A DNA stretch of 64,000 bases from Novosphingobium sp. JCM 18896 (GTDB lineage Bacteria > Pseudomonadota > Alphaproteobacteria > Sphingomonadales > Sphingomonadaceae): positions 744,001 to 808,000 of the forward strand of contig NZ_JAPCZF010000001.1 of the NCBI RefSeq assembly GCF_025938095.1, given 5' to 3'. Of the stretch, positions 1 to 64,000 are shown in pieces. The position numbers and the translations under genes were made by a program. Each line of letters starts with the position of its first letter. The stretch's first letter is position 1. Below the pieces are notes generated by a model. The model did not search any database. It saw only the letters and a program-made list of their open reading frames with translations, and had not been told where the DNA came from.

Positions 1-556
1 GGTCGATCGCTGGGCCGGCCAGCTCGCGAGCTACAAGGAGCGCTACGGCTACGCCGGCCGCCATCTCGAAGGCTATGCCGAGACCGAAGAATGGCTGCGG
101 CACGCGGCTTTGCCCAAGGAAGTGCGCGGCATCATCCATGGCGATGTCGGCACGCCCAACATGATGTTCCGCCACGGCCCGCCGGCGCGGCTCGCGGCGA
201 TGATCGACTGGGAGCTGTCGACGATCGGCGATCCGATGATCGACATGGGCTGGTTTACCGGCGGCATGCGTGACGAGGAGAACCCCGACAAGGAGTTTCC
301 TAACGCGCTCAACAACCCGGCGAACTTCCCGACCAAGCAGGAGCTCGCGCGCTACTATTGCGCCGGCACGGGCCGTGACATCCGCGACTTCGAGTGGTTC
401 TCGCTGCTCGCCAAGTTCAAGTCGGGCTGCCTGCTCGAATACAAGGTGGCCCAGGCCGAGGCGGGAATCCTGCCCAAGGAGACGGGTCGCTTCTTCGCGC
501 GCATCGTCGAGAACGTGTTCAAGGAAACCAAGGCGCAGATCGCGCGGATGAAGTGA
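1..556 (+). CDS. APH-type phosphotransferase, C-terminal part (5' end outside window)
   Basis: The reading frame enters at base 2 and runs 184 residues to TGA at 554-556. It carries the kinase catalytic loop HGDVGTPN (H..D....N, Brenner-type) at bases 137-160 and the metal-binding Asp in IDWE just downstream, so this is the C-lobe of an aminoglycoside-phosphotransferase-fold (APH, PF01636-like) kinase. The next gene, 42 bases on and on the same strand, is an ACAD10/11-like acyl-CoA dehydrogenase. In established biology, APH-fold kinases paired with such dehydrogenases (human ACAD10/11, Pseudomonas LvaA with LvaC) phosphorylate hydroxyacyl-CoA so that phosphate can be eliminated. That role is inference here; antibiotic resistance is unlikely in this setting. 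The N-lobe cannot be judged. Confidence 0.85.
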   Translation, partial: VDRWAGQLASYKERYGYAGRHLEGYAETEEWLRHAALPKEVRGIIHGDVGTPNMMFRHGPPARLAAMIDWELSTIGDPMIDMGWFTGGMRDEENPDKEFPNALNNPANFPTKQELARYYCAGTGRDIRDFEWFSLLAKFKSGCLLEYKVAQAEAGILPKETGRFFARIVENVFKETKAQIARMK

Positions 557-561
557 ATTTG

Positions 562-584
562 ATCCTCCCCGGCACGGGGAGGAT
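562..584. repeat. Solo REP-like hairpin between two operon genes
   Basis: Perfect 9-bp inverted repeat ATCCTCCCC / GGGGAGGAT with a 5-base loop (GGCAC). It is a single unit of the family that occurs as large inverted pairs at 6621, 19970 and 39805. It lies within the message between the phosphotransferase and acyl-CoA dehydrogenase genes, with no T run, so it may act as a stability or processing hairpin rather than a terminator. Confidence 0.75.
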
Positions 585-598
585 TAGGAGAGAATGCC

Positions 599-1951
599 AT
601 GATCGATTTCAGCATCGAACCCGAATTCCAAGCGAAGCTCGACTGGATGGACAAATTCGTCCGCGAGGAATGCGAGACGATGGACCTGCTCTGGCCGCAG
701 ATGGGTGCCAATTTCGAAACCTGGCGCAGCGATGCGCGCAAGCACCTCAAGCCGCTGCAGGATCAGGTGAAGGCGCAAGGGCTGTGGGCCTGCCACCTCG
801 GCCCGCATCTGGGCGGCCCCGGTTACGGCCAGGTCAAGCTGGCGCTGATGAACGAGATCCTCGGTCGCTCGTCGTGGGCCCCGACCGTGTTCGGCACGGC
901 CGCGCCCGATACCGGCAATGCCGAGATCCTCGCCATGTTCGGTACGCCCGAGCAGAAGCAGAAGTACCTCGGCCCCTTGATGGACGGCGATATCGTCTCG
1001 TGCTTCTCGATGACCGAGCCGCAGGGCGGCGCCGATCCGGGCGAGTTCACCTGCAAGGCCACCTTGGTCAAGAACGACAAGGGCGAGGACGAGTGGGAGC
1101 TCGAGGGCTACAAGTGGTTCTCGTCGAACGCCAAGCTGGCGACCTTCCTGCTCGTCATCTGCGTCACCGATCCCGACAAGGTGCTGACCGAGCGGATGAG
1201 CATGTTCATCGTGCCGACCGACACGCCGGGCATCGACATCCTGCGCAACGTGGCGATCGCCGGCGATCTCGATCCCGAGGACGGCCACCACGCGCATATT
1301 CACTACAACAAAGTGCGCGTGCCGCTCGACCACATGCTGGGCGAGCGCGGCGGTGGCTTCAAGGTCGCCCAGGCACGGCTCGGCGGCGGGCGGATCCATC
1401 ACGCCATGCGTACGGTCGGCATCTGCAACCGCGCGCTGGAGATGATGCTCGAACGCGTGGTCTCGCGCCGGACGCGCGGTCGCACGCTCGGCGATCACCA
1501 GATGGTGCAGGACAAGATCGCCGCGTCGATCGTCGAGCTCGAGGCCTTCCGCCTGCTCGTGCTCAAGACCGCCTGGATCATCGACGAGGTCGAAGAAGGC
1601 CGCATGCCGCACGGCTCGGCGCGCAACTACATCGGCATGTGCAAGATCGGCCTGGTCAAGATCTACCACGACGTCGTCGGCCGCAGCCTCGAGATCCACG
1701 GATCGCTGGGCATCAGCCTCGATCTGCCCCTGGCCAAGTGGTACGGCGGTCACATGTCGCTGGCCTTCGCCGACGGCCCGACCGACGTGCACAAGTCGCA
1801 GCTCGCCCGCGCCTATATGAAGAAGGCGAAGCCGGCCGAGGGCTTGTTCCCCAGCGAGCATATCCCGACGCGGCGCGCGGCGGCACAGGCGCGCTATCCC
1901 GATGCGGTCGATCCCAAAGTCGTCGATCCGCGCAAGGCGAAGCGCGCGTGA
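599..1951 (+). CDS. Acyl-CoA dehydrogenase, ACAD10/11-like
   Basis: A 450-residue flavoprotein of the acyl-CoA dehydrogenase family, longer than the usual 380-400. The fold signature includes CFSMTEPQGGADPG (about residue 138), the hydrophobic KWFSSNAKLATF strand, and the GGGRIHHAMRTVG segment (about 260-275), which is typical of the ACAD10/11 branch. Near the C-terminus ADGPTDVHKSQLAR (about 395-410) replaces the usual YEG-type loop with its catalytic Glu, as in that branch. The start is ATG at 599 with AGGAGAG at 586-592. It follows an APH-fold kinase gene and overlaps the next SDR gene by one base (TGATG), so it is probably co-translated. Likely role: alpha,beta-dehydrogenation of an acyl-CoA, or elimination from a phosphorylated hydroxyacyl-CoA. 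The substrate is unknown. Confidence 0.9.
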   Translation: MIDFSIEPEFQAKLDWMDKFVREECETMDLLWPQMGANFETWRSDARKHLKPLQDQVKAQGLWACHLGPHLGGPGYGQVKLALMNEILGRSSWAPTVFGTAAPDTGNAEILAMFGTPEQKQKYLGPLMDGDIVSCFSMTEPQGGADPGEFTCKATLVKNDKGEDEWELEGYKWFSSNAKLATFLLVICVTDPDKVLTERMSMFIVPTDTPGIDILRNVAIAGDLDPEDGHHAHIHYNKVRVPLDHMLGERGGGFKVAQARLGGGRIHHAMRTVGICNRALEMMLERVVSRRTRGRTLGDHQMVQDKIAASIVELEAFRLLVLKTAWIIDEVEEGRMPHGSARNYIGMCKIGLVKIYHDVVGRSLEIHGSLGISLDLPLAKWYGGHMSLAFADGPTDVHKSQLARAYMKKAKPAEGLFPSEHIPTRRAAAQARYPDAVDPKVVDPRKAKRA

Positions 1952-2691
1952 TGGATCCGCTTTTCGACTTCACCGGCAAGGTTGCGCTGGTCACCGGCGG
2001 CTCGCGCGGGCTCGGCTACCAGATGGTCAAGGCCTTCGCCGAGCGCGGCGCCGACGTCATCATCGCCAGCCGCAAGCTGGAGAACTGCGAGGCCGTGGCC
2101 GAGGAAGTCCGCGCGCTCGGCCGCAAGGCGCTCGCGGTCTCGGCGCATGTCGGCAAGTGGCCCGAGTGCGACCGGCTGATCGAGGAGGCCTACGCCGAGT
2201 TCGGGCGTGTGGATATCCTTGTGAACAACGCGGGGATGAGCCCGCGCACGCCGAGCCACGAAGTGACCGAGGCTTTGTTCGATTCGGTGGTCAACCTCAA
2301 CTTCAAGGGGCCGTTCCGCCTCGCGAGCCAGGTCGCCAAGCGCATGGCCGACGGCGATGGGGGCTGCATCATCAACGTGACCTCCTCGGGCTCGTTGATG
2401 CCGCTGCCGCAGGTCGTCGCCTATGGTTCGTCGAAGGCGGCGCTCAACGCGATGTCGAAGAGCCTGGCCTGGGAATATGCGCCCAAGGTGCGCGTCAACA
2501 CGCTCTCACCCGGCGCCTTCCGCACCGACATCGTCGAGGCCTGGCCCGACAAGGGCAAGGGCCCGATTCCGATCCCGCGCGGCCATGCCGCCGAGCCCGA
2601 GGAGATCGTCACCGCCGCGCTGTTCCTGGCGAGCCCGGCCTCGGCCAACGTCACCGGCTCGCTGGTGCGCTGTGATGGAGGACAGCACTGA
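1951..2691 (+). CDS. SDR family oxidoreductase
   Basis: A 246-residue classical short-chain dehydrogenase. The Rossmann dinucleotide motif TGGSRGLG lies at residues 15-22, NNAG near residue 92, and the catalytic Ser and YGSSK pair around residues 144-161. The C-terminal SLVRCDGGQH is the usual SDR tail. The start ATG overlaps the stop of the preceding acyl-CoA dehydrogenase (TGATG), and its own stop overlaps the next start in the same way, so the three genes are translationally coupled. It probably oxidises or reduces a hydroxy/keto-acyl intermediate in the same pathway, for example as a 3-hydroxyacyl-CoA dehydrogenase. The sequence does not settle cofactor preference or substrate. Confidence 0.9.
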   Translation: MDPLFDFTGKVALVTGGSRGLGYQMVKAFAERGADVIIASRKLENCEAVAEEVRALGRKALAVSAHVGKWPECDRLIEEAYAEFGRVDILVNNAGMSPRTPSHEVTEALFDSVVNLNFKGPFRLASQVAKRMADGDGGCIINVTSSGSLMPLPQVVAYGSSKAALNAMSKSLAWEYAPKVRVNTLSPGAFRTDIVEAWPDKGKGPIPIPRGHAAEPEEIVTAALFLASPASANVTGSLVRCDGGQH

Positions 2692-3671
2692 TGCCCCGCG
2701 CGATCATCGCCGACGCCTTCGGTCCGCCCGAGGCCTACGAAATTCGCGAGCATGCCGCGCCGGAACCCGGCCCGGGGCAGATCCGCGTCGCGGTCAAGGC
2801 GATCGGCATTTCCTACGTCGACGTGCTGACCGCCGCGGGCAAGTATCAGGTGACGCCGCCGCTGCCGTTTATCCCGGGCAGCGAATGCGCGGGCGTGGTC
2901 GAGGCCTTGGGCGAGGGCGTCACGCATCTGGCCGTCGGCGACCGCGTCATGGGTTCGAGCTTCGGCGGCATTTTCGTCGAGCAGGGTACCTTCCGCGCCT
3001 CGAGCTTCAACAAGGTGCCCGACGCGCTGACCCTGGAAGAGGCCGCGGTCTTTCCGCCGAGCTATACCACCGCCTTCCACGCGCTCAGCGACCGCGGGCG
3101 GCTGCAGCCCGGCGAGACCCTGCTCGTGCTCGGCGCGGCCGGGGCGACGGGCATCGCCGCGATCCAGACCGGCAAGGCCATGGGCGCGCGGGTGATTGCC
3201 TCGACTTCGAGCGAGGACAAGCGCCGGCTCTGCCTCGAGGCCGGCGCCGATGCCGTGGTCAACACGCGCAGCGAGGACTGGCGCGGCGAGGTCAAGGCTG
3301 CCGCCGGCGGGCGCGGCACTGTCGACGTCGTGTTCGATCCGGTCGGCGGCGACATGACCGATCCGGCTTTCCGCACGCTCGGCTACGACGGGCGCTACCT
3401 CGTCATCGGCTTCACTGGCGGTATCTCCTCGCTCAAGACCAACCTGCCGCTGGTCAAGACCGCGAGCCTGATCGGTGTCCAGCTCCGCGCTTTCGGCGAG
3501 GCCGAACCGGCCAAGGCCCAGGCGAACTTCGCCAGGGTGCTGGAGATCGCCGCGACGGGCGCGCTCAAGCCGGCGATCGGCCGGGCCTATGCCTTCGACG
3601 ATTTCCGCGCGGCGATGAACGCGGCCTTCAAGGGCGAGGGCGCCGGGCGCGTGGTGCTGAAGGTCGGCTGA
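2691..3671 (+). CDS. Zinc-independent MDR, NADPH:quinone reductase-like
   Basis: A 326-residue medium-chain dehydrogenase/reductase. A GroES-like N-terminal half is followed by a Rossmann domain with the nucleotide loop LVLGAAGATG near residues 143-152, typical of the quinone oxidoreductase / enoyl reductase branch. The catalytic-zinc ligands of alcohol dehydrogenases are not apparent, and PFIPGSECAGVV is the usual quinone-reductase variant of the GHE motif. It is the last gene of the phosphotransferase-ACAD-SDR operon (TGATG overlap with the SDR) and runs up to the convergent AraC gene with no spacer. It probably performs an NADPH-dependent double-bond reduction on a pathway intermediate. 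The substrate is unknown. Confidence 0.88.
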   Translation: MPRAIIADAFGPPEAYEIREHAAPEPGPGQIRVAVKAIGISYVDVLTAAGKYQVTPPLPFIPGSECAGVVEALGEGVTHLAVGDRVMGSSFGGIFVEQGTFRASSFNKVPDALTLEEAAVFPPSYTTAFHALSDRGRLQPGETLLVLGAAGATGIAAIQTGKAMGARVIASTSSEDKRRLCLEAGADAVVNTRSEDWRGEVKAAAGGRGTVDVVFDPVGGDMTDPAFRTLGYDGRYLVIGFTGGISSLKTNLPLVKTASLIGVQLRAFGEAEPAKAQANFARVLEIAATGALKPAIGRAYAFDDFRAAMNAAFKGEGAGRVVLKVG

Positions 3672-4721
3672 TCAACAGGTCGCGCGGAACTGCTGCGGGG
3701 TCTGGCCGGTCCAGCGCTTGAAGGCGCGGCCGAAGCTCGTCTGCTCGCCATAGCCGAGCCGGTCGGCGATCTCATCGAGCGTGAGCTGACGCTGTGCAAG
3801 GTGCGACTTGGCCAGCTTGGCGCGCTGGCCCTCGACCAGTTCGGAGAACTTGGCCCCCTCGGCGGAGAGCTTGGCCTGGAGCGTGCGGACCGAGGTGCCG
3901 ATCTTGTCGGCGCAGCGCTCGATCGTGCAGTTGCCCGAGGCCAGCGAGCCGCGGATGTAGCTTTCGACGCGATCGATGATCGACTGGCTGTGCGACGCCT
4001 TCACCGTCTGCAGATAGGAACCGAGCAGGCGGAACAGCACGCGGTTGGCGCTGGGCACGATCTGGTCGAGCGTGTGCACCGGGAAGGCGATGGCATTGTG
4101 CCGGCTGTGCGAGATGACCTTGCAGCCGAGCACGCGCTCGAGCTCGGGCAGGTCGCTGGCGCGGGTGTCGGCCGAGAGGCTGATCCACGAGGGCTTGAAG
4201 CCGGGACCGCCCATCGCCTGGAGCAGCTTCACGTTGAGCATGGCCGCCTGGTAGTTGGCCTGGTCGTTGACGCCGATGTCGGTGTTGACCAGCCAGGCGA
4301 GCTCGGCGGTCTCGCGGCCCTCGATCAGCACGACCTCGCAATCGGGCGCGTGGACCACGGGCAGGTAGTCGATCAGGCAGCGGATGCCCGCGCGCACGGT
4401 GGGCGCGGCGCGGCAGAGCGCGGTGACGCAGCCGAACACCTCGGGATCCTGGGCGATGGCGATGTGCAGGCCGAACAGCGGATCGTCGAACAGCGAGCTG
4501 CAATATTCGAGCGTGTCGGCCAGCTGCTGCGGCGCGATCAGGCTTTCGGGATCGGTCAGAACGCGCGCTTCCATGCCATAGCGTTCGACGATGCCACGCG
4601 CGTCGCGGCCGCGCTGGCGGGCGACGTCGGCCAGGCCGCTGAAGTTGGCGGCGCGGCACTGGCCGCCGCCGGGGGCGATGTCGAGCGGCCCATCGAGGCT
4701 GAAAAAGGTCTCCTGACCCAT
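3672..4721 (-). CDS. AraC-family transcriptional regulator (Arabinose_bd-type N-terminus)
   Basis: A 349-residue regulator. The N-terminal ligand-binding region (about 1-240) resembles the OruR/ArgR-like Arabinose_bd group. The C-terminal AraC DNA-binding domain has two helix-turn-helix units; the second includes LDEIADRLGYGEQTSFGRAF and ends FKRWTGQTPQQFR. The start at 4721 is chosen because GGGAGA lies 12 bases upstream; a longer in-frame ATG at 4889 has no comparable site and would run through the shared promoter region. It is divergent from another AraC gene (5122) across 400 bases and convergent with the operon ending at 3671. It probably controls one of the neighbouring catabolic operons. 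Direction of regulation and effector are not visible. Confidence 0.9.
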   Translation of the reverse strand: MGQETFFSLDGPLDIAPGGGQCRAANFSGLADVARQRGRDARGIVERYGMEARVLTDPESLIAPQQLADTLEYCSSLFDDPLFGLHIAIAQDPEVFGCVTALCRAAPTVRAGIRCLIDYLPVVHAPDCEVVLIEGRETAELAWLVNTDIGVNDQANYQAAMLNVKLLQAMGGPGFKPSWISLSADTRASDLPELERVLGCKVISHSRHNAIAFPVHTLDQIVPSANRVLFRLLGSYLQTVKASHSQSIIDRVESYIRGSLASGNCTIERCADKIGTSVRTLQAKLSAEGAKFSELVEGQRAKLAKSHLAQRQLTLDEIADRLGYGEQTSFGRAFKRWTGQTPQQFRATC

Positions 4722-5121
4722 TGATCCCGTTCTCCCGGCCGGCGCTGTGCCGGCGATGATCCTCCACGCGCGCCGCCCGACTCTCGGTGGCGCGCCTGTG
4801 GCGTGCAATATCGACACTCTCGCGCAAAATGCCAAGAGCGCGACTTGTCTGTGGCCGCAGAGGCAGGTTTCTTCGATAGGAAGTGCCATGACTGTCGGTG
4901 CAAGGATGCCGCCGAGAGCCGCTTTCGCAGGTGCAGCACGCGATTGCCGTCAGAGCAAAATCCGAAATGGAGGAATGCGGCGCGAGATGCAGCCGATGCA
5001 GTCCGCTGCGTCAAATGTCGAAGTCGATGCGCCGCTTGCGTGGAATGCCCGGCGCGATGCTTTATGAAAAGCGCATAAGAAGGGCCTGCGCATAGGCCGG
5101 CCCCACACCGGGAGAGTACCC
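4722..5121. promoter_or_regulatory. 400-base divergent intergenic region between two AraC genes
   Basis: No convincing gene: short open frames here lack ribosome sites and family features. It must hold the two divergent promoters and probably AraC-type direct-repeat sites. TGCCA-type half-sites occur near 4829 and 4884, but I cannot assign an operator with confidence. GGGAGAG at 5110-5116 serves the gene at 5122. Confidence 0.5.
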
Positions 5122-6153
5122 ATGGCGGAGACCCTGTTCTCCTTCGATCGCCGCAACTACCGCGATTGCCAGGACAAGTTCCGCGGCGACCGCGAGCAGG
5201 AATACTATCGCGGCGATTTCTGGATCGAGGATGCCTCGACGATCGAAGTGCGCTCGGAGCGCAAGGCTGTCGGCGCGGTGTCGATCATCAAGCAGCGTTC
5301 GGCGACCAACCTCGGCTTCCGCCGCACGCGCCAGCACATCCGCGAGGACGCGACCGACCTGTCGATCCTGTGGTTCGTCAAGCACGGCAAGCTCGCCTTC
5401 TCGAACCAGTGCGGCAACAAGATCGCGCAGCCCGGCGATTTCGCCATCACCCGCTCGATGTCGCCGTTCTTCATCGAATGCGTGGTCGATTCGGAATCGG
5501 TGCACGAATTGCTCCACGTCACCGTGCCCACGCACATCCTGCGCGCACATATCCCGCAGGACTTCTCGACGGGGCTGTTCATGCCGGCCAACCGCGCCGA
5601 GCTGGCGATCGCCGAGAACATCCTGACTGACGTCTTCGAGGACGATGGCTCGCTGGGCGAGGATTCGGCGCGCGTGCTCGTCGAGACCGCGCTGACCCTG
5701 ATCGGCAATGCCGTGCGCACGAGCGAGGAAGCGGCGCCCGCGCGGCAGACCATCGCCGATCGCCGCCTGCAGGACGTGCTGCGCTTCATCGAGGTGCACC
5801 TGTCCGATCCGCAGCTGTCGACCGCGATGGTCGCCAAGGGCTGCGGCATCAGCCCGCGCTATCTGTCGTTCCTGCTGCGGCTCAAGGGCACCTCGTTCTC
5901 CGAGCTGGTCTGGGAGCAGCGGCTCGAGAAGGCGCGCAACTGGCTCTCGGCGTCGGACCCGCGCGACATCTCGATCAGCGAGATCGCCTATGGCGTCGGC
6001 TTCAAGAGCCCGGCGCACTTCAGCCGCATGTTCAAGCGCGTGTTCAAGGTGAACCCGCGCGAGTTCCGCGGCGAATGTGCCGAGCATTCGGAGCTGGCGC
6101 ACGCCGACGAGCACGACGCCTTCGCGAATTTCGCGGGCGAGACGCTGCAGTAA
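5122..6153 (+). CDS. AraC/XylS-family transcriptional regulator (AraC_binding_2-like)
   Basis: A 343-residue regulator with a cupin-like ligand-binding N-terminal half of the AraC_binding_2 type and a C-terminal AraC domain. The final HTH reads ISEIAYGVGFKSPAHFSRMF followed by KRVFKVNPREFR, the canonical AraC/XylS end. About 25 acidic or His-rich residues trail the HTH. GGGAGAG precedes ATG 5122. It is transcribed away from the other AraC gene and towards the small EthD-like gene at 6277. The two regulators belong to different AraC subfamilies, so they are not a recent duplication. They probably sense catabolic intermediates of the surrounding pathways; the effector is unknown. Confidence 0.9.
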   Translation: MAETLFSFDRRNYRDCQDKFRGDREQEYYRGDFWIEDASTIEVRSERKAVGAVSIIKQRSATNLGFRRTRQHIREDATDLSILWFVKHGKLAFSNQCGNKIAQPGDFAITRSMSPFFIECVVDSESVHELLHVTVPTHILRAHIPQDFSTGLFMPANRAELAIAENILTDVFEDDGSLGEDSARVLVETALTLIGNAVRTSEEAAPARQTIADRRLQDVLRFIEVHLSDPQLSTAMVAKGCGISPRYLSFLLRLKGTSFSELVWEQRLEKARNWLSASDPRDISISEIAYGVGFKSPAHFSRMFKRVFKVNPREFRGECAEHSELAHADEHDAFANFAGETLQ

Positions 6154-6276
6154 CCTCGTACGGAAAACGGACGGACGGTAACGGCCCGGCGGTATCGCGC
6201 TCGGCCAGCGCCGCACGCTTGCATCGCCGGGAACCATCGCCGATGGTAGTGCGCGCTATCTGAGGAGGATGTCCCA

Positions 6277-6615
6277 ATGCCCAAAGTCAAGCTTGTCGCC
6301 CTGACCACGCCGCTGCCCGGCAAGGAAGCCGAGTTCAACGATTGGTACCAGAACAAGCATCTCGGCGAGGTCACGTCGGTGCCCGGGTTCGAAGGCGCGC
6401 AGCGTTTCCAGCTCGTCGCCAAGCTCGCCGGCTCCGATCCCAACACCTATCTCGCGATCTACGACGCCGACGTCGAGGATCCGGGCGCTCTGCTCGCGGG
6501 CATGGGCGAACTGGCCCAGTCGGGCAAGATGACCCCGCCGATCTTCCAGGACATGGCCACGACCTACACCGCGCTGTTCACCGAATGCGGTGACTACGTG
6601 AAGGCCGGCGGCTGA
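6277..6615 (+). CDS. Small dimeric alpha/beta-barrel protein (EthD / DUF4286-like)
   Basis: A 112-residue protein with the ferredoxin-like pattern of the dimeric alpha-beta barrel superfamily. An opening strand VKLVALTTPLPGKEAEFNDW leads to the NKHLGEV segment and VPGFEGAQRFQL, all hallmarks of EthD/DUF4286 proteins. Family members are small, cofactor-free and often sit in catabolic clusters for aromatics or terpenoids, sometimes as isomerases or cyclases of unstable intermediates. Which reaction, if any, occurs here is unknown. GAGGA lies just upstream of ATG 6277. It follows the AraC gene at 5122 by 123 bases and is followed by a large REP-like inverted pair before the convergent crotonase gene. 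Confidence 0.75.
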   Translation: MPKVKLVALTTPLPGKEAEFNDWYQNKHLGEVTSVPGFEGAQRFQLVAKLAGSDPNTYLAIYDADVEDPGALLAGMGELAQSGKMTPPIFQDMATTYTALFTECGDYVKAGG

Positions 6616-6620
6616 GGCCA

Positions 6621-6759
6621 CTCATCCTCCCCGGTACGGGGAGGGGGGCCGCCAGCGTAGCTGGTGGTGGAGGGGGCTCTCGGCCAGCGCAGCGCGTATC
6701 GGCCCACCCCCTCCGTCAGACCCTACGGACCTGCCACCTCCCCGCGAGCGGGGAGGATT
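6621..6759. repeat. REP-like inverted pair (ATCCTCCCC family) between convergent genes
   Basis: Outer unit CATCCTCCCCGGTACGGGGA at 6623-6642 and inverted partner with CCTCCCCGCGAGCGGGGAGG at 6737-6756, with purine-rich GGAGGGGGCT and complementary CCCCCTCC blocks inside. It fills the space between convergent genes ending at 6615 and 6761, so it probably also acts as a bidirectional transcription barrier. Related pairs lie at 19970 and 39805. Confidence 0.8.
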
Positions 6760-6760
6760 T

Positions 6761-7582
6761 TCAACCCTGCCCGAACTTCGGCGCGCGCTTCTCGCGCAGC
6801 GCGGCGATGCCTTCGAGGTGGTCGGCGCTGCGCACCGAGACCGATTCGTAGGCGATGCCCGCGTCCATCACCGCCGCGGCGAGGCGCTTGAGCTCGAGGT
6901 TGGTCAGGATCTTGGTCGCGCGGATCGCGCCCATCGCGCCGTTGAGCAGCTTCGCGCAGAACGCGTCGACCGCGGCATCGAGCTCTTCCTTGGGCACGCA
7001 ATAGTTGATCAGGCCGATCTCGGCCGCCTTCTGTGCGGTCAGGATCTCGCCGGTGAACAGATATTCCTTGGCGCGGGCGAGGCCGATGCGCTGCGCCCAG
7101 ATCACCGCGCCGCCATCGCCGGCGACGAGGCCCAGGCCGACGTGCGGATCGCCGATCTTCGCGCCCTCGGCGCCGATGACGATGTCGCACATCAGTGCGA
7201 TCGTCGCGCCGAGGCCGACGGCGTGGCCGTTGAGCCGGCAGATCACCGGCTTGTCGATGTCGAGCAGGGTCGAGATGATCCGCTTGGCCTGGCGCGCCTC
7301 GTGATCGAACAGCACGGGGTTGGCGGCGTTGCGCGCGATGTGCTCGAGATCGCCGCCGGCCGAGAAGCCGCGGCCCGCACCGGTGATGACGACGACGTCC
7401 GAGCCGGTGTCGCCCTGGGCGAACCACAGCGCATCGGGCAGTTCGTCGTGAAGCTCGAGGTTGATCGCGTTCATCGCCTCGGGGCGGTTCAAGGTCAGGC
7501 GCAGCAGGCGGCCTTCGCGGGCGAATTCGATCGTCTTGAAAGTCGGCAGCGGCTGAGCGGCGCTTGGGGCAGTATCGGACAT
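6761..7582 (-). CDS. Enoyl-CoA hydratase/isomerase family protein
   Basis: A 273-residue crotonase-fold protein. ITGAGRGFSAGGDL (about 75-90) supplies the first oxyanion-hole segment, and GLGATIALMCDIVIG the second. The equivalent of the first catalytic Glu of rat enoyl-CoA hydratase (Glu144, in PEI) is His here (DPHVGLG). The second, Glu164, appears retained in AKEYLFTG. GLVAGDGGAVIW is a common bacterial variant of this region. GGGAGA precedes the start at 7582. It is divergent from the KstD-like FAD gene at 7746 across 163 bases. Hydratase is the default guess; isomerase or hydrolase activity is possible given the substitution. Confidence 0.88.
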   Translation of the reverse strand: MSDTAPSAAQPLPTFKTIEFAREGRLLRLTLNRPEAMNAINLELHDELPDALWFAQGDTGSDVVVITGAGRGFSAGGDLEHIARNAANPVLFDHEARQAKRIISTLLDIDKPVICRLNGHAVGLGATIALMCDIVIGAEGAKIGDPHVGLGLVAGDGGAVIWAQRIGLARAKEYLFTGEILTAQKAAEIGLINYCVPKEELDAAVDAFCAKLLNGAMGAIRATKILTNLELKRLAAAVMDAGIAYESVSVRSADHLEGIAALREKRAPKFGQG

Positions 7583-7745
7583 CGTGAGGTCTCCCTAGTC
7601 GGCGCCGTCATAGAGCTTCGATTCTGCGGAGCCAGCCATATTCTTCGCGAGCGCGATGGTGCGCTGGCTTGCCAAGGTCAAGCCGGCATGCTGAACAGGC
7701 GCGCAGCAGGATTGGGCGCGGAAACGCGCGACGGAGAGGATCAAG
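7583..7745. promoter_or_regulatory. Divergent promoter region, crotonase / FAD dehydrogenase
   Basis: 163 bases between divergent starts at 7582 and 7746. It must contain both promoters. GAGAGGA at 7734-7740 is the ribosome site for the rightward gene. I see no clear long palindrome. Confidence 0.45.
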
Positions 7746-9422
7746 ATGGCAAATTTCGACGAGACGTTCGATTGGGTGGTCGTGGGCTGCGGCGGTGGCT
7801 CGATGAGCTCGGCGCTGCTGATGCGCCAGGCCGGCAAGTCGGTCGTGATTCTCGAAAAGTCGCCCTTTGCCGGCGGCACCACCTGTAAGTCGGGCGGCGT
7901 GATGTGGCTGCCCAACAACCCCTTCATGGATCCGGGTGAGGACAGCACCGAGAAGGGTATCACCTATCTCGACGCCGTGGTCGGCGACGACGCCGACGCG
8001 CCGGGCACCAGCCACGAGAAGCGCCTCGCCTATATCACCGAAGGCCGCAAGATGGTCGAGTTCCTGGTCAAGCAGGGCGTCCAGCTCCGCCGCGGCTCGG
8101 TGTTCTGGCCCGACTATTACGACGAATATCCGGGCGGCTGCAAAACCAGCCGCACGATCGTCGCCGAGCCGTTCGACAAGAACGAGCTGGGCGAATGGGC
8201 GCCCAAGCTGCGCAAGGGCTTCCTCGAAGTGCCGGTGCTGCTCGACGACGGCATGAAGCTGCCCTTCATGACCACGGGCAAGAAGATCGGCTTCTTCGCC
8301 AAGACCGGCCTCAAGGTCGTGCTCGGCAAGCTGACGGGCAAGAGCTACGTCACGGCCGGCGCGGCGCTCCAGGGCCGCATGCTCAAGGCCGCGCTCGGCG
8401 CCGGTGTCGACATCCGCGTCGAGACCCCGGTCAACGAGCTGATCATCGAGAATGGCAAGGTTGTCGGCGTCGTCGCCAGCAAGGACGGCAAGCCCTGGCG
8501 CGTCGGTGCCAACCTCGGCGTGCTGGTCAATGCCGGCGGTTTCTCGCGCAACCAGGAGATGCGCGACAAGTACATGCCCGGCACCAATTCGGCCTGGTCG
8601 ATGACCAACGAGGCCGACGAGGGCGACATGCACCGCGAGATGGAGCGCCACGGCGGCGTGCTCGCGCAGATGGACCAGATGGTCGGCTTCCAGATGACCC
8701 GCGCGCCGGGTTGGGAAGATGAATATGTCGCGCCGGGCGCGCAGTCGATCACGGCCAAGCCGCATGCGATCCTCGTCGACCAGACGGGCGTGCGCTATCT
8801 CAACGAGGGCGGCTCCTACGAGGAATATTGCGAGCGCATGGTCGTGCGCAACCGCACCGCGCCGGCCGTGCCGAGCTGGGCCGTGTTCGATCGCCAGTAC
8901 CTCGAGCTCTATCCGCTGGCGAATGGCGGCCAAGGCAAGATCCCGCAGAAGTGGGTCGAGACCGGCTATCTCAAGCAGGCCGCGACGATCGAGGAACTGG
9001 CCAAGCTGATCGACGTCGATCCGGCGACGCTCAAGGCCACGGTCGATCGCTGGAACGGCTTCGTCGACAAGGGCGTCGACGAGGACTTCCACCGCGGCGA
9101 GCGCGCCTATGACGAGTTCCTCGGCGATCCGCGCCGCGAGAAGCAGTTCCGTTCGCTCGGCCGCATCGACAAGGGGCCGTTCTACGCGGTCGACGTCGTC
9201 CCCGGCGACGTCAGCACCTATGGCGGCGTGATCACCGACGTGAACTCGCGCGTGCTGCGCGGCGACGGTTCGGCGATCGAAGGGCTCTATGCCACGGGCG
9301 TCTCGACCGCCTCGCCGATGGGCAAGGTCTATCCGGGCGCCGGCGCCAGCGTCGGTCCGTCGCTGACCTTCGGGTGGATCGCGGCCAAGCATGCCGCGGG
9401 GCTGAGCAACGCCCAGCTTTGA
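7746..9422 (+). CDS. FAD-binding dehydrogenase, 3-ketosteroid delta1-dehydrogenase-like
   Basis: A 558-residue FAD_binding_2 flavoprotein. The N-terminal dinucleotide motif VVVGCGGGSM (11-20) is followed by KSGGVMWLP. Tyr124-Tyr125 in WPDYY and Tyr529-Gly533 in YPGAG match, by position and context, the N-terminal active-site Tyr and the catalytic Tyr/Gly of 3-ketosteroid delta1-dehydrogenases (Tyr119, Tyr487 and Gly491 in the Rhodococcus enzyme). The C-terminal GPSLTFGWIAAKHA is the usual second FAD contact. Family members desaturate ring A of 3-ketosteroids, but relatives act on other cyclic ketones, so the substrate is inferred. The hotdog thioesterase gene follows directly. A second paralogue lies at 18250. 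Confidence 0.85.
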   Translation: MANFDETFDWVVVGCGGGSMSSALLMRQAGKSVVILEKSPFAGGTTCKSGGVMWLPNNPFMDPGEDSTEKGITYLDAVVGDDADAPGTSHEKRLAYITEGRKMVEFLVKQGVQLRRGSVFWPDYYDEYPGGCKTSRTIVAEPFDKNELGEWAPKLRKGFLEVPVLLDDGMKLPFMTTGKKIGFFAKTGLKVVLGKLTGKSYVTAGAALQGRMLKAALGAGVDIRVETPVNELIIENGKVVGVVASKDGKPWRVGANLGVLVNAGGFSRNQEMRDKYMPGTNSAWSMTNEADEGDMHREMERHGGVLAQMDQMVGFQMTRAPGWEDEYVAPGAQSITAKPHAILVDQTGVRYLNEGGSYEEYCERMVVRNRTAPAVPSWAVFDRQYLELYPLANGGQGKIPQKWVETGYLKQAATIEELAKLIDVDPATLKATVDRWNGFVDKGVDEDFHRGERAYDEFLGDPRREKQFRSLGRIDKGPFYAVDVVPGDVSTYGGVITDVNSRVLRGDGSAIEGLYATGVSTASPMGKVYPGAGASVGPSLTFGWIAAKHAAGLSNAQL

Positions 9423-9448
9423 GTGAACGGGCTTTGAGCGGCCGGATC

Positions 9449-9865
9449 ATGGATGACGCCGCTTTCGTGGCCGCGGGGTGGGCGCCATTGCCCACCTCCG
9501 GTTTCTCGGCGGCGATCGGCAAGACCTGGATGAAGGGCGAGGCGGGCAGCCGCACGGTGGCGCTCGCCGCGCACGACGGTATCGTCAACGACTATGGCGC
9601 CGTCGTCCACGGCGGCGCGCTAATGACCTTCGCCGACATCGCGCTCGGCTTCGGTGCCGCCGATGCGATCACCGGGCACAGCTATGTGACCGTCCAGCTC
9701 CAGTATTCGTTCGCCGGCGGCGTGGCCAAGGGCGCGCTGATCACCTGCGAGCCCGAACTGGTGCGCAAGACCTCGTCGCTCGCCTTCGTGCGCGGCCTGA
9801 TCAAGGCCGACGGCGCGGTGGTCGGTTCGGCCGACGGCATCTTCAAGGCGCTGGGGCCGCGGTAG
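9449..9865 (+). CDS. PaaI-family hotdog thioesterase
   Basis: A 138-residue hotdog-fold protein from ATG 9449. The signature HDGIVNDYGAVVHGGALMT contains the HGG turn and preceding Asp/Asn region of PaaI/YdiI acyl-CoA thioesterases, followed by the long helix TFADIALGFGA and two strands ending in GSADGIFKAL. It starts 27 bases after the FAD dehydrogenase stop, and so is probably in one transcript. An in-frame TTG at 9434 could extend it by five residues. Likely role: hydrolysis of an accumulating acyl-CoA or aryl-CoA from the neighbouring pathway, recycling CoA. The substrate is not determinable. Confidence 0.85.
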   Translation: MDDAAFVAAGWAPLPTSGFSAAIGKTWMKGEAGSRTVALAAHDGIVNDYGAVVHGGALMTFADIALGFGAADAITGHSYVTVQLQYSFAGGVAKGALITCEPELVRKTSSLAFVRGLIKADGAVVGSADGIFKALGPR

Positions 9866-9895
9866 GTATCATCCTGGGCACGCGCCCTCTCTCTT

Positions 9896-10002
9896 CGTCA
9901 TCCCCGCGAAGGCGGGGATCCATCTCCAGAGCTGTCCTAAAACGCCATCGTTGCGATTGTTGATGCCGTAGGAGATGGATCCCCGCCTTCGCGGGGATGA
10001 CG
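9896..10002. repeat. REP-like perfect 32-bp inverted pair (GTCATCCCCGC family)
   Basis: Left arm 9896-9927 begins CGTCATCCCCGCGAAGGCGG; the right arm 9971-10002 is its exact reverse complement. Each arm is itself a hairpin (CCCCGC-GAAG-GCGGGG), and 43 unrelated bases lie between. It sits between convergent genes ending at 9865 and 10041. A second copy lies at 28283, and stem variants at 23477 and 47618. Confidence 0.85.
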
Positions 10003-10040
10003 GGAAGAGTGGAGTTCGCGCGTACTGGGCCTCGTGAAGC

Positions 10041-11036
10041 CTACAGCAGGTTCACGCCGACCTTGCCGAAGAACTGCCCCGATTCGAGCATGCGGAACGC
10101 GTCCTCGATGCGGTCGAGGTCGTAGACCACGTCGACCACGGGCTTGATCCGGTGCGCGACGATGAAGGCGAGCATGGCCTCGTGCTGGTCGCGGTTGCCC
10201 ACGCCGATCGGTTTGAGATCGACCTTGGGATCCTGCCGCGTCCACGAGAATTCCGAGCCGAGCATGCCGATAGCCGAGAGCTGGCCGTCGGCGGCCAGCA
10301 GCGAGACGTTGTCGTCGAACTGGGTCGCGCCGACCGTGTCGATCACGTTGGTGACCTTGGCGCCGCCGATCGCGTCGCGGATCGCGGCGGCCCAGTTCGG
10401 CGTGTCGCGGTAGTTGACCGTGACGTCGGCGCCGAGCGAACGCGCGCGGGCGAGCTTGGCGTCGGACGACGAGGTGGCGATCACCTGCGCGCCCATCGCC
10501 TTGGCGAACTGCAGCGCCGCGATCGAGACGCCGCCGGTGCCTTGCACGAGCACCCAGTCGCCAGGGCCGGTCGGGCGGAAGCCGGTCAGCGCCGACCAGG
10601 CGGTCAGCCCGGCGCAGGACAGTGTCGCCGCCTCTAGATCGCCAAGCTCGTCGGGGTTCAGGACCAGGCTCTCGGCCGGATAGACCGCATACTGCTGCGC
10701 GACGCCGTCGATCGATCCGCCGAGCATCGTCGGGGTCGGCTGCGAACCGCTGAGCCAGCCGATGGTGAACTGCGGGGTCACGCGGTCGCCGGCTTTCACG
10801 CGTGTGACGCCGTCGCCCACGGCCTCGACCACGCCGGCGGCGCAGGACAGCGGCACCAGTTCGGGTTCCTTGGCGATCCCCGGGATCAGGCCCTTGGCCA
10901 TGATCACGTCGCGATAGTTCAAGGTCGCCGCGCGCAGCCGCACCAAGGCCTCGCCGGGGCCGGGCTGGGGCTTGGGCATTTCGCGGATTTCCAGCGTGTC
11001 GATGCCCTTGCCGCTCTGCAGCACTGCCTGCTTCAT
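10041..11036 (-). CDS. MDR family NAD(P)-dependent oxidoreductase
   Basis: A 331-residue medium-chain dehydrogenase/reductase. The GroES-like N-terminal domain contains LNYRDVIMAKG; the Rossmann domain has VLVQGTGGVSIAALQFAKAM (about residues 158-177), with TGGVS in place of the quinone-reductase AAGATG. Catalytic and structural zinc-binding cysteines are not evident, so this is probably a zinc-independent enoyl/quinone-type reductase. ATGAAG at 11036 is preceded by GGGAGA. It is divergent from the acyl-CoA synthetase gene at 11238 and convergent with the thioesterase across the REP pair. A role in reducing an unsaturated pathway intermediate is plausible but unproven. Confidence 0.85.
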   Translation of the reverse strand: MKQAVLQSGKGIDTLEIREMPKPQPGPGEALVRLRAATLNYRDVIMAKGLIPGIAKEPELVPLSCAAGVVEAVGDGVTRVKAGDRVTPQFTIGWLSGSQPTPTMLGGSIDGVAQQYAVYPAESLVLNPDELGDLEAATLSCAGLTAWSALTGFRPTGPGDWVLVQGTGGVSIAALQFAKAMGAQVIATSSSDAKLARARSLGADVTVNYRDTPNWAAAIRDAIGGAKVTNVIDTVGATQFDDNVSLLAADGQLSAIGMLGSEFSWTRQDPKVDLKPIGVGNRDQHEAMLAFIVAHRIKPVVDVVYDLDRIEDAFRMLESGQFFGKVGVNLL

Positions 11037-11237
11037 CGTTCTCTCCCGAATCCTTTTGGCGCTGACTAAGCCCGAAATGCGCGGGCGTGCATCCCGAAAA
11101 TGTTCGGCCGGGAACGTGGTGCGCTCACCGGCTTTGCCTGCGGCGGCGCAGCCGCGTGACTGGCGGGCCGGCTCGCGTTCCCATGCCCGGACCCCGCTGT
11201 TAGGCTCCGCCGCGTACCTGGGGAGGGAGTTTTGCGC
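11037..11237. promoter_or_regulatory. Divergent promoter region, MDR / acyl-CoA synthetase
   Basis: About 200 bases without a gene between divergent starts. GGGAGGGAG at 11220-11229 decides the start of the rightward gene. CCCGAAATG (11068) and CCCGAAAATG (11094) form an imperfect direct repeat that could be a regulator site. No other structure is seen. Confidence 0.4.
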
Positions 11238-12965
11238 GTGGAAGATCCGTCACTGTCGTTGGTCTATGGCAAGCCGCTGGCCGAGGAGCCGGGGCAGGGC
11301 GCGCAGACCATCGGCGGCTATCTGCGCGAGGTTGCGGCGCTCTATGGCTCGCGCGAGGCGCTGGTCCTGCGCAAGGGCGAACATCGCCTGTCGTGGTCCT
11401 ACGACGACCTGCTGGCCCGCTCGATCGAGGTGGCAGCGGCGTTGATCGCGAGCGGCGTCGGCCGCGACAGCCGCGTCGGCATCCTCATGACCAACCGCCC
11501 CGAATTCCTCGCGGCGCTGTTCGGCACGGCGCTGGCGGGCGGCGTGCCCGTAGCGCTCAGCACCTTCTCGACCCCGAGCGAGCTCGACTACCTGATCAAG
11601 GCCTCGCAGGTCTCGATCCTGCTGTTCGAGCAGACCGTGCTCAAGAAGGACTTCCACGCGATGATCGCCGAGCTCGAGCCGGCGATCGCGCAGGGCGAGC
11701 CCGGCGGGCTCAATTCGGCGAAGTTCCCGTTCCTGCGCCACCTCGTCTCGCTCGGCGGCGTCGAGGGCACGGACGAGGCGCTGGAGTCCGCGTCGGGTGG
11801 GGCGGTCGAGACCTGGCGCGCCTTTCTCGCGCGTGGCGCGGACGTGTCCGAGGCCCAGGTCCTGGCGCGGGCCGACATGGTCACGCCCGGCGACATCGGC
11901 GGCATCTTCTTCTCCTCGGGCACGACCAGCCTGCCCAAGGGCATCGTCCATGCGCAGCGCGCCTTCACCGTACAGTGGTGGCGCTGGCCTCAGACCTTCG
12001 GGATGCACCACCCGGTGCGCGCCTGGACGGGCAACGGCTTCTTCTGGTCGGGCAACGTCTCGATGGTGCTCGGCTCGGCCTTCTCGACCGGCGGCGCGGT
12101 GGTGCTCCAGCGCTATTTCGACGCCGAGGAGGCGATCGACCTGATCGCGCAGGAAGGCGTGCACTTCATCAATGGCCGCCCGCACCAGTGGGCGCGCTTC
12201 CAGGCGGCACCGAACTGGGCCGGCGCCGACCTGTCGAGCGTCAAATACGTGCCGCGCGGCGAACTGATCTGGGAGCATCCGACCGTCGATACCCAGTGGC
12301 GCGTGCCCAACGCTTTCGGCTGCACCGAGACGATGACGGTCAACACCGGCTTCTCGGTCGAAGTGCCGCCCGAATACTACAAGGACAGCTTCGGCGCGCC
12401 GCTGCCCGGCAACCTGCTCAAGATCGTCGATCCGATGACCGGCGCGATCGTGCCGCGCGGGACCAAGGGTGAGCTCTGCGTCAAGGGACCGACCCTGATG
12501 ATGGGCTATCTCGGCAAGACCTTGGAAGACTGCTTCGACGCGCAGGGCTTCTTCTGCACGGGCGACGGCGGCCACGTCGACGAAGAGGGCCGCTTCTTCT
12601 GGCAGGGGCGCCTGACCGACATGATCAAGACTGGCGGCGCCAACGTCTCGCCGCTCGAGGTCGACGAGGTCTGCGCGCGGTTCCACGGCATCAAGCGCGT
12701 GCAGACCGTGGGCGTGCCCGACGACCTGCTCGGCGAAATGGTCGTCACCTGCATCGTGCCGGTCGACGGCGTGACCCTCGACGAGAGCGCGATCGTGGCT
12801 TTCCTCAAGACCGAGATCGCCAGCTTCAAGATCCCGCGCCGCGTGCTGTTCTTCACCGACGAGGACTGCGCGGTGACCGGCAGCGAGAAGGTCAAGCCGG
12901 CGCTGATGCGCGAGCTGGCGGCACGGACGCTGGGCGTCGCGCCGGCTGTCCCCGCCGGGGGATAG
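11238..12965 (+). CDS. AMP-forming acyl-CoA synthetase (AMP-binding family)
   Basis: A 575-residue ANL-superfamily ligase. The phosphate-binding loop SSGTTSLPKG is followed by an adenine-site region, and the A8 core reads GDGGHVDEEGRFFWQGR then MIKTGGANVSPLEVDEV. The C-terminal catalytic Lys region is SEKVKPALMREL. It adenylates a carboxylic acid and transfers it to CoA, the entry step of acyl-CoA catabolism. GTG 11238 is preferred over TTG 11232 because the strong ribosome site GGGAGGGAG ends at 11229. It is followed after 49 bases by an SDR gene on the same strand. The acid substrate is unknown; in this gene neighbourhood a bulky or steroid-like acid is possible. Confidence 0.9.
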   Translation: MEDPSLSLVYGKPLAEEPGQGAQTIGGYLREVAALYGSREALVLRKGEHRLSWSYDDLLARSIEVAAALIASGVGRDSRVGILMTNRPEFLAALFGTALAGGVPVALSTFSTPSELDYLIKASQVSILLFEQTVLKKDFHAMIAELEPAIAQGEPGGLNSAKFPFLRHLVSLGGVEGTDEALESASGGAVETWRAFLARGADVSEAQVLARADMVTPGDIGGIFFSSGTTSLPKGIVHAQRAFTVQWWRWPQTFGMHHPVRAWTGNGFFWSGNVSMVLGSAFSTGGAVVLQRYFDAEEAIDLIAQEGVHFINGRPHQWARFQAAPNWAGADLSSVKYVPRGELIWEHPTVDTQWRVPNAFGCTETMTVNTGFSVEVPPEYYKDSFGAPLPGNLLKIVDPMTGAIVPRGTKGELCVKGPTLMMGYLGKTLEDCFDAQGFFCTGDGGHVDEEGRFFWQGRLTDMIKTGGANVSPLEVDEVCARFHGIKRVQTVGVPDDLLGEMVVTCIVPVDGVTLDESAIVAFLKTEIASFKIPRRVLFFTDEDCAVTGSEKVKPALMRELAARTLGVAPAVPAGG

Positions 12966-13014
12966 ACGCGCCCGATCCCCGTGCCACTCTGTCGTGCAAA
13001 CGAGGAGAGGCGAT

Positions 13015-13776
13015 GTGGACAGGCTTCGGAACAAGGTGATCGTCGTGGCCGGCGCCGGCGGGATCGGTGGCGGTCTCGCCCGGCGCTATGCGGCCGAAGG
13101 CGCGGCGGTGGTGCTGGGTGATCTCGACGCGGCGAGCGTCGCGGCGACGGTGGCCGAAATCACAGCGGCGGGTGGCACCGCGGTTGGCACCGCGCTCGAC
13201 GGCGCCGACGAGGCTTCGGTGAACGCCGGGGTGGCGCTCGCTGTCGAACGCTTCGGCGGTCTCGACGGCTTCCATGCCAATTTCGCAAGCTTCAAGGACG
13301 GCGAGAGCGGGGCCGATATCCTCGGCCTGCCGATGGAGGCCTTCGACGAGGTCATGCGTGTCAACGCGCGTGGTTTCGTGCTGTGCACGCGTGCGGCGCT
13401 CCCCGAGATGCTGCAGCGCGGCGGCGGTTCGCTGGTCTATACGACCTCGGGCGCAGCCTTCATGGGCGAGCCACTGCGCCTGGCCTATGCGATGAGCAAG
13501 GTTTCCGCGCACGCGCTGGTGCGCCACGTCGCCAACCGGTTCGGTGCGGAGGGCATCCGCGCCAATGCCATCGCCCCGGGCGTGGTCTCGCACGCCCGGT
13601 TCGAGGCGGTGATGGATCCGGATGTGGTTGCCGGCATGGCGGCGCGGATCCCCGTCGGCCGACTCGGCCGCCCCGAGGACATCGCCGCCATGGGCGCGCT
13701 GCTGATGTCCGACGAGGGCAGCTTCATCACCGGCCAGGTGCTCAGCGTCGACGGCGGCAATTCGATGCGCCAGTGA
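13015..13776 (+). CDS. SDR family oxidoreductase
   Basis: A 253-residue short-chain dehydrogenase. The cofactor loop reads AGAGGIGGG near residue 12, the catalytic Tyr-Lys pair is YAMSK with Ser in TTSGAAF, and the tail is VLSVDGGNSM. The usual NNAG motif is replaced by HANFAS, an uncommon change in the strand that stabilises the central sheet. GTG 13015 is chosen as start because GAGGAGAG lies at 13002-13009; an earlier in-frame GTG at 12994 has no such site. It is probably cotranscribed with the acyl-CoA synthetase upstream. Its stop lies 4 bases from the convergent methyltransferase stop. Substrate unknown; a hydroxyacyl-CoA or hydroxysteroid dehydrogenase role is possible. Confidence 0.87.
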   Translation: MDRLRNKVIVVAGAGGIGGGLARRYAAEGAAVVLGDLDAASVAATVAEITAAGGTAVGTALDGADEASVNAGVALAVERFGGLDGFHANFASFKDGESGADILGLPMEAFDEVMRVNARGFVLCTRAALPEMLQRGGGSLVYTTSGAAFMGEPLRLAYAMSKVSAHALVRHVANRFGAEGIRANAIAPGVVSHARFEAVMDPDVVAGMAARIPVGRLGRPEDIAAMGALLMSDEGSFITGQVLSVDGGNSMRQ

Positions 13777-13780
13777 CGGT

Positions 13781-14566
13781 TCAAGGCTTGGTCCAGGCGA
13801 TCATCGACATCGGATAGGTGACCATCACCGCGCAGTCCTGCAGCTGTGCGCGGAAGCCCAGGCGATCCTCGCCGCCCGCGGCATCGTCGCGCATCATCGC
13901 GAGAAGCTGGTCGCGCGTGCAGGTCTCGGGGAACGAGGTCTCGAGCACGGCCGCATAGGGCATCGGTGCGGTGAGGTTGGTCACCGCCCGCGCCTCGCCG
14001 AGACCGGCGGCGCGGCCCAAGGCTTCGAACTCGGCGATCGTGTGCGCGTGACCGTGCGACGGATCGCGCAGGCGCTCCATGCGGTCGTAGGCTTCGGCCT
14101 TGTCGGCATCGGGCGTGACGTCGAGCACGACCACGCTGCCGCCTGGACGGCAGACGCGCGCCATTTCGGCCAGGACGAAAGCCGGCTGCTCGAAATGGTG
14201 GAAGGCCGCGCTCGATCCGACCACGTCGAAGGCGCCGTCCGCGAAAGGCAGGCCGGCAGCATCGCCCAGAACCCACGCGACGTTCTCGATGCCGAGCCGG
14301 GCCTGTGCCGCGCGCGCCTGATCGAGCATGGCTGGAGTTATGTCGTAGCCCGTTGCCCGCGCGACATGCGGTGCGAGATCGAGCGCGAGCGAGCCCGGGC
14401 CGCAGGCGACGTCGAGCACTTCGTCCTCGGTCGAGAGCCCGATGAAGGCGCGCAGGCCGGCGCGGCGGTCGCTGGCGATCATGCCTTGGGTCAGGCGGGC
14501 ATAGCCTTCGGCCTGCTGGGTATGCTGATCGACGATCTTCTCGTTGTAGGGGCTGTGCAGGCTCAT
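13781..14566 (-). CDS. Class I SAM-dependent methyltransferase (UbiE/Methyltransf_11-like)
   Basis: A 261-residue protein. Motif I reads VLDVACGPGSLALDLA (about residues 48-63), followed by acidic and central motifs GLPFADGAFDVVGSSAAFHH and the VCRPGGSVVVLDVTPD strand, all standard for UbiE-like small-molecule methyltransferases. The start at 14566 (MSLHSPYNEK) has GGAGAA close upstream; an ATG at 14854 would overlap the divergent nitroreductase gene. It methylates an unidentified small molecule or quinone-like acceptor. It ends 4 bases from the convergent SDR gene and is divergent from the nitroreductase gene. No evidence links it firmly to the catabolic operons. Confidence 0.88.
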   Translation of the reverse strand: MSLHSPYNEKIVDQHTQQAEGYARLTQGMIASDRRAGLRAFIGLSTEDEVLDVACGPGSLALDLAPHVARATGYDITPAMLDQARAAQARLGIENVAWVLGDAAGLPFADGAFDVVGSSAAFHHFEQPAFVLAEMARVCRPGGSVVVLDVTPDADKAEAYDRMERLRDPSHGHAHTIAEFEALGRAAGLGEARAVTNLTAPMPYAAVLETSFPETCTRDQLLAMMRDDAAGGEDRLGFRAQLQDCAVMVTYPMSMIAWTKP

Positions 14567-14669
14567 CGCGGTTCTCCTCGCTCTATGCCGCAGAGGATAG
14601 GCGATTGGTCCTTGGCCTGCGCGCGCGCTTCGGCCAGACTTGGCGCCATAACGGCCAAGAGGACCTGCG

Positions 14670-15308
14670 ATGCCATTCGATCTCGCGACCACCGACGCGC
14701 TGCTCTCGACCACGCGCGCGGTGCGCAAGCGGCTCGACCTCGATCGCGCCGTGCCGCGCGAGGTGATCAACCAATGCCTCGAACTCGCGGTCCAGGCGCC
14801 GACCGCGAGCAACAGCCAGTCGTGGCGCTGGATCGTGGTCGACGATCCGGCCAAGCGCCTCGCGCTCGCCGAGATCTATCGCAAGGGGGCGCTGCCTTAT
14901 CTGGCCTCGCCGCTCAAGGCCTCGAACGAGGCCGATCCGGGGCAGGGCGAACGCGTGCGCGATTCGGCGCAATGGCTGGCCGAGAACCTCGAGAAGGTGC
15001 CCGTCCACGTCATCCCCTGCGTCGAAGGACGCCCGCCCGCGGGCGCGCCGGCGATGATCTCGGCCGGGGTGTTCGGTTCGATTTTCCCCGCGGTCTGGTC
15101 GTTCCAGCTCGCGCTGCGCGCACGCGGGCTCGGCTCGGCGCTGACGACCCTGCACCTGCTGCACGAGCAGGAAGCGGCCGACCTGCTCGGCCTGCCCGAC
15201 AACGTCATGCAGGTGGCGCTGCTGCCGGTCGGCTATACCAGGGGCACCGACTTCAAGCCGGCGGTGCGGCCGCCGGTGGCGGGGATCACGCACTGGAATG
15301 GGTGGTAG
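14670..15308 (+). CDS. Nitroreductase family protein
   Basis: A 212-residue flavin reductase of the nitroreductase fold. The N-terminal STTRAVRKRLDLDR segment provides the phosphate-binding Arg residues for FMN, QAPTASNSQSWRWIVV is the typical flavin-contact loop, and GLGSALTTLHLLHEQEA plus the final TDFKPAVRPPV match the family. It uses NAD(P)H to reduce nitro groups, quinones or enones. GAGG occurs a few bases before ATG 14670. It is divergent from the methyltransferase and convergent with the acyl-CoA dehydrogenase pair, separated by a repeat. Role in this cell unknown. Confidence 0.88.
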   Translation: MPFDLATTDALLSTTRAVRKRLDLDRAVPREVINQCLELAVQAPTASNSQSWRWIVVDDPAKRLALAEIYRKGALPYLASPLKASNEADPGQGERVRDSAQWLAENLEKVPVHVIPCVEGRPPAGAPAMISAGVFGSIFPAVWSFQLALRARGLGSALTTLHLLHEQEAADLLGLPDNVMQVALLPVGYTRGTDFKPAVRPPVAGITHWNGW

Positions 15309-15317
15309 GGGCGCTTC

Positions 15318-15477
15318 ACCACCCTCATCCAAGCTATGCTAGCCGCTTATGCGGCAAGCTTCGCTATCCTTCTCCCGCCAGCGGGAGAAGGGGCACTACC
15401 TAACCCCTCTCCCGCTGGCGGGAGAGGAAGCGAGACTTATTGAGCGAAGCGAAATTAGTCGCAGCGGTGAGGGTGGT
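15318..15477. repeat. Composite repeat with inverted ends, abutting an acyl-CoA dehydrogenase stop
   Basis: The termini ACCACCCTCA (15318-15327) and TGAGGGTGGT (15468-15477) are exact inverted copies. Inside are two hairpins built on CTTCTCCCGC-CA-GCGGGAGAAG (about 15370) and CCTCTCCCGC-TG-GCGGGAGAGG (about 15405), plus TTATTGAGCGAAGCGAAA. It looks like a small non-coding mobile or REP-type unit of a different family from the GTCATCC repeats. It lies between convergent genes and ends one base before the stop codon complement at 15479. Confidence 0.75.
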
Positions 15478-15478
15478 C

Positions 15479-16504
15479 TCAAGCAAACGCCGCCAGCGCC
15501 TGCCGCCCGGTGCGTTCGCGCCAGGTGTCTAGGCTTTCGCCGAGCTGCAGGTTGAGCATCGCCCGCTTCATGAACAGGTGGATCGGATGCTCCTCGGTCA
15601 GGCCGATGCCGCCGTGGAGCTGGATCGCTTCCTCGACCACGAGCCGATAGACGTCGCTGGCCAGCGCCTTGATCGCGCCGAGATCGACGAGCGTCGCCTC
15701 GGCCTCGACCGCGCGCTTCCACAGCAGGGCTTCGGCCGCGACGACGCGGGTCTTGAGATCGGCGACGCGGTGCTTGAGCGCCTGGAACATCGCCAGCGGC
15801 CGGTCGAACTGCTTGCGCGTCTTGAGATATTCGATCGTCATCGCGAGCGCGGCGGTGGCACCGCCAAGGCTCTCGGCCGCGAGTGCGAGCTGCAGTTCGC
15901 CGTGCAGACGTTCGGCAATCTCGTGCGCCGCCTCGCCGCGCGCGACGACGAGTTCGGGCACGACCTGGTGGTTGGCCAGGGTGACGTCGAACAGCCGGCG
16001 GCTCTCGTCCCACAGCTTGCGCTCGGTCACAGTCACGCCGGCCGCGTCGAGCGGCACCAGCGCGGCAAGCCCCTTGGCGAGTACGAGGACGTGGCTGGCG
16101 AGATCGGCATCGGCCACGCAGGGCAGGGTGCCGCTCAGCACGATCGAACCCGAGTTGGTCACCTCGACCGCCGCGGGCAGCAGGTTGGTGGTGATTAGCT
16201 CGCCCGTGGTGGCGCGCTCGATCCAGCTCGCCTGGTCGGCGAGTTCATCGGCCGCGGCGAGCGCCTGGACGGCGAGCAGCGCCGGGATCAGCGGCGCGGT
16301 CGAGAGGACCTTGCCCAGCTCGAAGTGGATCGCTGCCGAGCTGTCGCGGCCGAGGCCGAGGCCGCCCGCGTCTTCGGGTAGCGGCAGCAGCAGCCAGCCC
16401 ATCTCGGCGATCAGCGGCCAGCTCGTCTCGCGCGCGGGCTTGAGCTGGTCGGCCGGGAACGCCTTCTGCGCGGCGTCGTGGAGTTCGGTGCGTTCGATGC
16501 TCAC
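15479..16504 (-). CDS. Acyl-CoA dehydrogenase, short partner subunit
   Basis: A 341-residue acyl-CoA dehydrogenase-fold protein, about 50 residues shorter than normal. Arg in TRKQFDRPLAMFQALKHRVA (about residue 230), the FAD pyrophosphate contact of the family, is present. The usual substrate-side loops are reduced and the end is abbreviated (HLFMKRAMLNLQLG...). GTG 16504 overlaps the TGA of the longer acyl-CoA dehydrogenase gene upstream as GTGA, so the pair is translationally coupled. In actinobacterial and proteobacterial steroid side-chain degradation such long/short FadE pairs form alpha2beta2 heterotetramers; by analogy this is the small subunit. The substrate is inferred only from context. 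Confidence 0.87.
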   Translation of the reverse strand: MSIERTELHDAAQKAFPADQLKPARETSWPLIAEMGWLLLPLPEDAGGLGLGRDSSAAIHFELGKVLSTAPLIPALLAVQALAAADELADQASWIERATTGELITTNLLPAAVEVTNSGSIVLSGTLPCVADADLASHVLVLAKGLAALVPLDAAGVTVTERKLWDESRRLFDVTLANHQVVPELVVARGEAAHEIAERLHGELQLALAAESLGGATAALAMTIEYLKTRKQFDRPLAMFQALKHRVADLKTRVVAAEALLWKRAVEAEATLVDLGAIKALASDVYRLVVEEAIQLHGGIGLTEEHPIHLFMKRAMLNLQLGESLDTWRERTGRQALAAFA

Positions 16505-17703
16505 AGGACCCACCCCTTCGGCTCGCGCTGCATTTCGAGCATGCGCTCGGAGATGATGTTGCGCTGCACTTCCTCGCTGCCGCCGGCGATGGTCCAGGCG
16601 TAGCTGTTCATGAAATCGGCCATCCAGTTGCCCGTGGTGAGATCGCCATAGACGATCGGCGCGCGGTACTGCTCGTCGATCCCGCCAAGGCGCGTGCCGA
16701 GCAGGGTGAACTCACGCAGCACGCGCGAATAGGTGTTCTTGACGATCGAGGCGTCGCCCAGGCCCTCGTGGCCGTCGATGCGGTTCTGCAGGAAGCGGTC
16801 GGCGATCGCGCAGGCTTCGTCGCAGCGCGTCACGAGCTGGCCGAAGTCGCGCAGCACGCCGCGGTCTTCCTCATAGCCGTTCTTGCGGATCAGTTCGGCC
16901 ACGCGGCTCAGCGCGCCGCGCATCTTGTAGGTCAACTCCATCAGCGTGAGGCCGCGCTCAGACGACAAGGTCGCCTGGCTGACGGCCCAACCCTTGCCCT
17001 CTTCGCCGACGCGATCGGTGACCGGGATCACCACGTCGTCGAGGAACATCTCGCAGAATTCCTCGTCGCCCTGGATCTGTTCGATCGGGCGGACCGAGAC
17101 GCCCGGCGCCTTCATGTCCATCAGCAGGAAGGTGATGCCCGCCTGCTTCACGCCGTCGCTGCTCGTGCGCACGAGCAGCAGGCACTTGTCGGCATATTGC
17201 GCCATCGTCGACCAGACCTTCTGGCCGTTGATCACGTAGACTTCCTGGCCGTCGCGCGTCTGGCGCTCGGCCTTGCACTTGAGCGAGGCGAGGTCCGAAC
17301 CGGCGTTGGGTTCGGAGAAACCCTGGCACCAGGTCTCGCCCTCGAGGATCGCGGGGAGGTAGCGGGCCTTCTGTTCCTCGGTGCCGCATTCGAGGAAGGT
17401 CGAGGCGGCGTGATAGGTGGAGACGAACGAGAGCAGCAGCCGCGGCGTGTCGGCGCGGGCCAGCTCCTCGTAGATCACCTTCTGCTCGGCCAGGCTGCGG
17501 CCGGCGCCGGGGGCGAGGCCCGCGGGCCAGTGCGGCACGGCATAGCCGCCGGCGACCAGGGTCTGGAACCAGTCGCGCTGCGCCTGGGCGAACTCGGCGT
17601 GGCTCATGGTCTTGTAGGCTTCGCGCCAGCCCGTGGGGGCGTGGGCGGCGAGCCAGGTGCGGACTTCGTTCCGCAAGGTGTCGAGTTGCGTGGTGTCGCT
17701 CAT
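16501..17703 (-). CDS. Acyl-CoA dehydrogenase, long partner subunit
   Basis: A 400-residue acyl-CoA dehydrogenase. CQGFSEPNAGSDLASLKCKA is the first signature and YVINGQKVWSTMAQYADKC the second. The C-terminal flavin loop is TIAGGSEEVQRNII, where Ala-Gly-Gly stands at the usual YEG position, so the classic catalytic Glu is not in its normal place. It lies between an upstream Rieske ferredoxin gene (46-base gap) and the coupled short subunit (4-base GTGA overlap). This looks like one half of a heteromeric FadE acting on a bulky acyl-CoA, as in ChsE-type enzymes of steroid side-chain beta-oxidation. That specificity is inference. Confidence 0.9.
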   Translation of the reverse strand: MSDTTQLDTLRNEVRTWLAAHAPTGWREAYKTMSHAEFAQAQRDWFQTLVAGGYAVPHWPAGLAPGAGRSLAEQKVIYEELARADTPRLLLSFVSTYHAASTFLECGTEEQKARYLPAILEGETWCQGFSEPNAGSDLASLKCKAERQTRDGQEVYVINGQKVWSTMAQYADKCLLLVRTSSDGVKQAGITFLLMDMKAPGVSVRPIEQIQGDEEFCEMFLDDVVIPVTDRVGEEGKGWAVSQATLSSERGLTLMELTYKMRGALSRVAELIRKNGYEEDRGVLRDFGQLVTRCDEACAIADRFLQNRIDGHEGLGDASIVKNTYSRVLREFTLLGTRLGGIDEQYRAPIVYGDLTTGNWMADFMNSYAWTIAGGSEEVQRNIISERMLEMQREPKGWVL

Positions 17704-17749
17704 GCGGGCCTCTTGCAGCGCGTCGGGTTGGTCGTCAAACGCAGGAGCG

Positions 17750-18064
17750 TTAAATGGCGACTTCGATCGTATCGCCGGTGACGCGGACCTCGAAGGTCTT
17801 GATCGGCATCGTCGCGGGCGGGTTCATCGGTTGGCCAGTCTCGAGATCGAAGCGCGCGCCGTGGACGGGGCACGAGAGCCAGCCGTTCTTCATCTTGCCG
17901 CAGTCGAGCTTCTCGTGCGCGTGGCTGCACAGGTTCTCGACTGCGAAGATCGTGTCCTTCGTGTTGCACAGGACCAGCTCGACCTTGCCGGCCATGGCCA
18001 CGATCTTGGCGCCGGCGGGCAGTTCGTCCAGCTTGGCAACGGCGACGAAGGTCTTTTCGCTCAT
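17750..18064 (-). CDS. Rieske [2Fe-2S] ferredoxin
   Basis: A 104-residue soluble Rieske protein. Both cluster motifs are intact: Cys46-x-His48 in LCSHAH and Cys65-x-x-His68 in CPVHGARF, separated by 16 residues. There is no membrane segment or oxygenase domain, so it is an electron-transfer ferredoxin of the NirD/BphF type rather than a cytochrome bc1 subunit. It leads the operon with the FadE pair. A ferredoxin of this class normally supplies a Rieske oxygenase (for example biphenyl or ketosteroid hydroxylase systems). No oxygenase gene is in the window, so the partner must be elsewhere. GAGAG precedes the start at 18064. Confidence 0.9.
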   Translation of the reverse strand: MSEKTFVAVAKLDELPAGAKIVAMAGKVELVLCNTKDTIFAVENLCSHAHEKLDCGKMKNGWLSCPVHGARFDLETGQPMNPPATMPIKTFEVRVTGDTIEVAI

Positions 18065-18249
18065 CGGCTCGGGTACTCTCTTTCGGGTCGGAAACGCGGC
18101 CCCTGTAGAGGTCTCGCGCGCTGTTCAATCCGCCCTTGCCGTCAAACGCGCGCGGAAGCAATTGGCTCTACCCTGCCGGTCATTTCTCCGGCACTGTCCC
18201 AACAGATAATGCCGCGGGCGAATTCGCGGAATATGTGGCGGGAGAGGCT

Positions 18250-19965
18250 GTGCAGGATACAGAGACATTCGACGTCGTCGTGGTGGGTTCCGGCTCGGCC
18301 GGTGCCATGGCGGCGCTGCGTGCGGCCGATCACGGGCTCAAGGTCCTGATCGTCGAGAAGGCGCAGAAGTTCGGCGGCACCTCGGCCACCTCGGGCGGCG
18401 TCATGTGGATCCCCAACCACCAGCTCGACGGTGACCAGGGCGACAGCCGCGAGGCGACCCTGCAATACGTCGACAGCCTGATCGGCAAGCCGGTCAACCG
18501 CGAGCGGCTCGAGGCCTTCGTCGATGAAGCGCCCAAGATGCTGCAATATCTCAAGGGCACCGGCGTGCAGGTCGCGGCCGCCGCCTGGCCCGACTACTAT
18601 CCGGGCAATCCCGGCGCGCGCGCCGACCGTTCGGTGATCGTGCCGACCTTCGACGGCCGTGATCTCGGCGACAACCGCTATGCGCTGATGCGCGAGCAGT
18701 ACAACCGCTTCAAGCTGTTCGGCCGCTATGCGATGGACCTGACCGAGACCTTCACCCTGATGATGCAGTCGAAGGGCTGGCGCGGCGTCGCCGCCAAGGT
18801 CATCGCGCGCTACTGGATGGATCGTTCGACCCGCGCGGTCTCGCACCGCGACAAGCGCTTCACCTCGGGCGCGGCGCTGATGGGTGCGACCTACAAGGCC
18901 GTGTTCGACCGCGGTGCCGAGCTGCGCATGGAGACCAAGCTCGACCGCCTGCTGGTCGACGACGCCGGCCGCGTGACCGGCGTCGAGGTCAGCAACTTCG
19001 GCCGCAAGTACACGATCAACGCGCGCCACGGCGTCGTGCTCGCCGCGGGCGGCTTCGAGTGGAACCAGGAGCTGCGCGACCGCTTCTATCCGGTCCCCGG
19101 CCTGACCCGTCATTCGTCGACCCCAGAGGACGCCAACCGCGGCGAGGGCCTGATCGCCGCCGAGGCGATCGGCGCCTCGACCGAGCATACCGAAGCGGGC
19201 TGGTGGATCCCCACTATGCAACTGCCGATGCCCGGCGCCTCGAACTTCCACGAAATCCACCAGGCCGCCTTCGACGTCGGCCGGCCGTGGTCGGTCGTGC
19301 TCAACCGTAATGGCGATCGCTTCGTCGATGAGGCCTGCGGCTACGACCAGTTCGGCCAGGCGATGGTCGCCGATCATCAGAAGACCGGCGCCAACATGCC
19401 GTGCTGGCTGATCTTCGATACGAAGTTCCGCCGCAAGTTCAGCGCTGGCGGCCTGATGCCGACCGTGCATACGCCGGAGCGCAAGGTGCCCAACGACTGG
19501 TGGGACCACTACGTCTTCCGCGCCAACACGATCGAGGAGCTGGCGAAGAAGATCCATCTGCCGGTCGACAAGGTCAAGGAACAGGTCCGCAAGATCGGCG
19601 AGTATTCGAAGACCGGCATCGATCCCGAATTCGGCCGCGGTATGAACCCCTACGACCAGATGTTCGGCGATCCCACGGTCACGCCCAATCCCAACCTGGG
19701 TCCGATCGACACCGCGCCGTTCTATGCCGTGCCGATCAACAACGGCGACCTCGGCACCAAGGGCGGCCTGCGCTGCGATGCGCGCGCACGCGTGCTCGAC
19801 CAGGCGGGCAATCCGATCGCCGGCCTCTATGCCGCGGGCAACCAGTCGGGCACGCCGTTCGGTGACGTCTACCCGGGCGCCGGCGCGACGATCGGCCCGG
19901 CCATGACCTTCGGCTACATCGCCGCAAACGACATTGCAGAGCGCTCGGGCAACCAGCGGGCGTAA
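18250..19965 (+). CDS. FAD-binding dehydrogenase, 3-ketosteroid delta1-dehydrogenase-like (second copy)
   Basis: About 571 residues. The FAD motif VVVVGSGSAGAMAALRAADH opens the protein, then FGGTSATSGGVMWIP. Tyr116-Tyr117 in AWPDYYPGNPG and Tyr541 in VYPGAGATIGPAMTFGYIA correspond to active-site positions of 3-ketosteroid delta1-dehydrogenases. It is a diverged paralogue of the gene at 7746. The start is uncertain: GTG 18250 is taken because the conserved strand begins a few codons later; GTG 18235 and ATG 18136 are also in frame, and GGGAGAG at 18239-18245 lies closest to 18250. It is divergent from the Rieske/FadE operon. Likely desaturates a cyclic ketone; the steroid substrate is inferred. 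Confidence 0.83.
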   Translation: MQDTETFDVVVVGSGSAGAMAALRAADHGLKVLIVEKAQKFGGTSATSGGVMWIPNHQLDGDQGDSREATLQYVDSLIGKPVNRERLEAFVDEAPKMLQYLKGTGVQVAAAAWPDYYPGNPGARADRSVIVPTFDGRDLGDNRYALMREQYNRFKLFGRYAMDLTETFTLMMQSKGWRGVAAKVIARYWMDRSTRAVSHRDKRFTSGAALMGATYKAVFDRGAELRMETKLDRLLVDDAGRVTGVEVSNFGRKYTINARHGVVLAAGGFEWNQELRDRFYPVPGLTRHSSTPEDANRGEGLIAAEAIGASTEHTEAGWWIPTMQLPMPGASNFHEIHQAAFDVGRPWSVVLNRNGDRFVDEACGYDQFGQAMVADHQKTGANMPCWLIFDTKFRRKFSAGGLMPTVHTPERKVPNDWWDHYVFRANTIEELAKKIHLPVDKVKEQVRKIGEYSKTGIDPEFGRGMNPYDQMFGDPTVTPNPNLGPIDTAPFYAVPINNGDLGTKGGLRCDARARVLDQAGNPIAGLYAAGNQSGTPFGDVYPGAGATIGPAMTFGYIAANDIAERSGNQRA

Positions 19966-19969
19966 CATT

Positions 19970-20105
19970 CATCCTCCCCGGAACGGGGAGGGGGACCATG
20001 GCGCGCAGCGGCATGGGGGAGGGGGCTCGCAGGCAAGCGCAGCGCCAACCGACAGCCCCCTCCACCGTCCTGCGGACGGTCCCCCTCCCCGTGCCGGGGA
20101 GGATT
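19970..20105. repeat. REP-like inverted pair (ATCCTCCCC family)
   Basis: Outer units ATCCTCCCCGGAACGGGGAG (19971-19990) and CTCCCCGTGCCGGGGAGGAT (20085-20104), with internal GGAGGGGGCT / AGCCCCCTCC blocks. It lies between two same-strand genes (19965 and 20120), so it falls inside a possible transcript and leaves only a short leader for the SDR gene. Confidence 0.8.
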
Positions 20106-20119
20106 GAAGGAGCAAGATT

Positions 20120-20893
20120 ATGGAAGGCAAAGTTGCGATCGTCACCGGCGGCGGCGGCGGGATCGGTGCGGGGATCGTCCGCGCGCTCGGCGCGAAGGGC
20201 GTCAAGGTCGTCGCGACCGGCCGCAACGAGGGCAAGCTCGCGCGCTTCGGCGAGGAACTGGGTTCGTCGATCGCCTACTCGTCGATCGCGGTCGATGCCA
20301 CGGCCGCCGATGCGCCCAAGGCGATCGTCGAGCACGCGCTCGAGAAGTTCGGCCGGCTCGACATGCTGGTGAACAACGCGGGCTCGTTCAATTTCGGCCC
20401 GGTCCATTCGACCACCGACGACATGCTCGACGAAGTGCTCGGCATCTCGCTGCGCGCGCCGTTCCGCCTGACGCGCGAGGCCTTGCCGCATCTGGGGCAG
20501 GGCTCGTCGATCCTGTTCGTCGGCTCGACCTGGGGCATCTACGGCACGCCGGGTGGCGGTGCCTACTCGGCGGTCAAGGCCGCACAGATCGGCCTGATGC
20601 AGACCTTGGCCGCCGAATACGGGCCGCAGGGCATTCGCTCGAACTACATTGCGCCCACCGTCGTGCGCACCGAGATGACCGACGCGTTCTGGGATCTCGA
20701 CTTCTTCCGCCGCACCAACCACGAGCTGACGCCGTTCCCCGGCGAATGCACGGTCGACGACATCGGCAACATGGCCGCCTTCCTCGCCTCGGACCTGGCC
20801 GGCTTCGTCAACGGCCAGACGATCGCGGTCGACGGCGGCATTTCGACCACGCGCTACCTCGCGCCCGAAGCGGTGAATGCCGAACGAAAGTAG
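20120..20893 (+). CDS. SDR family oxidoreductase
   Basis: A 257-residue classical SDR. The glycine-rich loop TGGGGGIGAG is at about residues 10-19, NNAG near 90, with Ser in FVGSTWG and the catalytic pair YSAVK. The tail IAVDGGISTTRYLAPEAV is slightly long. GAAGGAG at 20106-20112 sets ATG 20120. It follows the KstD-like gene after a REP pair and precedes a TonB-dependent receptor, so it may act on the same imported substrate, for example as a hydroxysteroid or hydroxyacyl-CoA dehydrogenase. Direct evidence for the substrate is lacking. Confidence 0.88.
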   Translation: MEGKVAIVTGGGGGIGAGIVRALGAKGVKVVATGRNEGKLARFGEELGSSIAYSSIAVDATAADAPKAIVEHALEKFGRLDMLVNNAGSFNFGPVHSTTDDMLDEVLGISLRAPFRLTREALPHLGQGSSILFVGSTWGIYGTPGGGAYSAVKAAQIGLMQTLAAEYGPQGIRSNYIAPTVVRTEMTDAFWDLDFFRRTNHELTPFPGECTVDDIGNMAAFLASDLAGFVNGQTIAVDGGISTTRYLAPEAVNAERK

Positions 20894-20984
20894 TGTTTCC
20901 AGACTGTTGCTGAAAAGCGGCACCCTGCGGGGAAATGCTGCGCTGCAACACAACTGTCATTGATATCACATCGCCGAAGACTAG

Positions 20985-21054
20985 GCGGGCCGCCGAGATG
21001 GCTGGCCCGCCGACCTTCGCTGGCGCGCGACGGCCGTCTCCGATCAATCGGAGA
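20985..21054 (+). promoter_or_regulatory. Two leader hairpins before the TonB receptor, one covering its ribosome site
   Basis: GCGGGCC (20985-20991) pairs with GGCCCGC (21004-21010). Next, TCTCCGATCAATCGGAGA (21037-21054) is a perfect palindrome that as RNA forms a 7-bp stem with a TCAA loop. The right arm contains CGGAGA, the only plausible ribosome site for ATG 21064, so folding would hide it. It could equally be a DNA operator. Confidence 0.6.
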
Positions 21055-21063
21055 TAGAATTTC

Positions 21064-23388
21064 ATGAAATCGCAGACCGCACTCGCCTTCACGGCGCTTT
21101 GCCTCGCCACGGTGGCCCTGCCGTCGATCGCCGCCGCGCAGACCGCCGATGCCGGCGCCGATACCGGCCTCGGCGAAATCGTCGTGACCGCCGAACGCCG
21201 CGCCGAGAACCTGACCGACGTTCCCGTCTCGGTCGGCGTGGTCAGCGGCGACAACCTGCGCCAGTTCACCGGTGGCGGCGACGACACGCTGCTCTCGCTC
21301 GCCGGCCGCGTGCCCAGCCTCTACGTCGAATCGACCACGGGCCGCATCTTCCCGCGCTTCTACATCCGCGGCCTCGGCAACGTGGACTTCTACCTCGGCG
21401 CCTCGCAGCCGGTCTCGATCATCCAGGACGACGTCGTGCTCGAGCACGTCGTGCTCAAGTCCAACCCGGTCTACGACGTCGCCCAGGTCGAAGTGCTGCG
21501 CGGCCCGCAGGGCTCGCTGTTCGGCCGCAACACCACGGCCGGCATCGTCAAGTTCGACACGATCCGTCCGACCATGGACCTCCAGGGCCGCGCCTCGCTG
21601 TCCTACGGCACCTACAACAGCGTCAACCTCGACGCTGGCGTCGGTGGCCCGATCGTCGCCGACAAGGTCGCCGTGCGCCTGTCGGTGCTCGCGCAGCACC
21701 GCGAGGACTACGTCGACAACACCTACACCGGCCCGAGCCTCGACGGCACGGTCTCGCCCGCGAAGAACACGATGGGCGGCTTCGACGATCTCAACGCCCG
21801 CCTGCAGGTCCTCGTCACGCCGACCGAGGATCTCTCGCTGCTGCTCTCGGGCCATGTCCGCGATTATGACGGCACCTCGACCCTGTTCCTGCGCGGCGCG
21901 CTGACCAAGGGCTCGAACGAGAGCACCGCTCCGCGCGATCGCGTCGCCTTCGACGAAGCGCAGAACAACCCGCAGGCCTATAAGACCCAGGGTGCCTCGG
22001 CGCGTCTGGCCTGGAACTTCGGCGACGTCGAGCTGACCTCGATCACCGCCTACGAGCACACGGCCGGCTATAGCCGCGGCGACACCGACGGCGGCGCCGC
22101 GGTGAACTTCCCGGTCGGCGGCCTGCCCAACGGCTACGGCCAGTCGCAGGGCCAGATCCGCGATCTCGACCAGTGGACGCAGGAACTGCGCCTCGCCAGC
22201 ACCGGCGACGGCCCGTTCAAGTGGCAGGTCGGCGGCTACTACTTCGACAGCCGCGACATCACCGACTTCTACCAGCGTCGCTACTTCCTGACCGCACCGT
22301 TCAGCGCGACCAACGCCCAGACCAACAACCCCGAGAACTGGGTGCGTCTGCACAACGTCAATACCTCGTGGGCGCTGTTCGGCCAGGCCAGCTACGAGAT
22401 CGGCGATCGCCTGACGATCACCGGCGGCGTGCGCTATACCGAGGACAAGAAGCGCACCCAGCTGATCAAGGTGGCGAGCACGGGCTCGACGGTGAACTTC
22501 CCGGCGACGGCGTCGCGCGACGTCAGCCTGACCGGCAAGGAGCCGAGCTGGGATCTCTCGGCGCTCTACAAGCTCAGCGACGAGGCGAGCGTCTATGCCC
22601 GCGTCGCGCGCGGCTTCCGCGGCCCGACGATCCAGGGCCGCTCGGCCGTGTTCGGTTCGGCCTTCACCACGGCCAATTCGGAAACGATCACCTCGGGTGA
22701 GGTCGGCTTCAAGAGCCAGCTGCTCGACAACCGCCTGCGCTTCAACGCCAGCGCGTTCTACTGGCGCGTCAACGACATCCAGCTCAACGGCAACGATTCG
22801 GACGGCAACGGCGTCCTGTTCAACGCCGACAAGGCCGATGCCTATGGCGCCGAGGCCGAGATCGAGTTCCTGCCGATCGACAACCTGTCGCTGTCGCTGG
22901 GTGGCAGCCTGCTGCACACCAAGATCAAGGACAGCCGCGTCTATGCGCAGGTCTGCGCGCTCAACGGCGTCGTGGTCTGCACGGTCGAGGATCCGACGAT
23001 CACGCGTCCGGTGTTCGGCGCGCCGACCGTCTTCGCCTCGATCGACGGCAACCCGCTGCCCAACGCGCCGAAGTGGAACCTGAACTTCGCCGCGCGCTAC
23101 GACATCCCCGTCGGCAACTCGGGCAGCTTCTTCATCGCCACCGACTGGAACGCCCAGGGCTATACGAACTTCGTGCTCTACAAGACCAAGGAGTTCTACT
23201 CGAAGAACAACTTCGAGGGCGGCCTGAAGATCGGCATCACCGGTGCCGACAAGTCGTGGGAGTTTGCGGCCTTCGCGCGCAACATCACCAACGAGAAGAA
23301 CCTCAAGGGCGTGATCGAGAACTACATGGCGGCCGTCTACAACGAGCCGCGCATCTTCGGCGTCTCGTTCAGCGGCAAGATCCGCTAA
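21064..23388 (+). CDS. TonB-dependent outer-membrane receptor
   Basis: A 774-residue receptor. The signal peptide MKSQTALAFTALCLATVALP ends near AAAQT, followed by the TonB box region GEIVVTAERRAENL and DVPVSV. The plug domain (about 45-165) contains YDVAQVEVLRGPQGSLFGRN and ends near TAGIVKFDTI; the remainder is the 22-strand barrel with alternating aromatic strands. The protein ends GVSFSGKIR, without the usual terminal aromatic residue. It imports a large substrate across the outer membrane using TonB-ExbBD energy. It sits downstream of a KstD-like/SDR pair and upstream of a FadE pair, so the cargo is probably the compound they degrade; siderophore uptake is less likely. A hairpin covers its ribosome site. 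Confidence 0.93.
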   Translation: MKSQTALAFTALCLATVALPSIAAAQTADAGADTGLGEIVVTAERRAENLTDVPVSVGVVSGDNLRQFTGGGDDTLLSLAGRVPSLYVESTTGRIFPRFYIRGLGNVDFYLGASQPVSIIQDDVVLEHVVLKSNPVYDVAQVEVLRGPQGSLFGRNTTAGIVKFDTIRPTMDLQGRASLSYGTYNSVNLDAGVGGPIVADKVAVRLSVLAQHREDYVDNTYTGPSLDGTVSPAKNTMGGFDDLNARLQVLVTPTEDLSLLLSGHVRDYDGTSTLFLRGALTKGSNESTAPRDRVAFDEAQNNPQAYKTQGASARLAWNFGDVELTSITAYEHTAGYSRGDTDGGAAVNFPVGGLPNGYGQSQGQIRDLDQWTQELRLASTGDGPFKWQVGGYYFDSRDITDFYQRRYFLTAPFSATNAQTNNPENWVRLHNVNTSWALFGQASYEIGDRLTITGGVRYTEDKKRTQLIKVASTGSTVNFPATASRDVSLTGKEPSWDLSALYKLSDEASVYARVARGFRGPTIQGRSAVFGSAFTTANSETITSGEVGFKSQLLDNRLRFNASAFYWRVNDIQLNGNDSDGNGVLFNADKADAYGAEAEIEFLPIDNLSLSLGGSLLHTKIKDSRVYAQVCALNGVVVCTVEDPTITRPVFGAPTVFASIDGNPLPNAPKWNLNFAARYDIPVGNSGSFFIATDWNAQGYTNFVLYKTKEFYSKNNFEGGLKIGITGADKSWEFAAFARNITNEKNLKGVIENYMAAVYNEPRIFGVSFSGKIR

Positions 23389-23412
23389 GCGAAGACCCGA
23401 CAGGGTAAGAGA

Positions 23413-23447
23413 CGGGCTCCGGTCGCAAGGCCGGGGCCCGTTTTCGT
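23413..23447 (+). terminator. Rho-independent terminator after the TonB receptor
   Basis: CGGGCTCCGG (23413-23422) and CCGGGGCCCG (23431-23440) form a 10-bp stem with one G-T wobble and an 8-base loop, followed by TTTTCGTT. It lies 25 bases after the receptor stop. Confidence 0.8.
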
Positions 23448-23476
23448 TGGCGGGGCCGCGCTTCCACTCTCTGGCC

Positions 23477-23574
23477 GTCGCCCCTGCGAAGGCAGGGGCC
23501 CAACCGAGCTTTCAGCCGGGCACGAAGTTGTCTGTCTGTGCGCTCAGATGGGCCCCTGCCTTCGCAGGGGCGAC
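23477..23574. repeat. REP-like perfect 26-bp inverted pair (stem variant)
   Basis: The left arm begins GTCGCCCCTGCGAAGGCAGG (23477-23502); the right arm 23549-23574 is its exact reverse complement. It has the same CGAAGG tip as the pairs at 9896 and 28283 but a different, still fully paired stem (CCCCTGC/GCAGGGG). With the terminator at 23413 it fills the 272-base gap between the receptor and the next acyl-CoA dehydrogenase. Confidence 0.8.
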
Positions 23575-23660
23575 GAGTTGGGGTACGACGTCTGCTGCAG
23601 CTTGCCGCGAACGCATTCTCTCGTTTAACGGGGCCGCAGACCTGAGAGAGCGACAGCCCC

Positions 23661-24806
23661 ATGAACTTCGAATGGACCGACGAGCAGCAGGCGTTCCGCC
23701 GCAAGCTGGTCGACTTCCTCGCGGCGAACCTGCCCGAGGACTGGGAGGAATTCTCCAAGCACGGCCCGGCCTCGCCGGCGCTGACGGAGTTCGCGCGCGG
23801 CTTCTGTCGCAAGCTGGCCGAGAACGGCATGCTGTTCCCGCACTGGCCCAAGGACATCGGCGGCGAGGGGCTGGGGCCCTGGGAGCAGCAGATCCTGGCC
23901 GAAGTGATGTGGGAGTACGGCGAGCCGCGCGGCGGCCAGTACATGAACGTCAACTGGATCGGCCCGACGATGCTGAAGTACGGCACCGAGGCGCAGAAGG
24001 CGAAGTATCTGCCGCAGATCTCGGCGGGCGAGATGCTCTGGTGCCAGGGCTTCTCCGAGCCGAATTCGGGTTCGGACCTCGCCTCGCTGCGCACCCGCGC
24101 CGAGCTTGAGGGTGACCATTACAAGGTCAACGGCCAGAAGATCTGGACCTCCTACGCCGGCCTCGCCGACACCTGCTTCCTGCTGACGCGCACCAGCGAC
24201 GATCGCAAGAAGGGCATCACCATCCTGCTCGTGCCGATGGACACGCCGGGCATCACCGTGCGCCAGATCCCGAGCCTGATCGGCGAGGGCGACATCCACG
24301 AGGTGTTCTTCGACGACGTCATCGTCCCCGTCGGCCAGCGCTTCGGCGAGGAAGGCCAGGCCTGGGAGATCATCGGTTATTCGTTGACCAACGAACGCCT
24401 GGGCATTCCGCGCTATCACCTGGCGCGCGAAGCGCTCGACCGCGCGGTCGGCATTCTCAAGGCGAACGGTGAATTCACCCGCGAGACGGTCAAGGCCGAG
24501 GCCGCGCGTTGCGCCGCGCTCTGCGAAGCGGCGCGCACGGCGATCTACGCGATCGTCCAGAAGCGCGTCGATGGCGGCACGGTCGGTCCCGAGAGCTCGT
24601 CGGCGCGCTACGCCACGGTCCAGGCCGAGCGTGCGGTCAGCGAGTTCGTGGTCGAATATGTGCCCGAAGCACTCGCCGGTCAGTCGGCCTTCCTGCAGAT
24701 GCACCACCAGCGCGGCATCGTCGCGGGCATCGCTTCGGGCGCGGCCGAGATCCAGCTCAACATCATCGCTTCCGATGTTCTTCAACTGCCGCGGGAGCCG
24801 CGCTGA
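23661..24806 (+). CDS. Acyl-CoA dehydrogenase, long partner subunit (second pair)
   Basis: A 381-residue acyl-CoA dehydrogenase. MLWCQGFSEPNSGSDLASLR and YKVNGQKIWTSYAGLADTCF are the family signatures. The C-terminal loop GIASGAAEIQLNII lacks the YEG catalytic Glu. The stop overlaps the start of the shorter dehydrogenase by one base (TGATG). The arrangement repeats that at 15479-17703: long subunit first, short second, both without the usual catalytic Glu in the long chain. By analogy with FadE heterotetramers it probably desaturates a bulky acyl-CoA side chain. A different chain length or step from the first pair is likely, but this cannot be read from sequence. Confidence 0.9.
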   Translation: MNFEWTDEQQAFRRKLVDFLAANLPEDWEEFSKHGPASPALTEFARGFCRKLAENGMLFPHWPKDIGGEGLGPWEQQILAEVMWEYGEPRGGQYMNVNWIGPTMLKYGTEAQKAKYLPQISAGEMLWCQGFSEPNSGSDLASLRTRAELEGDHYKVNGQKIWTSYAGLADTCFLLTRTSDDRKKGITILLVPMDTPGITVRQIPSLIGEGDIHEVFFDDVIVPVGQRFGEEGQAWEIIGYSLTNERLGIPRYHLAREALDRAVGILKANGEFTRETVKAEAARCAALCEAARTAIYAIVQKRVDGGTVGPESSSARYATVQAERAVSEFVVEYVPEALAGQSAFLQMHHQRGIVAGIASGAAEIQLNIIASDVLQLPREPR

Positions 24807-25726
24807 TGCTTCTGTCCCTGTCCGAAGACCAGACCCAGATCCTCGACTTCATCGACAGCCTGACGCGGCCTTATGCCGCCGTCCCGATGCACGACGTCTC
24901 CTTCGCGCTGACCAGCGACGCGCTCGACGCCGAGCTGGTCGAGGGCGGTTTCCTCGACGTGATGGCGATGGAAGAACTCGGCGCGGTCACCGCGGCGCTG
25001 GTGGTCGAGAAGCTGGCGCGGCTGCCTTTCGCGGTCGAGGCGGCGGCCTCGGCGCTGGTGCGTCCTTTGCTCGATCCCGAACTGCCGCGGCCGCTGTGCC
25101 TCGTCGAGGAAGGCTCGCTGCGCAAGCCCGTGCGCTTCCTCAAGCCCGGCGCGACCGTCGTGGTCGTGGGTGAGGGTAGTGTTCGCAGCTTTACCGCCGG
25201 CGAAGAGCACGTCCGCTCGGCCGGCGACGAAGTGCTCTACGGCTATCCGGTGGCGTTCCTGACCGGCGTGCCCGCCGAGACGCGCAGCCACGACGTCACC
25301 TCCGAGCGACTGCTGACGGCCTGGCGCGGCGCACTCGCGGCCGAGGCTGCGGGCCTGCTCGCGGCGGCGCTGGCCTCGGTCACCACCTATGTCGGCGAGC
25401 GCAAGCAGTTTGGCCGCCCGATCGCCACCTTCCAGGCGCTGCGTCACCGCCTCGCCGAGATCCAGGTCGCGACCAACGGCGTCTACTGGCTGGCGCTGCG
25501 CGCGGCGATGACCGGCACCGCCGGCGATGCCGCGCTCGCGGCGCTGCACGCGCAGGAGGCGGCGAAGCGGGTGGGCTACGACTTCCACCAGTTCCTCGGC
25601 GCCATGGGCATGACGCTCGAGCATCCGCTGCACCTGTGGACCTATCGCCTCAAGTTGCTGACTGCCGAACTCGGCGGGCGCGGCGCTCAGGCGGTCGCTG
25701 CGGCGGACGCGATCTGGGGCGACTGA
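24806..25726 (+). CDS. Acyl-CoA dehydrogenase, short partner subunit (second pair)
   Basis: A 306-residue truncated acyl-CoA dehydrogenase, start ATG 24806 overlapping the previous stop. Arg199 in ERKQFGRPIATFQALRHRLA is the conserved FAD contact, and HPLHLWTYRLKLLTAELGG forms the last helix. The N-terminal alpha domain is short and the central beta domain is degenerate (no SEPxAGSD motif), as in small subunits of steroid side-chain FadE heterotetramers. It is coupled to the long subunit. It is followed by a 10-bp inverted repeat at 25748 and then the second TonB receptor, which faces the same way with its own long leader. Confidence 0.87.
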   Translation: MLLSLSEDQTQILDFIDSLTRPYAAVPMHDVSFALTSDALDAELVEGGFLDVMAMEELGAVTAALVVEKLARLPFAVEAAASALVRPLLDPELPRPLCLVEEGSLRKPVRFLKPGATVVVVGEGSVRSFTAGEEHVRSAGDEVLYGYPVAFLTGVPAETRSHDVTSERLLTAWRGALAAEAAGLLAAALASVTTYVGERKQFGRPIATFQALRHRLAEIQVATNGVYWLALRAAMTGTAGDAALAALHAQEAAKRVGYDFHQFLGAMGMTLEHPLHLWTYRLKLLTAELGGRGAQAVAAADAIWGD

Positions 25727-25747
25727 ACCGACGATTTCGCGCGAAGT

Positions 25748-25777
25748 GAGACGGCGAATATCACAAGTCGCCGTCTC
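25748..25777. terminator. Perfect 10-bp inverted repeat after the FadE pair
   Basis: GAGACGGCGA (25748-25757) and TCGCCGTCTC (25768-25777) are exact complements with a 10-base loop, 22 bases after the stop at 25726. There is no T run, so it may be an atypical terminator or an operator for the downstream receptor. The rest of 25727-25972 is leader without a gene. Confidence 0.5.
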
Positions 25778-25972
25778 GCCGCGTTGCGCTCCATTGCCCG
25801 CAGCAACGGCACTTGTCCGTGTCGGAACCGCGATGTCAAAAATGGACCCGACTGGTTCATTTAAGCATCTGTAAGATACTGGGAAATCGCGATTGCTGAA
25901 CGCTTGAACGGCGTTTCTGCATCATTTGACATGACCTGCCCGCTCGCTGAGCATCCCCGCCTAACAAGAGAA

Positions 25973-28219
25973 ATGGGGGATTTGGATATGGGCGGGCATG
26001 CCAATCGGCGACACGTCGCGAGCACTCTGCTTGCGCTTTGCATCACCACCGCGCTGACCGGCGTTTCGGCGCAGGCGCAGGAAACCGCGACGGTCGAGAG
26101 CACCGGCGTCGGCGACATCGTCGTCACCGCGCAGCGGCGCGAGGAAAACCTGCAGGACGTGCCGATCTCGGTCACGGCGATCAGCAACGACACCTTGCAG
26201 GCGGTCGGCGTCGGCGGCACCACGACGATCAGCCAGATCGTCCCCAGCGTGCAGGTGACCTCGTCGGGCCCGTCGAACATCTTCTTCATGCGCGGCGTCG
26301 GCAACACCAGCGGCAACGTGGGCGAGGAGGGCGCGAACGCGTTCTACGTCGACGGCGTCTACCTGGGCGACCTGACCTCGGCCGGTACCAAGTTCAACAA
26401 CATCCAGCGCATCGAAGTGCTGAAAGGCCCGCAGGGCACCTTGTTCGGGCGCAACTCGTCGGGCGGTCTGGTCAACATCATCACGCGCGAGCCCGACAAC
26501 GAGGCGACGGTCCAGGGCAAGGTCGGCTACGGTAATTACAATACGGTCCAGGGCCAGCTCTATGCGGCGACGCCGCTGAGCGAGAACGTCAGCATCGACG
26601 TGGCGCTGACCGGCAAGGATCAGAACGACGGCTTCGGCACCAACCTGGCCACCGGCAAAGACATCGGCAAGGGCTGGTACTGGGGCGCGCGCTCGAAGCT
26701 GGTCTGGCGGCCGGGCGACGCGACCAAGATCGTCCTCTCGGGCGATTACTACAAAGACTACAACGACTACGTGAACGGGTTCTACCTGACCAAGGGCAGC
26801 GTCGGCACCGGCGGCTATCGCTTCCCCGGCGAATACAACCTCAACACGCTCGACAACGGCTATGCCGACATCCAGACCTTCGGCGGTTCGCTGACGATCG
26901 AGCACGAGTTCGACTTCGCCACCTTGACCAGCATCACCGCGCGCCGCGGGGTCAAGGTCCAGTCCTCGTTCGACGCCGACTACACCTCGTCGCGCCTGGT
27001 GATCGCCTACGTGCCGTCGCGGGTGAACACGTTCCAGCAGGAACTGCGCTTGGCCTCGGCCACGACGACGCCGTTCAACTGGCAGCTCGGCGTGTTCTAC
27101 TACCACGCCAAGGCCAACGTCGACGGCTTCACCCTGCGCGGTCTGGCCTTCGGCGGGCTCAACAACGGCACTTCGACGCGCGCCGAGATGAAGACCAATT
27201 CCTACGCCGCCTTCGGCGAGGCGGGCTACGACATCACGCCGACCACGCACCTGATCGCGGGCCTGCGCTATACCAAGGACGAGCGCACCTATCAGGGCAC
27301 GGTGACGACGATCCAGACGGGCGTGGTCACGGTCGCGCCGCCGGCGCAGAAGCTGTCGACGGGCAAGGTCACTTACCGCGTCGCGCTGCGCCAGGACCTG
27401 ACCGACAAGATCAACGTCTATGCCTCGTACAACCGCGGCTTCAAGTCGGGTATCTTCGCGGCGACGGGCAGCCCGCTCGATCCCGCGGTCGGCCCGCAGA
27501 CGATCGACGCCTTCGAGGTCGGCCTCAAGTCGCAGTTGTTCGACAACATGGTCCGCCTCAACCTCGCGGGCTTCCACTACCAGATCGACGACTACCAGAT
27601 CCGCGCCCAGCCTTCGCCGGGCCGCACCCTGCTGCTCAACGCCGCGACGGTGAAGGTCGACGGTCTCGAAGGCGAACTGACGATCGCGCCGGCCGAGGGC
27701 CTGACCCTGAACTTCTCTGGCACCTACCTAAATTCGCGCTTCACCGACTTCCCCGGCGCGCAGTTCACCTATCAGAGCCCGGCGGTCTGCACGACCGGCC
27801 AACCGGCCGGCCGCGCGCGTCCGGCGGGGCAGTCGACGGGCCCGGCGACGGGCGGCGGCATCAACTGCTTCGGCGATGCCACGGGCAACAAGACCCCGCT
27901 CTCGCCGACCTTCGCCTCGACCGTCAGCCTGAACTGGCGCAAGAACCTGGGCAACGATGCCGAGGTGATCTTCAACGCGCTGTGGAACCACTCCAGCCGG
28001 ATATTCTTCGAGGCCGACAACCGCCTGTCGCAGGGCGCCTACGACGTCGTGAACCTGTCGTTCGAGCTGCGGCCGAACAAGAACTGGGGCATCGAGCTCT
28101 GGGGCAACAACATGTTCGACGAGCGCTACTACCAGACCGGCGTCGGCGGCACGACCGGCGACCACAGCGAATACGCACCGCCGCGGACCTACGGCGTGAG
28201 CCTGAAGTTCGATTTCTGA
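25973..28219 (+). CDS. TonB-dependent outer-membrane receptor (second)
   Basis: A 748-residue receptor. The signal peptide follows the basic segment GGHANRRH and ends near AQAQ; then GDIVVTAQRREENLQDVPIS is the TonB-box/plug start. The plug contains NIQRIEVLKGPQGTLFGRNS, and the barrel ends with ...RTYGVSLKFDF, a proper terminal Phe for BAM recognition. The start ATG 25973 is chosen; ATG 25988 (with GGGGA 9 bases before) is equally possible, and TTG 25904 would give an unlikely leader. It is unlike the receptor at 21064 in length and loops, so the two probably import different or chemically distinct cargo. The convergent SDR gene follows across a REP pair. Confidence 0.92.
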   Translation: MGDLDMGGHANRRHVASTLLALCITTALTGVSAQAQETATVESTGVGDIVVTAQRREENLQDVPISVTAISNDTLQAVGVGGTTTISQIVPSVQVTSSGPSNIFFMRGVGNTSGNVGEEGANAFYVDGVYLGDLTSAGTKFNNIQRIEVLKGPQGTLFGRNSSGGLVNIITREPDNEATVQGKVGYGNYNTVQGQLYAATPLSENVSIDVALTGKDQNDGFGTNLATGKDIGKGWYWGARSKLVWRPGDATKIVLSGDYYKDYNDYVNGFYLTKGSVGTGGYRFPGEYNLNTLDNGYADIQTFGGSLTIEHEFDFATLTSITARRGVKVQSSFDADYTSSRLVIAYVPSRVNTFQQELRLASATTTPFNWQLGVFYYHAKANVDGFTLRGLAFGGLNNGTSTRAEMKTNSYAAFGEAGYDITPTTHLIAGLRYTKDERTYQGTVTTIQTGVVTVAPPAQKLSTGKVTYRVALRQDLTDKINVYASYNRGFKSGIFAATGSPLDPAVGPQTIDAFEVGLKSQLFDNMVRLNLAGFHYQIDDYQIRAQPSPGRTLLLNAATVKVDGLEGELTIAPAEGLTLNFSGTYLNSRFTDFPGAQFTYQSPAVCTTGQPAGRARPAGQSTGPATGGGINCFGDATGNKTPLSPTFASTVSLNWRKNLGNDAEVIFNALWNHSSRIFFEADNRLSQGAYDVVNLSFELRPNKNWGIELWGNNMFDERYYQTGVGGTTGDHSEYAPPRTYGVSLKFDF

Positions 28220-28282
28220 GGAACGGCTAGTAGCGGGGGGAGGGATATGCTGACCCTCTCCCCGTTCGACGGCACCTTTGTT

Positions 28283-28386
28283 CGTCATCCCCGCGAAGGC
28301 GGGGATCCATTACCCGAACTTTCGGATCGCACTGCGGTGCCTTCGGAGAACTGAGGAGATGGATCCCCGCCTTCGCGGGGATGACG
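28283..28386. repeat. REP-like perfect 28-bp inverted pair (GTCATCCCCGC family)
   Basis: The left arm begins CGTCATCCCCGCGAAGGCGG (28283-28310); the right arm 28359-28386 is its exact reverse complement. The arm sequence is the same as the pair at 9896; the centre differs. It lies between convergent genes (receptor 28219, SDR 28442). Confidence 0.85.
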
Positions 28387-28441
28387 GGTTTTGGTGCGGT
28401 GGCGGTAACGGTTGAGTTGCCGACCGACCTGCGCCGCCCCC

Positions 28442-29266
28442 TCACGCCTTCGTCAGCAAGGTCCCGAGTTCCTCGTCATCCTCGACGTTGATCATGCCGC
28501 CGAGCTTGGCGCCGCCGCCGACGGCCAGGGTCTCGCCGGTGATGTAGGAGGCGGCGTCGCTGGCGAAGAACACGATCGCTTGGGCCACCTCGCGCATCGT
28601 GCCGTAGCGGCCCAGCGAGAAGGCCGACTTGGCGACCGCGGCGGCGTCGAAGCCGCGCTTGTCCCAGCCGAGTTCGGCGGCCTCGGTCGCGGTCATGCCC
28701 GGGGCGACGCAGTTGACGCGGATGCCGCTCGGTCCCCATTCGGCCGACATGACCTTGGTCAGCATCTGCAGTCCGGCCTTGGCCGCCGAATAGGCGCCGA
28801 CGCCCTGGGTGCCGTTGACCCCGGCCATCGACGAGACGTTGACCACGCAGCCACCGGTCCGCCGCAGATGCGGGAAGGCCGCCTGCGCGCAATATTGCGC
28901 GGCGCTGAGGTTGAGCTGGATGTCGCGGTCCCACTTGGCGAGGTCCATGCGGTGGAGCCCGACATGGCCGTGCGCGCCGCCGGCGTTGTTGACCAGCACG
29001 TCGAGCCGGCCGAACTCGGCCACGGTCGCCTCGATCAGCGCCTTGCAGGCCTCGGGCTTGCGCACGTCGGTCGCGACGCTGAGCACGCGCCGTCCGGTGT
29101 CCGCGCGGATCGCTTCGGCCATGACCTCGAGTTTCTCGATGCGCCGCCCCGCGAGGATAATGTCGGCGCCGCGCTCGGCCAGCAGTCGCGCAGTCGCGCC
29201 GCCGATGCCCGTGCCGCCGCCGGTGACCACGGCCACGCGGCCGCTGAGATCGAAGCCTTCGAGCAT
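28442..29266 (-). CDS. SDR family oxidoreductase
   Basis: A 274-residue SDR. VTGGGTGIGG lies at about residues 14-23, NNAG near 93, Ser in VNVSSMAG and the catalytic YSAAK pair. The C-terminus is extended by about 25 residues past the usual GGG end (LAVGGGAKLGG, then an acidic NVEDDEELGT segment). ATG 29266 overlaps the stop of the DUF1214-like gene by one base (TGATG), so the two form a coupled operon read from the operator at 30493. Substrate unknown. The tight coupling suggests that both act on the same compound. Confidence 0.88.
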   Translation of the reverse strand: MLEGFDLSGRVAVVTGGGTGIGGATARLLAERGADIILAGRRIEKLEVMAEAIRADTGRRVLSVATDVRKPEACKALIEATVAEFGRLDVLVNNAGGAHGHVGLHRMDLAKWDRDIQLNLSAAQYCAQAAFPHLRRTGGCVVNVSSMAGVNGTQGVGAYSAAKAGLQMLTKVMSAEWGPSGIRVNCVAPGMTATEAAELGWDKRGFDAAAVAKSAFSLGRYGTMREVAQAIVFFASDAASYITGETLAVGGGAKLGGMINVEDDEELGTLLTKA

Positions 29267-30456
29267 CACCAGCGTCTCCGGCGTTGGCAGGCCCTTACGC
29301 GCTGGCGCAGCTCCTCGGCACGCTCTTCCGGCGTCACCTTGGGCGTGTCCGCGGGCAGGTGATCGCGGATCTCGGAGAGCTTCACGCGCTTCATCGTCGG
29401 CACCGGGTGGCTGTCGCAGTCGTACCAGCGGCCGTAGATCGTACCCTGGTAGAAGCCCGCCGCGTCGAGCCAGTTCGGCACGCCCGGGTCCTCCTGCGCG
29501 ACCACGGCATAGAACCGCCCGTCCGAGGCGACATGGGCGAAGTGGCCGTTGGTGCTCGACAGGCGGTAGACGTATTCGGTGGCGTTGAAATAGGGATCGT
29601 TGAGCTGCCAGTTCCAGTAGCGGCGCTGCGCCGGCAGGTCGGTCTCGACGATCAGCGCCTCGCCGGGCTCGAACTCGTAGACCGCAGGGAGATAGACCTG
29701 GCGGGTGAACGATCCGCCGTAGACCGCCGGCTCGAACACGTTGACGCCGACATTGGCCTTCACCGCGTTTTGCATGGCGTAGAACAGCTTGGTCGCGCGC
29801 ACGGGCATCCGCGCCATGTGATCGATCCGCTCGAGGATTTCGTCGGGCGTCAGTCGTGCCTTCAATCCCTTGGGGTTCAGGCATTCGATCGACATGCGTG
29901 GATCGACCTCGTTGACCCAGTCGTAGCTGCGATAGCGCGTCATCAACACGCGCGCGCCCGGCGCGATCTTCAGCCAGTTGCCCGTATAGCCCGCCGGCTT
30001 CTCGGTGCTGACCAGCAGTTCGAAGCTGCCGTCGGGCTCGACCTGCAGGTCGCCGCTGTCGATGTCGTTGTAATAGGTGCCGACGAGGTCGTTTTCCCAG
30101 GGCAGCCCGGCCGAGCTCAGCGCCGTGGTGAAGGTGATCATGAACACCGAACCGCGGTCGCCGCTGATCTTGTAGCTGTAGTCGCTGGAGATCGGCGCGT
30201 AGAGGTAGATGTCGTCGGGGTTGGGCTGCAGGGTGTAGACGGGGTTCCACAGCGGTGCCCAGTCGGGATGCTCGGGATCGGCGTGGAAGAAGGCGAAATA
30301 GCCGTAGGACAGCTGCATCATGATCTGGCGATAGACGTCAGCGCGATATTGCGGGTCGTCGGGGCGCCAGGTGTTCGCGATCTCGTTGACAGCCTCCTCC
30401 AGCGGTTGGAGGTACTGCGACAGCGGGCCGATCTGTCCACCAGTGCTTTGGGTCAT
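29266..30456 (-). CDS. DUF1214-like protein of unknown function
   Basis: A 396-residue soluble protein without an evident signal peptide or membrane span. The middle region (NWLKIAPGARVLMTRYRSYD) and C-terminal segment (RRYWNWQLNDPYFNATEYVY) resemble DUF1214/DUF1254-type jelly-roll proteins; aromatic residues are unusually frequent. No catalytic motif is recognisable. The start at 30456 has GAGAGGA close upstream. It is the first gene of a minus-strand operon with an SDR and is divergent from another SDR gene, with a 20-bp operator-like palindrome between. In sphingomonads such proteins sit in catabolic clusters, but function is unknown and I do not assign one. Confidence 0.75.
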   Translation of the reverse strand: MTQSTGGQIGPLSQYLQPLEEAVNEIANTWRPDDPQYRADVYRQIMMQLSYGYFAFFHADPEHPDWAPLWNPVYTLQPNPDDIYLYAPISSDYSYKISGDRGSVFMITFTTALSSAGLPWENDLVGTYYNDIDSGDLQVEPDGSFELLVSTEKPAGYTGNWLKIAPGARVLMTRYRSYDWVNEVDPRMSIECLNPKGLKARLTPDEILERIDHMARMPVRATKLFYAMQNAVKANVGVNVFEPAVYGGSFTRQVYLPAVYEFEPGEALIVETDLPAQRRYWNWQLNDPYFNATEYVYRLSSTNGHFAHVASDGRFYAVVAQEDPGVPNWLDAAGFYQGTIYGRWYDCDSHPVPTMKRVKLSEIRDHLPADTPKVTPEERAEELRQRVRACQRRRRW

Positions 30457-30492
30457 GGAAACATCCTCTCGGCGATGTGGGACTCGCTTGCC

Positions 30493-30512
30493 TAGATGGT
30501 AAGCACTATCTA
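30493..30512. promoter_or_regulatory. Operator-like palindrome, site 1 of 3
   Basis: TAGATGGTAAGCACTATCTA: outer TAGAT/ATCTA inverted arms, core GATGG-N6-CTATC. It lies centrally in the 82-base gap between divergent starts 30456 and 30539. The same spacing and near-identical halves occur at 35314 and 37673. The flanking GCTTGCCT on the left also matches site 3. Confidence 0.65.
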
Positions 30513-30538
30513 ATCGGACTGTAAATGGAGGATAGAGT

Positions 30539-31339
30539 ATGAGCGGAGAGGACATGATCGATCTGGGCGGCCAGGTGGCCCTGGTGACGGGCGCAGGCCA
30601 GAACGCGGGCCGCGCGATTGCGCTGGAGCTGGCGCGGCACAATTGCGGCGGCGTCGCGGTGAACGATTTCGTTGCCGAACGTGCCGAGGCCGTGGCCGCG
30701 GAAATCCGCGCGACCGGCGTGCCGGCCGTGGCCGTGCCCTTCGACGTTTCCGACCTCGAAGCCGTGCGCGCCGCCGTGGCCAAGGCGACGGCTGAACTCG
30801 GCCCGATCACGGTGCTGGTCAACAATGCCGGCATGGCGGGCCCGGGCGGCTCGCTGCGGCCGACCTTGAACTTCTGGGAGGAAGATCCCGAGGCCTGGCC
30901 GCGCTATCTCGGCACCAATCTCTACGGCGTGCTCAACTGCTGCCACGCGATCATCCCGGCGATGGTCGAGGCCAAGAAGGGCCGCATCGTCACGATCGTC
31001 TCGGACTCGGGCCGCACCGGCGAGCCCAAGCTCGCGGTCTATGCCGCGGCCAAGGCCGGCGCCAACGGCTTCGTCCGCTCGATCGCCAAGGAAGTCGGCC
31101 GCCACGGCATCACCTGCAACGCCGTGTCGCTGTCGTCGCTGATGCCCGACATGCCGCAGGAACAGCTCGAGGAATTCGAGAAGAGCGATCACGCCAAGAA
31201 GCAGCTCTCGAACTACATCGTGCGCCGCTACGGCCGTTCGCAGGACGTCGCCACCCTGGTGACCTACCTGTGCTCGAACGCGGCCTCGTGGATCACGGGG
31301 CAGACCTATCCGCTCAATGGCGGCTACGTCACCGCCTAA
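30539..31339 (+). CDS. SDR family oxidoreductase
   Basis: A 266-residue SDR. The cofactor loop is VTGAGQNAGRA (about residues 17-27), with NNAG near 100, Ser in VSDSGRTG, the catalytic YAAAK pair, and the tail TYPLNGGYVTA. GGAGG at 30526-30530 supports ATG 30539; ATG 30554 is a possible alternative. Its promoter carries palindrome site 1. It is followed after 94 bases by the molybdenum hydroxylase genes on the same strand, so an operon of SDR plus hydroxylase is likely. Probably an alcohol/ketone dehydrogenase acting before or after hydroxylation. Substrate unknown. Confidence 0.88.
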   Translation: MSGEDMIDLGGQVALVTGAGQNAGRAIALELARHNCGGVAVNDFVAERAEAVAAEIRATGVPAVAVPFDVSDLEAVRAAVAKATAELGPITVLVNNAGMAGPGGSLRPTLNFWEEDPEAWPRYLGTNLYGVLNCCHAIIPAMVEAKKGRIVTIVSDSGRTGEPKLAVYAAAKAGANGFVRSIAKEVGRHGITCNAVSLSSLMPDMPQEQLEEFEKSDHAKKQLSNYIVRRYGRSQDVATLVTYLCSNAASWITGQTYPLNGGYVTA

Positions 31340-31433
31340 GGCTGAGACGATCAGGCAAGGCTCTGCCGCATTCCGGCATTGACGAATCCGGTTGGAGGAC
31401 GATGTTTAGACCTCAAAATACGAGGGAGTCTGA

Positions 31434-32315
31434 ATGTCGTCGCCAGCCTATCATGCCCCTGAGACGATAGAGCAGGCGGTGGCGCTGCTGGCGGGTGACG
31501 CCGGCGCGCGGCCGCTTGCCGGGGGCACCGACCTGATCGTGCAGATGCGCTCGGGCCGCAACGCGCCCAGCGCGATCGTCGATCTCAAGCGTATCGCCGG
31601 CCTGTCCGGCATCCGCGCGCTGCCCGGTGGCGGTTTCGCCATCGGCGCGGCGACGCCGTGCACCGCGCTCAAGGACGACGCGGCGCTGGCTGCGGCCTGG
31701 CCCGGCGTGGTCGAGGCGGCCAACCTGATCGGCTCGGTCCAGGTACGCAATCGCGCGACCATGGCGGGCAACCTCTGTAACGCCTCGCCCGCAGCCGACA
31801 GCGTGCCCGCGCTGGTCGCCGCCGGTGCGACCTGCCTCGTCGCCGGCCCGAACGGTCAGCGCGAGGTGCCGGTCGAGGCGATCCCGGCGGGGCCGGGCAA
31901 GACCTCGCTCGCGCCCGGCGAAGTGCTGGTCGAGATTCGCTTGCCGGCACAACTCGGCGCCGATGCCTACCTGCGCTCGATCCCGCGGAGCGAGATGGAC
32001 ATCGCCGTGGTCGGTGCCGGGGTGAGTCTGGTGCTCGGTGCCGGCGGTGTCTGCACCGCGGCGCGCGTGGCGATCGGCGCCGTCGCGCCCACGGTCGTCC
32101 TCGTCGAAGCCGCGGGCGCCGCGTTGATCGGCGGCAAGCTCGACGATGCCGCGCTCGAAGCCGCCGCCGATGCCGTGCGCGCCGCCTGCCGGCCGATCGA
32201 CGACAAGCGCGGCACCGCCGAATACCGCACCGCCATGGCCGGCGTGCTGGTCAAGCGCACCGCAAAGATCGCGCTCGAACGCGCGCATAAAAATCAGGGC
32301 CGGAGTCAGGCATGA
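31434..32315 (+). CDS. Molybdenum hydroxylase, FAD subunit (CoxM/XDH medium-type)
   Basis: A 293-residue FAD subunit of the xanthine dehydrogenase family. ARPLAGGTDLIVQMRSGR (about residues 23-40) is the FAD_binding_5 loop, and IGSVQVRNRATMAGNLCNAS (about 99-118) the second FAD contact with its NRATMAGN motif. The C-terminal CO_deh_flav_C region follows. It passes electrons from the 2Fe-2S subunit to an acceptor. The order FAD, 2Fe-2S, Mo subunit is the coxMSL order, and the stop overlaps the next start by 4 bases (ATGA). The 4Fe-4S insertion of 4-hydroxybenzoyl-CoA reductase beta subunits is absent. Confidence 0.92.
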   Translation: MSSPAYHAPETIEQAVALLAGDAGARPLAGGTDLIVQMRSGRNAPSAIVDLKRIAGLSGIRALPGGGFAIGAATPCTALKDDAALAAAWPGVVEAANLIGSVQVRNRATMAGNLCNASPAADSVPALVAAGATCLVAGPNGQREVPVEAIPAGPGKTSLAPGEVLVEIRLPAQLGADAYLRSIPRSEMDIAVVGAGVSLVLGAGGVCTAARVAIGAVAPTVVLVEAAGAALIGGKLDDAALEAAADAVRAACRPIDDKRGTAEYRTAMAGVLVKRTAKIALERAHKNQGRSQA

Positions 32316-32803
32316 GCAAGCTTCTCGTATCCACCACGGTCAACGGCGACCCGCAGCAGTTCCTCTGCGATCCCGACACCTCGCTACTCGACGCGCTGCG
32401 CGAGGAGATGGACCTGACCGGTAGCAAGGAAGGCTGCGGCTCGGGCGACTGCGGCGCCTGCACCGTCGTGCTCGACGGCAAGATGGTCTGCTCGTGCCTG
32501 GTCCTCGCACCGGAGGCCGAGGGGCGCCAGGTCAGCACGATCGAGGGCGTCGCCGAAGGCAACCAGCTCCATCCGATCCAGCGCCAGTTCCTCGAACACG
32601 GCGCGCTCCAGTGCGGCTTCTGCACGCCGGGCTTCATCGTCGCATCCAAGGCACTGCTCGACCACAATCCGGATCCGAGCGAGACCGAGGTGCGCTATTG
32701 GCTGGCGGGCAATCTCTGCCGCTGCACGGGCTACGACAAGATCGTGCGCGCGGTGATGGACGCCGCGGCCGAGCTGCGTCAGGACAGGAGGACCGCGGCA
32801 TGA
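32312..32803 (+). CDS. Molybdenum hydroxylase, [2Fe-2S] subunit (CoxS-type)
   Basis: A 163-residue iron-sulfur subunit. The plant-type cluster ligands are Cys42, Cys47, Cys50 and Cys62 (GCGSGDCGAC ... CSC), and the second cluster uses Cys101, Cys104, Cys136 and Cys138 (CGFC and CRC). All eight are present. It transfers electrons from the molybdenum site to FAD. ATG overlaps the FAD-subunit stop and its own stop overlaps the large-subunit start (both ATGA), so the three subunits are translated as a coupled set with matched stoichiometry. Confidence 0.94.
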   Translation: MSKLLVSTTVNGDPQQFLCDPDTSLLDALREEMDLTGSKEGCGSGDCGACTVVLDGKMVCSCLVLAPEAEGRQVSTIEGVAEGNQLHPIQRQFLEHGALQCGFCTPGFIVASKALLDHNPDPSETEVRYWLAGNLCRCTGYDKIVRAVMDAAAELRQDRRTAA

Positions 32804-35058
32804 ACGCGCCTGAAAACAAGCAGCAGTTCCGTCTCGTCGGCACCCGTCCCGTCCGTCCCGACGGGGTCGAGAAGGTCACCGGCAAGGCGATCTATGGACC
32901 TGACCACGTCTCGCCCGGCATGCTCCAGGGCGCTGTGCTGCGCAGCCCGCATCCGCACGCACGCATCCGCGGCATCGACACGAAGAAGGCCGAGGCGCTC
33001 GCGGGTGTGAAGGCCGTCGTCACCGGCCAGGATTTTCCGCAGGCGGCGGACAAGCTCGTCGCCGGTGCCGAAAGCGCCTCGAACCTGCGCTGGGTCGCGC
33101 AGAAGTGCATGGCGATCGGCAAGGTGTTCTACGAAGGCCAGGCCGTTGCCGCGGTCGCCGCGACCAGCCATGCCGTGGCCGAAGCGGCGCTCAAGCTGAT
33201 CGAGGTCGATTACGAGGTGCTGCCGCACGTCATCGCCATCGAGGACGCGCTGGCCGAGGACGCGCCGGTGCTGCACGACGACGTGTTCACCCAGGGCCTC
33301 GCGGAGAAGCCGACCAAGCCCTCGAACGCCTCGATGCGTTTCGCGATCGAGCGCGGCGACGCCAAGGCGGCGATCGCCGGCGCGGCCGCGAGCTTCACCG
33401 GTCGCTTCACGCTGCAGCCCGTGCACCAGGGCTATATCGAGCCGCACGCCTGCGTTGCGCAGTGGAATGCCGACGGTCAGGCCCAGATCTGGTGTTCGAG
33501 CCAGGGGCACTTCGCGATCCGCGCGATGACTGCGGGCATCCTGCAGATCGACATCGCCAGCGTCCGTGTCCACCCGCTCGAGATCGGCGGCGGCTTCGGC
33601 GGTAAGACCACGGTCTATCTCGAACCCGTCGCCATGCTGCTGTCGCGCAAGGCAGGGCGGCCGGTGCGGTTGACGATGAAGCGGACCGACATCTTCCGCT
33701 CGACCGGCCCGGCACCGGGCGCGGTGATCGATATCACCCTGGGCGCGGCGGCCGACGGCACCTTGGTGGGGGCCGAGATCGAGCTCAAGTACCACGGCGG
33801 CGCCTTCCCGGGGGCCAACGAGGTCTATTCGGGCGTCGGCGGCGCGGTGGGCCACTACCGCGTGCCCAATGCCTCGATCGTCGGTTGGAACGTGCTCAGC
33901 AACATTCCGACGATGCACGCTTATCGTGCGCCGGGCGCGCCGCAGATCAACTTTGCGGTCGAGAGCGCGATGGACGAACTCGCGGCCAGGCTCGGCATCG
34001 ATCCGATCGACCTGCGGCTCAAGAACATCGTCCATCCGGGCGAGCCCTCGGCCTCGGGTGTGCCGCTTGGCGCGATCGGCTATGCCGAGGCGCTGGAGGC
34101 GGCCAAGGCCCACCCGCACTGGTCGTCCCCCGTTGCACCCGGCCAGGGCCGCGGCGTCGCCTGTGGCGCCTGGGGCAATTACGGCGGCCCGTCGACCGCT
34201 TCGGTCAAGCTCGGCGAGGACGGCTCGGTGCTCGTCACCGAGGGCAGCCCCGACATCGGCGGCAGCCGCGCCTCAATGGCGATCATGGCGGCCGAGACCC
34301 TGGGCGTCGCCTACGAGAAAGTCCGCGTGACGATCGCCGACACCTCGTCGATCGGTTTCTCGATGGTCACCGGCGGCAGCCGGACGACCTTCGCCACGGG
34401 CAAGGCGGTGATCCAGGCGACCGAGGGCGTGATCGAACAGCTCAAGGACCGCGCCGCGCGGACCTGGGGCGTCGACGTCGCCGCCGTGACCTGGGAAGAC
34501 GGCACCGCGGTGCATGGCGACCAGCGCCTGACTCTGGCCCAGATCGCCGCGAAGACCGGCACCACCGGCGGGCCGATCTCGGCCGAGGCCGTGGTCGATC
34601 CGCACGACTTCCTGCCCGGCTTCGGCGTGCACATCTGCGACACCGAGGTCGATCGCGAGACCGGCCACGTCCTCGTCAAGCGCTACACCGTGGTCCAGGA
34701 CGTCGGCCGCGCGATCCATGCCGACTACGTCGAGGGGCAGATGCAGGGCGGGGCTGTGCAGGGCATCGGTTGGGCGCTCAACGAGGCCTATGTCTACGAC
34801 CGCTCGGGCAAGCTCGATAACGCCGGCTTCCTCGACTATCGCATGCCCGTCGCCTCGGACATGCCGATGATCGATACGGTCATGGTCGAAGTGCCGAACC
34901 CCGCGCATCCCTATGGCGTCAAGGGCGTCGGCGAGGTGCCGATCGTGCCGCCGCTGGCCGCGGTCGGCAACGCGGTCAGCCGCGCGACGGGGATCCGCAT
35001 GCACGACCTGCCGATCAGCCCCGACCGCGTCTACGGCCTGCTGCGCGCGGCGGAGTAG
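32800..35058 (+). CDS. Molybdenum hydroxylase, molybdopterin-binding large subunit
   Basis: A 752-residue catalytic subunit. After the N-terminal RPDGVEKVTGKAIYGPD, the first MoCo region includes EIGGGFGGKT. The active-site loop reads AYRAPGAPQ (about residue 374), and the catalytic Glu is in GVKGVGEVPIVPPLAAVGNA near the C-terminus. The loop is not the AYxCSFR of form I CO dehydrogenase, so a CO dehydrogenase is ruled out; xanthine dehydrogenase usually has FRGFG. It hydroxylates an unidentified, probably cyclic or CoA-linked substrate using water as oxygen source. GGACAGGAGG sits before ATG 32800. A MoaD-like gene follows. Confidence 0.9.
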   Translation: MNAPENKQQFRLVGTRPVRPDGVEKVTGKAIYGPDHVSPGMLQGAVLRSPHPHARIRGIDTKKAEALAGVKAVVTGQDFPQAADKLVAGAESASNLRWVAQKCMAIGKVFYEGQAVAAVAATSHAVAEAALKLIEVDYEVLPHVIAIEDALAEDAPVLHDDVFTQGLAEKPTKPSNASMRFAIERGDAKAAIAGAAASFTGRFTLQPVHQGYIEPHACVAQWNADGQAQIWCSSQGHFAIRAMTAGILQIDIASVRVHPLEIGGGFGGKTTVYLEPVAMLLSRKAGRPVRLTMKRTDIFRSTGPAPGAVIDITLGAAADGTLVGAEIELKYHGGAFPGANEVYSGVGGAVGHYRVPNASIVGWNVLSNIPTMHAYRAPGAPQINFAVESAMDELAARLGIDPIDLRLKNIVHPGEPSASGVPLGAIGYAEALEAAKAHPHWSSPVAPGQGRGVACGAWGNYGGPSTASVKLGEDGSVLVTEGSPDIGGSRASMAIMAAETLGVAYEKVRVTIADTSSIGFSMVTGGSRTTFATGKAVIQATEGVIEQLKDRAARTWGVDVAAVTWEDGTAVHGDQRLTLAQIAAKTGTTGGPISAEAVVDPHDFLPGFGVHICDTEVDRETGHVLVKRYTVVQDVGRAIHADYVEGQMQGGAVQGIGWALNEAYVYDRSGKLDNAGFLDYRMPVASDMPMIDTVMVEVPNPAHPYGVKGVGEVPIVPPLAAVGNAVSRATGIRMHDLPISPDRVYGLLRAAE

Positions 35059-35061
35059 CGC

Positions 35062-35304
35062 TTGCGCCTGATCGTCATGCCGCCGTTCGACCGCGAGTTC
35101 TTCGGCGGCAAGGACACGCTCGAGATCGAGGCACCGACCTTGCTGGCGCTGGTCGACCGGCTCGGCGATCTGTCGCCGGGCTTTGCCGAACAGGCCGAGG
35201 CGCGCGCCGCCTTTGCGGTCGACGGCGTATTCGCGCCCGACTGGACGCGCGCGCTGGCCGGGGCGGAGGAAGTCGTCCTGCTGCAGCGCGTTGCCGGCGG
35301 GTGA
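35062..35304 (+). CDS. MoaD/ThiS-like sulfur-carrier protein
   Basis: An 80-residue beta-grasp candidate: opening strand RLIVMPPF, a middle helix ALVDRLGDLSPGF, a VDGVFA turn matching the VNG of MoaD, and a closing EEVVLLQRVAGG. The C-terminal Gly-Gly is the thiocarboxylate-forming end of sulfur carriers. It begins 3 bases after the hydroxylase large subunit with GGAG at 35052-35055 before TTG 35062. A dedicated MoaD-like protein in a hydroxylase operon could serve molybdopterin synthesis or cofactor sulfuration for this enzyme. This is inference; the family call rests on length, order of elements and the Gly-Gly end. Confidence 0.7.
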   Translation: MRLIVMPPFDREFFGGKDTLEIEAPTLLALVDRLGDLSPGFAEQAEARAAFAVDGVFAPDWTRALAGAEEVVLLQRVAGG

Positions 35305-35313
35305 TTGCGCGTA

Positions 35314-35333
35314 TAGATAGTGCTCACTCATTA
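35314..35333. promoter_or_regulatory. Operator-like palindrome, site 2 of 3
   Basis: TAGATAGTGCTCACTCATTA: left arm identical to consensus, right arm CTCATTA diverged from CTATCTA, inner AGTG-CT-CACT perfect. It lies 17 bases upstream of the TauD-type gene start (35351), where a bound protein would block transcription or initiation. Confidence 0.6.
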
Positions 35334-35350
35334 TAAGATGGGGAGAGGAC

Positions 35351-36151
35351 ATGACCGACAGCCTGACCTGGCGCGCGCTGGAGCCCTTCGGCGTCGAGAT
35401 CGAGCGCGACCTGTCGCAGCCGCTGTCGCCGGCCGAGACTGAGCAGTTCCGCTCGCTGTTCAACACCCACGGTCTCGTCATCGCGCGCGGGCAGGCGCTG
35501 TCCATGGAGCGCCAGCGCGATGTCTGCGCGCTGCTCGGGCCGATCCTGCTGCGCGAGGGCGAGAACGGCTTCATGACCAACGAGGGCGGCGGCCCTTCGG
35601 CCTCCGAGCTCAACTGGCATGCGGACGCGGCCTATACCGAGCATCCGTTCGACGCGCTGTCGCTGCACGCGCTCCACGTGGTCGACGGCGCCTCGTCGAC
35701 GCGCTTCGCCCGCGCCGAGATCGAGCTGCCCGACGACCTGCGGGACCTGCTCGACGGGCGCGAGCAGGAGATGATCGCGCCGCACTACACGGTGCTGGCC
35801 GAGGTCACCTGCGACGTCCGCGATCCGCTCGCGCAGAAGCGCGGCGTCATGCCCGCGCTCTATCGCAACCCGCACAACGGCCGCACCTGCGTCTGGGTCA
35901 ACGCCATGCAGACCGCGCGGCTGCTCGACATGGATTGGGAGCATAGCCGCGACAGCCTCCATGCGATCTACGACCACCTCTATGCCCCGGCCAACGTCTA
36001 CGAGCACCGCTGGCACCAGGGCGACCTGGTCATCTGGGACAACATCGCGCTCCAGCACATGCGCGGGAACGTCGAGGGCGTGGGCAAGCGCGTGCTGCAG
36101 CGGGTGATCGTCGGCACCGAGGGTGTGGCGCCGCACGTCCAGGCGGGCTAG
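35351..36151 (+). CDS. TauD/TfdA-family Fe(II)/2-oxoglutarate dioxygenase
   Basis: A 266-residue non-heme iron dioxygenase. The facial triad is His90-x-Asp92 in LNWHADAAYTEHPF and a distal His at about 236 in WDNIALQHMR; a conserved Arg for 2-oxoglutarate follows at about 247-251. It hydroxylates an unactivated carbon, often next to a sulfonate, ether or acid, releasing succinate and CO2. GGGGAGAGG precedes ATG 35351, and palindrome site 2 lies just upstream. It is followed by a GFA gene 9 bases on. In this regulon it could cleave or hydroxylate the same substrate as the molybdenum hydroxylase. A taurine-specific role is not supported. Confidence 0.9.
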   Translation: MTDSLTWRALEPFGVEIERDLSQPLSPAETEQFRSLFNTHGLVIARGQALSMERQRDVCALLGPILLREGENGFMTNEGGGPSASELNWHADAAYTEHPFDALSLHALHVVDGASSTRFARAEIELPDDLRDLLDGREQEMIAPHYTVLAEVTCDVRDPLAQKRGVMPALYRNPHNGRTCVWVNAMQTARLLDMDWEHSRDSLHAIYDHLYAPANVYEHRWHQGDLVIWDNIALQHMRGNVEGVGKRVLQRVIVGTEGVAPHVQAG

Positions 36152-36160
36152 GCCCGGGCC

Positions 36161-36568
36161 ATGACGAATACGACCCAGGGTTCCTGCCAATGCGGCGCCG
36201 TTCGCTTTCGTGTCGATGGCGCATTCCAGAGCTTCTTCCTCTGTCACTGCGGGCGCTGCCGCAAGGACACCGGCTCGGCGCACGGCGCCAACCTGTTTTC
36301 GTCGAGCGCCAAGCTCGAATGGCTGGCGGGTGAGGGGGAGGTGCGGACCTATCGCGTGCCCGACACGCGCCACGAGAAGAGCTTCTGCGCCACCTGCGGC
36401 TCGGCGCTGCCGCGCGTGCAAGAGGGGGTCGGCATGCTCGTCGTGCCCGCGGGCAGCCTCGACGAGCCGATCGACATTCGGCCCGACGCGCACATCTTCG
36501 TCGCCGATCGCGCGGATTGGGATGAGGGGCTCGAAGCCCTGCCGCGGTGCGAGACCTTCCCGGGCTAG
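36161..36568 (+). CDS. GFA (CENP-V) family zinc protein
   Basis: A 135-residue protein of the glutathione-dependent formaldehyde-activating/CENP-V fold. The zinc sites are intact: SCQCGAVRF, CHCGRCRKDTGS and CATCGSALPR. Family members bind two zinc ions; some are glutathione-adduct enzymes, many have unknown function. Its presence behind a 2-oxoglutarate dioxygenase might relate to formaldehyde or another aldehyde released by oxidative demethylation or dealkylation, which is inference. The gene is coupled to the dioxygenase by a 9-base gap. Its stop TAG shares CTAG (36565-36568) with the stop of the convergent gene. Confidence 0.9.
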   Translation: MTNTTQGSCQCGAVRFRVDGAFQSFFLCHCGRCRKDTGSAHGANLFSSSAKLEWLAGEGEVRTYRVPDTRHEKSFCATCGSALPRVQEGVGMLVVPAGSLDEPIDIRPDAHIFVADRADWDEGLEALPRCETFPG

Positions 36569-37638
36569 GCGCCGACCTCGACCGTCTCACCATTGCGCCA
36601 CTGCCGCAGCACCAGGTAGCGCCCGTGCAGCGCGCCGCGATCCTGGATGCCGAAGCCGAGCAGGGTGCCTTCCTCGCCCTCGGCGGCGGGGAGCCACTTG
36701 ATCTGCTCGAGCCCGACTTTGACGCCTTCGCGCGTGAAGTCCTCGGCGCGGGCCAGGCCCTCGGCTACGAGCCGGCCGAGATCGTAGCCCTTGGCGGCCC
36801 AGACCGCCTGCTTCGCACCCAGGCCCATGCGCTCGCGCAGCGCGTTGAGCGTGCGGTTCGAATCCGAATGCATGTCGATGTAGATCCAGCCGTCGCAGGC
36901 CTGGGCGAAGTCGCCGTGATAGCCGCGCAGGCCCGCCGTGTTCATGATCCGCGGCCCCTGCCAGCCGCTGGCGCTCAGCGGCCGCGCCACGGCCGGCGCC
37001 GATAGCCCGAGCCCGAGGTAGACGAAGCCCTGCGGCTGCGCGGCCAGCACGCGTTCGACCGCTTCCGACGCGTCCTCCGATAGCGGCGAGATCGCTTCGG
37101 CGGCGACGATATCGAGCCCGATAATCCGCGCCTCGTCCTCCAGATACTTGAGATGCCGCGTGCCGATCGGCGACTGGTCGTAGACCACGCCGACCCGATC
37201 CGCGCCTATCGCCTTGAGGTGCCGGGCCATGACCAGCGATTCGTCCTCGTGCGAGCCGACCTGGAGGTGGAACATCCATTCGCCGCGCCCGCGCTCGGCG
37301 CCGGCCCAGTTGATCGTCGGTACTTGCGCGGCCTCGACCCAGGGCGTCGCGGCGAGGGCGTTGTCGCCGATCGCCGGGCCGACGATCAGAGCGACGTCCT
37401 GCCGGATCAGGTCCTGAAACGCCCGCTCCACGGCAGCCGCGGTGCCCGAGGGCAGCCCGAGCCCATAGGCGTGGACGAATTCGACCTCGGCATCGAGCCG
37501 GCCCGCGGCCTGCACGGCTTCGACCTCGCGCCGCAGCCAGTCGGTGACGTCTCCGGGCGCATCGGTGCCATCGCCCATGTCGTTGAGCACGCCTACCTTG
37601 ATCTTGGCCTTGATCTTGGCCTTGATCTTCGTCGCCAT
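36565..37638 (-). CDS. Type 1 periplasmic-binding-fold protein (Leu/Ile/Val-binding-like) without signal peptide
   Basis: A 357-residue protein with the two-domain fold of branched-chain amino acid binding proteins (Peripla_BP_6-like): KVGVLNDMGDGTDAPGDVTD at the start, ALIVGPAIGDNALA, a middle GVVYDQSPIGTRHL, and AAKGYDLGRLVAEGLARA towards the end. The N-terminus is MATKIKAKIKAKIKVGVL: no hydrophobic leader, only a Lys/Ile repeat made by a 12-base tandem repeat. ATG 37638 is chosen because GGGAGGG ends 6 bases before it; ATG 37641 and 37644 add only Met. No permease or ATPase gene is nearby. It may be a cytosolic sensor, like AmiC, or exported by unusual means. Confidence 0.8.
   Translation of the reverse strand: MATKIKAKIKAKIKVGVLNDMGDGTDAPGDVTDWLRREVEAVQAAGRLDAEVEFVHAYGLGLPSGTAAAVERAFQDLIRQDVALIVGPAIGDNALAATPWVEAAQVPTINWAGAERGRGEWMFHLQVGSHEDESLVMARHLKAIGADRVGVVYDQSPIGTRHLKYLEDEARIIGLDIVAAEAISPLSEDASEAVERVLAAQPQGFVYLGLGLSAPAVARPLSASGWQGPRIMNTAGLRGYHGDFAQACDGWIYIDMHSDSNRTLNALRERMGLGAKQAVWAAKGYDLGRLVAEGLARAEDFTREGVKVGLEQIKWLPAAEGEEGTLLGFGIQDRGALHGRYLVLRQWRNGETVEVGA
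37597..37629. repeat. 12-base tandem repeat in a coding start
   Basis: Nearly three copies of CTTGATCTTGGC, encoding Lys-Ile-Lys-Ala units at residues 4-14 of the binding-fold protein. In-frame length change by slippage would vary the basic N-terminus without breaking the frame. Confidence 0.8.
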
Positions 37639-37672
37639 CATCATCCCTCCCGCGATGCGCCTCGCGCTTGCC

Positions 37673-37692
37673 CAGATAGCTGCCACTATCCT
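37673..37692. promoter_or_regulatory. Operator-like palindrome, site 3 of 3
   Basis: CAGATAGCTGCCACTATCCT: core GATAG-N6-CTATC, perfect in the 5-base halves. It lies between divergent genes starting at 37638 and 37741. The left flank GCTTGCCC matches the flank of site 1. Confidence 0.65.
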
Positions 37693-37740
37693 AGCTTGCG
37701 ATCCAGAGCCTTTGAGGGCCGACAGCCCAGGGGGAGAGTG

Positions 37741-38895
37741 ATGAGCAGGATATCCGATTTGCTGGACGCCGCGCGCGGCGCATCCGGTCTCGACAATTTC
37801 GGCGAGGACAGCTTCCGCGAGGGGCTCGAACGGCTGATCGCCTCGGGCGACGGCGAGGCGCGGCTCAACGAGGCCGGCCGCCGGATGTTCGACGGCCAGA
37901 TCGTCATGCTGCTGATGAAGCGGCTCGAGGTCGAGGACTGGTACGCACGCCATCCCGAGATCGACGAGCAGGAGATCGTCGCGCCGCTGATGGTCCTCGG
38001 CCTGCCGCGCACCGGCTCGACCGCGCTGCATTGCCTGCTCGGCGAAGACCCTGCGGTGCGCGTCATGCGCAATTGGGAATGCATGAACCCTTGCCCGCCG
38101 CCCGAGGCCGCGACCTACGAGACCGATCCGCGCATCGCGCTGATGGACGAGCAGATGAAGCGCCGCGACGAGATGACGCCGCGGATGAAGCAGATGCTGC
38201 CGAGCACCTCGACCTCGCCGACCGAAGACCAGCTCACCATGGGCTACAACTTCGCTTCGCAGATCTTCCAGGCGAGCTTCCGCATCCCGTCCTATGCGCA
38301 GTGGCTCCACCACGAGGCCGATCTCGAACCCACCTTCCGCTACGTCAAGCGCGTGCTCAAGCTGCTGCAATGGCGCTGCCCGCCGCGCCGCTGGCGGCTC
38401 AAGAACCCGACCTATTCGATGTTCATCACGGCGCTCGACAAGGTCTTCCCCGACGCGCGCTATTGCATGACGCATCGTGACGTCGCCAACGTGATCCCCT
38501 CGGTCGCCGATCTCTACTACGAGATGCACAAGCCCAACACCGACGTGCCCGACAAGGCTTGGCTCGGCGCGATCAACGAGGAGTTCGGCATGCTCGGCAT
38601 GCAGCGGATGATCGCCTTCCGCGACGCCGGGCAAGAGCACCGCTTCTTCGACATCCACTTCGCCCCGTTCCAGAAGGACCCGTTCCCGACGCTGGCGAAG
38701 CTCTACGACTTCCTCGGCGAGCCTTTCACGCCCGAGGCCGAGGCACGGATGCGCGCCTGGCGCGAGAACACCCCGCGCGACAAGCACGGCCGCCACGAAT
38801 ACGACGGCGCCGAATTCGGTCTGCACACCGCCGAACTGCGCGAGAAGTTCCGCTTCTATACCGACCGCTACGACGTGCCGCTCGGGAAGGACTGA
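37741..38895 (+). CDS. Sulfotransferase family protein (PF13469-like)
   Basis: A 384-residue protein. The PAPS 5'-phosphosulfate loop GLPRTGST is at residues 87-94. A later YCMTHRDVANVIPSVADLY segment supplies the 3'-phosphate-binding Arg/Ser region, and RWRLKNPTYSMF contains the conserved Lys-x-Pro. There is no membrane anchor, so it is cytosolic. It transfers sulfate from PAPS to a hydroxyl group, although many bacterial members lack a proven acceptor. GGGGAGAG lies right before ATG 37741, and palindrome site 3 is in its promoter. The stop overlaps the next SDR start by one base. Presence in a catabolic regulon is unexpected and hints at a conjugated intermediate. Confidence 0.85.
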   Translation: MSRISDLLDAARGASGLDNFGEDSFREGLERLIASGDGEARLNEAGRRMFDGQIVMLLMKRLEVEDWYARHPEIDEQEIVAPLMVLGLPRTGSTALHCLLGEDPAVRVMRNWECMNPCPPPEAATYETDPRIALMDEQMKRRDEMTPRMKQMLPSTSTSPTEDQLTMGYNFASQIFQASFRIPSYAQWLHHEADLEPTFRYVKRVLKLLQWRCPPRRWRLKNPTYSMFITALDKVFPDARYCMTHRDVANVIPSVADLYYEMHKPNTDVPDKAWLGAINEEFGMLGMQRMIAFRDAGQEHRFFDIHFAPFQKDPFPTLAKLYDFLGEPFTPEAEARMRAWRENTPRDKHGRHEYDGAEFGLHTAELREKFRFYTDRYDVPLGKD

Positions 38896-39815
38896 TGTTC
38901 GGCTTTCACACCGAGGCCGCGGAGGTCGTTCGCGGGATCGATCTGACCGGCCGGCGGGTGGTGATCACCGGCGCGAGCTCGGGGATCGGCGTGGAGACCG
39001 CGCGGGCGCTGGCTCTGGTCGGCGCGGATCTGGTGCTCGGCGTGCGGGACGTCGCGAAGGGCGGCGAGGTCCTTCGCGACATCGACGGTAACCTTCGCCT
39101 TCTCAGGCTCGACCTGTCCGATCTCGCTTCGGTCGCGAACTTCGCCGCGCAGATATCGGGCCCGGTCGACGTGCTGATCTGCAACGCCGGCGTTTCGAAG
39201 ACGCCGGACAAACATCTGGCCAACGGCCTCGACATAAGGTTCGCGACCAATCACCTCGGTCACTTCCACCTCGCGCACTTGCTAAAGCCGCAGATGGCGG
39301 AACGCGGCGCGCGGATCGTCGTGGTCAGTTCGGCTGCGCACAAAGGCATGCCGGTGCGGCTCGACGACCTGCAGTGGCAGAGCCGCGAGCATTTCGACGG
39401 TGCCGCCTATGCCGAGAGCAAGAGCGCCAACATCCTCTTCGCGCAGGAGGCGACGCGGCGCTGGCAGGGCGAGGGGATCTTCGCCAATGCCGTGCTGCCG
39501 GGCTCGTCGCTGACCGGGCTGCAGCGCTTCCACGGCGAAGCGCTCAAGCGCAAGATCGGCTTCATCCACGAGGACGGCTCGCTCGATCCGCGGATGAAGA
39601 CCGCAGGCCAGGCGGCGGCGACCTCGGTCTGGGCGGCGACGGCGCCTGAACTCAAGGGGCGCGGCGGTCTGGTGCTCGAGGATTGCGCCGAGGCGCTGCC
39701 GGTGGGACCCGAGACCCATGCCTGGGCCGGCTATGACGCCAGCGTCGCCGACCCAGAGACCGCGCGGCTGCTGTGGGAGCATTCGCTGGAACTGGTGCGA
39801 AAATTCCTCCCCTGA
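38895..39815 (+). CDS. SDR family protein, retinol-dehydrogenase-like
   Basis: A 306-residue SDR with the longer C-terminus of the retinol dehydrogenase/WW-oxidoreductase group. TGASSGIGVE is the cofactor loop (about residues 26-35), with CNAGVS in place of NNAG, ATNHLGHF typical of this group, Ser in VVVSSAAH and the catalytic YAESKSAN. ATG overlaps the sulfotransferase stop (TGATG), so it is in that operon. The last codons and stop (Phe-Leu-Pro-TGA) are supplied by the REP-like repeat at 39805. It probably oxidises or reduces a hydrophobic alcohol or ketone; substrate unknown. Confidence 0.88.
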   Translation: MFGFHTEAAEVVRGIDLTGRRVVITGASSGIGVETARALALVGADLVLGVRDVAKGGEVLRDIDGNLRLLRLDLSDLASVANFAAQISGPVDVLICNAGVSKTPDKHLANGLDIRFATNHLGHFHLAHLLKPQMAERGARIVVVSSAAHKGMPVRLDDLQWQSREHFDGAAYAESKSANILFAQEATRRWQGEGIFANAVLPGSSLTGLQRFHGEALKRKIGFIHEDGSLDPRMKTAGQAAATSVWAATAPELKGRGGLVLEDCAEALPVGPETHAWAGYDASVADPETARLLWEHSLELVRKFLP

Positions 39816-39936
39816 AAGGGGAGGGGGACCACCCGCAGGGTGGTGGAGGGGGCTCTCGGCTGAGTGAGGCGTTTCCGGCGAACTCCCTCCACCCCGCCGC
39901 TTCGCGGCGCGGTCCCCCTCCCCGTGCCGGGGAGGA
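39805..39936. repeat. REP-like inverted pair (ATCCTCCCC family) overlapping an SDR stop codon
   Basis: The left unit TTCCTCCCCTGAAAGGGGAG starts at 39805, inside the SDR gene, and contains its TGA at 39813-39815. The right unit CCCCGTGCCGGGGAGGAA ends at about 39936. Internal GGAGGGGGCT and CTCCCTCC blocks and GGACCACCC/GGTGG stems match the pairs at 6621 and 19970. Confidence 0.8.
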
Positions 39937-39976
39937 AGTGCTTGCATCGCCTGCTCATCCGCGCGACCGAGCGGGC

Positions 39977-41482
39977 ATGACCGACAACGCCAACATCTTC
40001 GCGCATTTCCTCGCCGTGGCCGAGCAGGCCGGCGACAAGCCATTCCTCGTCGAGAACGGCGCGACGGTGCTGACTTTCGCCGATCTCGACGCGCGCACCG
40101 GCCGGCTCGCGGCGCGGCTGCAGGCGCTGGGCGGCAAGACGGGCGAGCGGATCGTCGTCCAGGTCGACAAGTCGCCCGAGAATGTCCTGCTCTATCTCGC
40201 GGCCGAACGGCTCGGCATGGTCTACGTACCGCTGAACACGGCCTATACCGCGGGGGAACTCGCCTATTTCCTCGGCGATGCCGAGCCGGCGGTGGTGGTC
40301 TGCCGTCCGGCCGACGAGGCGGCGGTGCGCGATCTCATGACCACGGGCACGCTGGTCACCTTGGGCACCGACGGCCAGGGCAGCCTGCTCGACGACCTGC
40401 CTGATACAGTTGCCCCCGTCGCTGCGCGCACCGCGACCGATTTGGCTGCGATCCTCTACACCTCGGGCACGACCGGGCGCTCCAAGGGCGCGATGCTGAC
40501 CCATGCCAACCTGCTCAGCAATGCGCTGACGCTCAAGGACCTGTGGGGCTGGCAGGCCGACGACGTGCTGATCCACATCCTGCCGATCTATCACGTCCAC
40601 GGCCTGTTCGTGGCGCTGCACGGCGCGTTGCTCGCGGGAGCGACCGTGCTGTTCCACCGCGGCTTCGATCCGGCGGCGGTGGTGGCCGACATCGCGCGCG
40701 GTTCGGTGCTGATGGGCGTGCCGACGCACTACACGCGCCTGACCGCCGCGCCCGAGCTGACCCCGGCGAGCGCGGGTGGGATGCGCCTGTTCCTCTCGGG
40801 CTCGGCACCGCTGCTCGCCGAGGCGCACCAGCGCTTCGAGGAGAAGACCGGCCAGCGCATCCTCGAACGCTATGGCATGACCGAGACGGGCATGATCACC
40901 TCGAACCCCTACCGGGGCGGCGAGCGGGTCGCGGGCACGGTCGGCTATCCGCTGCCCGGCGTCGAGGTCCGCCTGCGCGGCGATGACGGAGATTTGGTGA
41001 ACGAAGGTCCGGGCGTGCTCGAAGTGCGCGGGCCCAACGTCTTCGCCGGCTACTGGCGCATGCCCGAGAAGACCGCGCAGGAAATCCGCGAGGACGGCTT
41101 CTTCATCACCGGCGACGTCGCCACGCAGGAGGCCGACGGCCGCGTGACCCTGGTCGGCCGTGCCAAGGACCTGATCATCGCTGGCGGGCTCAACATCTAT
41201 CCCAAGGAAATCGAGGAGGCGATCGATGCGCTGCCCGGCGTCGACGAGAGCGCGGTGATCGGCGTGCCGCATGCCGACATGGGCGAGGGCGTCGTCGCCG
41301 TGGTCGTGCCGCAGAAAGGGGCCAGTGTGACCGAGGACGAAGTTCGCGCGGCGCTCGAAGGCCAGCTCGCGCGGTTCAAGCAACCGCGCCGGGTGATCGT
41401 GGTGGAGGCGCTGCCGCGCAACGCCATGGGCAAGGTGCAGAAGGCGGCCCTGCGCGCCGACTATGCCGGCCTGTTCACTTGA
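39977..41482 (+). CDS. matB: Malonyl-CoA synthase
   Basis: A 501-residue AMP-forming ligase. The N-terminal KSPENVLLYLAAERLGMVYV and PLNTAYTAGELAYFLGDAEP are characteristic of malonyl-CoA synthases (MatB). The phosphate loop is YTSGTTGRSKGAML, with the MatB-type HILPIYHVHGLFVALHGALL segment, A8 core ITGDVATQEADGRVTLVGR, and catalytic Lys near the end in NAMGKVQKAALR. It converts malonate, ATP and CoA to malonyl-CoA; methylmalonate or another small diacid is possible. ATG 39977 is taken; upstream in-frame sequence is REP repeat. It follows the SDR/sulfotransferase operon after the repeat and lacks the GATAG operator, so it is probably separate. Confidence 0.82.
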   Translation: MTDNANIFAHFLAVAEQAGDKPFLVENGATVLTFADLDARTGRLAARLQALGGKTGERIVVQVDKSPENVLLYLAAERLGMVYVPLNTAYTAGELAYFLGDAEPAVVVCRPADEAAVRDLMTTGTLVTLGTDGQGSLLDDLPDTVAPVAARTATDLAAILYTSGTTGRSKGAMLTHANLLSNALTLKDLWGWQADDVLIHILPIYHVHGLFVALHGALLAGATVLFHRGFDPAAVVADIARGSVLMGVPTHYTRLTAAPELTPASAGGMRLFLSGSAPLLAEAHQRFEEKTGQRILERYGMTETGMITSNPYRGGERVAGTVGYPLPGVEVRLRGDDGDLVNEGPGVLEVRGPNVFAGYWRMPEKTAQEIREDGFFITGDVATQEADGRVTLVGRAKDLIIAGGLNIYPKEIEEAIDALPGVDESAVIGVPHADMGEGVVAVVVPQKGASVTEDEVRAALEGQLARFKQPRRVIVVEALPRNAMGKVQKAALRADYAGLFT

Positions 41483-41488
41483 AGGTCA

Positions 41489-41512
41489 CGGGGCGGGCCG
41501 AAGCCCACCCCG
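41489..41512. terminator. Bidirectional hairpin between convergent matB and ompA-like genes
   Basis: CGGGGCGGGC (41489-41498) and GCCCACCCCG (41503-41512) pair with one mismatch around a CGAA loop, in the 45-base gap between convergent stops. A direct repeat TCTTAGAG follows. T runs are weak on both strands. Confidence 0.6.
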
Positions 41513-41527
41513 CAGATCTTAGAGGTC

Positions 41528-42400
41528 TTAGAGACCGTCGGCAGCCTTGCTGACGAGCACGTTCACCGCGACGCGACGGTTCTGCGCCTTGCCTTCGGTG
41601 GTCGAGTTGTCCGCCAGCGGATCGGCCGTGGCCATGCCGGTGGGCGTCAGCATGCGGTAGGGCTTCCAGCCGCAGACCTGCTGCAGATAGTTGACCACGC
41701 GGCCCGCGCGTTTCTCGCTGAGCTCCTGGTTGATCTCTTCGCTACCCGTCGAGTCGGTATAGCCGACGACCAGCAGCATCGCGTTCTTCTGGCCTTCGGC
41801 CTGGGTCGCCGCGGCGCAGAGATCGTTCTTCGCCTGATCGGACAGCAGGGCCTTGCCGGTGTCGAAGTTGACGTTGGTCGTAGCCTTGATGTTGTACTGG
41901 TCGATGTCGGCCATACGACCGCGCAGCGCCTCGGTCGCCGCGGTCTGCTCGGCGAAGCGCTGATCGGTGCCGTTGCGGATCATCGCCGCGGTCTTGAGGT
42001 CCTTGTTCTTGAGCGAGATCTGGCTCGCCACCAGGCTGCCCCCGCCCTGCATCGTCTTGATGCTCACGGGCAGGCCGTTGAGCAGCGAATCCGCGGCGAG
42101 CTTGCTGCTGGCCATACCCAGGAAGCCGCCGCTCGACTTGATGCGCGTCGCGTCGGTGACGGTGACGACGGTGTTGGTGCCGCCGGCGCTGGTGACCTGG
42201 ATGCGGTTGTCGCTGCGTGCGGAGATGAAGCCCTCGATGTCGGGCCCCTTGGTCATCTGAGCGGGGGCGGCGTCATCGGTCACCGTCGCGGTGAGTTCGG
42301 CCTCGGGCGGGCTCGCGGGCTGGGCAATGACGGCTGAGGCCGTGCCGGCGAGTAGGGTGGCGGCGAAGAGAAACTTGGGGGTCTTGGACATGACGGTCAT
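41528..42400 (-). CDS. OmpA-family outer-membrane/peptidoglycan-binding protein
   Basis: A 290-residue exported protein. The signal peptide (KFLFAATLLAGTASAVIAQP) ends near residue 28. The mid region has an OB-like strand set (IEGFISARSDNRIQVTSAGG). The C-terminal OmpA domain (about 175-285) contains NFDTGKALLSDQAKNDL, VVGYTDSTGSEEINQELSEK and RAGRVVNYL ... NRRVAVNVL, including the Asp and Arg that bind diaminopimelate. It probably links the outer membrane to peptidoglycan. The N-terminal part is not a beta-barrel, so it is not an OmpA porin. GGAG before 42400 supports that start over the second Met at 42391. Confidence 0.88.
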   Translation of the reverse strand: MTVMSKTPKFLFAATLLAGTASAVIAQPASPPEAELTATVTDDAAPAQMTKGPDIEGFISARSDNRIQVTSAGGTNTVVTVTDATRIKSSGGFLGMASSKLAADSLLNGLPVSIKTMQGGGSLVASQISLKNKDLKTAAMIRNGTDQRFAEQTAATEALRGRMADIDQYNIKATTNVNFDTGKALLSDQAKNDLCAAATQAEGQKNAMLLVVGYTDSTGSEEINQELSEKRAGRVVNYLQQVCGWKPYRMLTPTGMATADPLADNSTTEGKAQNRRVAVNVLVSKAADGL

Positions 42401-42707
42401 AGTGGTGCTCCTTCAAACTCGGCCAGTGGGGGCCTGCGTGAGCGCAGCTTCTCGTCCGACTGCCATCCTCTCGGTGGTGTGTTCAACTGTCAGAACCCTC
42501 TCCATCTGGCTTCAATCGTGCGGCGTGTGATCGCACTGGAGCCTGGGTGTTCAGCGCAACCTTGCGGGCAGATGAACGCTCCCCGCGACCACCGCCGTGG
42601 TGCGGGTCGTGCGAGCGCAACTTGCGATGAACCGAGCCGGCGGGGAGTCGTCATGACGTCAAGAATCGCCCGATCGCGCTCCGTCCCGGCCCGAGAGAAT
42701 CCGGATT
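42401..42707. other. 307-base gap upstream of the ompA-like gene
   Basis: No gene is seen. It must contain the promoter for the leftward ompA-like gene (AAGGAG site adjoining 42400) and the end of the SnoaL-like transcript. CTCGGCCAGTGGGGGCC and nearby short repeats show no clear operator or terminator. Confidence 0.5.
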
Positions 42708-43241
42708 CTAGGCGCGCGGACCGCGCTGGAAGAAGCGCTGCTTGAGCTCCTCGTAGCTCGGATCGACCGGGCTGGAGCCGAGCAGGCCGTCACCGTCGAA
42801 CGGGCGGATCATGTGCATGTCGTAGGTCACCACGCGCTTGGCGAAGCGCCACTTGCCGTCGGCGCAGCGGCGGTAGTTGTCGATGTAGCGCACGGCCATG
42901 AAGTCCTCGATCATCGCGCCGGGGTTCTTCTGGTCGGGGATGTAGTGCAGCGCGAGGGCATAGACCTCGCCGTTGCCCTCGTCGCCCTCGACGCTGACCA
43001 TGTGGTTGCAGACGTGGTGGCCCGAGTAGTTCATGTAGGGCAGGGCCGCGGCGATGAAGTCGCAGTACTTGTCGGCCGGGCCGTCGAAGCTGGTGCCATG
43101 CGTATCGGTGGCATCCTCGGTGTAAAGGTCGCGCAAAAGCTCCACGTCCTTGCGGTCGATCGCGCGCGAGTAGTGCAGCACGAGATCGCGGATCGCGTCC
43201 TTGTCGAGCAGGCGCTGCAGTGCGGTTTCGTCGATGGCCAT
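42708..43241 (-). CDS. SnoaL-like/NTF2-fold protein
   Basis: A 177-residue protein of the SnoaL_4/NTF2-like group. The opening LLDKDAIRDLVLHYSRAIDR and KDVELLRDLYTEDATDTHG are the conserved helices; TDTHGTSFDG and the GHHVCNHMV strand supply the usual Asp/His pocket residues. Such proteins act as small-molecule isomerases, hydratases or dehydratases, or simply bind ligands. Many are named as steroid isomerase relatives or ring-hydroxylating dioxygenase subunits without proof. AGGAAGAGAG lies before the start at 43241. It is 28 bases downstream of an SDR gene on the same strand, so the pair probably forms one operon controlled from the palindrome at 44157. Confidence 0.82.
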   Translation of the reverse strand: MAIDETALQRLLDKDAIRDLVLHYSRAIDRKDVELLRDLYTEDATDTHGTSFDGPADKYCDFIAAALPYMNYSGHHVCNHMVSVEGDEGNGEVYALALHYIPDQKNPGAMIEDFMAVRYIDNYRRCADGKWRFAKRVVTYDMHMIRPFDGDGLLGSSPVDPSYEELKQRFFQRGPRA

Positions 43242-43269
43242 GTCTCTCTCTTCCTTGTGTTCTAGTCGA

Positions 43270-44082
43270 TTACATCAGCGAGCCGCCGTCGACCGGCCAG
43301 ACCTGGCCGGTGACGAAGCTCGCGCGGTCTGAGGCGAGCAGCGCGACCACCGAGGACAGTTCTTCGGGAGTGGCGAAAGGTCGGCCAACGAAGGTCCGGC
43401 GCTGGCGGATCGCGCGGTCCTCCTCGCTGACGCTGCCCAGGCCCTTGGCGAAAAGGCCGTTCTCGGGGTTGAAGCGGCTGCCCTTGCTGAAGGCGGCGGG
43501 ATCGGTGGCGAAAGTCGCATAGGGCGCGATCGCGTTGACGCGGATGCCGTGCTGGCCGACCTCCTTGGCCAAGACCACGGTGAAGCTGTGCACCGCGCCC
43601 TTGGCCGCCGAGTAGACCGGCAGCATGTAGTCGCCGACGAGCCCCGCGGTCGAGCCGACGTTGACGATGGCGCCGCGCTTGCGCTCGATCATGCCGGGCA
43701 GGACCGCGTGGGTCATGCGCAGGACCGTGCCGAAGTTGAGGTCGATGTCGCCGGCCCACTTGTCGGGATCGGAATCGACGAAGAAGCCCTGATCGACGTT
43801 GCCGCCAACGTTGTTGACCAGCACCTCGACCGGCCCGAGTGCTTCCGCTGCCTTGAGGATCAGCGCGGGCGCGGCCTTGTCGAGCAGGTCGGCGGCGACG
43901 AACACCGCATCCTGCGCGCCCCGCGCCTTGGCGGCTTCGACGGTGCGCGCGCCGGCTTCGGCATCACGGCCGACGATCACCACCTTGGCGCCTTCGGCCG
44001 CGAGCTCGAGCGCGATGCCGCGGCCGATGTTGGCCGTCGCCGCCGTCACGATCGCGACCTTGCCCTGCAGTCCCAGATCCAT
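43270..44082 (-). CDS. SDR family oxidoreductase
   Basis: A 270-residue SDR. The cofactor loop is the less common TAATANIGRG, with NNVGGN for NNAG, Ser in VNVGSTAG and the catalytic YSAAK; the tail is VWPVDGGSLM. An insertion of about 20 residues (DRAIRQRRTFVGRPF region) before the last helix shapes the substrate pocket. GGAGAGG precedes the start at 44082. A perfect palindrome, TTACGACA-N4-TGTCGTAA, lies about 75 bases upstream and probably controls this SDR/SnoaL-like operon. Substrate unknown; pairing with an NTF2-fold protein suggests sequential steps on a cyclic ketone or alcohol. Confidence 0.88.
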   Translation of the reverse strand: MDLGLQGKVAIVTAATANIGRGIALELAAEGAKVVIVGRDAEAGARTVEAAKARGAQDAVFVAADLLDKAAPALILKAAEALGPVEVLVNNVGGNVDQGFFVDSDPDKWAGDIDLNFGTVLRMTHAVLPGMIERKRGAIVNVGSTAGLVGDYMLPVYSAAKGAVHSFTVVLAKEVGQHGIRVNAIAPYATFATDPAAFSKGSRFNPENGLFAKGLGSVSEEDRAIRQRRTFVGRPFATPEELSSVVALLASDRASFVTGQVWPVDGGSLM

Positions 44083-44156
44083 CCCCGCCTCTCCTTCGCC
44101 ATACCCTTACGATCGACGCGCATTGGCACGCCGAGGCCGGGGGAGGTCAAGAAGTT

Positions 44157-44176
44157 TTACGACAGAGGTGTCGTAA
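44157..44176. promoter_or_regulatory. Perfect operator-like palindrome upstream of SDR/SnoaL operon
   Basis: TTACGACAGAGGTGTCGTAA: 8-base perfect arms and 4-base spacer, AT-rich against its surroundings. It lies 75-94 bases upstream of the SDR start (44082, minus strand) and 18 bases past the stop of the next gene. TetR-type repressors bind sites of this form. No regulator gene adjoins it. Confidence 0.65.
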
Positions 44177-44193
44177 TTTGTGGAGGCAGCGCC

Positions 44194-44580
44194 TTATTGC
44201 GCGCCGGGAATGTCGGGGAAGGTGTTGGTGCGGTTGGCGATCACGCAGCGCAGGTCGCCGTCGCTGCCGTCGGCGTTCTGGCGTCGCAGGAAGCCCTGGG
44301 TCAGCCGGTGATAGCGCTCGCCCTTGCGCGGGCCGCTGGTGAAGACGACCTGGTCGCCGGTCAGCAGATAGGTGCCGCGCACATCATTGGCTTCGTAGCG
44401 CGAGCCGAAGATGATCGCGAAATCCTCGGCCGGCCGGACGTCGCCGCGCGGGCCCAGCGCATCGCCGGGCAGTTCGCAGGTATAGCGGCCCAGTTGCAGC
44501 GAACCGATCTCGCCGCCGGGTACGGCCAGCGCGGGCGTGGCGACGAGGGCGAGAGCGAGGACGGGGAGGGCGCGTTTCAT
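44194..44580 (-). CDS. Small exported protein of unknown function
   Basis: A 128-residue protein with a clear signal peptide (MKRALPVLALALVATPALA, cleavage about residue 19). The mature part is GRYTCELPGDALGPRGD..., with Cys at two positions (TCELP and LRCVIAN), which could form a disulfide. The centre FAIIFGSRYEANDVRGTYLL and VVFTSGPRKGERYH looks like a small beta-rich domain seen in uncharacterised sphingomonad proteins. I do not recognise the family. ATG 44580 is preferred over 44697, which would overlap the efp promoter and lack a leader. It is divergent from efp. Confidence 0.7.
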   Translation of the reverse strand: MKRALPVLALALVATPALAVPGGEIGSLQLGRYTCELPGDALGPRGDVRPAEDFAIIFGSRYEANDVRGTYLLTGDQVVFTSGPRKGERYHRLTQGFLRRQNADGSDGDLRCVIANRTNTFPDIPGAQ

Positions 44581-44702
44581 GGCCCGAGCGCTACCACCGT
44601 CGCAGCGCGATTGCCATATCGCAGGCTGCGCGCTAAGGGGCCGCCTTTCCGAGGGGTCGGAACGCCGATCCCTTTCGCTCTTTCGCATCAGAGGCACTCC
44701 CC

Positions 44703-45266
44703 ATGAAGATCAGCGGCGTCGACATTCGTCCCGGCAACATCCTGGAATACGAAAAGGGCATCTGGAAGGTTGCCAAGACGCAGCACACCCAGCCCGGCAA
44801 GGGCGGCGCCTTCATGCAGGTCGAGATGAAGAACCTGATCGACGGCCGCAAGACCAACGTCCGCTTCCGCAGCGCCGACACGGTCGAGCGCGTGCGCCTC
44901 GACACCAAGGACTTCCAGTACCTCTATGCCGAGGGCGACGACCTGGTGTTCATGGACAAGGACACCTACGACCAGATCACCCTGCCGTCGGACCTGCTCG
45001 GCGATGCCGCGGCCTTCCTCCAGGACGGCATGGAAGTGCTGCTCGAAATGTGGGAAGAGCGCCCGATCTCGGTCCAGCTGCCCGAACAGGTCGAAGCCAC
45101 GATCGTCGAGGCCGACGCCGTCGTGAAGGGCCAGACCGCCTCGTCGAGCTACAAGCCGGCGGTGCTCGACAACGGCGTGCGCGTGATGGTGCCGCCGCAC
45201 ATCGAATCGGGAACCCGCATTGTCGTGGACGTTTACGAGCGTAGCTACGTCAGCAAGGCGAACTGA
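44703..45266 (+). CDS. efp: Elongation factor P
   Basis: A 187-residue protein with the EF-P three-domain plan. [20 protein letters not shown] opens domain I, whose loop PGKGGA carries Lys33, the position that is modified or unmodified at the tip of EF-P. Domains II and III follow, with [13 protein letters not shown] and the [20 protein letters not shown] signature near the C-terminus. It binds the ribosome between P and E sites and relieves stalling at polyproline stretches. It is immediately followed by the inositol monophosphatase gene (8-base gap), a common arrangement in alphaproteobacteria. Confidence 0.97.
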
Positions 45267-45274
45267 GCACCACC

Positions 45275-46099
45275 ATGGCGGCAATTTCAGGCCTGATGCG
45301 CGTGATGGAAAAGGCTGCCCGCAAGGCCGGGCAGCGTCTCCGTCGCGATTTCGGCGAGATCGAGCACCTGCAGGTTTCGCGCAAGGGACCGGCTGACTTC
45401 GTCTCGAAGGCCGATCAGCAGGCGGAGCGTACGCTCTGGGACGAACTGCGCGCGGCGCGGCCCGCCTGGGGTTTCCTGTTCGAGGAAGCCGGCGAGATCG
45501 CGGGTGAAGAGGGCAAGCCTCGCTTCATCATCGATCCGCTCGACGGCACGTCGAACTTCCTCCACGGCATCCCGCACTTCGCGATCTCGATCGCGGTGCA
45601 GGAGCCCAAGCTCGACGGTTCGGGCTGGGGCGACGTCACCGCCGCGCTGGTCTATCAGCCGGTCACCGACGAGTCCTACTGGGCCGAAAAGAGCCGCGGC
45701 GCCTGGCTTCAGGACAAGCGCCTGCGCGTCTCGGGCCGTCGTCACCTCGACGAGAGCCTGATCGCCACGGGCATTCCCTTCATGGGCCGCGGCAACATCG
45801 CCGAATGGACCAAGATCTACCTGGCCCTCGGCGGCCAGGTCGCGGGCATCCGCCGCTTCGGCGTCGCCTCGCTCGATCTCGCCTGGGTCGCCTCGGGCCG
45901 GTTCGAGGGCTTCTGGGAATCGGGCCTGCATCCGTGGGACACCGCTGCGGGCTGCCTGCTCGTGCGCGAGGCCGGCGGTTTCGTCTCGGACTTCAAGGGC
46001 CGCTCGCAGGCGATCTGCGATGCCGAAGTGCTCGCGGGCAACGACGCGCTGCATTCGCGGCTCCACAAGATTATCGCCGGCGCTCTCAAGGCCGGTTGA
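45275..46099 (+). CDS. Inositol monophosphatase family protein (SuhB-like)
   Basis: A 274-residue Mg2+-dependent phosphatase. The metal sites are all present: FLFEEAGE (Glu-Glu), IIDPLDGTSNFLHG (DPLDGT, about residues 86-93) and the C-terminal WDTAAGCLLVREAGG. It dephosphorylates inositol 1-phosphate or related sugar phosphates; SuhB homologues also act in rRNA transcription antitermination. It is coupled to efp by an 8-base gap. A GC hairpin at 46111 and tRNA-Leu follow. In this genus-like context it could equally serve phosphoinositide-type lipid synthesis, and the exact substrate is open. Confidence 0.93.
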   Translation: MAAISGLMRVMEKAARKAGQRLRRDFGEIEHLQVSRKGPADFVSKADQQAERTLWDELRAARPAWGFLFEEAGEIAGEEGKPRFIIDPLDGTSNFLHGIPHFAISIAVQEPKLDGSGWGDVTAALVYQPVTDESYWAEKSRGAWLQDKRLRVSGRRHLDESLIATGIPFMGRGNIAEWTKIYLALGGQVAGIRRFGVASLDLAWVASGRFEGFWESGLHPWDTAAGCLLVREAGGFVSDFKGRSQAICDAEVLAGNDALHSRLHKIIAGALKAG

Positions 46100-46110
46100 T
46101 AGGATTAAAG

Positions 46111-46130
46111 GGCCCGGCTATCGCCGGGCC
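46111..46130 (+). terminator. GC hairpin between inositol monophosphatase and tRNA-Leu
   Basis: GGCCCGGC and GCCGGGCC are perfect 8-bp arms with a TATC loop, 12 bases after the stop at 46099. There is no T run after it, so its terminator activity is uncertain. Confidence 0.55.
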
Positions 46131-46137
46131 TCCCGCT

Positions 46138-46221
46138 GCCCCTGTGGCGGAATGGTAGACGCGAACGACTCAAAATCGTTTGTCGCAAGGCGTGCCCGTT
46201 CGAGTCGGGCCAGGGGCACCA
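46138..46221 (+). tRNA. tRNA-Leu, anticodon CAA
   Basis: An 84-base tRNA with encoded CCA. The acceptor stem GCCCCTG (46138-46144) pairs with CAGGGGC (46211-46217), followed by ACCA. The anticodon stem AACGA/TCGTT encloses the loop CTCAAAA, giving CAA at 46171-46173, reading UUG. The variable arm (TGTCGCAAGGCG region) is long, as in class II tRNAs, and the T arm contains GTTCGAGTC. It follows the phosphatase gene on the same strand. Confidence 0.95.
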
Positions 46222-46264
46222 GCGGGACATTGCGGCGGCGCGAGCGCTGACATAGGCTGCGCGC

Positions 46265-47581
46265 ATGATCCGCACGCTGCTCGCCGCCACACCGCTCCTT
46301 CTCGCTGCCCTGCCTGTCCAGGCCGAGACCATCGCCGACCGCATCCAGGCCGATCTGCCCGGACTGATGGCGGTCTACCGCGATCTCCACGCCAATCCCG
46401 AACTCTCCTTCCAGGAGGTGCGCAGCGCCAAGGTCATGGCCGAGGCCGCGCGCAAGGCCGATTTCACCGTCACCGAGCAGGTCGGCAAGACCGGTCTGGT
46501 CGCGGTGCTGCGCAACGGTCCGGGGCCGACCGTGCTGATCCGAGCAGACATGGACGCGCTGCCCGTCACCGAGCAGACCGGACTGCCCTTCGCCTCGAAG
46601 CTGCGCGGCACCTCGACCGCGGGGGTCGAGAGCGGGATCATGCACGCCTGCGGCCACGACACGCACATGACCGCCTGGATCGAGACCGCGCGTCTGCTCG
46701 CGGCGCGCAAGGCCGAATGGTCGGGCACCGTGGTGATGATCGGTCAGCCGGCCGAGGAAATGGGGCTCGGCGCGCGCGCGATGGTGGCCGACGGACTCTA
46801 CACGCGCTTTCCCAAGCCCGATTACGCGCTGGCCTTCCACGACAGCGCCGATCTGCCCTCGGGCATGGTCGGCGTGCGGCCGGGCTGGGCGCTGGCCAAT
46901 GTCGATTCGATCGACGTGGTGGTGAAGGGCGTTGGCGGACACGGTGCCTATCCGCACAAGGCGAAGGATCCGATCGTCCTCGCCAGCGCGATCGTGATGC
47001 GGTTGCAGACCCTGGTCAGCCGCGAGCAGAACCCGGTGAATCCGGCGGTGGTCACGGTCGGCAGCTTCCACGGCGGGACCAAGCACAACGTCATTTCCGA
47101 CGAGGCCAAGCTCGAGCTGACCGTGCGCAGCTTTTCGGACGAGGACCGTCAGCGGCTGATCGAGGGCATTCGCCGTATCGCTGCGGGTGAGGCGATGGTC
47201 GCCGGCATGCCCGCCGATCGCATGCCGGTGGTGACCGTCAAGGAGCCCTATACCCGCGCCACTTTCAACACGCCCGACTTCGCGCGCGAGATCGCCGGCG
47301 ATCTTGCCGGCAAGATGGGCGAACAGCGCGTGACCGTTCTCGAACAACCGGTGATGGGCGGCGAGGACTTCGACGAATACCGCCGTGCCGACGAAGCGCA
47401 CATCAAGTCGACGATCCTCTGGATCGGCGGGGTTCCGCCCGAAACCCTTGCCGCTGCGCGCCGCGGCGAGAAGCCGCAGCCGTCGATCCACAGCCCGTTC
47501 TGGGCCCCCGAGGCCGACAAGGTGATCGCCGCCGGTGCCGAGGCGCTTACGCTCACGGCGATGCGGTTAATGAAGCGCTAG
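46265..47581 (+). CDS. Exported M20-family amidohydrolase (hippurate/peptide hydrolase-like)
   Basis: A 438-residue metallohydrolase with a signal peptide (MIRTLLAATPLLLAALPVQA). The metal ligands are HACGHDTHM, the catalytic Glu pair is in IGQPAEEMG, and the distal His/Asp region is VMGGEDFDEYR. The dimerisation domain contains KGVGGHGAYPHKAKDP. M20 amidohydrolases remove acyl groups from N-acyl amino acids or cleave dipeptides; the leader suggests the periplasm. It starts 43 bases after tRNA-Leu. The substrate is open; peptidase annotations in this group are usually unproven. Confidence 0.9.
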   Translation: MIRTLLAATPLLLAALPVQAETIADRIQADLPGLMAVYRDLHANPELSFQEVRSAKVMAEAARKADFTVTEQVGKTGLVAVLRNGPGPTVLIRADMDALPVTEQTGLPFASKLRGTSTAGVESGIMHACGHDTHMTAWIETARLLAARKAEWSGTVVMIGQPAEEMGLGARAMVADGLYTRFPKPDYALAFHDSADLPSGMVGVRPGWALANVDSIDVVVKGVGGHGAYPHKAKDPIVLASAIVMRLQTLVSREQNPVNPAVVTVGSFHGGTKHNVISDEAKLELTVRSFSDEDRQRLIEGIRRIAAGEAMVAGMPADRMPVVTVKEPYTRATFNTPDFAREIAGDLAGKMGEQRVTVLEQPVMGGEDFDEYRRADEAHIKSTILWIGGVPPETLAAARRGEKPQPSIHSPFWAPEADKVIAAGAEALTLTAMRLMKR

Positions 47582-47617
47582 GGCGGATCGACATTCATCT
47601 AAGCCGTCGTTCCGTTC

Positions 47618-47756
47618 CCGTCATCCTGACGAAAGTCAGGATCTATTGGGCGCTCCGCACCCGGTTGACCGAGAGGTGCACGCCATGGTGACGCAAGGGC
47701 GGCATCGACACCTCAACCTCGCTCCGAATGGATCCTGACTTTCGTCAGGATGACGG
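47618..47756. repeat. REP-like perfect 26-bp inverted pair (CCTGACGAAAGTCAGG variant)
   Basis: The left arm begins CCGTCATCCTGACGAAAGTC (47618-47643); the right arm 47731-47756 is its exact reverse complement. The tip is CGAAAG and the stem CCTGA/TCAGG, a compensated change from the other pairs. The gap 47582-47932 otherwise holds only the chemoreceptor promoter with the box at 47863. Confidence 0.8.
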
Positions 47757-47862
47757 CTCGGAGGACGAAAATCCGTCGGTGTCTTGAATGTCGATCCGCG
47801 CTAGCGGGCGATCCGATTACCGGAAGATAGGCCGCGCACTTCGGCTTGTTCGCGGGTCGGCT

Positions 47863-47877
47863 TTACGCACATTTTAA
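47863..47877 (+). promoter_or_regulatory. CtrA-like box upstream of the chemoreceptor gene
   Basis: TTAC-GCACATT-TTAA, close to the alphaproteobacterial CtrA consensus TTAA-N7-TTAA, 56 bases before ATG 47933. The flanking CTTTAC-N2-ACATTTTA is shared with the site at 49813. CtrA controls motility and chemotaxis genes in this class. Confidence 0.5.
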
Positions 47878-47932
47878 CCGCTCTCAGGCAAGGAATCCGG
47901 CCAATCATCTTTCAAGGCCGACTGGATTCGTC

Positions 47933-49750
47933 ATGCTCGCCAATCAGGTTCGTCGCGGCGCGACGGGACTCATCGTTCTTCTCTGCGTCGCCATGGCGAT
48001 CGCGGCACTGGTCGTCGCCCAGATACGCTTCGGCGGGCCGATCCACCGCGAGAGCGCGCTGCAGGACGAACTGCTGGCGGACATCCTGCCGCCGCCCTTG
48101 TTCGTGGTCGAGCCCTACATGCTGGCCGAGGAGATCAAGGACAGCGACGGCGCGAATGCCGATGCGCTTGCCAAGCTGCAGGCGGTCCGCAACGGTTTCG
48201 AGGCGCGCAAGGCCTACTGGCGTCAGGCCGATGTGCCCGTCGAGGAGCGCGCGCAGCTCGAAACCACGATCAAGTCCGCGGACCTGTTCTGGCAGGAGGT
48301 CGACAGCAAGTTCCTCCCCGCCGCCAAGCGACATGACGGCGCGGCGATGGGCGAAATTCGCGACGGCAAGCTCAAGCAGATCTACGACCAACAGCGCGCC
48401 GACATCCGCCGCCTCGTCGAGCTGTCGAACGAGCATCGCGCGACGATGCAGGCGCAGAGCGACCGGATGGTGACCCTGGCCCTGGCGGCGATCGCCGGTC
48501 TGGCACTGTTGGTCCTCGGTGCGATCTTCGTGGCGGGACGTTTCATCCGCGCACGCGTCGTCGCCCCGCTCGCCGAGACGGCCGAGACCATGCAGGTCAT
48601 GGCCGCGGGCGACTACAGCCGTACGCCTTCGGGCCTCGATCGCACCGACGAGATCGGCCAGATGGCCGCTGCGATCGGTGTGTTCCGCGAAGCCGGCATC
48701 GCCCAGCGCGAGTCGGCGTCGAAGCAGGCCGCGGTGGTCGATGGCCTGTCCGAATCGCTCGCCAAGATGGCCGACGGCGATCTCGCACACCGGATGGACC
48801 GGCCGCTGGCTCCCGAATACGAGCCGCTGCGCAAGGCCTACAACCGCACCGTCGCCGAGCTGGCGCAGGTCATCCAGATGGTGACGCGCACGGCCAATGG
48901 CGTGTCCTCGGGCGCGGCCGAGATCCGTACGGCCTCGGACGATCTCGCCCGGCGCAACGAGCACCAGGCTGCCAGCCTCGAAGAGACTGCGGCGGCGATG
49001 AACCAGGTCACCTCGGGCGTGAACGAGGCCGCGGCCAAGACCCAGGAGATCCGAGCCTCGATCACCACGGCCAATGCCGAGGCGCACGAGGGCGAAGTCG
49101 TGGTCGCACGCGCGGTCTCGGCGATGGGCGAGATCGAGAAGTCCTCGGGCGAGATCACGCGCATCATCGGCGTGATCGACGGCATCTCGTTCCAGACCAA
49201 CCTGCTCGCGCTCAATGCCGGCGTCGAGGCCGCGCGTGCGGGTGAGGCGGGCAAGGGCTTCGCCGTGGTCGCCACCGAAGTGCGCGCGCTGGCGCAGCGT
49301 TCGGCCGATGCCGCCAACGACATCAAGGCGCTGATCTCGAACAGCACCCAGCACGTCGACGCCGGCGCGAAGCTCGTTGCCGAGACCGGCGCGCTGCTTG
49401 CCGGCATCGCCGGCCGGATCAGCGAGATCAACAACATGTTCGACACGATCGCCGCGACCAGCCAGGCGCAGGCGACGCACCTGCAGCAGGTCAACGTGGC
49501 CGTCGGCGACATGGATCGCATGACCCAGCAGAACGCGGCGATGGTCGAGGAATCGACCGCGGCCGCGCGGAGCCTGGCCGACGAGGCGGGGCAGCTTGCC
49601 GGACTGGTGACGCAGTTCCGCACGGGATCGGTCAACGTCGTGCCGATCGCCGCACCTTCGGCACCGGCGCCTTCGTCACAGGCCCGGATCGCACCGCCGC
49701 CGATGGTCGTCGGCAATACCGCGATCGACGAAGACTGGACCGAATTCTGA
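47933..49750 (+). CDS. Methyl-accepting chemotaxis protein
   Basis: A 605-residue transmembrane chemoreceptor. TM1 is at about residues 12-30, a periplasmic helical domain at 31-178, TM2 at about 180-202, HAMP at about 203-255, and a long cytoplasmic coiled-coil signalling domain whose hairpin tip is DGISFQTNLLALNAGVEAAR and AGEAGKGFAVVATEVRAL. The C-terminus ends DWTEF, matching the WxxF pentapeptide that docks CheR/CheB on high-abundance receptors. The ligand is unknown. ATG 47933 is chosen since the conserved TM1 follows at once; an in-frame ATG at 47846 would run through the CtrA-like box. No che genes adjoin it. Confidence 0.93.
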   Translation: MLANQVRRGATGLIVLLCVAMAIAALVVAQIRFGGPIHRESALQDELLADILPPPLFVVEPYMLAEEIKDSDGANADALAKLQAVRNGFEARKAYWRQADVPVEERAQLETTIKSADLFWQEVDSKFLPAAKRHDGAAMGEIRDGKLKQIYDQQRADIRRLVELSNEHRATMQAQSDRMVTLALAAIAGLALLVLGAIFVAGRFIRARVVAPLAETAETMQVMAAGDYSRTPSGLDRTDEIGQMAAAIGVFREAGIAQRESASKQAAVVDGLSESLAKMADGDLAHRMDRPLAPEYEPLRKAYNRTVAELAQVIQMVTRTANGVSSGAAEIRTASDDLARRNEHQAASLEETAAAMNQVTSGVNEAAAKTQEIRASITTANAEAHEGEVVVARAVSAMGEIEKSSGEITRIIGVIDGISFQTNLLALNAGVEAARAGEAGKGFAVVATEVRALAQRSADAANDIKALISNSTQHVDAGAKLVAETGALLAGIAGRISEINNMFDTIAATSQAQATHLQQVNVAVGDMDRMTQQNAAMVEESTAAARSLADEAGQLAGLVTQFRTGSVNVVPIAAPSAPAPSSQARIAPPPMVVGNTAIDEDWTEF

Positions 49751-49784
49751 CGATCACCGGGGCGCCGGGTTTGTAAGGTCTGGC

Positions 49785-49808
49785 GACAGTCTGCGGCAGA
49801 AAACTGTC
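49785..49808. promoter_or_regulatory. Inverted repeat upstream of the sugar-transferase gene
   Basis: GACAGT (49785-49790) and ACTGTC (49803-49808) with a 12-base spacer, about 80-105 bases before ATG 49889. It is a possible activator site, conceivably for PrsR. No -24/-12 sigma54 promoter with correct spacing was found next to it. Confidence 0.35.
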
Positions 49809-49812
49809 AGCT

Positions 49813-49827
49813 TTACCGACATTTTAC
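49813..49827 (+). promoter_or_regulatory. CtrA-like box upstream of the sugar-transferase gene
   Basis: TTAC-CGACATT-TTAC, 62 bases before ATG 49889, sharing ACATT and flanks with the box at 47863. Each half differs by one base from the CtrA consensus. Confidence 0.45.
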
Positions 49828-49888
49828 GCCTTTGCCTTAGTCATGTGCCGACGGTCCGCCACGGGCCTGACGCTGGGCAAGGACCGCC

Positions 49889-51274
49889 ATGATCAGGGTG
49901 TTCAAACACTATATCCCGCACGCGGTCCTGCTGCTCGGGCTTTTCGACCTGCTGCTGCTGGTCACCGCAGGCGAAGTCGCCTGGCGGTTGCGCGCGGGCC
50001 AGATCGACATGGATCCGGGCTTCTTCCACGAGCGCCTGTGGGCTCATGCGGGCTTCGCGGGAATGATGCTGACGGCGATGATCTCGGTCGGCGTCTATGG
50101 CGCGGACTCGTTGCGCTCGATGCGCTTCGCCTGCGCGCGGCTGCTCGTCGCCGTATCGCTCGGCATCATCGCGCTGTCGTTCATCGATTTCGTGCTCGAC
50201 GCGCATAATTTCTGGCGGTCGACCCTGGCCTACGGCATGGCCCTGGCCATCGTGCTGCTGGTGCTCAACCGCCTGGTGATCGGCGGCATCCTCGGCACCT
50301 CCGCCTTTCGTCGCCGCGTGCTCGTGCTCGGCGCGGGCAATCGCGCGCAGCGTCTGCGCGAGCTCGGCGAGCGGCCCGAGAGCGGCTTCGTCATCGTCAG
50401 CTATGTCGGCATGAGCGAGAGCACGCCGGTCGTCGAAGAGGCGATCGCGCGTTCGGCGATCCACAATCTCACGCGCTTCGTCGAGAACCTCGGCGTCAGC
50501 GAGGTCGTCCTCGCGCTCGAGGAACGGCGCAACGCATTGCCGCTCAAGGACCTGCTGCGGATCAAGACCGCGGGTGTCCACGTCAACGACTTCTCGAGCT
50601 TCCTTGAGCGCGAGACCGGCCGCGTCGATCTCGACACGGTCAACCCGTCGTGGCTGATCTTCTCCGACGGTTTCTCCTCGGGGCGTGCCGTATCGAGCGT
50701 CGCCAAGCGCGCCTTCGACATCGGCGCGAGCGCGCTGCTGCTGGTGCTGACCGCGCCGGTGATCGTGCTTTTCGCGCTGCTGGTGAAGATCGACAGCCGC
50801 GGCCCGGCCTTCTACCGCCAGTCGCGCGTCGGGCTCTATGGCCAGAAGTTCGACGTCATCAAGCTGCGCTCGATGCGCACCGATGCCGAGGCGGCGGGCG
50901 CGCAGTGGGCGACCAAGAACGATCCGCGCGTCACGCGCATCGGCAATTTCATCCGCAAGGTCCGCATCGACGAACTGCCGCAGGCCTGGACCGTGCTCAA
51001 GGGCGAGATGAGCTTCGTCGGCCCGCGTCCCGAGCGGCCCGAATTCGTCGCCGACCTCGAGGAACAGCTCAACTACTATGCCGAGCGGCACATGGTGAAG
51101 CCGGGCATCACCGGTTGGGCCCAGGTCAACTACCCCTATGGCGCCTCGATCGAGGATTCGCGGCACAAGCTCGAATACGATCTCTACTACGCCAAGAACT
51201 ACACGCCGTTCCTCGACCTGCTCATCATCCTCCAGACCCTGCGCGTCGTGCTCTGGCACGAAGGCGCCCGGTGA
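49889..51274 (+). CDS. XrtA/PEP-CTERM-type initiating sugar transferase
   Basis: A 461-residue membrane glycosyltransferase of the TIGR03013 group. Four or so N-terminal TM helices begin at [20 protein letters not shown], then a CoA-binding-like middle ([14 protein letters not shown]), then the bacterial sugar transferase domain (about 270-461) with [44 protein letters not shown] and GPRPERPEF. It transfers a sugar-1-phosphate to undecaprenyl phosphate, starting an exopolysaccharide. AAGGA precedes ATG 49889. It is followed by prsK after 22 bases. The module matches the PEP-CTERM exopolysaccharide loci, but no exosortase gene is in view. Confidence 0.9.
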
Positions 51275-51296
51275 TGGCCCGAATGATGGTCCTTCG

Positions 51297-53420
51297 GTGA
51301 TCCAGGAACCGGTCAGCCCCTTCTGGACGCTCGTCGGTGCGAGCACGCACGTCGTCGGCGCGGTCGCCGCGGCGACGGCGGCGGTGTGGCTGCTCGGCCG
51401 GCGCAAGGGTTTCGGCGATGCCTGGCCGGCGATCGTGGTCGGCCTCGCGCTGACCGCGACGCGCTGCCTGATCGTCGCGGTCCTCGGCGACGGGGGCCTG
51501 CCGGCATCGCTGGCCGAAGCCGCACGCAACCTGGCCTGGCTGGTCGTCACCTACAAACTGTTCGCGGCCGACGGGCGCCACGCCAGCCTCGGGCCGATCC
51601 GTCCGGTCGTGGCGGTGCTCGCCGCGGTGGAACTGCTGCAGGCGGCGATCGATCTCGTCATCGTCCATCTCGGGCTCGGACCGTCGATCGCCGAACTCGC
51701 CTTCGATTCGATCGTCCTGCTGCGCCTGCTGATCACGGTCGGCGCGCTCGTCCTCGTCCACAATCTCTATGCGGGTGCCTCGAACCAGTCGCGACCGGTG
51801 CTGCTCTGGCCGGCGACGGGCCTGGCGGTGCTGTGGACCGTCGATCTCAATCTCTACACGATCGCCTACCTGAGCAGCGGATGGCCGGCGGAAGTCGCCG
51901 CGTTGCGCGGGCTCTCGGCGATCGTGCTGGCGGTGCTGCTGACGGTGGGCGCGACGCAGGATCGCGCCGGCCAGCGCTTCCGCCCGTCGCGCGCGGTGAC
52001 GTTCCAGACCTTCTCGCTGATCGTGATCGGCGCCTACCTGGCGGCCATGGTCGCGGTGGCGCGCTGGCTGTCTTACGCCGGTGGCGACTATGCGCGGGTG
52101 ATGGGGCTGGGCTTCGTCGTGCTCGCCAGCGTCGCGGCGATCCTGTTCCTGCCTTCGCGGCGCCTGCGCGGATGGCTGCGGGTGACGCTGGCCAAGCACT
52201 TCTTCCAGCACCGCTACGACTATCGCGAGGAATGGCTGCGCTTCACCCGCACGATCGGCAACAGCGGCGGTGGCGCGCCGCTCGGCGAGCGCGTGGTCCA
52301 GGCGATCGCCGACATCGCCGAATGCCCGGCGGGCCTGCTCCTCGCGCCGAGCGATCATGGCGAGATGACCCTGGCGGCGCGCTGGCACTGGCCCGCGACC
52401 GACGTGCCGGCGGTGGCGTTGAGCCCGGCCTCGGTCGCCTTCTTCGAGCGCGAGGGTTTCATCGTCCATATGGATGACCTGCGCGCCGGCCGGGACTCGC
52501 GCGGCGAGGGCCAGGCCGTGCCCGAATGGCTGCGGCTCGAACCGCGCGCCTGGGCGCTGGTGCCGCTGATCCACTACGAGCGCCTGGTCGGCCTCGTCGT
52601 TCTCGCGCGCCCGTCGATGGCGCGTCAGCTCGATTGGGAGGACTTCGACCTGCTGCGCGTCGTCGGCCAGCAGCTCGCGTCCTATCTCGCCGAGCACGCG
52701 GGCCAGGAAGCCCTGGCCGAGGCGAGCCGGTTCGACGATTTCCACCGCCGCATCGCCTTCGTCATGCACGACATCAAGAACCTCGCGAGCCAGCTCAGCC
52801 TGCTCGCGCGCAATGCCGAGAAGCATGCCGACAAGCCGGCCTTCCGCGACGACATGCTGCTGACCCTGCGCAATTCGGCGGACAAGCTCAACACGCTGCT
52901 GGCGCGGCTGTCACGCTACGGCAACGGCGCGATCGAGAAGGTCGATGCCGTTTCCGCCAGCGAAGTCGTCGGCGCGGTGGTCGGGCGCTTTCGCATGGGG
53001 CATCCCGTGGTGCTCGGCGATTGCCTCGAAGAGGCCGTCCTGGCCAACCGCGAGGCGCTCGAGCAGGTGCTGACCCATCTGATCCAGAACGCGATCGATG
53101 CCAGCGCGGCCAATCGCCCGGTCTCGGTCAGCGCGGTCGCCGACGGGGTTCACGCCCGCTTCGACGTGGTCGACTCGGGCACGGGCATGGCCCCCGAATT
53201 CGTCCGCACCAAGCTGTTCAAGCCGTTCTTCTCCTCGAAGAGCGGCGGCTTCGGCATCGGCGCCTTCGAGGCGCGCGAACTGGTGATCGCGATGGGCGGC
53301 CGGCTCGAAGTGGAATCGCGCGAAGGGCTGGGCTCGCGCTTCACCATCCGCCTGCCGCTCGCGGCCACTCGCGAACTTTTCGACAATCGAGCCGGAACCC
53401 CGGCGGAGAAAGCTGCATGA
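51297..53420 (+). CDS. prsK: PEP-CTERM system histidine kinase PrsK
   Basis: A 707-residue membrane kinase. About eight TM helices (to roughly residue 290) lead to a GAF-like region (about 320-480) and a histidine kinase core with His491 in AFVMHDIKNLASQL, N-box LTHLIQNAIDAS, G1 DSGTGMAPEF and G2 GGFGIGAFEARELV. This order is that of PrsK (TIGR02916). It phosphorylates PrsR, whose gene overlaps it by 4 bases (ATGA). The start GTG 51297 is chosen because no ATG exists in frame near the first TM; the ribosome site is weak, and coupling to the preceding gene is likely. The signal sensed is unknown. Confidence 0.9.
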   Translation: MIQEPVSPFWTLVGASTHVVGAVAAATAAVWLLGRRKGFGDAWPAIVVGLALTATRCLIVAVLGDGGLPASLAEAARNLAWLVVTYKLFAADGRHASLGPIRPVVAVLAAVELLQAAIDLVIVHLGLGPSIAELAFDSIVLLRLLITVGALVLVHNLYAGASNQSRPVLLWPATGLAVLWTVDLNLYTIAYLSSGWPAEVAALRGLSAIVLAVLLTVGATQDRAGQRFRPSRAVTFQTFSLIVIGAYLAAMVAVARWLSYAGGDYARVMGLGFVVLASVAAILFLPSRRLRGWLRVTLAKHFFQHRYDYREEWLRFTRTIGNSGGGAPLGERVVQAIADIAECPAGLLLAPSDHGEMTLAARWHWPATDVPAVALSPASVAFFEREGFIVHMDDLRAGRDSRGEGQAVPEWLRLEPRAWALVPLIHYERLVGLVVLARPSMARQLDWEDFDLLRVVGQQLASYLAEHAGQEALAEASRFDDFHRRIAFVMHDIKNLASQLSLLARNAEKHADKPAFRDDMLLTLRNSADKLNTLLARLSRYGNGAIEKVDAVSASEVVGAVVGRFRMGHPVVLGDCLEEAVLANREALEQVLTHLIQNAIDASAANRPVSVSAVADGVHARFDVVDSGTGMAPEFVRTKLFKPFFSSKSGGFGIGAFEARELVIAMGGRLEVESREGLGSRFTIRLPLAATRELFDNRAGTPAEKAA

Positions 53421-54784
53421 CCATCGATAGCCGCCCCAAACTGCTCGTCATCGAGGACGACGCCGGGCTGCAGGCGCAGCTCAAGTGGGCCTACGAGGAC
53501 TTCGAGGTGATCGTCGCCGGTGATCGCGCCTCGGCGCTGGCCGCGCTGCGCGCCGAGGAGCCCGCGGTGGTGACGCTCGACCTCGGCCTGCCGCCCGATC
53601 CCGACGGGACGACCGAGGGCTTCGCCGTGCTCGACGAGATCATGGCGCTCAAGCCCGATACCAAGGTGATCGTCGCCTCGGGCCATGGCGCGCGCGAGTC
53701 CGCGCTCCAGGCCATCGCCAAGGGGGCTTACGACTTCTACCAGAAGCCGATCGACATCGAGGCGATCGGCCTGATCGTCCGTCGCGCGCTCGAACTGCAC
53801 CGCATCGAGGGCGAGAACCGCACCTTGGCTGCGCGGACCGCCAAGGACGATCGCGTGCTCGGCACGATGATCACCGCCGCGCCCGAGATGGTCAGGGTCG
53901 CGCGCACGATCGAGCGCGTCGCCAACACCAATGTCTCGGTCATGCTGCTCGGCGCCTCGGGCACGGGCAAGGAACTGCTCGCGCGCGGGCTGCACCAAGC
54001 CAGCGACCGCGCCGGCGGCGCCTTCGTCGCGATCAACTGCGCGGCGATCCCGGAGAATCTGCTCGAAAGCGAGCTGTTCGGTTACGAGAAGGGCGCCTTC
54101 ACCGGCGCGATCAAGACCACCGAGGGCAAGATCGAGCAGGCCGCGGGCGGTACGCTGTTCCTCGACGAGGTGGGCGACATTCCCTTCCAGCTCCAGGTCA
54201 AGCTGCTGCGCTTCCTCCAGGAGCGGGTGATCGAGCGCATCGGCTCGCGCCGGTCGATCGCGGTCGACACGCGCATCGTCTGCGCGACGCACCAGGATCT
54301 GGAGGCGATGATCGGCGACGGGCGTTTCCGCGAAGACCTTTTCTATCGCCTGGCCGAGATCGTCGTGAAGATTCCCAGCCTGGCCGAACGTCCCGGCGAC
54401 GCGACCCTGCTGGCCAAGGTGTTCCTTGCGCGCTTCGCCAAGGAGATGAACCCGCAGGTCCGCGGCTTCGACGCCAATGCCCTGACTGCGATCGACGCCT
54501 GGCCCTGGCCGGGCAACGTCCGCGAGCTCGAAAACCGGGTGAAGCGCGCGGTGATCATGGCCGATGGCAAGCTGGTCAGCGCGGTCGATCTCGACCTGGC
54601 CGAACCCGATGCCGAGGTCGCGGGGGCGCTCAATCTCAAGACTGCGCGCGAGGCTTCGGACCGCAAGGTCATCCGCCACGCGCTCGCACGCAGCGAAGGC
54701 AACATTTCGAGCACCGCCAAGATGCTCGGGATCAGCCGGCCCACGCTTTACGACCTGCTCAAGCAGTATGATCTCAGCGCCTGA
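53417..54784 (+). CDS. prsR: PEP-CTERM system sigma54 response regulator PrsR
   Basis: A 455-residue NtrC-family activator. The receiver domain has acidic Asp14-Asp15 and phosphoacceptor Asp55 (VTLDLGLPP). The AAA+ domain has Walker A GASGTGKE at residues 179-186, the sigma54-contact loop GAFTGA at 226-231 and Walker B GGTLFLDEVGDI. A Fis-type HTH (ISSTAKMLGISRPTLYDLLK) closes the protein. It activates sigma54 promoters of PEP-CTERM and exopolysaccharide genes when phosphorylated by PrsK. Its start overlaps the prsK stop (ATGA), and its 3' end overlaps the TPR gene by 17 bases. Confidence 0.93.
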   Translation: MTIDSRPKLLVIEDDAGLQAQLKWAYEDFEVIVAGDRASALAALRAEEPAVVTLDLGLPPDPDGTTEGFAVLDEIMALKPDTKVIVASGHGARESALQAIAKGAYDFYQKPIDIEAIGLIVRRALELHRIEGENRTLAARTAKDDRVLGTMITAAPEMVRVARTIERVANTNVSVMLLGASGTGKELLARGLHQASDRAGGAFVAINCAAIPENLLESELFGYEKGAFTGAIKTTEGKIEQAAGGTLFLDEVGDIPFQLQVKLLRFLQERVIERIGSRRSIAVDTRIVCATHQDLEAMIGDGRFREDLFYRLAEIVVKIPSLAERPGDATLLAKVFLARFAKEMNPQVRGFDANALTAIDAWPWPGNVRELENRVKRAVIMADGKLVSAVDLDLAEPDAEVAGALNLKTAREASDRKVIRHALARSEGNISSTAKMLGISRPTLYDLLKQYDLSA

Positions 54785-56507
54785 TCGCAAGCCTTCGCGC
54801 CGGGCCTGGCTCGCCGCCGCGCTACTGGCGACGGCGGTGGCCGGCCCTGGTGGCGCCGCGCCGCCTTGGTCCGACCTGATCGGCCAGGCACGCGAGGCGC
54901 TGAGCAAGGGCGATCCGATCTCGGCCGAAGTCAGCCTGCAGCGCGCGCTGGCCGCGGGCGCACCGCGCGAGGCGGTCGCCGCCTATATGGGCGAGGCTTT
55001 CCTCGGCGAGAAAGCGCCCGACAAGGCGCGCGACTGGCTGGAGCCCGGAGCCTTCACGCCCGAGACTGCGGCCTGGGGCTTCCGCAAGCTCGCCCAGCTC
55101 GAACGCGAGCAGGGCAACCTCGCCGCGGCCGGGCAGGCCTTCGACCGGGCCATGGCGATCACCCCGCGCGACGCGACGATGTGGGTCGAGATCGGGCGTC
55201 TGCGCTACGTCGGCGGCGAGCACGAACTGGCGATCGATGCGGCCGACTATGCGCTCAAGCTCGATCCCGACAACGTCCGCGCGCTCGAATTCAAGGCGCA
55301 GTTCGTGCGCGACCAGCAGGGCCTCGCCGCGGCCTTGCCCTGGTTCGAGCGCGCGCTCCGGCGTGCGCCGCGCGATCTCGGCGTGCTCGGCGAATATGCG
55401 GCGACGCTCGGCGATCTCGGCCGCGCAAAGAAGATGCTGACGACGACGCGGCTGATGCTCTCGATCGAGCCCGGCAATCCGCGCGCCTACTTTCTCCAGG
55501 CCGTGCTTGCCGCGCGCGCCGGCCAGTACGAACTCGCGCGCGGATTGCTCGCGCGCACGGGCGACGAATTCGACGAAGTGCCAGCGGCGCAAATGCTTGA
55601 AGGCGTGCTCGAAATGGAGGCGGGCAACTACGGCCTCGCCGCCGAGGCGCTTGCCAAGCTCAACCGCCAGCAGCCGGCGAACGATCGCGTAAGGCTGCTG
55701 CTGGCGCGTGCCTATGCGCGGCGCGGCGAGGATCGCCTGGTGATCCACGACTATGCCGATCAGGCCGCGCGGGCCGATGCCTCGCCCTATCTGCTGGCGC
55801 TGGTCGCGCGCGCGCACGAGGCAGGGGGGCGTCGGGATCTGGCGGCACCGCTGCTCGACCGTGTCGCCTATGCGCGTTCGGTCGATCTGGCGCCGGTGGC
55901 GCTGGGTTCGGAATTCGGTGGCTTGCTGGCTTCCGACCGGATCGACGAAGCCCGTGCCGGCATCGCGCGCAACCTCGAAAGCAATCCCGGCTCGGCGTTC
56001 AACCAGGCGATCGCAGGCGATCTTCTACTCGTGGACGGCGATGCCGCGGGGGCGCTGAACCACTATCGCCTGGCTGCGCACGTCCGGCTGACCGAAAGTC
56101 TGCTGCTGCGCATGATCCTCGCCTCGGCGCGGGCGGGACAGCCCGCCGCCGGGGCTGGGCTCGCCAGTGCTTTCCTCGCGACCAACCCGACCGACCGCGC
56201 GGCCAAGCGCGTGCTCGCCGCTGCTGCGGCACAGGCGCAGGACTGGCCGCGCGCGTGCAGCCTGCTCGAAAGCCTGCGTGTGAATGGCGGCAGTGACGAC
56301 GTCCGCCTGCTCGCCGATCTGTCGCGCGCGCAGTTGCGCAGCGGCGATGCCAAGGCGGCCGAGGCCACCGCGCGCGCCGCCTATGCTCTGCAGCGGGGGA
56401 GCCCGCTCGCGACCGAAGCCTGGGGCGAGAGCCTCCAGGCGCTCGGCCAGACCGAGCGTTCCCAGGCGCTGCTCGCCAAGAGCCGGACGATGCTCGTCGG
56501 CGCCTGA
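54768..56507 (+). CDS. Exported TPR-repeat protein of the PEP-CTERM module
   Basis: A 579-residue protein. The N-terminal basic segment plus AAALLATAVAGPGGAAPPWS is a signal peptide; the rest is helical TPR-like repeats, for example LAAAGQAFDRAMAITPRDAT, GEHELAIDAADYALKLDPDN and GLAAALPWFERALRRAPRDL, each about 34 residues. It is probably periplasmic and serves as a scaffold for exopolysaccharide assembly or sorting, as TPR proteins do in XrtA loci. ATG 54768 lies inside prsR (17-base overlap), so translation is coupled. No lipobox or PEP-CTERM tail is present. Confidence 0.82.
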   Translation: MISAPDRKPSRRAWLAAALLATAVAGPGGAAPPWSDLIGQAREALSKGDPISAEVSLQRALAAGAPREAVAAYMGEAFLGEKAPDKARDWLEPGAFTPETAAWGFRKLAQLEREQGNLAAAGQAFDRAMAITPRDATMWVEIGRLRYVGGEHELAIDAADYALKLDPDNVRALEFKAQFVRDQQGLAAALPWFERALRRAPRDLGVLGEYAATLGDLGRAKKMLTTTRLMLSIEPGNPRAYFLQAVLAARAGQYELARGLLARTGDEFDEVPAAQMLEGVLEMEAGNYGLAAEALAKLNRQQPANDRVRLLLARAYARRGEDRLVIHDYADQAARADASPYLLALVARAHEAGGRRDLAAPLLDRVAYARSVDLAPVALGSEFGGLLASDRIDEARAGIARNLESNPGSAFNQAIAGDLLLVDGDAAGALNHYRLAAHVRLTESLLLRMILASARAGQPAAGAGLASAFLATNPTDRAAKRVLAAAAAQAQDWPRACSLLESLRVNGGSDDVRLLADLSRAQLRSGDAKAAEATARAAYALQRGSPLATEAWGESLQALGQTERSQALLAKSRTMLVGA

Positions 56508-56570
56508 TTCTCGGCTCGACATTCGCCCGAGGCTTGGGCATCGCCACAAGTCCTAAGACCGGGAGAGGAT

Positions 56571-57623
56571 ATGGCGGGCGCGCTCGACGGCATCACGGTG
56601 ATCGAACTGGCGGGCATCGGTCCGGCGCCCTTCGCCGGCATGATGCTGGCCGATCACGGTGCGCGCGTGATCCGCATCGAACGCCCGGGCGCTTCGCCCT
56701 TCGGCGATTTCGGCACGCGTGACGTGCTCAACCGCAACCGCGAGATCCTGACGTTCGATCTCAAGCAGACCGACGCGGTCGAGCAACTGCTGGCCCTCGT
56801 CGAGACGGCCGATGCCTTCATCGAGGGGAACCGTCCCGGCGTGATCGAACGGCTCGGGCTCGGGCCCGACGTGCTGCTGGCGCGCAATCCGCGCATCGTC
56901 GTCGGTCGCATGACGGGCTGGGGGCAGGATGGTCCCAAGGCCCAGCGCGCGGGACACGACATCAACTATATCGCGCTGTCGGGCGCGCTCCACACCTTCG
57001 GCCCGGCCGAGCGGCCGATGGCGCCGGCCAACCTGATCGGCGATTTCGGCGGCGGCGGCATGTTGCTCGCCTTCGGCATGCTCGCGGGCATCCTGTCGGC
57101 GCGCAGCACGGGCAAGGGCCAGGTCGTCGACGCGGCCATGGTCGACGGCGCGGCGCTGCTCTCGGCGATGACCTACACGATGCTGGGCAACGGCATGTGG
57201 CAGGACCGGCGCGGCGTGAATGTGCTCGACGGCGGCGCGCCCTGGTACGACACCTACGAGACCGCCGACGGCAAGTTCGTGGCGATCGGCCCGCTCGAAC
57301 CGCAGTTCTATGCGCTGCTGCTCGACAAGTTGGGCCTGACCGGCGATCCCGTGTTCGCGCAGGATCTCGACCGTTCGACCTGGCCCGAAGCCAAGGCCCG
57401 GCTGCGCGAGATTTTCCGTGCGAAGACCCGCGACGAATGGTGTGCCCTGCTCGAGGACACCGATAGCTGCTTTGCGCCGGTGCTCAGCCTGGCCGAAGCG
57501 CCAAACCATCCGCACAACCGCGAACGCGGCACCTTCGTGGAAGCCGATGGGCTGATCCAGCCCGCGCCGGCACCACGCTTTCTCGGCACGCCGGCGCCGC
57601 CCTTGCGCCTTTCGGAGCGTTGA
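56571..57623 (+). CDS. Alpha-methylacyl-CoA racemase (CoA-transferase family III)
   Basis: A 350-residue CaiB/BaiF-fold protein. His129 in GHDINYIALSGALH and Asp158 in NLIGDFGGGGMLLA match the catalytic His/Asp pair of alpha-methylacyl-CoA racemases (His126/Asp156 in the Mycobacterium enzyme). GGAPWYDTYETADGKFVAIG with PLEPQFYALLL is equally characteristic, including the Glu of EPQFY. It interconverts (R)- and (S)-2-methylacyl-CoA, needed before beta-oxidation of branched and steroid side chains. GGGAGAGG precedes ATG 56571. The stop overlaps the start of a BASS-type transporter gene (TTGA). Confidence 0.88.
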   Translation: MAGALDGITVIELAGIGPAPFAGMMLADHGARVIRIERPGASPFGDFGTRDVLNRNREILTFDLKQTDAVEQLLALVETADAFIEGNRPGVIERLGLGPDVLLARNPRIVVGRMTGWGQDGPKAQRAGHDINYIALSGALHTFGPAERPMAPANLIGDFGGGGMLLAFGMLAGILSARSTGKGQVVDAAMVDGAALLSAMTYTMLGNGMWQDRRGVNVLDGGAPWYDTYETADGKFVAIGPLEPQFYALLLDKLGLTGDPVFAQDLDRSTWPEAKARLREIFRAKTRDEWCALLEDTDSCFAPVLSLAEAPNHPHNRERGTFVEADGLIQPAPAPRFLGTPAPPLRLSER

Positions 57624-58591
57624 TCACTTTGTTCTCCAAGATAGACCCGATGGTGCGGCTGATTACGGCCGCGATCCTGCTCGCGACCGTGCTGCCGGTC
57701 GAAGGCCGCGCGCACGAGATCGCGCAATTGGTGTCCAACGCGGCGGTTTTCGTGCTCTTCCTGCTTTACGGCCTGCGCCTGTCGCGGCGTGAGGTGCTGG
57801 CGGGGCTCGGCAATCATCGCCTGCTGCTGCCGCTCGTGGCTTTCGTATTCGGCGTGATGACCGTGGCGGGGTGGGGGCTCTGGCAGGCGAGCACTGCGGT
57901 GCTGCCGCCGATGCTCGCGCTCGGCTTCCTCTATCTCGGCGTGCTGCCGTCGACCGTGCAGTCGGCGACGGCCTATTCCTCGCTGGCGGGGGGCAATGTC
58001 GCGAGTTCGGTCGTGGCGGCGGCGCTGATCAACATCCTCGGCGTGTTCATCAGCGCCCCGCTGTTCGCGCTGCTCGCGGGCAGTGCGGGTGGGGAATTCC
58101 ACGGCGATCAGCTGGTCAAGGTCGTGACCATGCTGCTGCTGCCCTTCGTCGCCGGGCAGGTCCTCCAGGGCTTCGTCCGCGGATGGATCCTGGAGCACAA
58201 GCAGCTGATCACCCGCATGGACCGCGCCTCGATCGCGATTGCGGTCTACGTCGCGTTCTCTGGTGCAGTCGAGCAGGGCATCTGGACCAAGGTCGATGCG
58301 CTGGGCTGGGTTGGCGTGCTGCTCGGCTCGGCGGTTCTCATGGTGCTCGGCTACGGCGGCGCCTGGCTGCTCGGCGGTGTGCTGCGCCTGCCGCACGGGG
58401 ACCGGATCGCGATGCTTTTTGCGGGAGCGCAGAAGAGCGTGGCGATGGGCGCCCCGCTGGCGACCGTGCTGTTCCCCTCCCAGATGGCCGGCATCGTGAT
58501 CCTGCCGCTGATCGTCTACCACCTCGTGCAGATGATCGTGGCCGCGCCGATGGCGACGCGGCTCCGCGGCGATCGCGAACCGACGCATTGA
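57620..58591 (+). CDS. Bile acid:sodium symporter-like transporter (SBF_like)
   Basis: A 323-residue integral membrane protein with about ten TM helices, for example VFVLFLLYGLRLSRREVLAG and MLALGFLYLGVLPSTVQSAT, where PSTVQS is the crossing-helix motif of the SBF_like (PF13593) branch. It probably carries an organic anion, symported with sodium. The start is uncertain: TTG 57620 gives a 4-base overlap with the racemase gene; TTG 57629 and ATG 57650 are in frame. Linkage to a methylacyl-CoA racemase fits uptake of a steroid-like acid, but many members have other cargo. Confidence 0.85.
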   Translation: MITLFSKIDPMVRLITAAILLATVLPVEGRAHEIAQLVSNAAVFVLFLLYGLRLSRREVLAGLGNHRLLLPLVAFVFGVMTVAGWGLWQASTAVLPPMLALGFLYLGVLPSTVQSATAYSSLAGGNVASSVVAAALINILGVFISAPLFALLAGSAGGEFHGDQLVKVVTMLLLPFVAGQVLQGFVRGWILEHKQLITRMDRASIAIAVYVAFSGAVEQGIWTKVDALGWVGVLLGSAVLMVLGYGGAWLLGGVLRLPHGDRIAMLFAGAQKSVAMGAPLATVLFPSQMAGIVILPLIVYHLVQMIVAAPMATRLRGDREPTH

Positions 58592-58655
58592 GCCGGACCG
58601 GGAGAATCGGCTGTCCTACGCGCGGGACTTCCGGCAAGGTGAGAGTTCGTGGCTC

Positions 58656-58710
58656 AAGGTGACACAGTCAGCGTCTTTGGCGCCGTCACTTTTGTCACCT
58701 TTGTCACCTT
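58656..58710. repeat. Short inverted and tandem repeats after panB
   Basis: AAGGTGACA (58656-58664) is complementary to TGTCACCTT, which occurs twice in tandem (58693-58701 and 58702-58710), with a degenerate third copy CGTCACTTT before. It lies 10 bases beyond the panB stop. It could form alternative hairpins, acting as a terminator for panB, or be a protein-binding iteron. Confidence 0.6.
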
Positions 58711-58719
58711 ATGCGGAAG

Positions 58720-59589
58720 TCACTTGGGCTGGTAGGTCTGCTCGACCCCCGGGAAGGCCCGCGCGCGCACCTCCTCGGCATAGCGTACGGCCGCATTCGA
58801 GATCGTCTCGGCGATCGTCTCGTAGCGCTTCACGAAGCGCGGCACGCGCTCGAACATGCCGAGCATGTCTTCGGTGACGAGCACCTGCCCGTCGCACTGC
58901 GCCGAGGCGCCGATACCGATCGTCGGCACTTCCACGGTCTTGGTCAGCGCGATCGCGATCGGCTCGAGCACGCCTTCGACGACGATGGCGAAAGCACCCG
59001 CATTGGCCACGGCGACGCCGTCGGCGACGATCTTCTCGTGCTCCTGCTGGCTCTTGCCGCGCGCGCCATAGCCGCCCAGCGCATTGACCGCCTGCGGGGT
59101 CAGGCCGACGTGGGCCATGACCGGAATGCCGCGCGCGGTGAGGAAGGCGATCGTCTCGGCCATGGCCTGGCCACCTTCGAGCTTGACCCCGGCGCAGCCG
59201 GTCTCGGCCATGATCCGGCTCGCGGCGGCGAAGGCCTGCTGCGGGCTGGCTTCATAGGTGCCGAACGGCATGTCGACGATCACGACGCTGTGATAGGAGC
59301 CGCGGACGACGGCCGCGCCATGCGCGATCATCATGTCGAGCGTGACCGACAGGGTCGAGGGCAGGCCATAGATCACCTGGCCCAGCGAATCCCCGACGAG
59401 CAGCAGGTCGCAGTGCGGGTCGAGCAGCTGCGCCTGCCGCGCGGTATAGGCGGTCAGCATGACCAGCGGGTTCTCGGTACGGCCTTCGAACTTGCGCCGC
59501 TGGATCTGCGGCACGGTCAGGCGCTTCATCGGCGCGGGCGTGGGATTGGCGCGAGAGGTCGCGGTGTCGAGCTGGAAGGTCGTGGACAT
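58720..59589 (-). CDS. panB: 3-methyl-2-oxobutanoate hydroxymethyltransferase
   Basis: A 289-residue TIM-barrel enzyme. [34 protein letters not shown] (metal-binding Asp), [22 protein letters not shown]-type [33 protein letters not shown] and [20 protein letters not shown] are the PanB signatures in order. It adds a hydroxymethyl group from 5,10-methylene-THF to 2-oxoisovalerate, giving ketopantoate for pantothenate and CoA. About 20 extra N-terminal residues precede the usual MKRLTVPQI; a second start there is possible. No panC or panD gene lies beside it. It is divergent from the amino-acid permease gene. Confidence 0.96.
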
Positions 59590-59707
59590 GCCGGTCTTCT
59601 AGCCCCGGATACAAGGCTGGGGAAGGCCGTGCACGGGGGCCTTGCCAATACGTCACCACACTGTAGCTTTCCCGCCCAATCCGCTGATTTCGGTGAGGGT
59701 CCCCTGC

Positions 59708-61258
59708 ATGTTCGGTCGCGTGAAGCCGCTTGATGCCATTCTGGCCACGGCTGAAAAGAAATCCCTGCACCGCTCGCTCGGCGCCTTCCAGTTGACCATG
59801 CTCGGCATCGGCGCGGTGATCGGCACGGGCATTTTCGTGCTGACCGCCGAGGCCGCGCAGAAGGCCGGCCCCGGCATGATGGTCAGCTTCATCATCGCCG
59901 GTCTGGTCTGTGCCTTCGCGGCGCTCTGCTATGCCGAGATGTCGTCGATGGTCCCCGTCTCGGGCTCCGCCTACACCTACAGCTATGCGGTGATGGGCGA
60001 ACTGATCGCCTGGATGGTCGGTTGGGCGCTGATCCTCGAATATGCCGTCGCCGCCGGCGCGGTGTCGGTGGGCTGGTCGGGCTACGTCGTGGGCCTGATC
60101 GAGCATGCCTTCGCGGTAGACATACCCGATACCCTGGTAGCGGGGCCGTTCGACGGCGGCGCGATCAACCTGCCGGCCATGTTCATCGCCGGCTTGGTCA
60201 CCTGGCTGCTGGTCATTGGCACGCGCGAGAGCGCCACGGTCAACGCCGTGCTGGTGGTGATCAAGGTCACCGCCCTGACGCTGTTCATCGTCCTCGCCCT
60301 GCCGGTGATGAATTCGGAGCAGTTCTCGCCCTTCGCGCCGACCGGCTTCGTCGGCATCGGCATGGCCGCGGCTTCGATTTTCTTCGCCTACGTCGGCTTC
60401 GATGCGGTCTCCACCGCGGCCGAGGAAACCAAGAACCCGCAGCGCAACATGCCGATCGGCCTGATCGGTTCGCTGACCGTCTGCACGGTCTTCTACCTGT
60501 TGGTCGCGGCGGGCGTGATCGGCGCCCCCGGGCTCTCCAGCCAGCCCGTGCGCGATGTCGCCGGCCTCGCGCTCGAGCCGGGCAGCCGCGAACTCGCCGC
60601 CCAATGCGCCGCCCGCGCGGCCGAAGGTCTGAAGGACGTGGTCTGCTCGAAGGAAGCGCTGGCCTTCACCCTGCGCGAGATCGGTTGGCCGCAGATCGGC
60701 AACCTGCTCGGCCTCGCCGCCGGGCTCGCGCTGCCGTCGGTCATTCTGATGATGATGTTCGGCCAGACGCGCATCTTCTTCGTCATGAGCCGCGATGGCC
60801 TGCTGCCCGCCTCGTTCTCGAAGATCCATCCCAAGTACAACACGCCGCACGTCATCACGATCATCACCGGCGTCGCGGTCGCGCTGTTCGCGGCCTTCTT
60901 TCCGGTGGGGCAGCTCGCCAACATCTCGAACTCGGGGACGCTCTTCGCCTTCGCGGCGGTGTCGATCGCGGTGATGGTGATCCGCAAGACCGATCCCACG
61001 CGCCATCGCCCGTTCCGCACGCCGGCGGTCTGGATCACGGCGCCGATCTCGATCGCGGGCTGCATCTACCTGTTCGCGATGCTCGATCACAAGAGCATCA
61101 TCCTCTTCGCGATCTGGGCGGTGATCGGCTTCGTGGTCTACTTCGGCTACAGCCGCTCGCGCAGCCACGTCGGGCTCGGCATCGTCGAGGTGCATGAGGA
61201 CGATGCCGACGTGCCGCCGCAGCCGGTGCCACCGTTGCCGGGTGCGCCGATCGACTGA
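59708..61258 (+). CDS. APC-family amino acid permease
   Basis: A 516-residue transporter with about 12-14 TM helices. The first, LTMLGIGAVIGTGIFVL, carries the GIGAVIGTGIF motif of the cationic amino acid transporter group, and FFAYVGFDAVSTAAEETKNP is the equally conserved TM6 region of YhdG/CAT-type permeases. An extracytoplasmic loop of about 65 residues with three Cys (about residues 285-350) is longer than in many relatives. The cargo is probably an amino acid or amine, exchanged or symported with protons. GAGGG before ATG 59708 decides the start. Confidence 0.92.
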   Translation: MFGRVKPLDAILATAEKKSLHRSLGAFQLTMLGIGAVIGTGIFVLTAEAAQKAGPGMMVSFIIAGLVCAFAALCYAEMSSMVPVSGSAYTYSYAVMGELIAWMVGWALILEYAVAAGAVSVGWSGYVVGLIEHAFAVDIPDTLVAGPFDGGAINLPAMFIAGLVTWLLVIGTRESATVNAVLVVIKVTALTLFIVLALPVMNSEQFSPFAPTGFVGIGMAAASIFFAYVGFDAVSTAAEETKNPQRNMPIGLIGSLTVCTVFYLLVAAGVIGAPGLSSQPVRDVAGLALEPGSRELAAQCAARAAEGLKDVVCSKEALAFTLREIGWPQIGNLLGLAAGLALPSVILMMMFGQTRIFFVMSRDGLLPASFSKIHPKYNTPHVITIITGVAVALFAAFFPVGQLANISNSGTLFAFAAVSIAVMVIRKTDPTRHRPFRTPAVWITAPISIAGCIYLFAMLDHKSIILFAIWAVIGFVVYFGYSRSRSHVGLGIVEVHEDDADVPPQPVPPLPGAPID

Positions 61259-61290
61259 ACCTGCGGCGCTCTCCCGCGTTGGGAGAGGCT

Positions 61291-62019
61291 ATGGCATCGC
61301 GATCTCGCTTCAATCCCGATCGCTGGGCGATCGCGCTGATCGTCACCGCCGCGCTCGCCATCGCGGGGTGGCGGTGGCTGGTCGCGCATCCCGAGCACAA
61401 TCCCTGGGCGCCGCTGCGCCTGTCCGATCGGGTGGGCTGGGCGACCGCGAGCAAGCTCGCCCATCTGCGCGACGAGCCGGCCGAATGCCGTGCCTTCCTG
61501 ACGCGCAGCGGGATTGCCTTCACCGCGCTGCCGCCCGTGGGCGAGGGCGCTTGCCGCCGCGCGGATCGCGTCACGGCGTTGCCCGATATGAGGAGCGGCC
61601 TGGTGCTACGCCCCGCCGGCGCGCAGGCGAGTTGCGCGGTCAATGCCGCGCTGGCGCTGTGGCTGCGGCACTCGGTTCAGCCCGCCGCGCGCGATCTTCT
61701 CCGCACGCGGGTCGTGGCGATCGAGCACCTGGGCACCAGCAATTGCCGGCGTATCGGCGGCGGCGCGAAAGGCGCCTGGAGCCAGCACGCCACGGGCAAT
61801 GCCATCGACGTGGCCGGGTTCGTGCTGGCCGACGGCCGCCGCGTCTCGGTGCTGCGCGACTGGTCGCGGCCGGTGCCCGAGGCGGATTTCCTGCGGGCCG
61901 TGCGCAACGGTGCCTGTAAGGTCTTCGCGACCACGCTATCGCCCGAATACAACGCCGCGCACCGCGACCACCTGCATCTCGACCAGGCGGCGCGGCACGG
62001 TTTCGGCGTCTGCCGCTAG
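61291..62019 (+). CDS. Extensin-like family protein
   Basis: A 242-residue protein with an N-terminal hydrophobic segment (AIALIVTAALAIAGWRWLVA) as anchor or signal and the bacterial extensin-like C domain (PF06904-like). SCAVNAALALWLRHSV, EHLGTSNCRRIGG, SQHATGNAIDVAGFVLADGR and AAHRDHLHLDQA contain the conserved Cys, His and Asp residues of that family, which resembles LAS-type peptidases acting on peptidoglycan. GGGAGAGG at 61281-61288 points to ATG 61291; an earlier TTG at 61279 is less likely. Its stop shares CTAG with the convergent hydrolase gene. Confidence 0.85.
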   Translation: MASRSRFNPDRWAIALIVTAALAIAGWRWLVAHPEHNPWAPLRLSDRVGWATASKLAHLRDEPAECRAFLTRSGIAFTALPPVGEGACRRADRVTALPDMRSGLVLRPAGAQASCAVNAALALWLRHSVQPAARDLLRTRVVAIEHLGTSNCRRIGGGAKGAWSQHATGNAIDVAGFVLADGRRVSVLRDWSRPVPEADFLRAVRNGACKVFATTLSPEYNAAHRDHLHLDQAARHGFGVCR

Positions 62020-62909
62020 ATCCGCTCGATCACGATCGCCTGCTCGGTGATCGCATCGAGCACCTCCTGCCGATCCTCGGGTGCGCGACCTTCGAGGAAA
62101 TCGAGCAGGTCGCGCTTGAGCCGCTCCTGCTGGGTCGCGAAGACGCCGTGCGCTTCGCCCTCGTATTCGATCAGTTCGGCATGCGGCACGCGGCGCGCCA
62201 CCTCGCGCGCGGTCGCTTCGATCGGCACGGTCTTGTCGGCCGTGCCGTGGATCACCAGCGTCGGGACGGTGAAGGCGGCGAGGTCGGGGCGGAAGTCGGT
62301 GGTCGCGAAAGCGCGCGCGGCGGCGAGCGTCGGGTGAAGCCCCGCCTGCATCGCGGTCTGCCACGACAGGTCGAGCACCTCTTCGCTGACGGCGCGATCG
62401 AGCCAGCCAACGCCGTAGAAGTCCTTGAAGAAGCCGCGGAAGAAGTGCGCGCGATCTGCGAGCATGCCCTCGGTCATCTCGGCGAAGACGCGTTCGGGCA
62501 CGCCATCGGGATTGTTTTCGTTCTCGGCCATGTAGGGCACCACCGAACTGACCAGTGCGACACGGGCCACGCCTTGCGCACCGTGGCGCGAAAGGAACCG
62601 CGCGACCTCGCCGCCCCCCATCGAGAAACCGACGAGCGCGACCTTCTCGCCGCCCGCGACCTGGCCGATCACCGCGGCGAGATCATCGGCGAAGGTATCG
62701 TAGTCGTAGCCGTCCGAAGGCTGGTCTGAACGGCCGAAACCGCGGCGGTCGTAGGCAATCGCCTGAAACCCGTTCTCGGCGAGGTGATGCGTCACGGGAT
62801 CCCAGCTATCGGCCGACAGCGGCCAGCCATGGATCAGGACCACCGGTGGGCCTTCGCCCCAGGACTTGGCGTAGAGGCGGGTCCCGTCGCGGGCTTCGAT
62901 CATCGGCAT
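62016..62909 (-). CDS. Alpha/beta hydrolase (haloperoxidase/esterase-like)
   Basis: A 297-residue alpha/beta hydrolase. The oxyanion region is LIHGWPLSADSW, the nucleophile is Ser96 in VGFSMGGGE, the acid is Asp in IHGTADKTVP, and the base is His in EGEAHGVF. These place it in the cofactor-free haloperoxidase / arylesterase subgroup, whose natural reactions are ester or lactone hydrolysis. A C-terminal tail of about 25 residues (RAPEDRQEVLDAITEQ) goes beyond the catalytic fold. GGAGA lies before the start at 62909. Its stop shares CTAG with the extensin-like gene. Confidence 0.88.
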   Translation of the reverse strand: MPMIEARDGTRLYAKSWGEGPPVVLIHGWPLSADSWDPVTHHLAENGFQAIAYDRRGFGRSDQPSDGYDYDTFADDLAAVIGQVAGGEKVALVGFSMGGGEVARFLSRHGAQGVARVALVSSVVPYMAENENNPDGVPERVFAEMTEGMLADRAHFFRGFFKDFYGVGWLDRAVSEEVLDLSWQTAMQAGLHPTLAAARAFATTDFRPDLAAFTVPTLVIHGTADKTVPIEATAREVARRVPHAELIEYEGEAHGVFATQQERLKRDLLDFLEGRAPEDRQEVLDAITEQAIVIERI

Positions 62910-63004
62910 TGCATCTCTCCGGTCCGCGCCCTTGCGAAAGGAAACCGCCTCTTCCCCGTTGGTTCCGACTTTCCCTGGCTCCGGGGACGGGTCTAGGATG
63001 GGCC

Positions 63005-63778
63005 ATGGAGTTCGAAATCCTCCCCGTGACGCGCTTCCAGCAGAACTGCTCGATCCTGTGGTGCGAGAAGACCCGGCGCGCGGCGGTGATCGATCCCGGC
63101 GGCGACATCAGCGAGATCCTCAACTTCATCGACATGCTCGATCTCGAACCCGAAGTCGCGCTGGTGACCCATGGGCATTTCGATCACTGCGGCGGTGCAG
63201 CCCAGTTTGCCGAGATGACCGGCGCGCGGATCGAGGGGCCGCACATGGGCGATGCCCCGCTCGTGGCGCGGCTCGAAGGGCAGGGCGCCTTCTTTGCCGA
63301 AATGGCGCGGGCGCGGGCCGCGAATGAGGAGGTCGTCGCCCAGCTCGAACGCCAGGCGGCGCAGCCACGCGGCAAGGTGCGCAGCTACGAGCCGCTACGC
63401 TGGCTCGATCATGGCGATCGCGTGCGCTTCGGCGAGGAGGAACTCGAAGTCCTGCACTGCCCAGGGCACAGCAAGGGCCACGTTGCCTATTTCAGCCGAT
63501 CCGCGCGACAGGCCTTCGTCGGCGACATCCTGTTCCGCCACACGATCGGCGCCTGGGAGCATCCCGATGGCGACCTGCCCACCCTGATCGATTCGATCCG
63601 CAATCGCCTGTTTCCGCTGGGCGACGACGTGGCTTTCGTGCCGGGGCATGGCGATACCTCGACCTTCGGTCACGAACGCGAGGCCAATCCCTTCGTCGGC
63701 GACGAAGCCTTTGCGCGCTGGTCGACGCGGTTTCCCGGCTCCGTCGATCCGACCCTGGCCAAGCCTAAATATTTCTAG
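63005..63778 (+). CDS. MBL-fold metallohydrolase (glyoxalase II-like)
   Basis: A 257-residue metallo-beta-lactamase-fold enzyme. The metal motif THGHFDHCGG places His56, His58, Asp60 and His61; further ligands are in HCPGHSKGHV, FVGDILFRHTIG and VPGHGDTSTFG. FRHTIG and PGHG are typical of the glyoxalase II / YcbL branch, which hydrolyses thioesters such as lactoylglutathione. An insertion of about 30 residues (ARAANEEVVAQLERQAAQ) is helical. The frame with MEFEILPV is chosen. The stop shares CTAG with the convergent SDR gene at the window end. Confidence 0.88.
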   Translation: MEFEILPVTRFQQNCSILWCEKTRRAAVIDPGGDISEILNFIDMLDLEPEVALVTHGHFDHCGGAAQFAEMTGARIEGPHMGDAPLVARLEGQGAFFAEMARARAANEEVVAQLERQAAQPRGKVRSYEPLRWLDHGDRVRFGEEELEVLHCPGHSKGHVAYFSRSARQAFVGDILFRHTIGAWEHPDGDLPTLIDSIRNRLFPLGDDVAFVPGHGDTSTFGHEREANPFVGDEAFARWSTRFPGSVDPTLAKPKYF

Positions 63779-64000
63779 AGGCGGTAGCCGCCGTCGACCG
63801 AGATCGCCTGGCCGGTGATCCGCGCGCCTTCGGGCGAGACGAGCATCAGCGCCATGGCGGCGATGTCCTCGGGATCCATGATGCAGCCCAGCGCGGCGCG
63901 ATCGGTGGCATAGGCGCGCGCCTCGGCCTCGGTGATCCCCATGTGCTCGGCGGTCTTCTTGAAATCGACCATCCGCGTGTTGGTCCAGCCCGGGCAGATG
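63775..64000 (-). CDS. SDR family protein, C-terminal part (5' end outside window)
   Basis: The last 74 residues of a short-chain dehydrogenase, running off the right edge. CPGWTNTRMVDF follows the substrate-binding region, EDIAAMALMLVSPEGA and RITGQAISVDGGYRL are the standard SDR C-terminal helix and tail. The catalytic YxxxK and cofactor loop lie outside the window, so activity cannot be judged. Its stop (TAG, reading from 63777) shares CTAG with the MBL-fold gene. Confidence 0.85.
   Translation of the reverse strand, partial: ICPGWTNTRMVDFKKTAEHMGITEAEARAYATDRAALGCIMDPEDIAAMALMLVSPEGARITGQAISVDGGYRL

Follow-up and report, generated by a model that had tools for sequence, protein, structure and literature searches.

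The window, a 64-kb stretch of Novosphingobium sp. DNA that we analyzed as a whole, carries between 28.4 and 39.8 kb a set of putative catabolic genes with three short palindromes in the spaces between them, and a fourth, similar site lies farther upstream. The genes and sites are as follows.

6243-6262: fourth site, weak (score 11.1 in a matrix scan), upstream of a 112-aa ORF
28442-29266, minus strand: second gene after the DUF1214 gene, a gene call that reads as an SDR
29266-30456, minus strand: DUF1214 protein (PF06742, 1.8e-9), the commonest target class of the motif (43 site-gene pairs)
30493-30512: site 1, TAGATGGTAAGCACTATCTA, strong predicted operator (score 32.5), between the DUF1214-SDR and SDR-Mo-hydroxylase genes
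30539-31339, plus strand: SDR (PF00106), divergent putative target of site 1 (27 site-gene pairs for the class)
31434-35058, plus strand: Mo-hydroxylase FAD, FeS and Mo subunits (Pfam), upstream score -16.8, no site of their own
35314-35333: site 2, TAGATAGTGCTCACTCATTA, weak predicted operator (11.4), one half degenerate, upstream of the TauD-type gene
35351-36151, plus strand: TauD-type dioxygenase (PF02668), putative target of site 2
36161-36568, plus strand: GFA-type protein (PF04828), directly after the TauD-type gene
36565-37644, minus strand: Peripla_BP_6-type binding-fold protein (PF13458), possible target of site 3
37673-37692: site 3, CAGATAGCTGCCACTATCCT, weak predicted operator (8.6), between the binding-fold and sulfotransferase genes
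37741-38895, plus strand: sulfotransferase (PF13469), possible target of site 3
38895-39815, plus strand: SDR after the sulfotransferase (PF00106)

Palindromes and genes of the window

Direct reading of the sequence placed the three palindromes, with their halves, exactly where a preliminary description had put them, and GCTTGCC precedes both site 1 and site 3, as it had noted. The core that it assigned to all three, GATAG-N6-CTATC, is exact only in site 3; site 1 departs from it at one position and site 2 at three. Sites 1 and 3 each lie between divergent genes (29266-30456, minus, and 30539-31339, plus; 36565-37644, minus, and 37741-38895, plus), in agreement with the same account, and site 2 lies between two co-directional genes on the plus strand (35077-35304 and 35351-36151). 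All four sites are intergenic according to the gene calls. A sigma-70-like match on the minus strand (30525-30496) overlaps site 1, and promoter scans at sites 2 and 3 gave no match. The best match of a model of the DUF1214 protein (pLDDT 74) was 6ans, an uncharacterized Burkholderia protein, which gives no function.

The region from 28.4 to 39.8 kb holds 12 called genes. Pfam detected no transcription factor in 11 of them (all but 28442-29266), and the absence of a local regulator thus also held up. This absence is explained by the position of the candidate regulator, a TetR-family gene located on another contig beside htpX.

The candidate operator motif and its background

GATAG-N6-CTATC proved too loose for a genome-wide scan (at least 6 exact places, and at least 80 places with up to one mismatch versus at least 40 in the reversed control), and at up to three mismatches its 159 matches versus 122 expected were near background. 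We therefore used a wider 20-bp palindrome, WAGATAGTNNNNACTATCTW, as the operator motif, and it is this motif, not the shorter core, that sets the palindromes apart from chance. Three other patterns were rejected: an intermediate form, AGATAGTGNNNACTATCT, with 19 forward and 14 reverse hits at up to three mismatches versus 9 and 13 in the control; GATAGTGNNCACTATC, which at up to one mismatch matched in 8 of 59 genomes and in 3 for its control; and TAGATAGTNNNNACYATCTA, tried at up to two mismatches on 24 chosen genomes, with matches in 23 and control matches in 9. The consensus WAGATAGTNNNNACTATCTW was picked after the sites of the window had been seen; the scoring matrix was built from 51 sites of other genomes, with the window's own genome and its sister genome excluded. 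The matrix shows variation at positions 9 and 12 of the palindrome, and its center varies freely.

The three palindromes were among the top four scores of the window, together with the site at 6243-6262 that the preliminary description had missed; the next-best score was 0.8, and the maximum in the reversed window with the same matrix was 3.1. Four simulated genomes of the same composition gave a mean of 7.25 hits scoring at least 8 per 5.33 Mb, which corresponds to about 0.09 expected in 64 kb versus the four seen. Across the genome, the strong sites stood clear of chance scatter, the check that had been proposed for the motif, but weak sites (score 8 to 14) were about as common as chance predicts. 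Among 93 distinct sites scoring at least 17, at loci partly selected by the site itself, none fell within called genes and 90 lay within 260 bp of a gene start.

The motif at up to three mismatches occurs at 13 places in the window's own genome versus 7 in the control. Hits within called genes (C4:93840, C22:11395 and C26:101522) were treated as chance, and the intergenic hits at C22:178764 (12.7) and C25:134080 (10.2), as well as the L025 123 hit (9.4), were set aside without further support. The matrix was scored only on selected stretches of the genome, and thus weaker sites elsewhere may be missed.

Conservation separates the sites of the window. Across the genus, site 1 is kept ahead of the DUF1214/SDR pair. 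Sites 2 and 3 score low and are found only in the nearest relatives: site 2 is kept in the sister genome G061 (8.1) and, mainly as one half, in G130 (7.7), with no site upstream of the TauD-type gene in nine other genomes scored; site 3 is retained in G061 (8.6) and missing in G130, as well as before the binding-fold gene in nine other genomes scored. It is a serious possibility, if one we would not favor, that site 1 is the sole working operator, the resemblance of sites 2, 3 and 6243 being due to chance or to decay, as suggested by scores of 8.6 to 11.4 that fall within the genome-wide chance range, by the poor half of site 2 and by the absence of sites 2 and 3 from most relatives that retain the genes. 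However, the excess of hits in the window, all of them intergenic, the retention of both sites in G061 and the good half of site 2, which is the same in three genomes, argue for function.

A TetR-family candidate regulator

In many relatives the site has a TetR-family gene next to it, and the product of that gene is the likely regulator. The regulator that recurs beside 19 sites carries a TetR_N domain by Pfam and has no GntR match, which narrows the earlier suggestion of TetR- or GntR-type binding to its first half. The window's own genome holds one copy of the gene (C22, approximately 77.86 to 78.54 kb), with a TetR_N domain (PF00440, 3.6e-13; 49.5 bits versus a cut-off of 24), and the helix-turn-helix stretch TTAAIARRA is invariant across 17 homologues. 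An AlphaFold model of a close homologue, L221, has the all-helical TetR fold, including the ligand domain at the C-terminus (mean pLDDT 81.8, pTM 0.68; Z 14.6 to 15.5 over 176 to 193 residues in the best ten VIA-align rows), and comparisons of sequence and fold with the PDB returned general TetR relatives and no clue to a ligand.

A site precedes the regulator's own gene, an arrangement frequent but not required among TetR-family repressors, in 20 of 42 TetR rows, and the remaining 22 have none above 8. The promoter of the TetR gene in the window's genome has no site (best score -16.6), nor has that of G061, so for this genome the connection is drawn from relatives. The gene sits inside the gene set with a site in front in relatives such as G132, G154, G086 and G152. 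Among 31 named loci the site lies directly before the TetR gene in 15, of which 10 are the same DNA as genus genomes and 5 are additional (Sphingobium, two Sphingomonas, Hydrocarboniphaga and Mangrovimicrobium); the relatives in which gene and site adjoin include two gammaproteobacteria.

The motif, at up to one mismatch, was present in 34 of 195 Novosphingobium genomes (reversed control, 0 of 195), and the TetR profile (E<=1e-35) matched 39. The site was found in 32 of the 39 genomes with the TetR versus 2 of the 156 without it (Fisher 1.6e-27, uncorrected for kinship). At 30 loci of DUF1214 homologues, a site scoring at least 8 lay within 1,400 bp upstream in 27 of 28 with the TetR and in neither of the 2 without it; within 400 bp the count was 19 of 30. 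G010 has the TetR and a site without a strong DUF1214 match. Loss of the site in relatives keeping the genes, which the preliminary description had regarded as evidence against a regulon, occurs in G189, where the TetR is absent, and in G157, where the TetR is divergent and no site lies near the genes examined. G189 keeps the gene cluster, the flank GGGACTCGCTTGC and an otherwise conserved promoter, in which the palindrome is broken. Six genomes have a strong DUF1214 match without the TetR, and the cluster is intact only in G189; the DUF1214 gene of the other five lies in a different neighborhood, and they are therefore weak controls.

Motif, conservation, promoter placement, and co-occurrence and adjacency with the TetR gene together provide computed support for the view that, very probably, a single TetR-family repressor acts in trans with the palindromes as its operators. 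Footprinting, adjacency and co-occurrence likewise support the shared operator and regulon of the preliminary description, except for the Mo-hydroxylase genes, which lack a separate site here and in 10 other genomes scored; homologous Mo-hydroxylase genes in G153 (L191) have a strong site upstream. We consider it improbable that a different DNA-binding protein uses the sites here and that the htpX-linked TetR has another role. A site-like palindrome at C20:25241 (18.6) adjoins a second TetR gene (PF00440, 7.6e-10), which could encode such a protein, the htpX-linked gene of this genome has a promoter without a site, and the motif is present in G096 and G106 without this type of TetR. However, site and htpX-linked-type TetR coincide genus-wide, the gene adjoins the site in distant relatives, the helix-turn-helix stretch is conserved in the htpX-linked copies, and three of these (G190, G166 and G130) keep a site in their own promoter. 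That the palindromes belong to a dispersed repeat or form a structure in the transcript, as their symmetry and intergenic position might suggest, is highly implausible, given that sites with different flanks share conserved arms, the center varies freely and the sites track the regulator gene.

Under the favored reading of a trans-acting repressor, we infer that a TetR dimer, or a pair of dimers, would physically bind WAGATAGTNNNNACTATCTW in the promoters and block transcription rather than activate it, until a small-molecule effector, probably a hydrophobic pathway substrate or CoA intermediate, releases it. In relatives the repressor would be made from a gene beside the DUF1214/VOC/SDR genes and preceded by a site; here it would come from the gene beside htpX, and a tree suggests that the gene relocated.

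Relation to known regulons and possible pathway

KstR of actinobacteria is a repressor of a catabolic regulon, and its operator differs from WAGATAGTNNNNACTATCTW. It shares the TetR fold with the candidate regulator (VIA-align Z 13.9 with the L221 model), but the sequence match is remote (PDB profile hit 1.2e-6, query positions about 20 to 149). PMC8700777, which also mentions KstR, describes EdcR of Caenibius (formerly Novosphingobium) tardaugens, a TetR-family repressor of estradiol genes. Both systems join a sphingomonad catabolic cluster to a TetR-family regulator and palindromic promoter operators; EdcR has a weaker operator copy before its own gene (PMC8700777), the place that a site occupies in part of the TetR rows here. 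In contrast, the EdcR operator, TnnCnnTACnAnTnGTAnnGnnA (PMC8700777), differs from WAGATAGTNNNNACTATCTW in a by-eye comparison with the matrix. EdcR controls genes for estradiol, and edcR lies beside its cluster (PMC8700777), whereas the regulator gene here is on another contig. The regulons of PsrA, FadP, LiuQ, RutR and FabR, TetR-family regulators of Proteobacteria, were likewise worked out by comparing genomes, and their sites have been gained and lost in particular lineages (PMC5343134), but the targets here are DUF1214, SDR, VOC and sulfotransferase genes. PheR, an IclR-family regulator with another motif (PMC13273656), was discarded as a match, and GATAGTG occurs once in PMC6016246, within a mutant EMSA probe. 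A search of a full-text literature library returned nothing joining DUF1214 with TetR or with Novosphingobium, or sulfotransferase and alkylsulfatase with sphingomonads.

The predicted regulon is new, of a TetR-family kind already known, and the switch appears to control a previously undescribed catabolic gene set. CysDN, sulfotransferase and alkylsulfatase-like neighbors hint at sulfate-ester chemistry. Speculatively, and with rather low confidence, the regulon could switch on a catabolic route that depends on sulfation. One repressor, its gene having moved once to the neighborhood of htpX, would coordinate sulfotransferases, an alkylsulfatase-like hydrolase, the enzymes that supply and recycle PAPS (CysD, CysN and a CysQ-like phosphatase) and dehydrogenases whose substrate would be hydrophobic and perhaps steroid-like.

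In summary, our analysis gives a candidate regulator, a precise predicted operator and a gene set for DUF1214, SDR, VOC and sulfotransferase catabolic genes of unassigned function that are scattered across Novosphingobium genomes. The regulator gene is distant from the cluster while the predicted operator at the cluster core is still conserved, and in one relative that lacks the regulator this operator has decayed. The ligand, once found, would indicate the substrate of the pathway and may offer a biosensor.

Palindromes in the window and its genome

The three palindromes reported in the preliminary description (sites 1 to 3) were borne out in position, halves and flanks when the sequence was read directly, and in a single orientation they align over a longer 20-bp palindrome. 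However, the GATAG-N6-CTATC pattern by which they had been linked is not by itself distinguishable from background (159 matches at ≤3 mismatches in the window versus 122 expected). We therefore scored sites with a matrix derived from other genomes, using 51 distinct sites with ≤1 mismatch to WAGATAGTNNNNACTATCTW and excluding the window's genome (G000) and its sister G061; this consensus was picked after the window was seen, and some circularity is left in the matrix. Candidates elsewhere in the genome (5.33 Mb, 26 contigs) came from pattern searches and were then matrix-scored, with strong meaning ≥17.

Palindromes with matrix scores (window positions, then contig:position in the same genome)
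30493-30512: site 1, between divergent DUF1214 (29266-30456, minus strand) and SDR (30539-31339, plus strand) genes; 32.5
35314-35333: site 2, before the TauD gene; 11.4
37673-37692: site 3, between the binding-fold and sulfotransferase genes; 8.6
6243-6262: fourth palindrome, ATGGTAGTGCGCGCTATCTG, before a 112-aa ORF (6277-6615) and downstream of an AraC-type gene (5122-6153); 11.1
C12:57556: before a DUF1214-SDR-sulfotransferase-ADH gene row; 33.3, strong
C24:40737: before a gene we read as TonB-receptor-like; 18.9, strong
C20:25241 (locus L252, 4242-4261): AAAATAGTAAAAACTGTCAA, between a different TetR gene and sulfotransferase and DUF1214-homologue genes; 18.6, strong
C20:481955: before a gene we read as TonB-receptor-like; 17.4, strong
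C22:116563: before two DUF7064 genes, with a strong site at the homologue in G152; 13.3, weak
C20:541792: before a DUF1214 homologue; 11.3, weak
C22:103397: before a class III CoA-transferase gene, with a site also at the G152 homologue; 8.0, weak

The first four of these are the window's top scores; the fifth-ranked was 0.8, and the best in the reversed window was 3.1. In four 5.33-Mb genomes simulated with the window's composition, hits ≥8 averaged 7.25 and hits ≥11 averaged 3.5, with none ≥17, which puts site 1 far above the level of chance scatter. The sites at 35314, 6243 and 37673 are each weak alone, yet they are clustered (four hits ≥8 in 64 kb versus 0.09 expected). The 112-aa ORF had no Pfam match. 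The 16-mer GGTGGAGGGGGCTCTC, present at both 6666-6681 and 39842-39857, may belong to a dispersed intergenic repeat.

A conserved promoter palindrome tied to a TetR-family gene

At ≤1 mismatch, WAGATAGTNNNNACTATCTW occurs in 34 of 195 congeneric genomes, and the same pattern read backwards, as a control, in 0 of 195. The loci collected hold 93 distinct sites ≥17, none within called genes and 90 at ≤260 bp from a gene start; given that loci were partly selected by site, the classes of site-gene pairs carry weight rather than the totals (DUF1214, 43; SDR, 27; TetR, 19; VOC, 12; second SDR, 8; sulfotransferase, 7; CysD, 3; plus smaller classes).

The preliminary description had proposed TetR- or GntR-type binding from the form of the site, and a TetR-type regulator is now supported by adjacency and co-occurrence. 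A TetR-family gene adjoins the site in G132, G154, G190, G166 and G086, and a profile built from those five found homologues in 39 of the 195 genomes. The ≤1-mismatch site is present in 32 of these 39 versus 2 of the 156 without TetR (Fisher 1.6e-27, uncorrected for relatedness). Among the seven TetR-positive genomes lacking it, three (G057, G088 and G172) carry a good matrix site on the upstream side of DUF1214, and in another three (G005, G048 and G115) a pair of sites with 2-3 mismatches lies near that gene; in TetR-positive G157, no site was seen near the genes examined. The TetR-negative G096 (C11:106155) and G106 (C13:79889) carry an identical variant, TAGATAGTTAAGCCTATCTA (one-strand reading), outside called genes.

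The DUF1214 protein (29266-30456) has matches in 66 of 195 genomes (E≤1e-40), and 30 loci (L054-L083) were carried forward for footprinting. A site ≥8 lies ≤400 bp upstream of the match at 19 of the 30; within 1400 bp, a limit chosen so that a same-operon upstream gene can intervene, it was found at 27 of 28 loci in TetR-positive and 0 of 2 in TetR-negative genomes. Ten aligned DUF1214-SDR promoters conserve the palindrome arms, with a variable centre. Site loss in a relative that keeps the genes, named earlier as evidence against a regulon, does occur in G189, which retains the SDR, Mo-hydroxylase, TauD and DUF1214 genes and the unaltered flank GGGACTCGCTTGC beside a broken palindrome; this genome has no TetR match (E≤1e-35). 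DUF1214 is strongly matched (best E<1e-140, our own cut) in 44 genomes, of which six lack TetR, and none of the six has the site; the same cluster is kept in G189 only, the other five having different DUF1214 neighbours. G010 has TetR and the site, yet no strong DUF1214 match.

Sites 2 and 3 are more narrowly distributed. G061 has both site 2 (8.1) and site 3 (8.6), and G130 retains part of site 2 (7.7) but lacks site 3; in 9 other genomes scored, no site was seen before TauD or before the binding-fold gene. For the Mo hydroxylase, control of which was also proposed earlier, the 11 genomes scored, the window's included, show no separate site at the FAD gene, but the G153 counterparts (L191) follow a strong site (32.5).

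A search of named genomes returned 38 TetR loci, or 31 once seven weak, partial matches (L244-L250) were excluded. TetR-bearing records among them, such as those of N. malaysiense, N. resinovorum and N. panipatense, have DNA in common with genomes of the window's genus, which is thereby placed as Novosphingobium. The site stands directly before the TetR gene at 15 of the 31; ten of these are the same DNA as genus genomes already used, and five are new (Sphingobium sufflavum, Sphingomonas cavernae, Sphingomonas sp. LaA6.9, Hydrocarboniphaga sp. and Mangrovimicrobium sediminis). The last two, a metagenome-assembled genome (Nevskiaceae) and an isolate (Halieaceae), are gammaproteobacteria. The helix-turn-helix stretch TTAAIARRA is invariant in 17 homologues.

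Pathway leads

In three relatives (G132, G010 and G056) the site stands before cysD, which encodes sulfate adenylyltransferase. The stretches concerned are L115 1737-5304, L264 5240-8990 and L119 3938-4373. In G132 and G010, cysD is followed by cysN and a gene for a CysQ-like phosphatase, and the G056 contig stops in cysD. On the opposite side lie sulfotransferase, SDR and alcohol dehydrogenase genes and, in G010 and G056, an MBL-fold protein; the homologue of this last protein carries an alkylsulfatase dimerisation domain. It is possible that this set supplies PAPS under the same regulator, a lead that is weaker for the window's genome because its equivalent cluster (C22:313000-332900) has no site ≥5.5. 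Two KstD-like flavoproteins (7746-9422 and 18250-19965; nearest 3-ketosteroid delta-1-dehydrogenase models, below curated cut-offs) suggest that a pathway for ring degradation surrounds the cluster. That a hydrophobic substrate undergoes a sulfate-ester step is no more than a lead.

The Peripla_BP_6-type protein (36565-37644) has a run of KIKA repeats at its called start; a relative starts MPAPIRIGLLNDMAD. There is thus no evident signal peptide, and the protein is possibly a cytoplasmic one with a binding fold. Site 2 is separated from the Mo-hydroxylase genes by a 75-aa ThiS-family ORF (35077-35304) that ends in GG and has homologues in G061 and G130.

Regulator history and predicted mechanism

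Regulons governed by a TetR-family protein through palindromic operators at dispersed places are already known. EdcR was the nearest characterised sphingomonad case found, and its operator (PMC8700777) differs from the palindrome here. No description of this motif, regulator or gene set was found in the open-access literature searched.

The earlier reading that the sites have no local regulator was correct: the genome's one homologue of this TetR, with a TetR_N domain, lies at G000:C22:77882-78523 beside htpX. In a TetR tree of 42 rows (41 different; a few long branches unsure), 20 rows have the site in front of TetR. The htpX-linked copies, including that of the window's genome, form one 17-row clade (support 96/89; htpX called adjacent in 13, not in 4) nested among copies beside DUF1214, VOC and SDR genes. 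Within it, the TetR promoter carries a site in G190, G166 and G130 and none in G000 and G061. The simplest reading, an inference, is that TetR relocated once to the htpX neighbourhood and that the window's lineage later lost autoregulation while retaining the DUF1214/SDR operator.

TetR-family dimers bind and repress, and an effector releases them. A homologue modelled with AlphaFold shows the TetR fold; its solved structural relatives are general (QacR, FadR, KstR and EthR types) and indicate no ligand. A sigma-70-like match (minus strand, 30525-30496; TTTACA, 18 nt, TACCAT) overlaps site 1, which is consistent with repression, although such matches are weak evidence; the promoter scan gave no such match at sites 2 and 3. 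By analogy with the family, the TetR dimer would repress from the palindrome until released by its effector.
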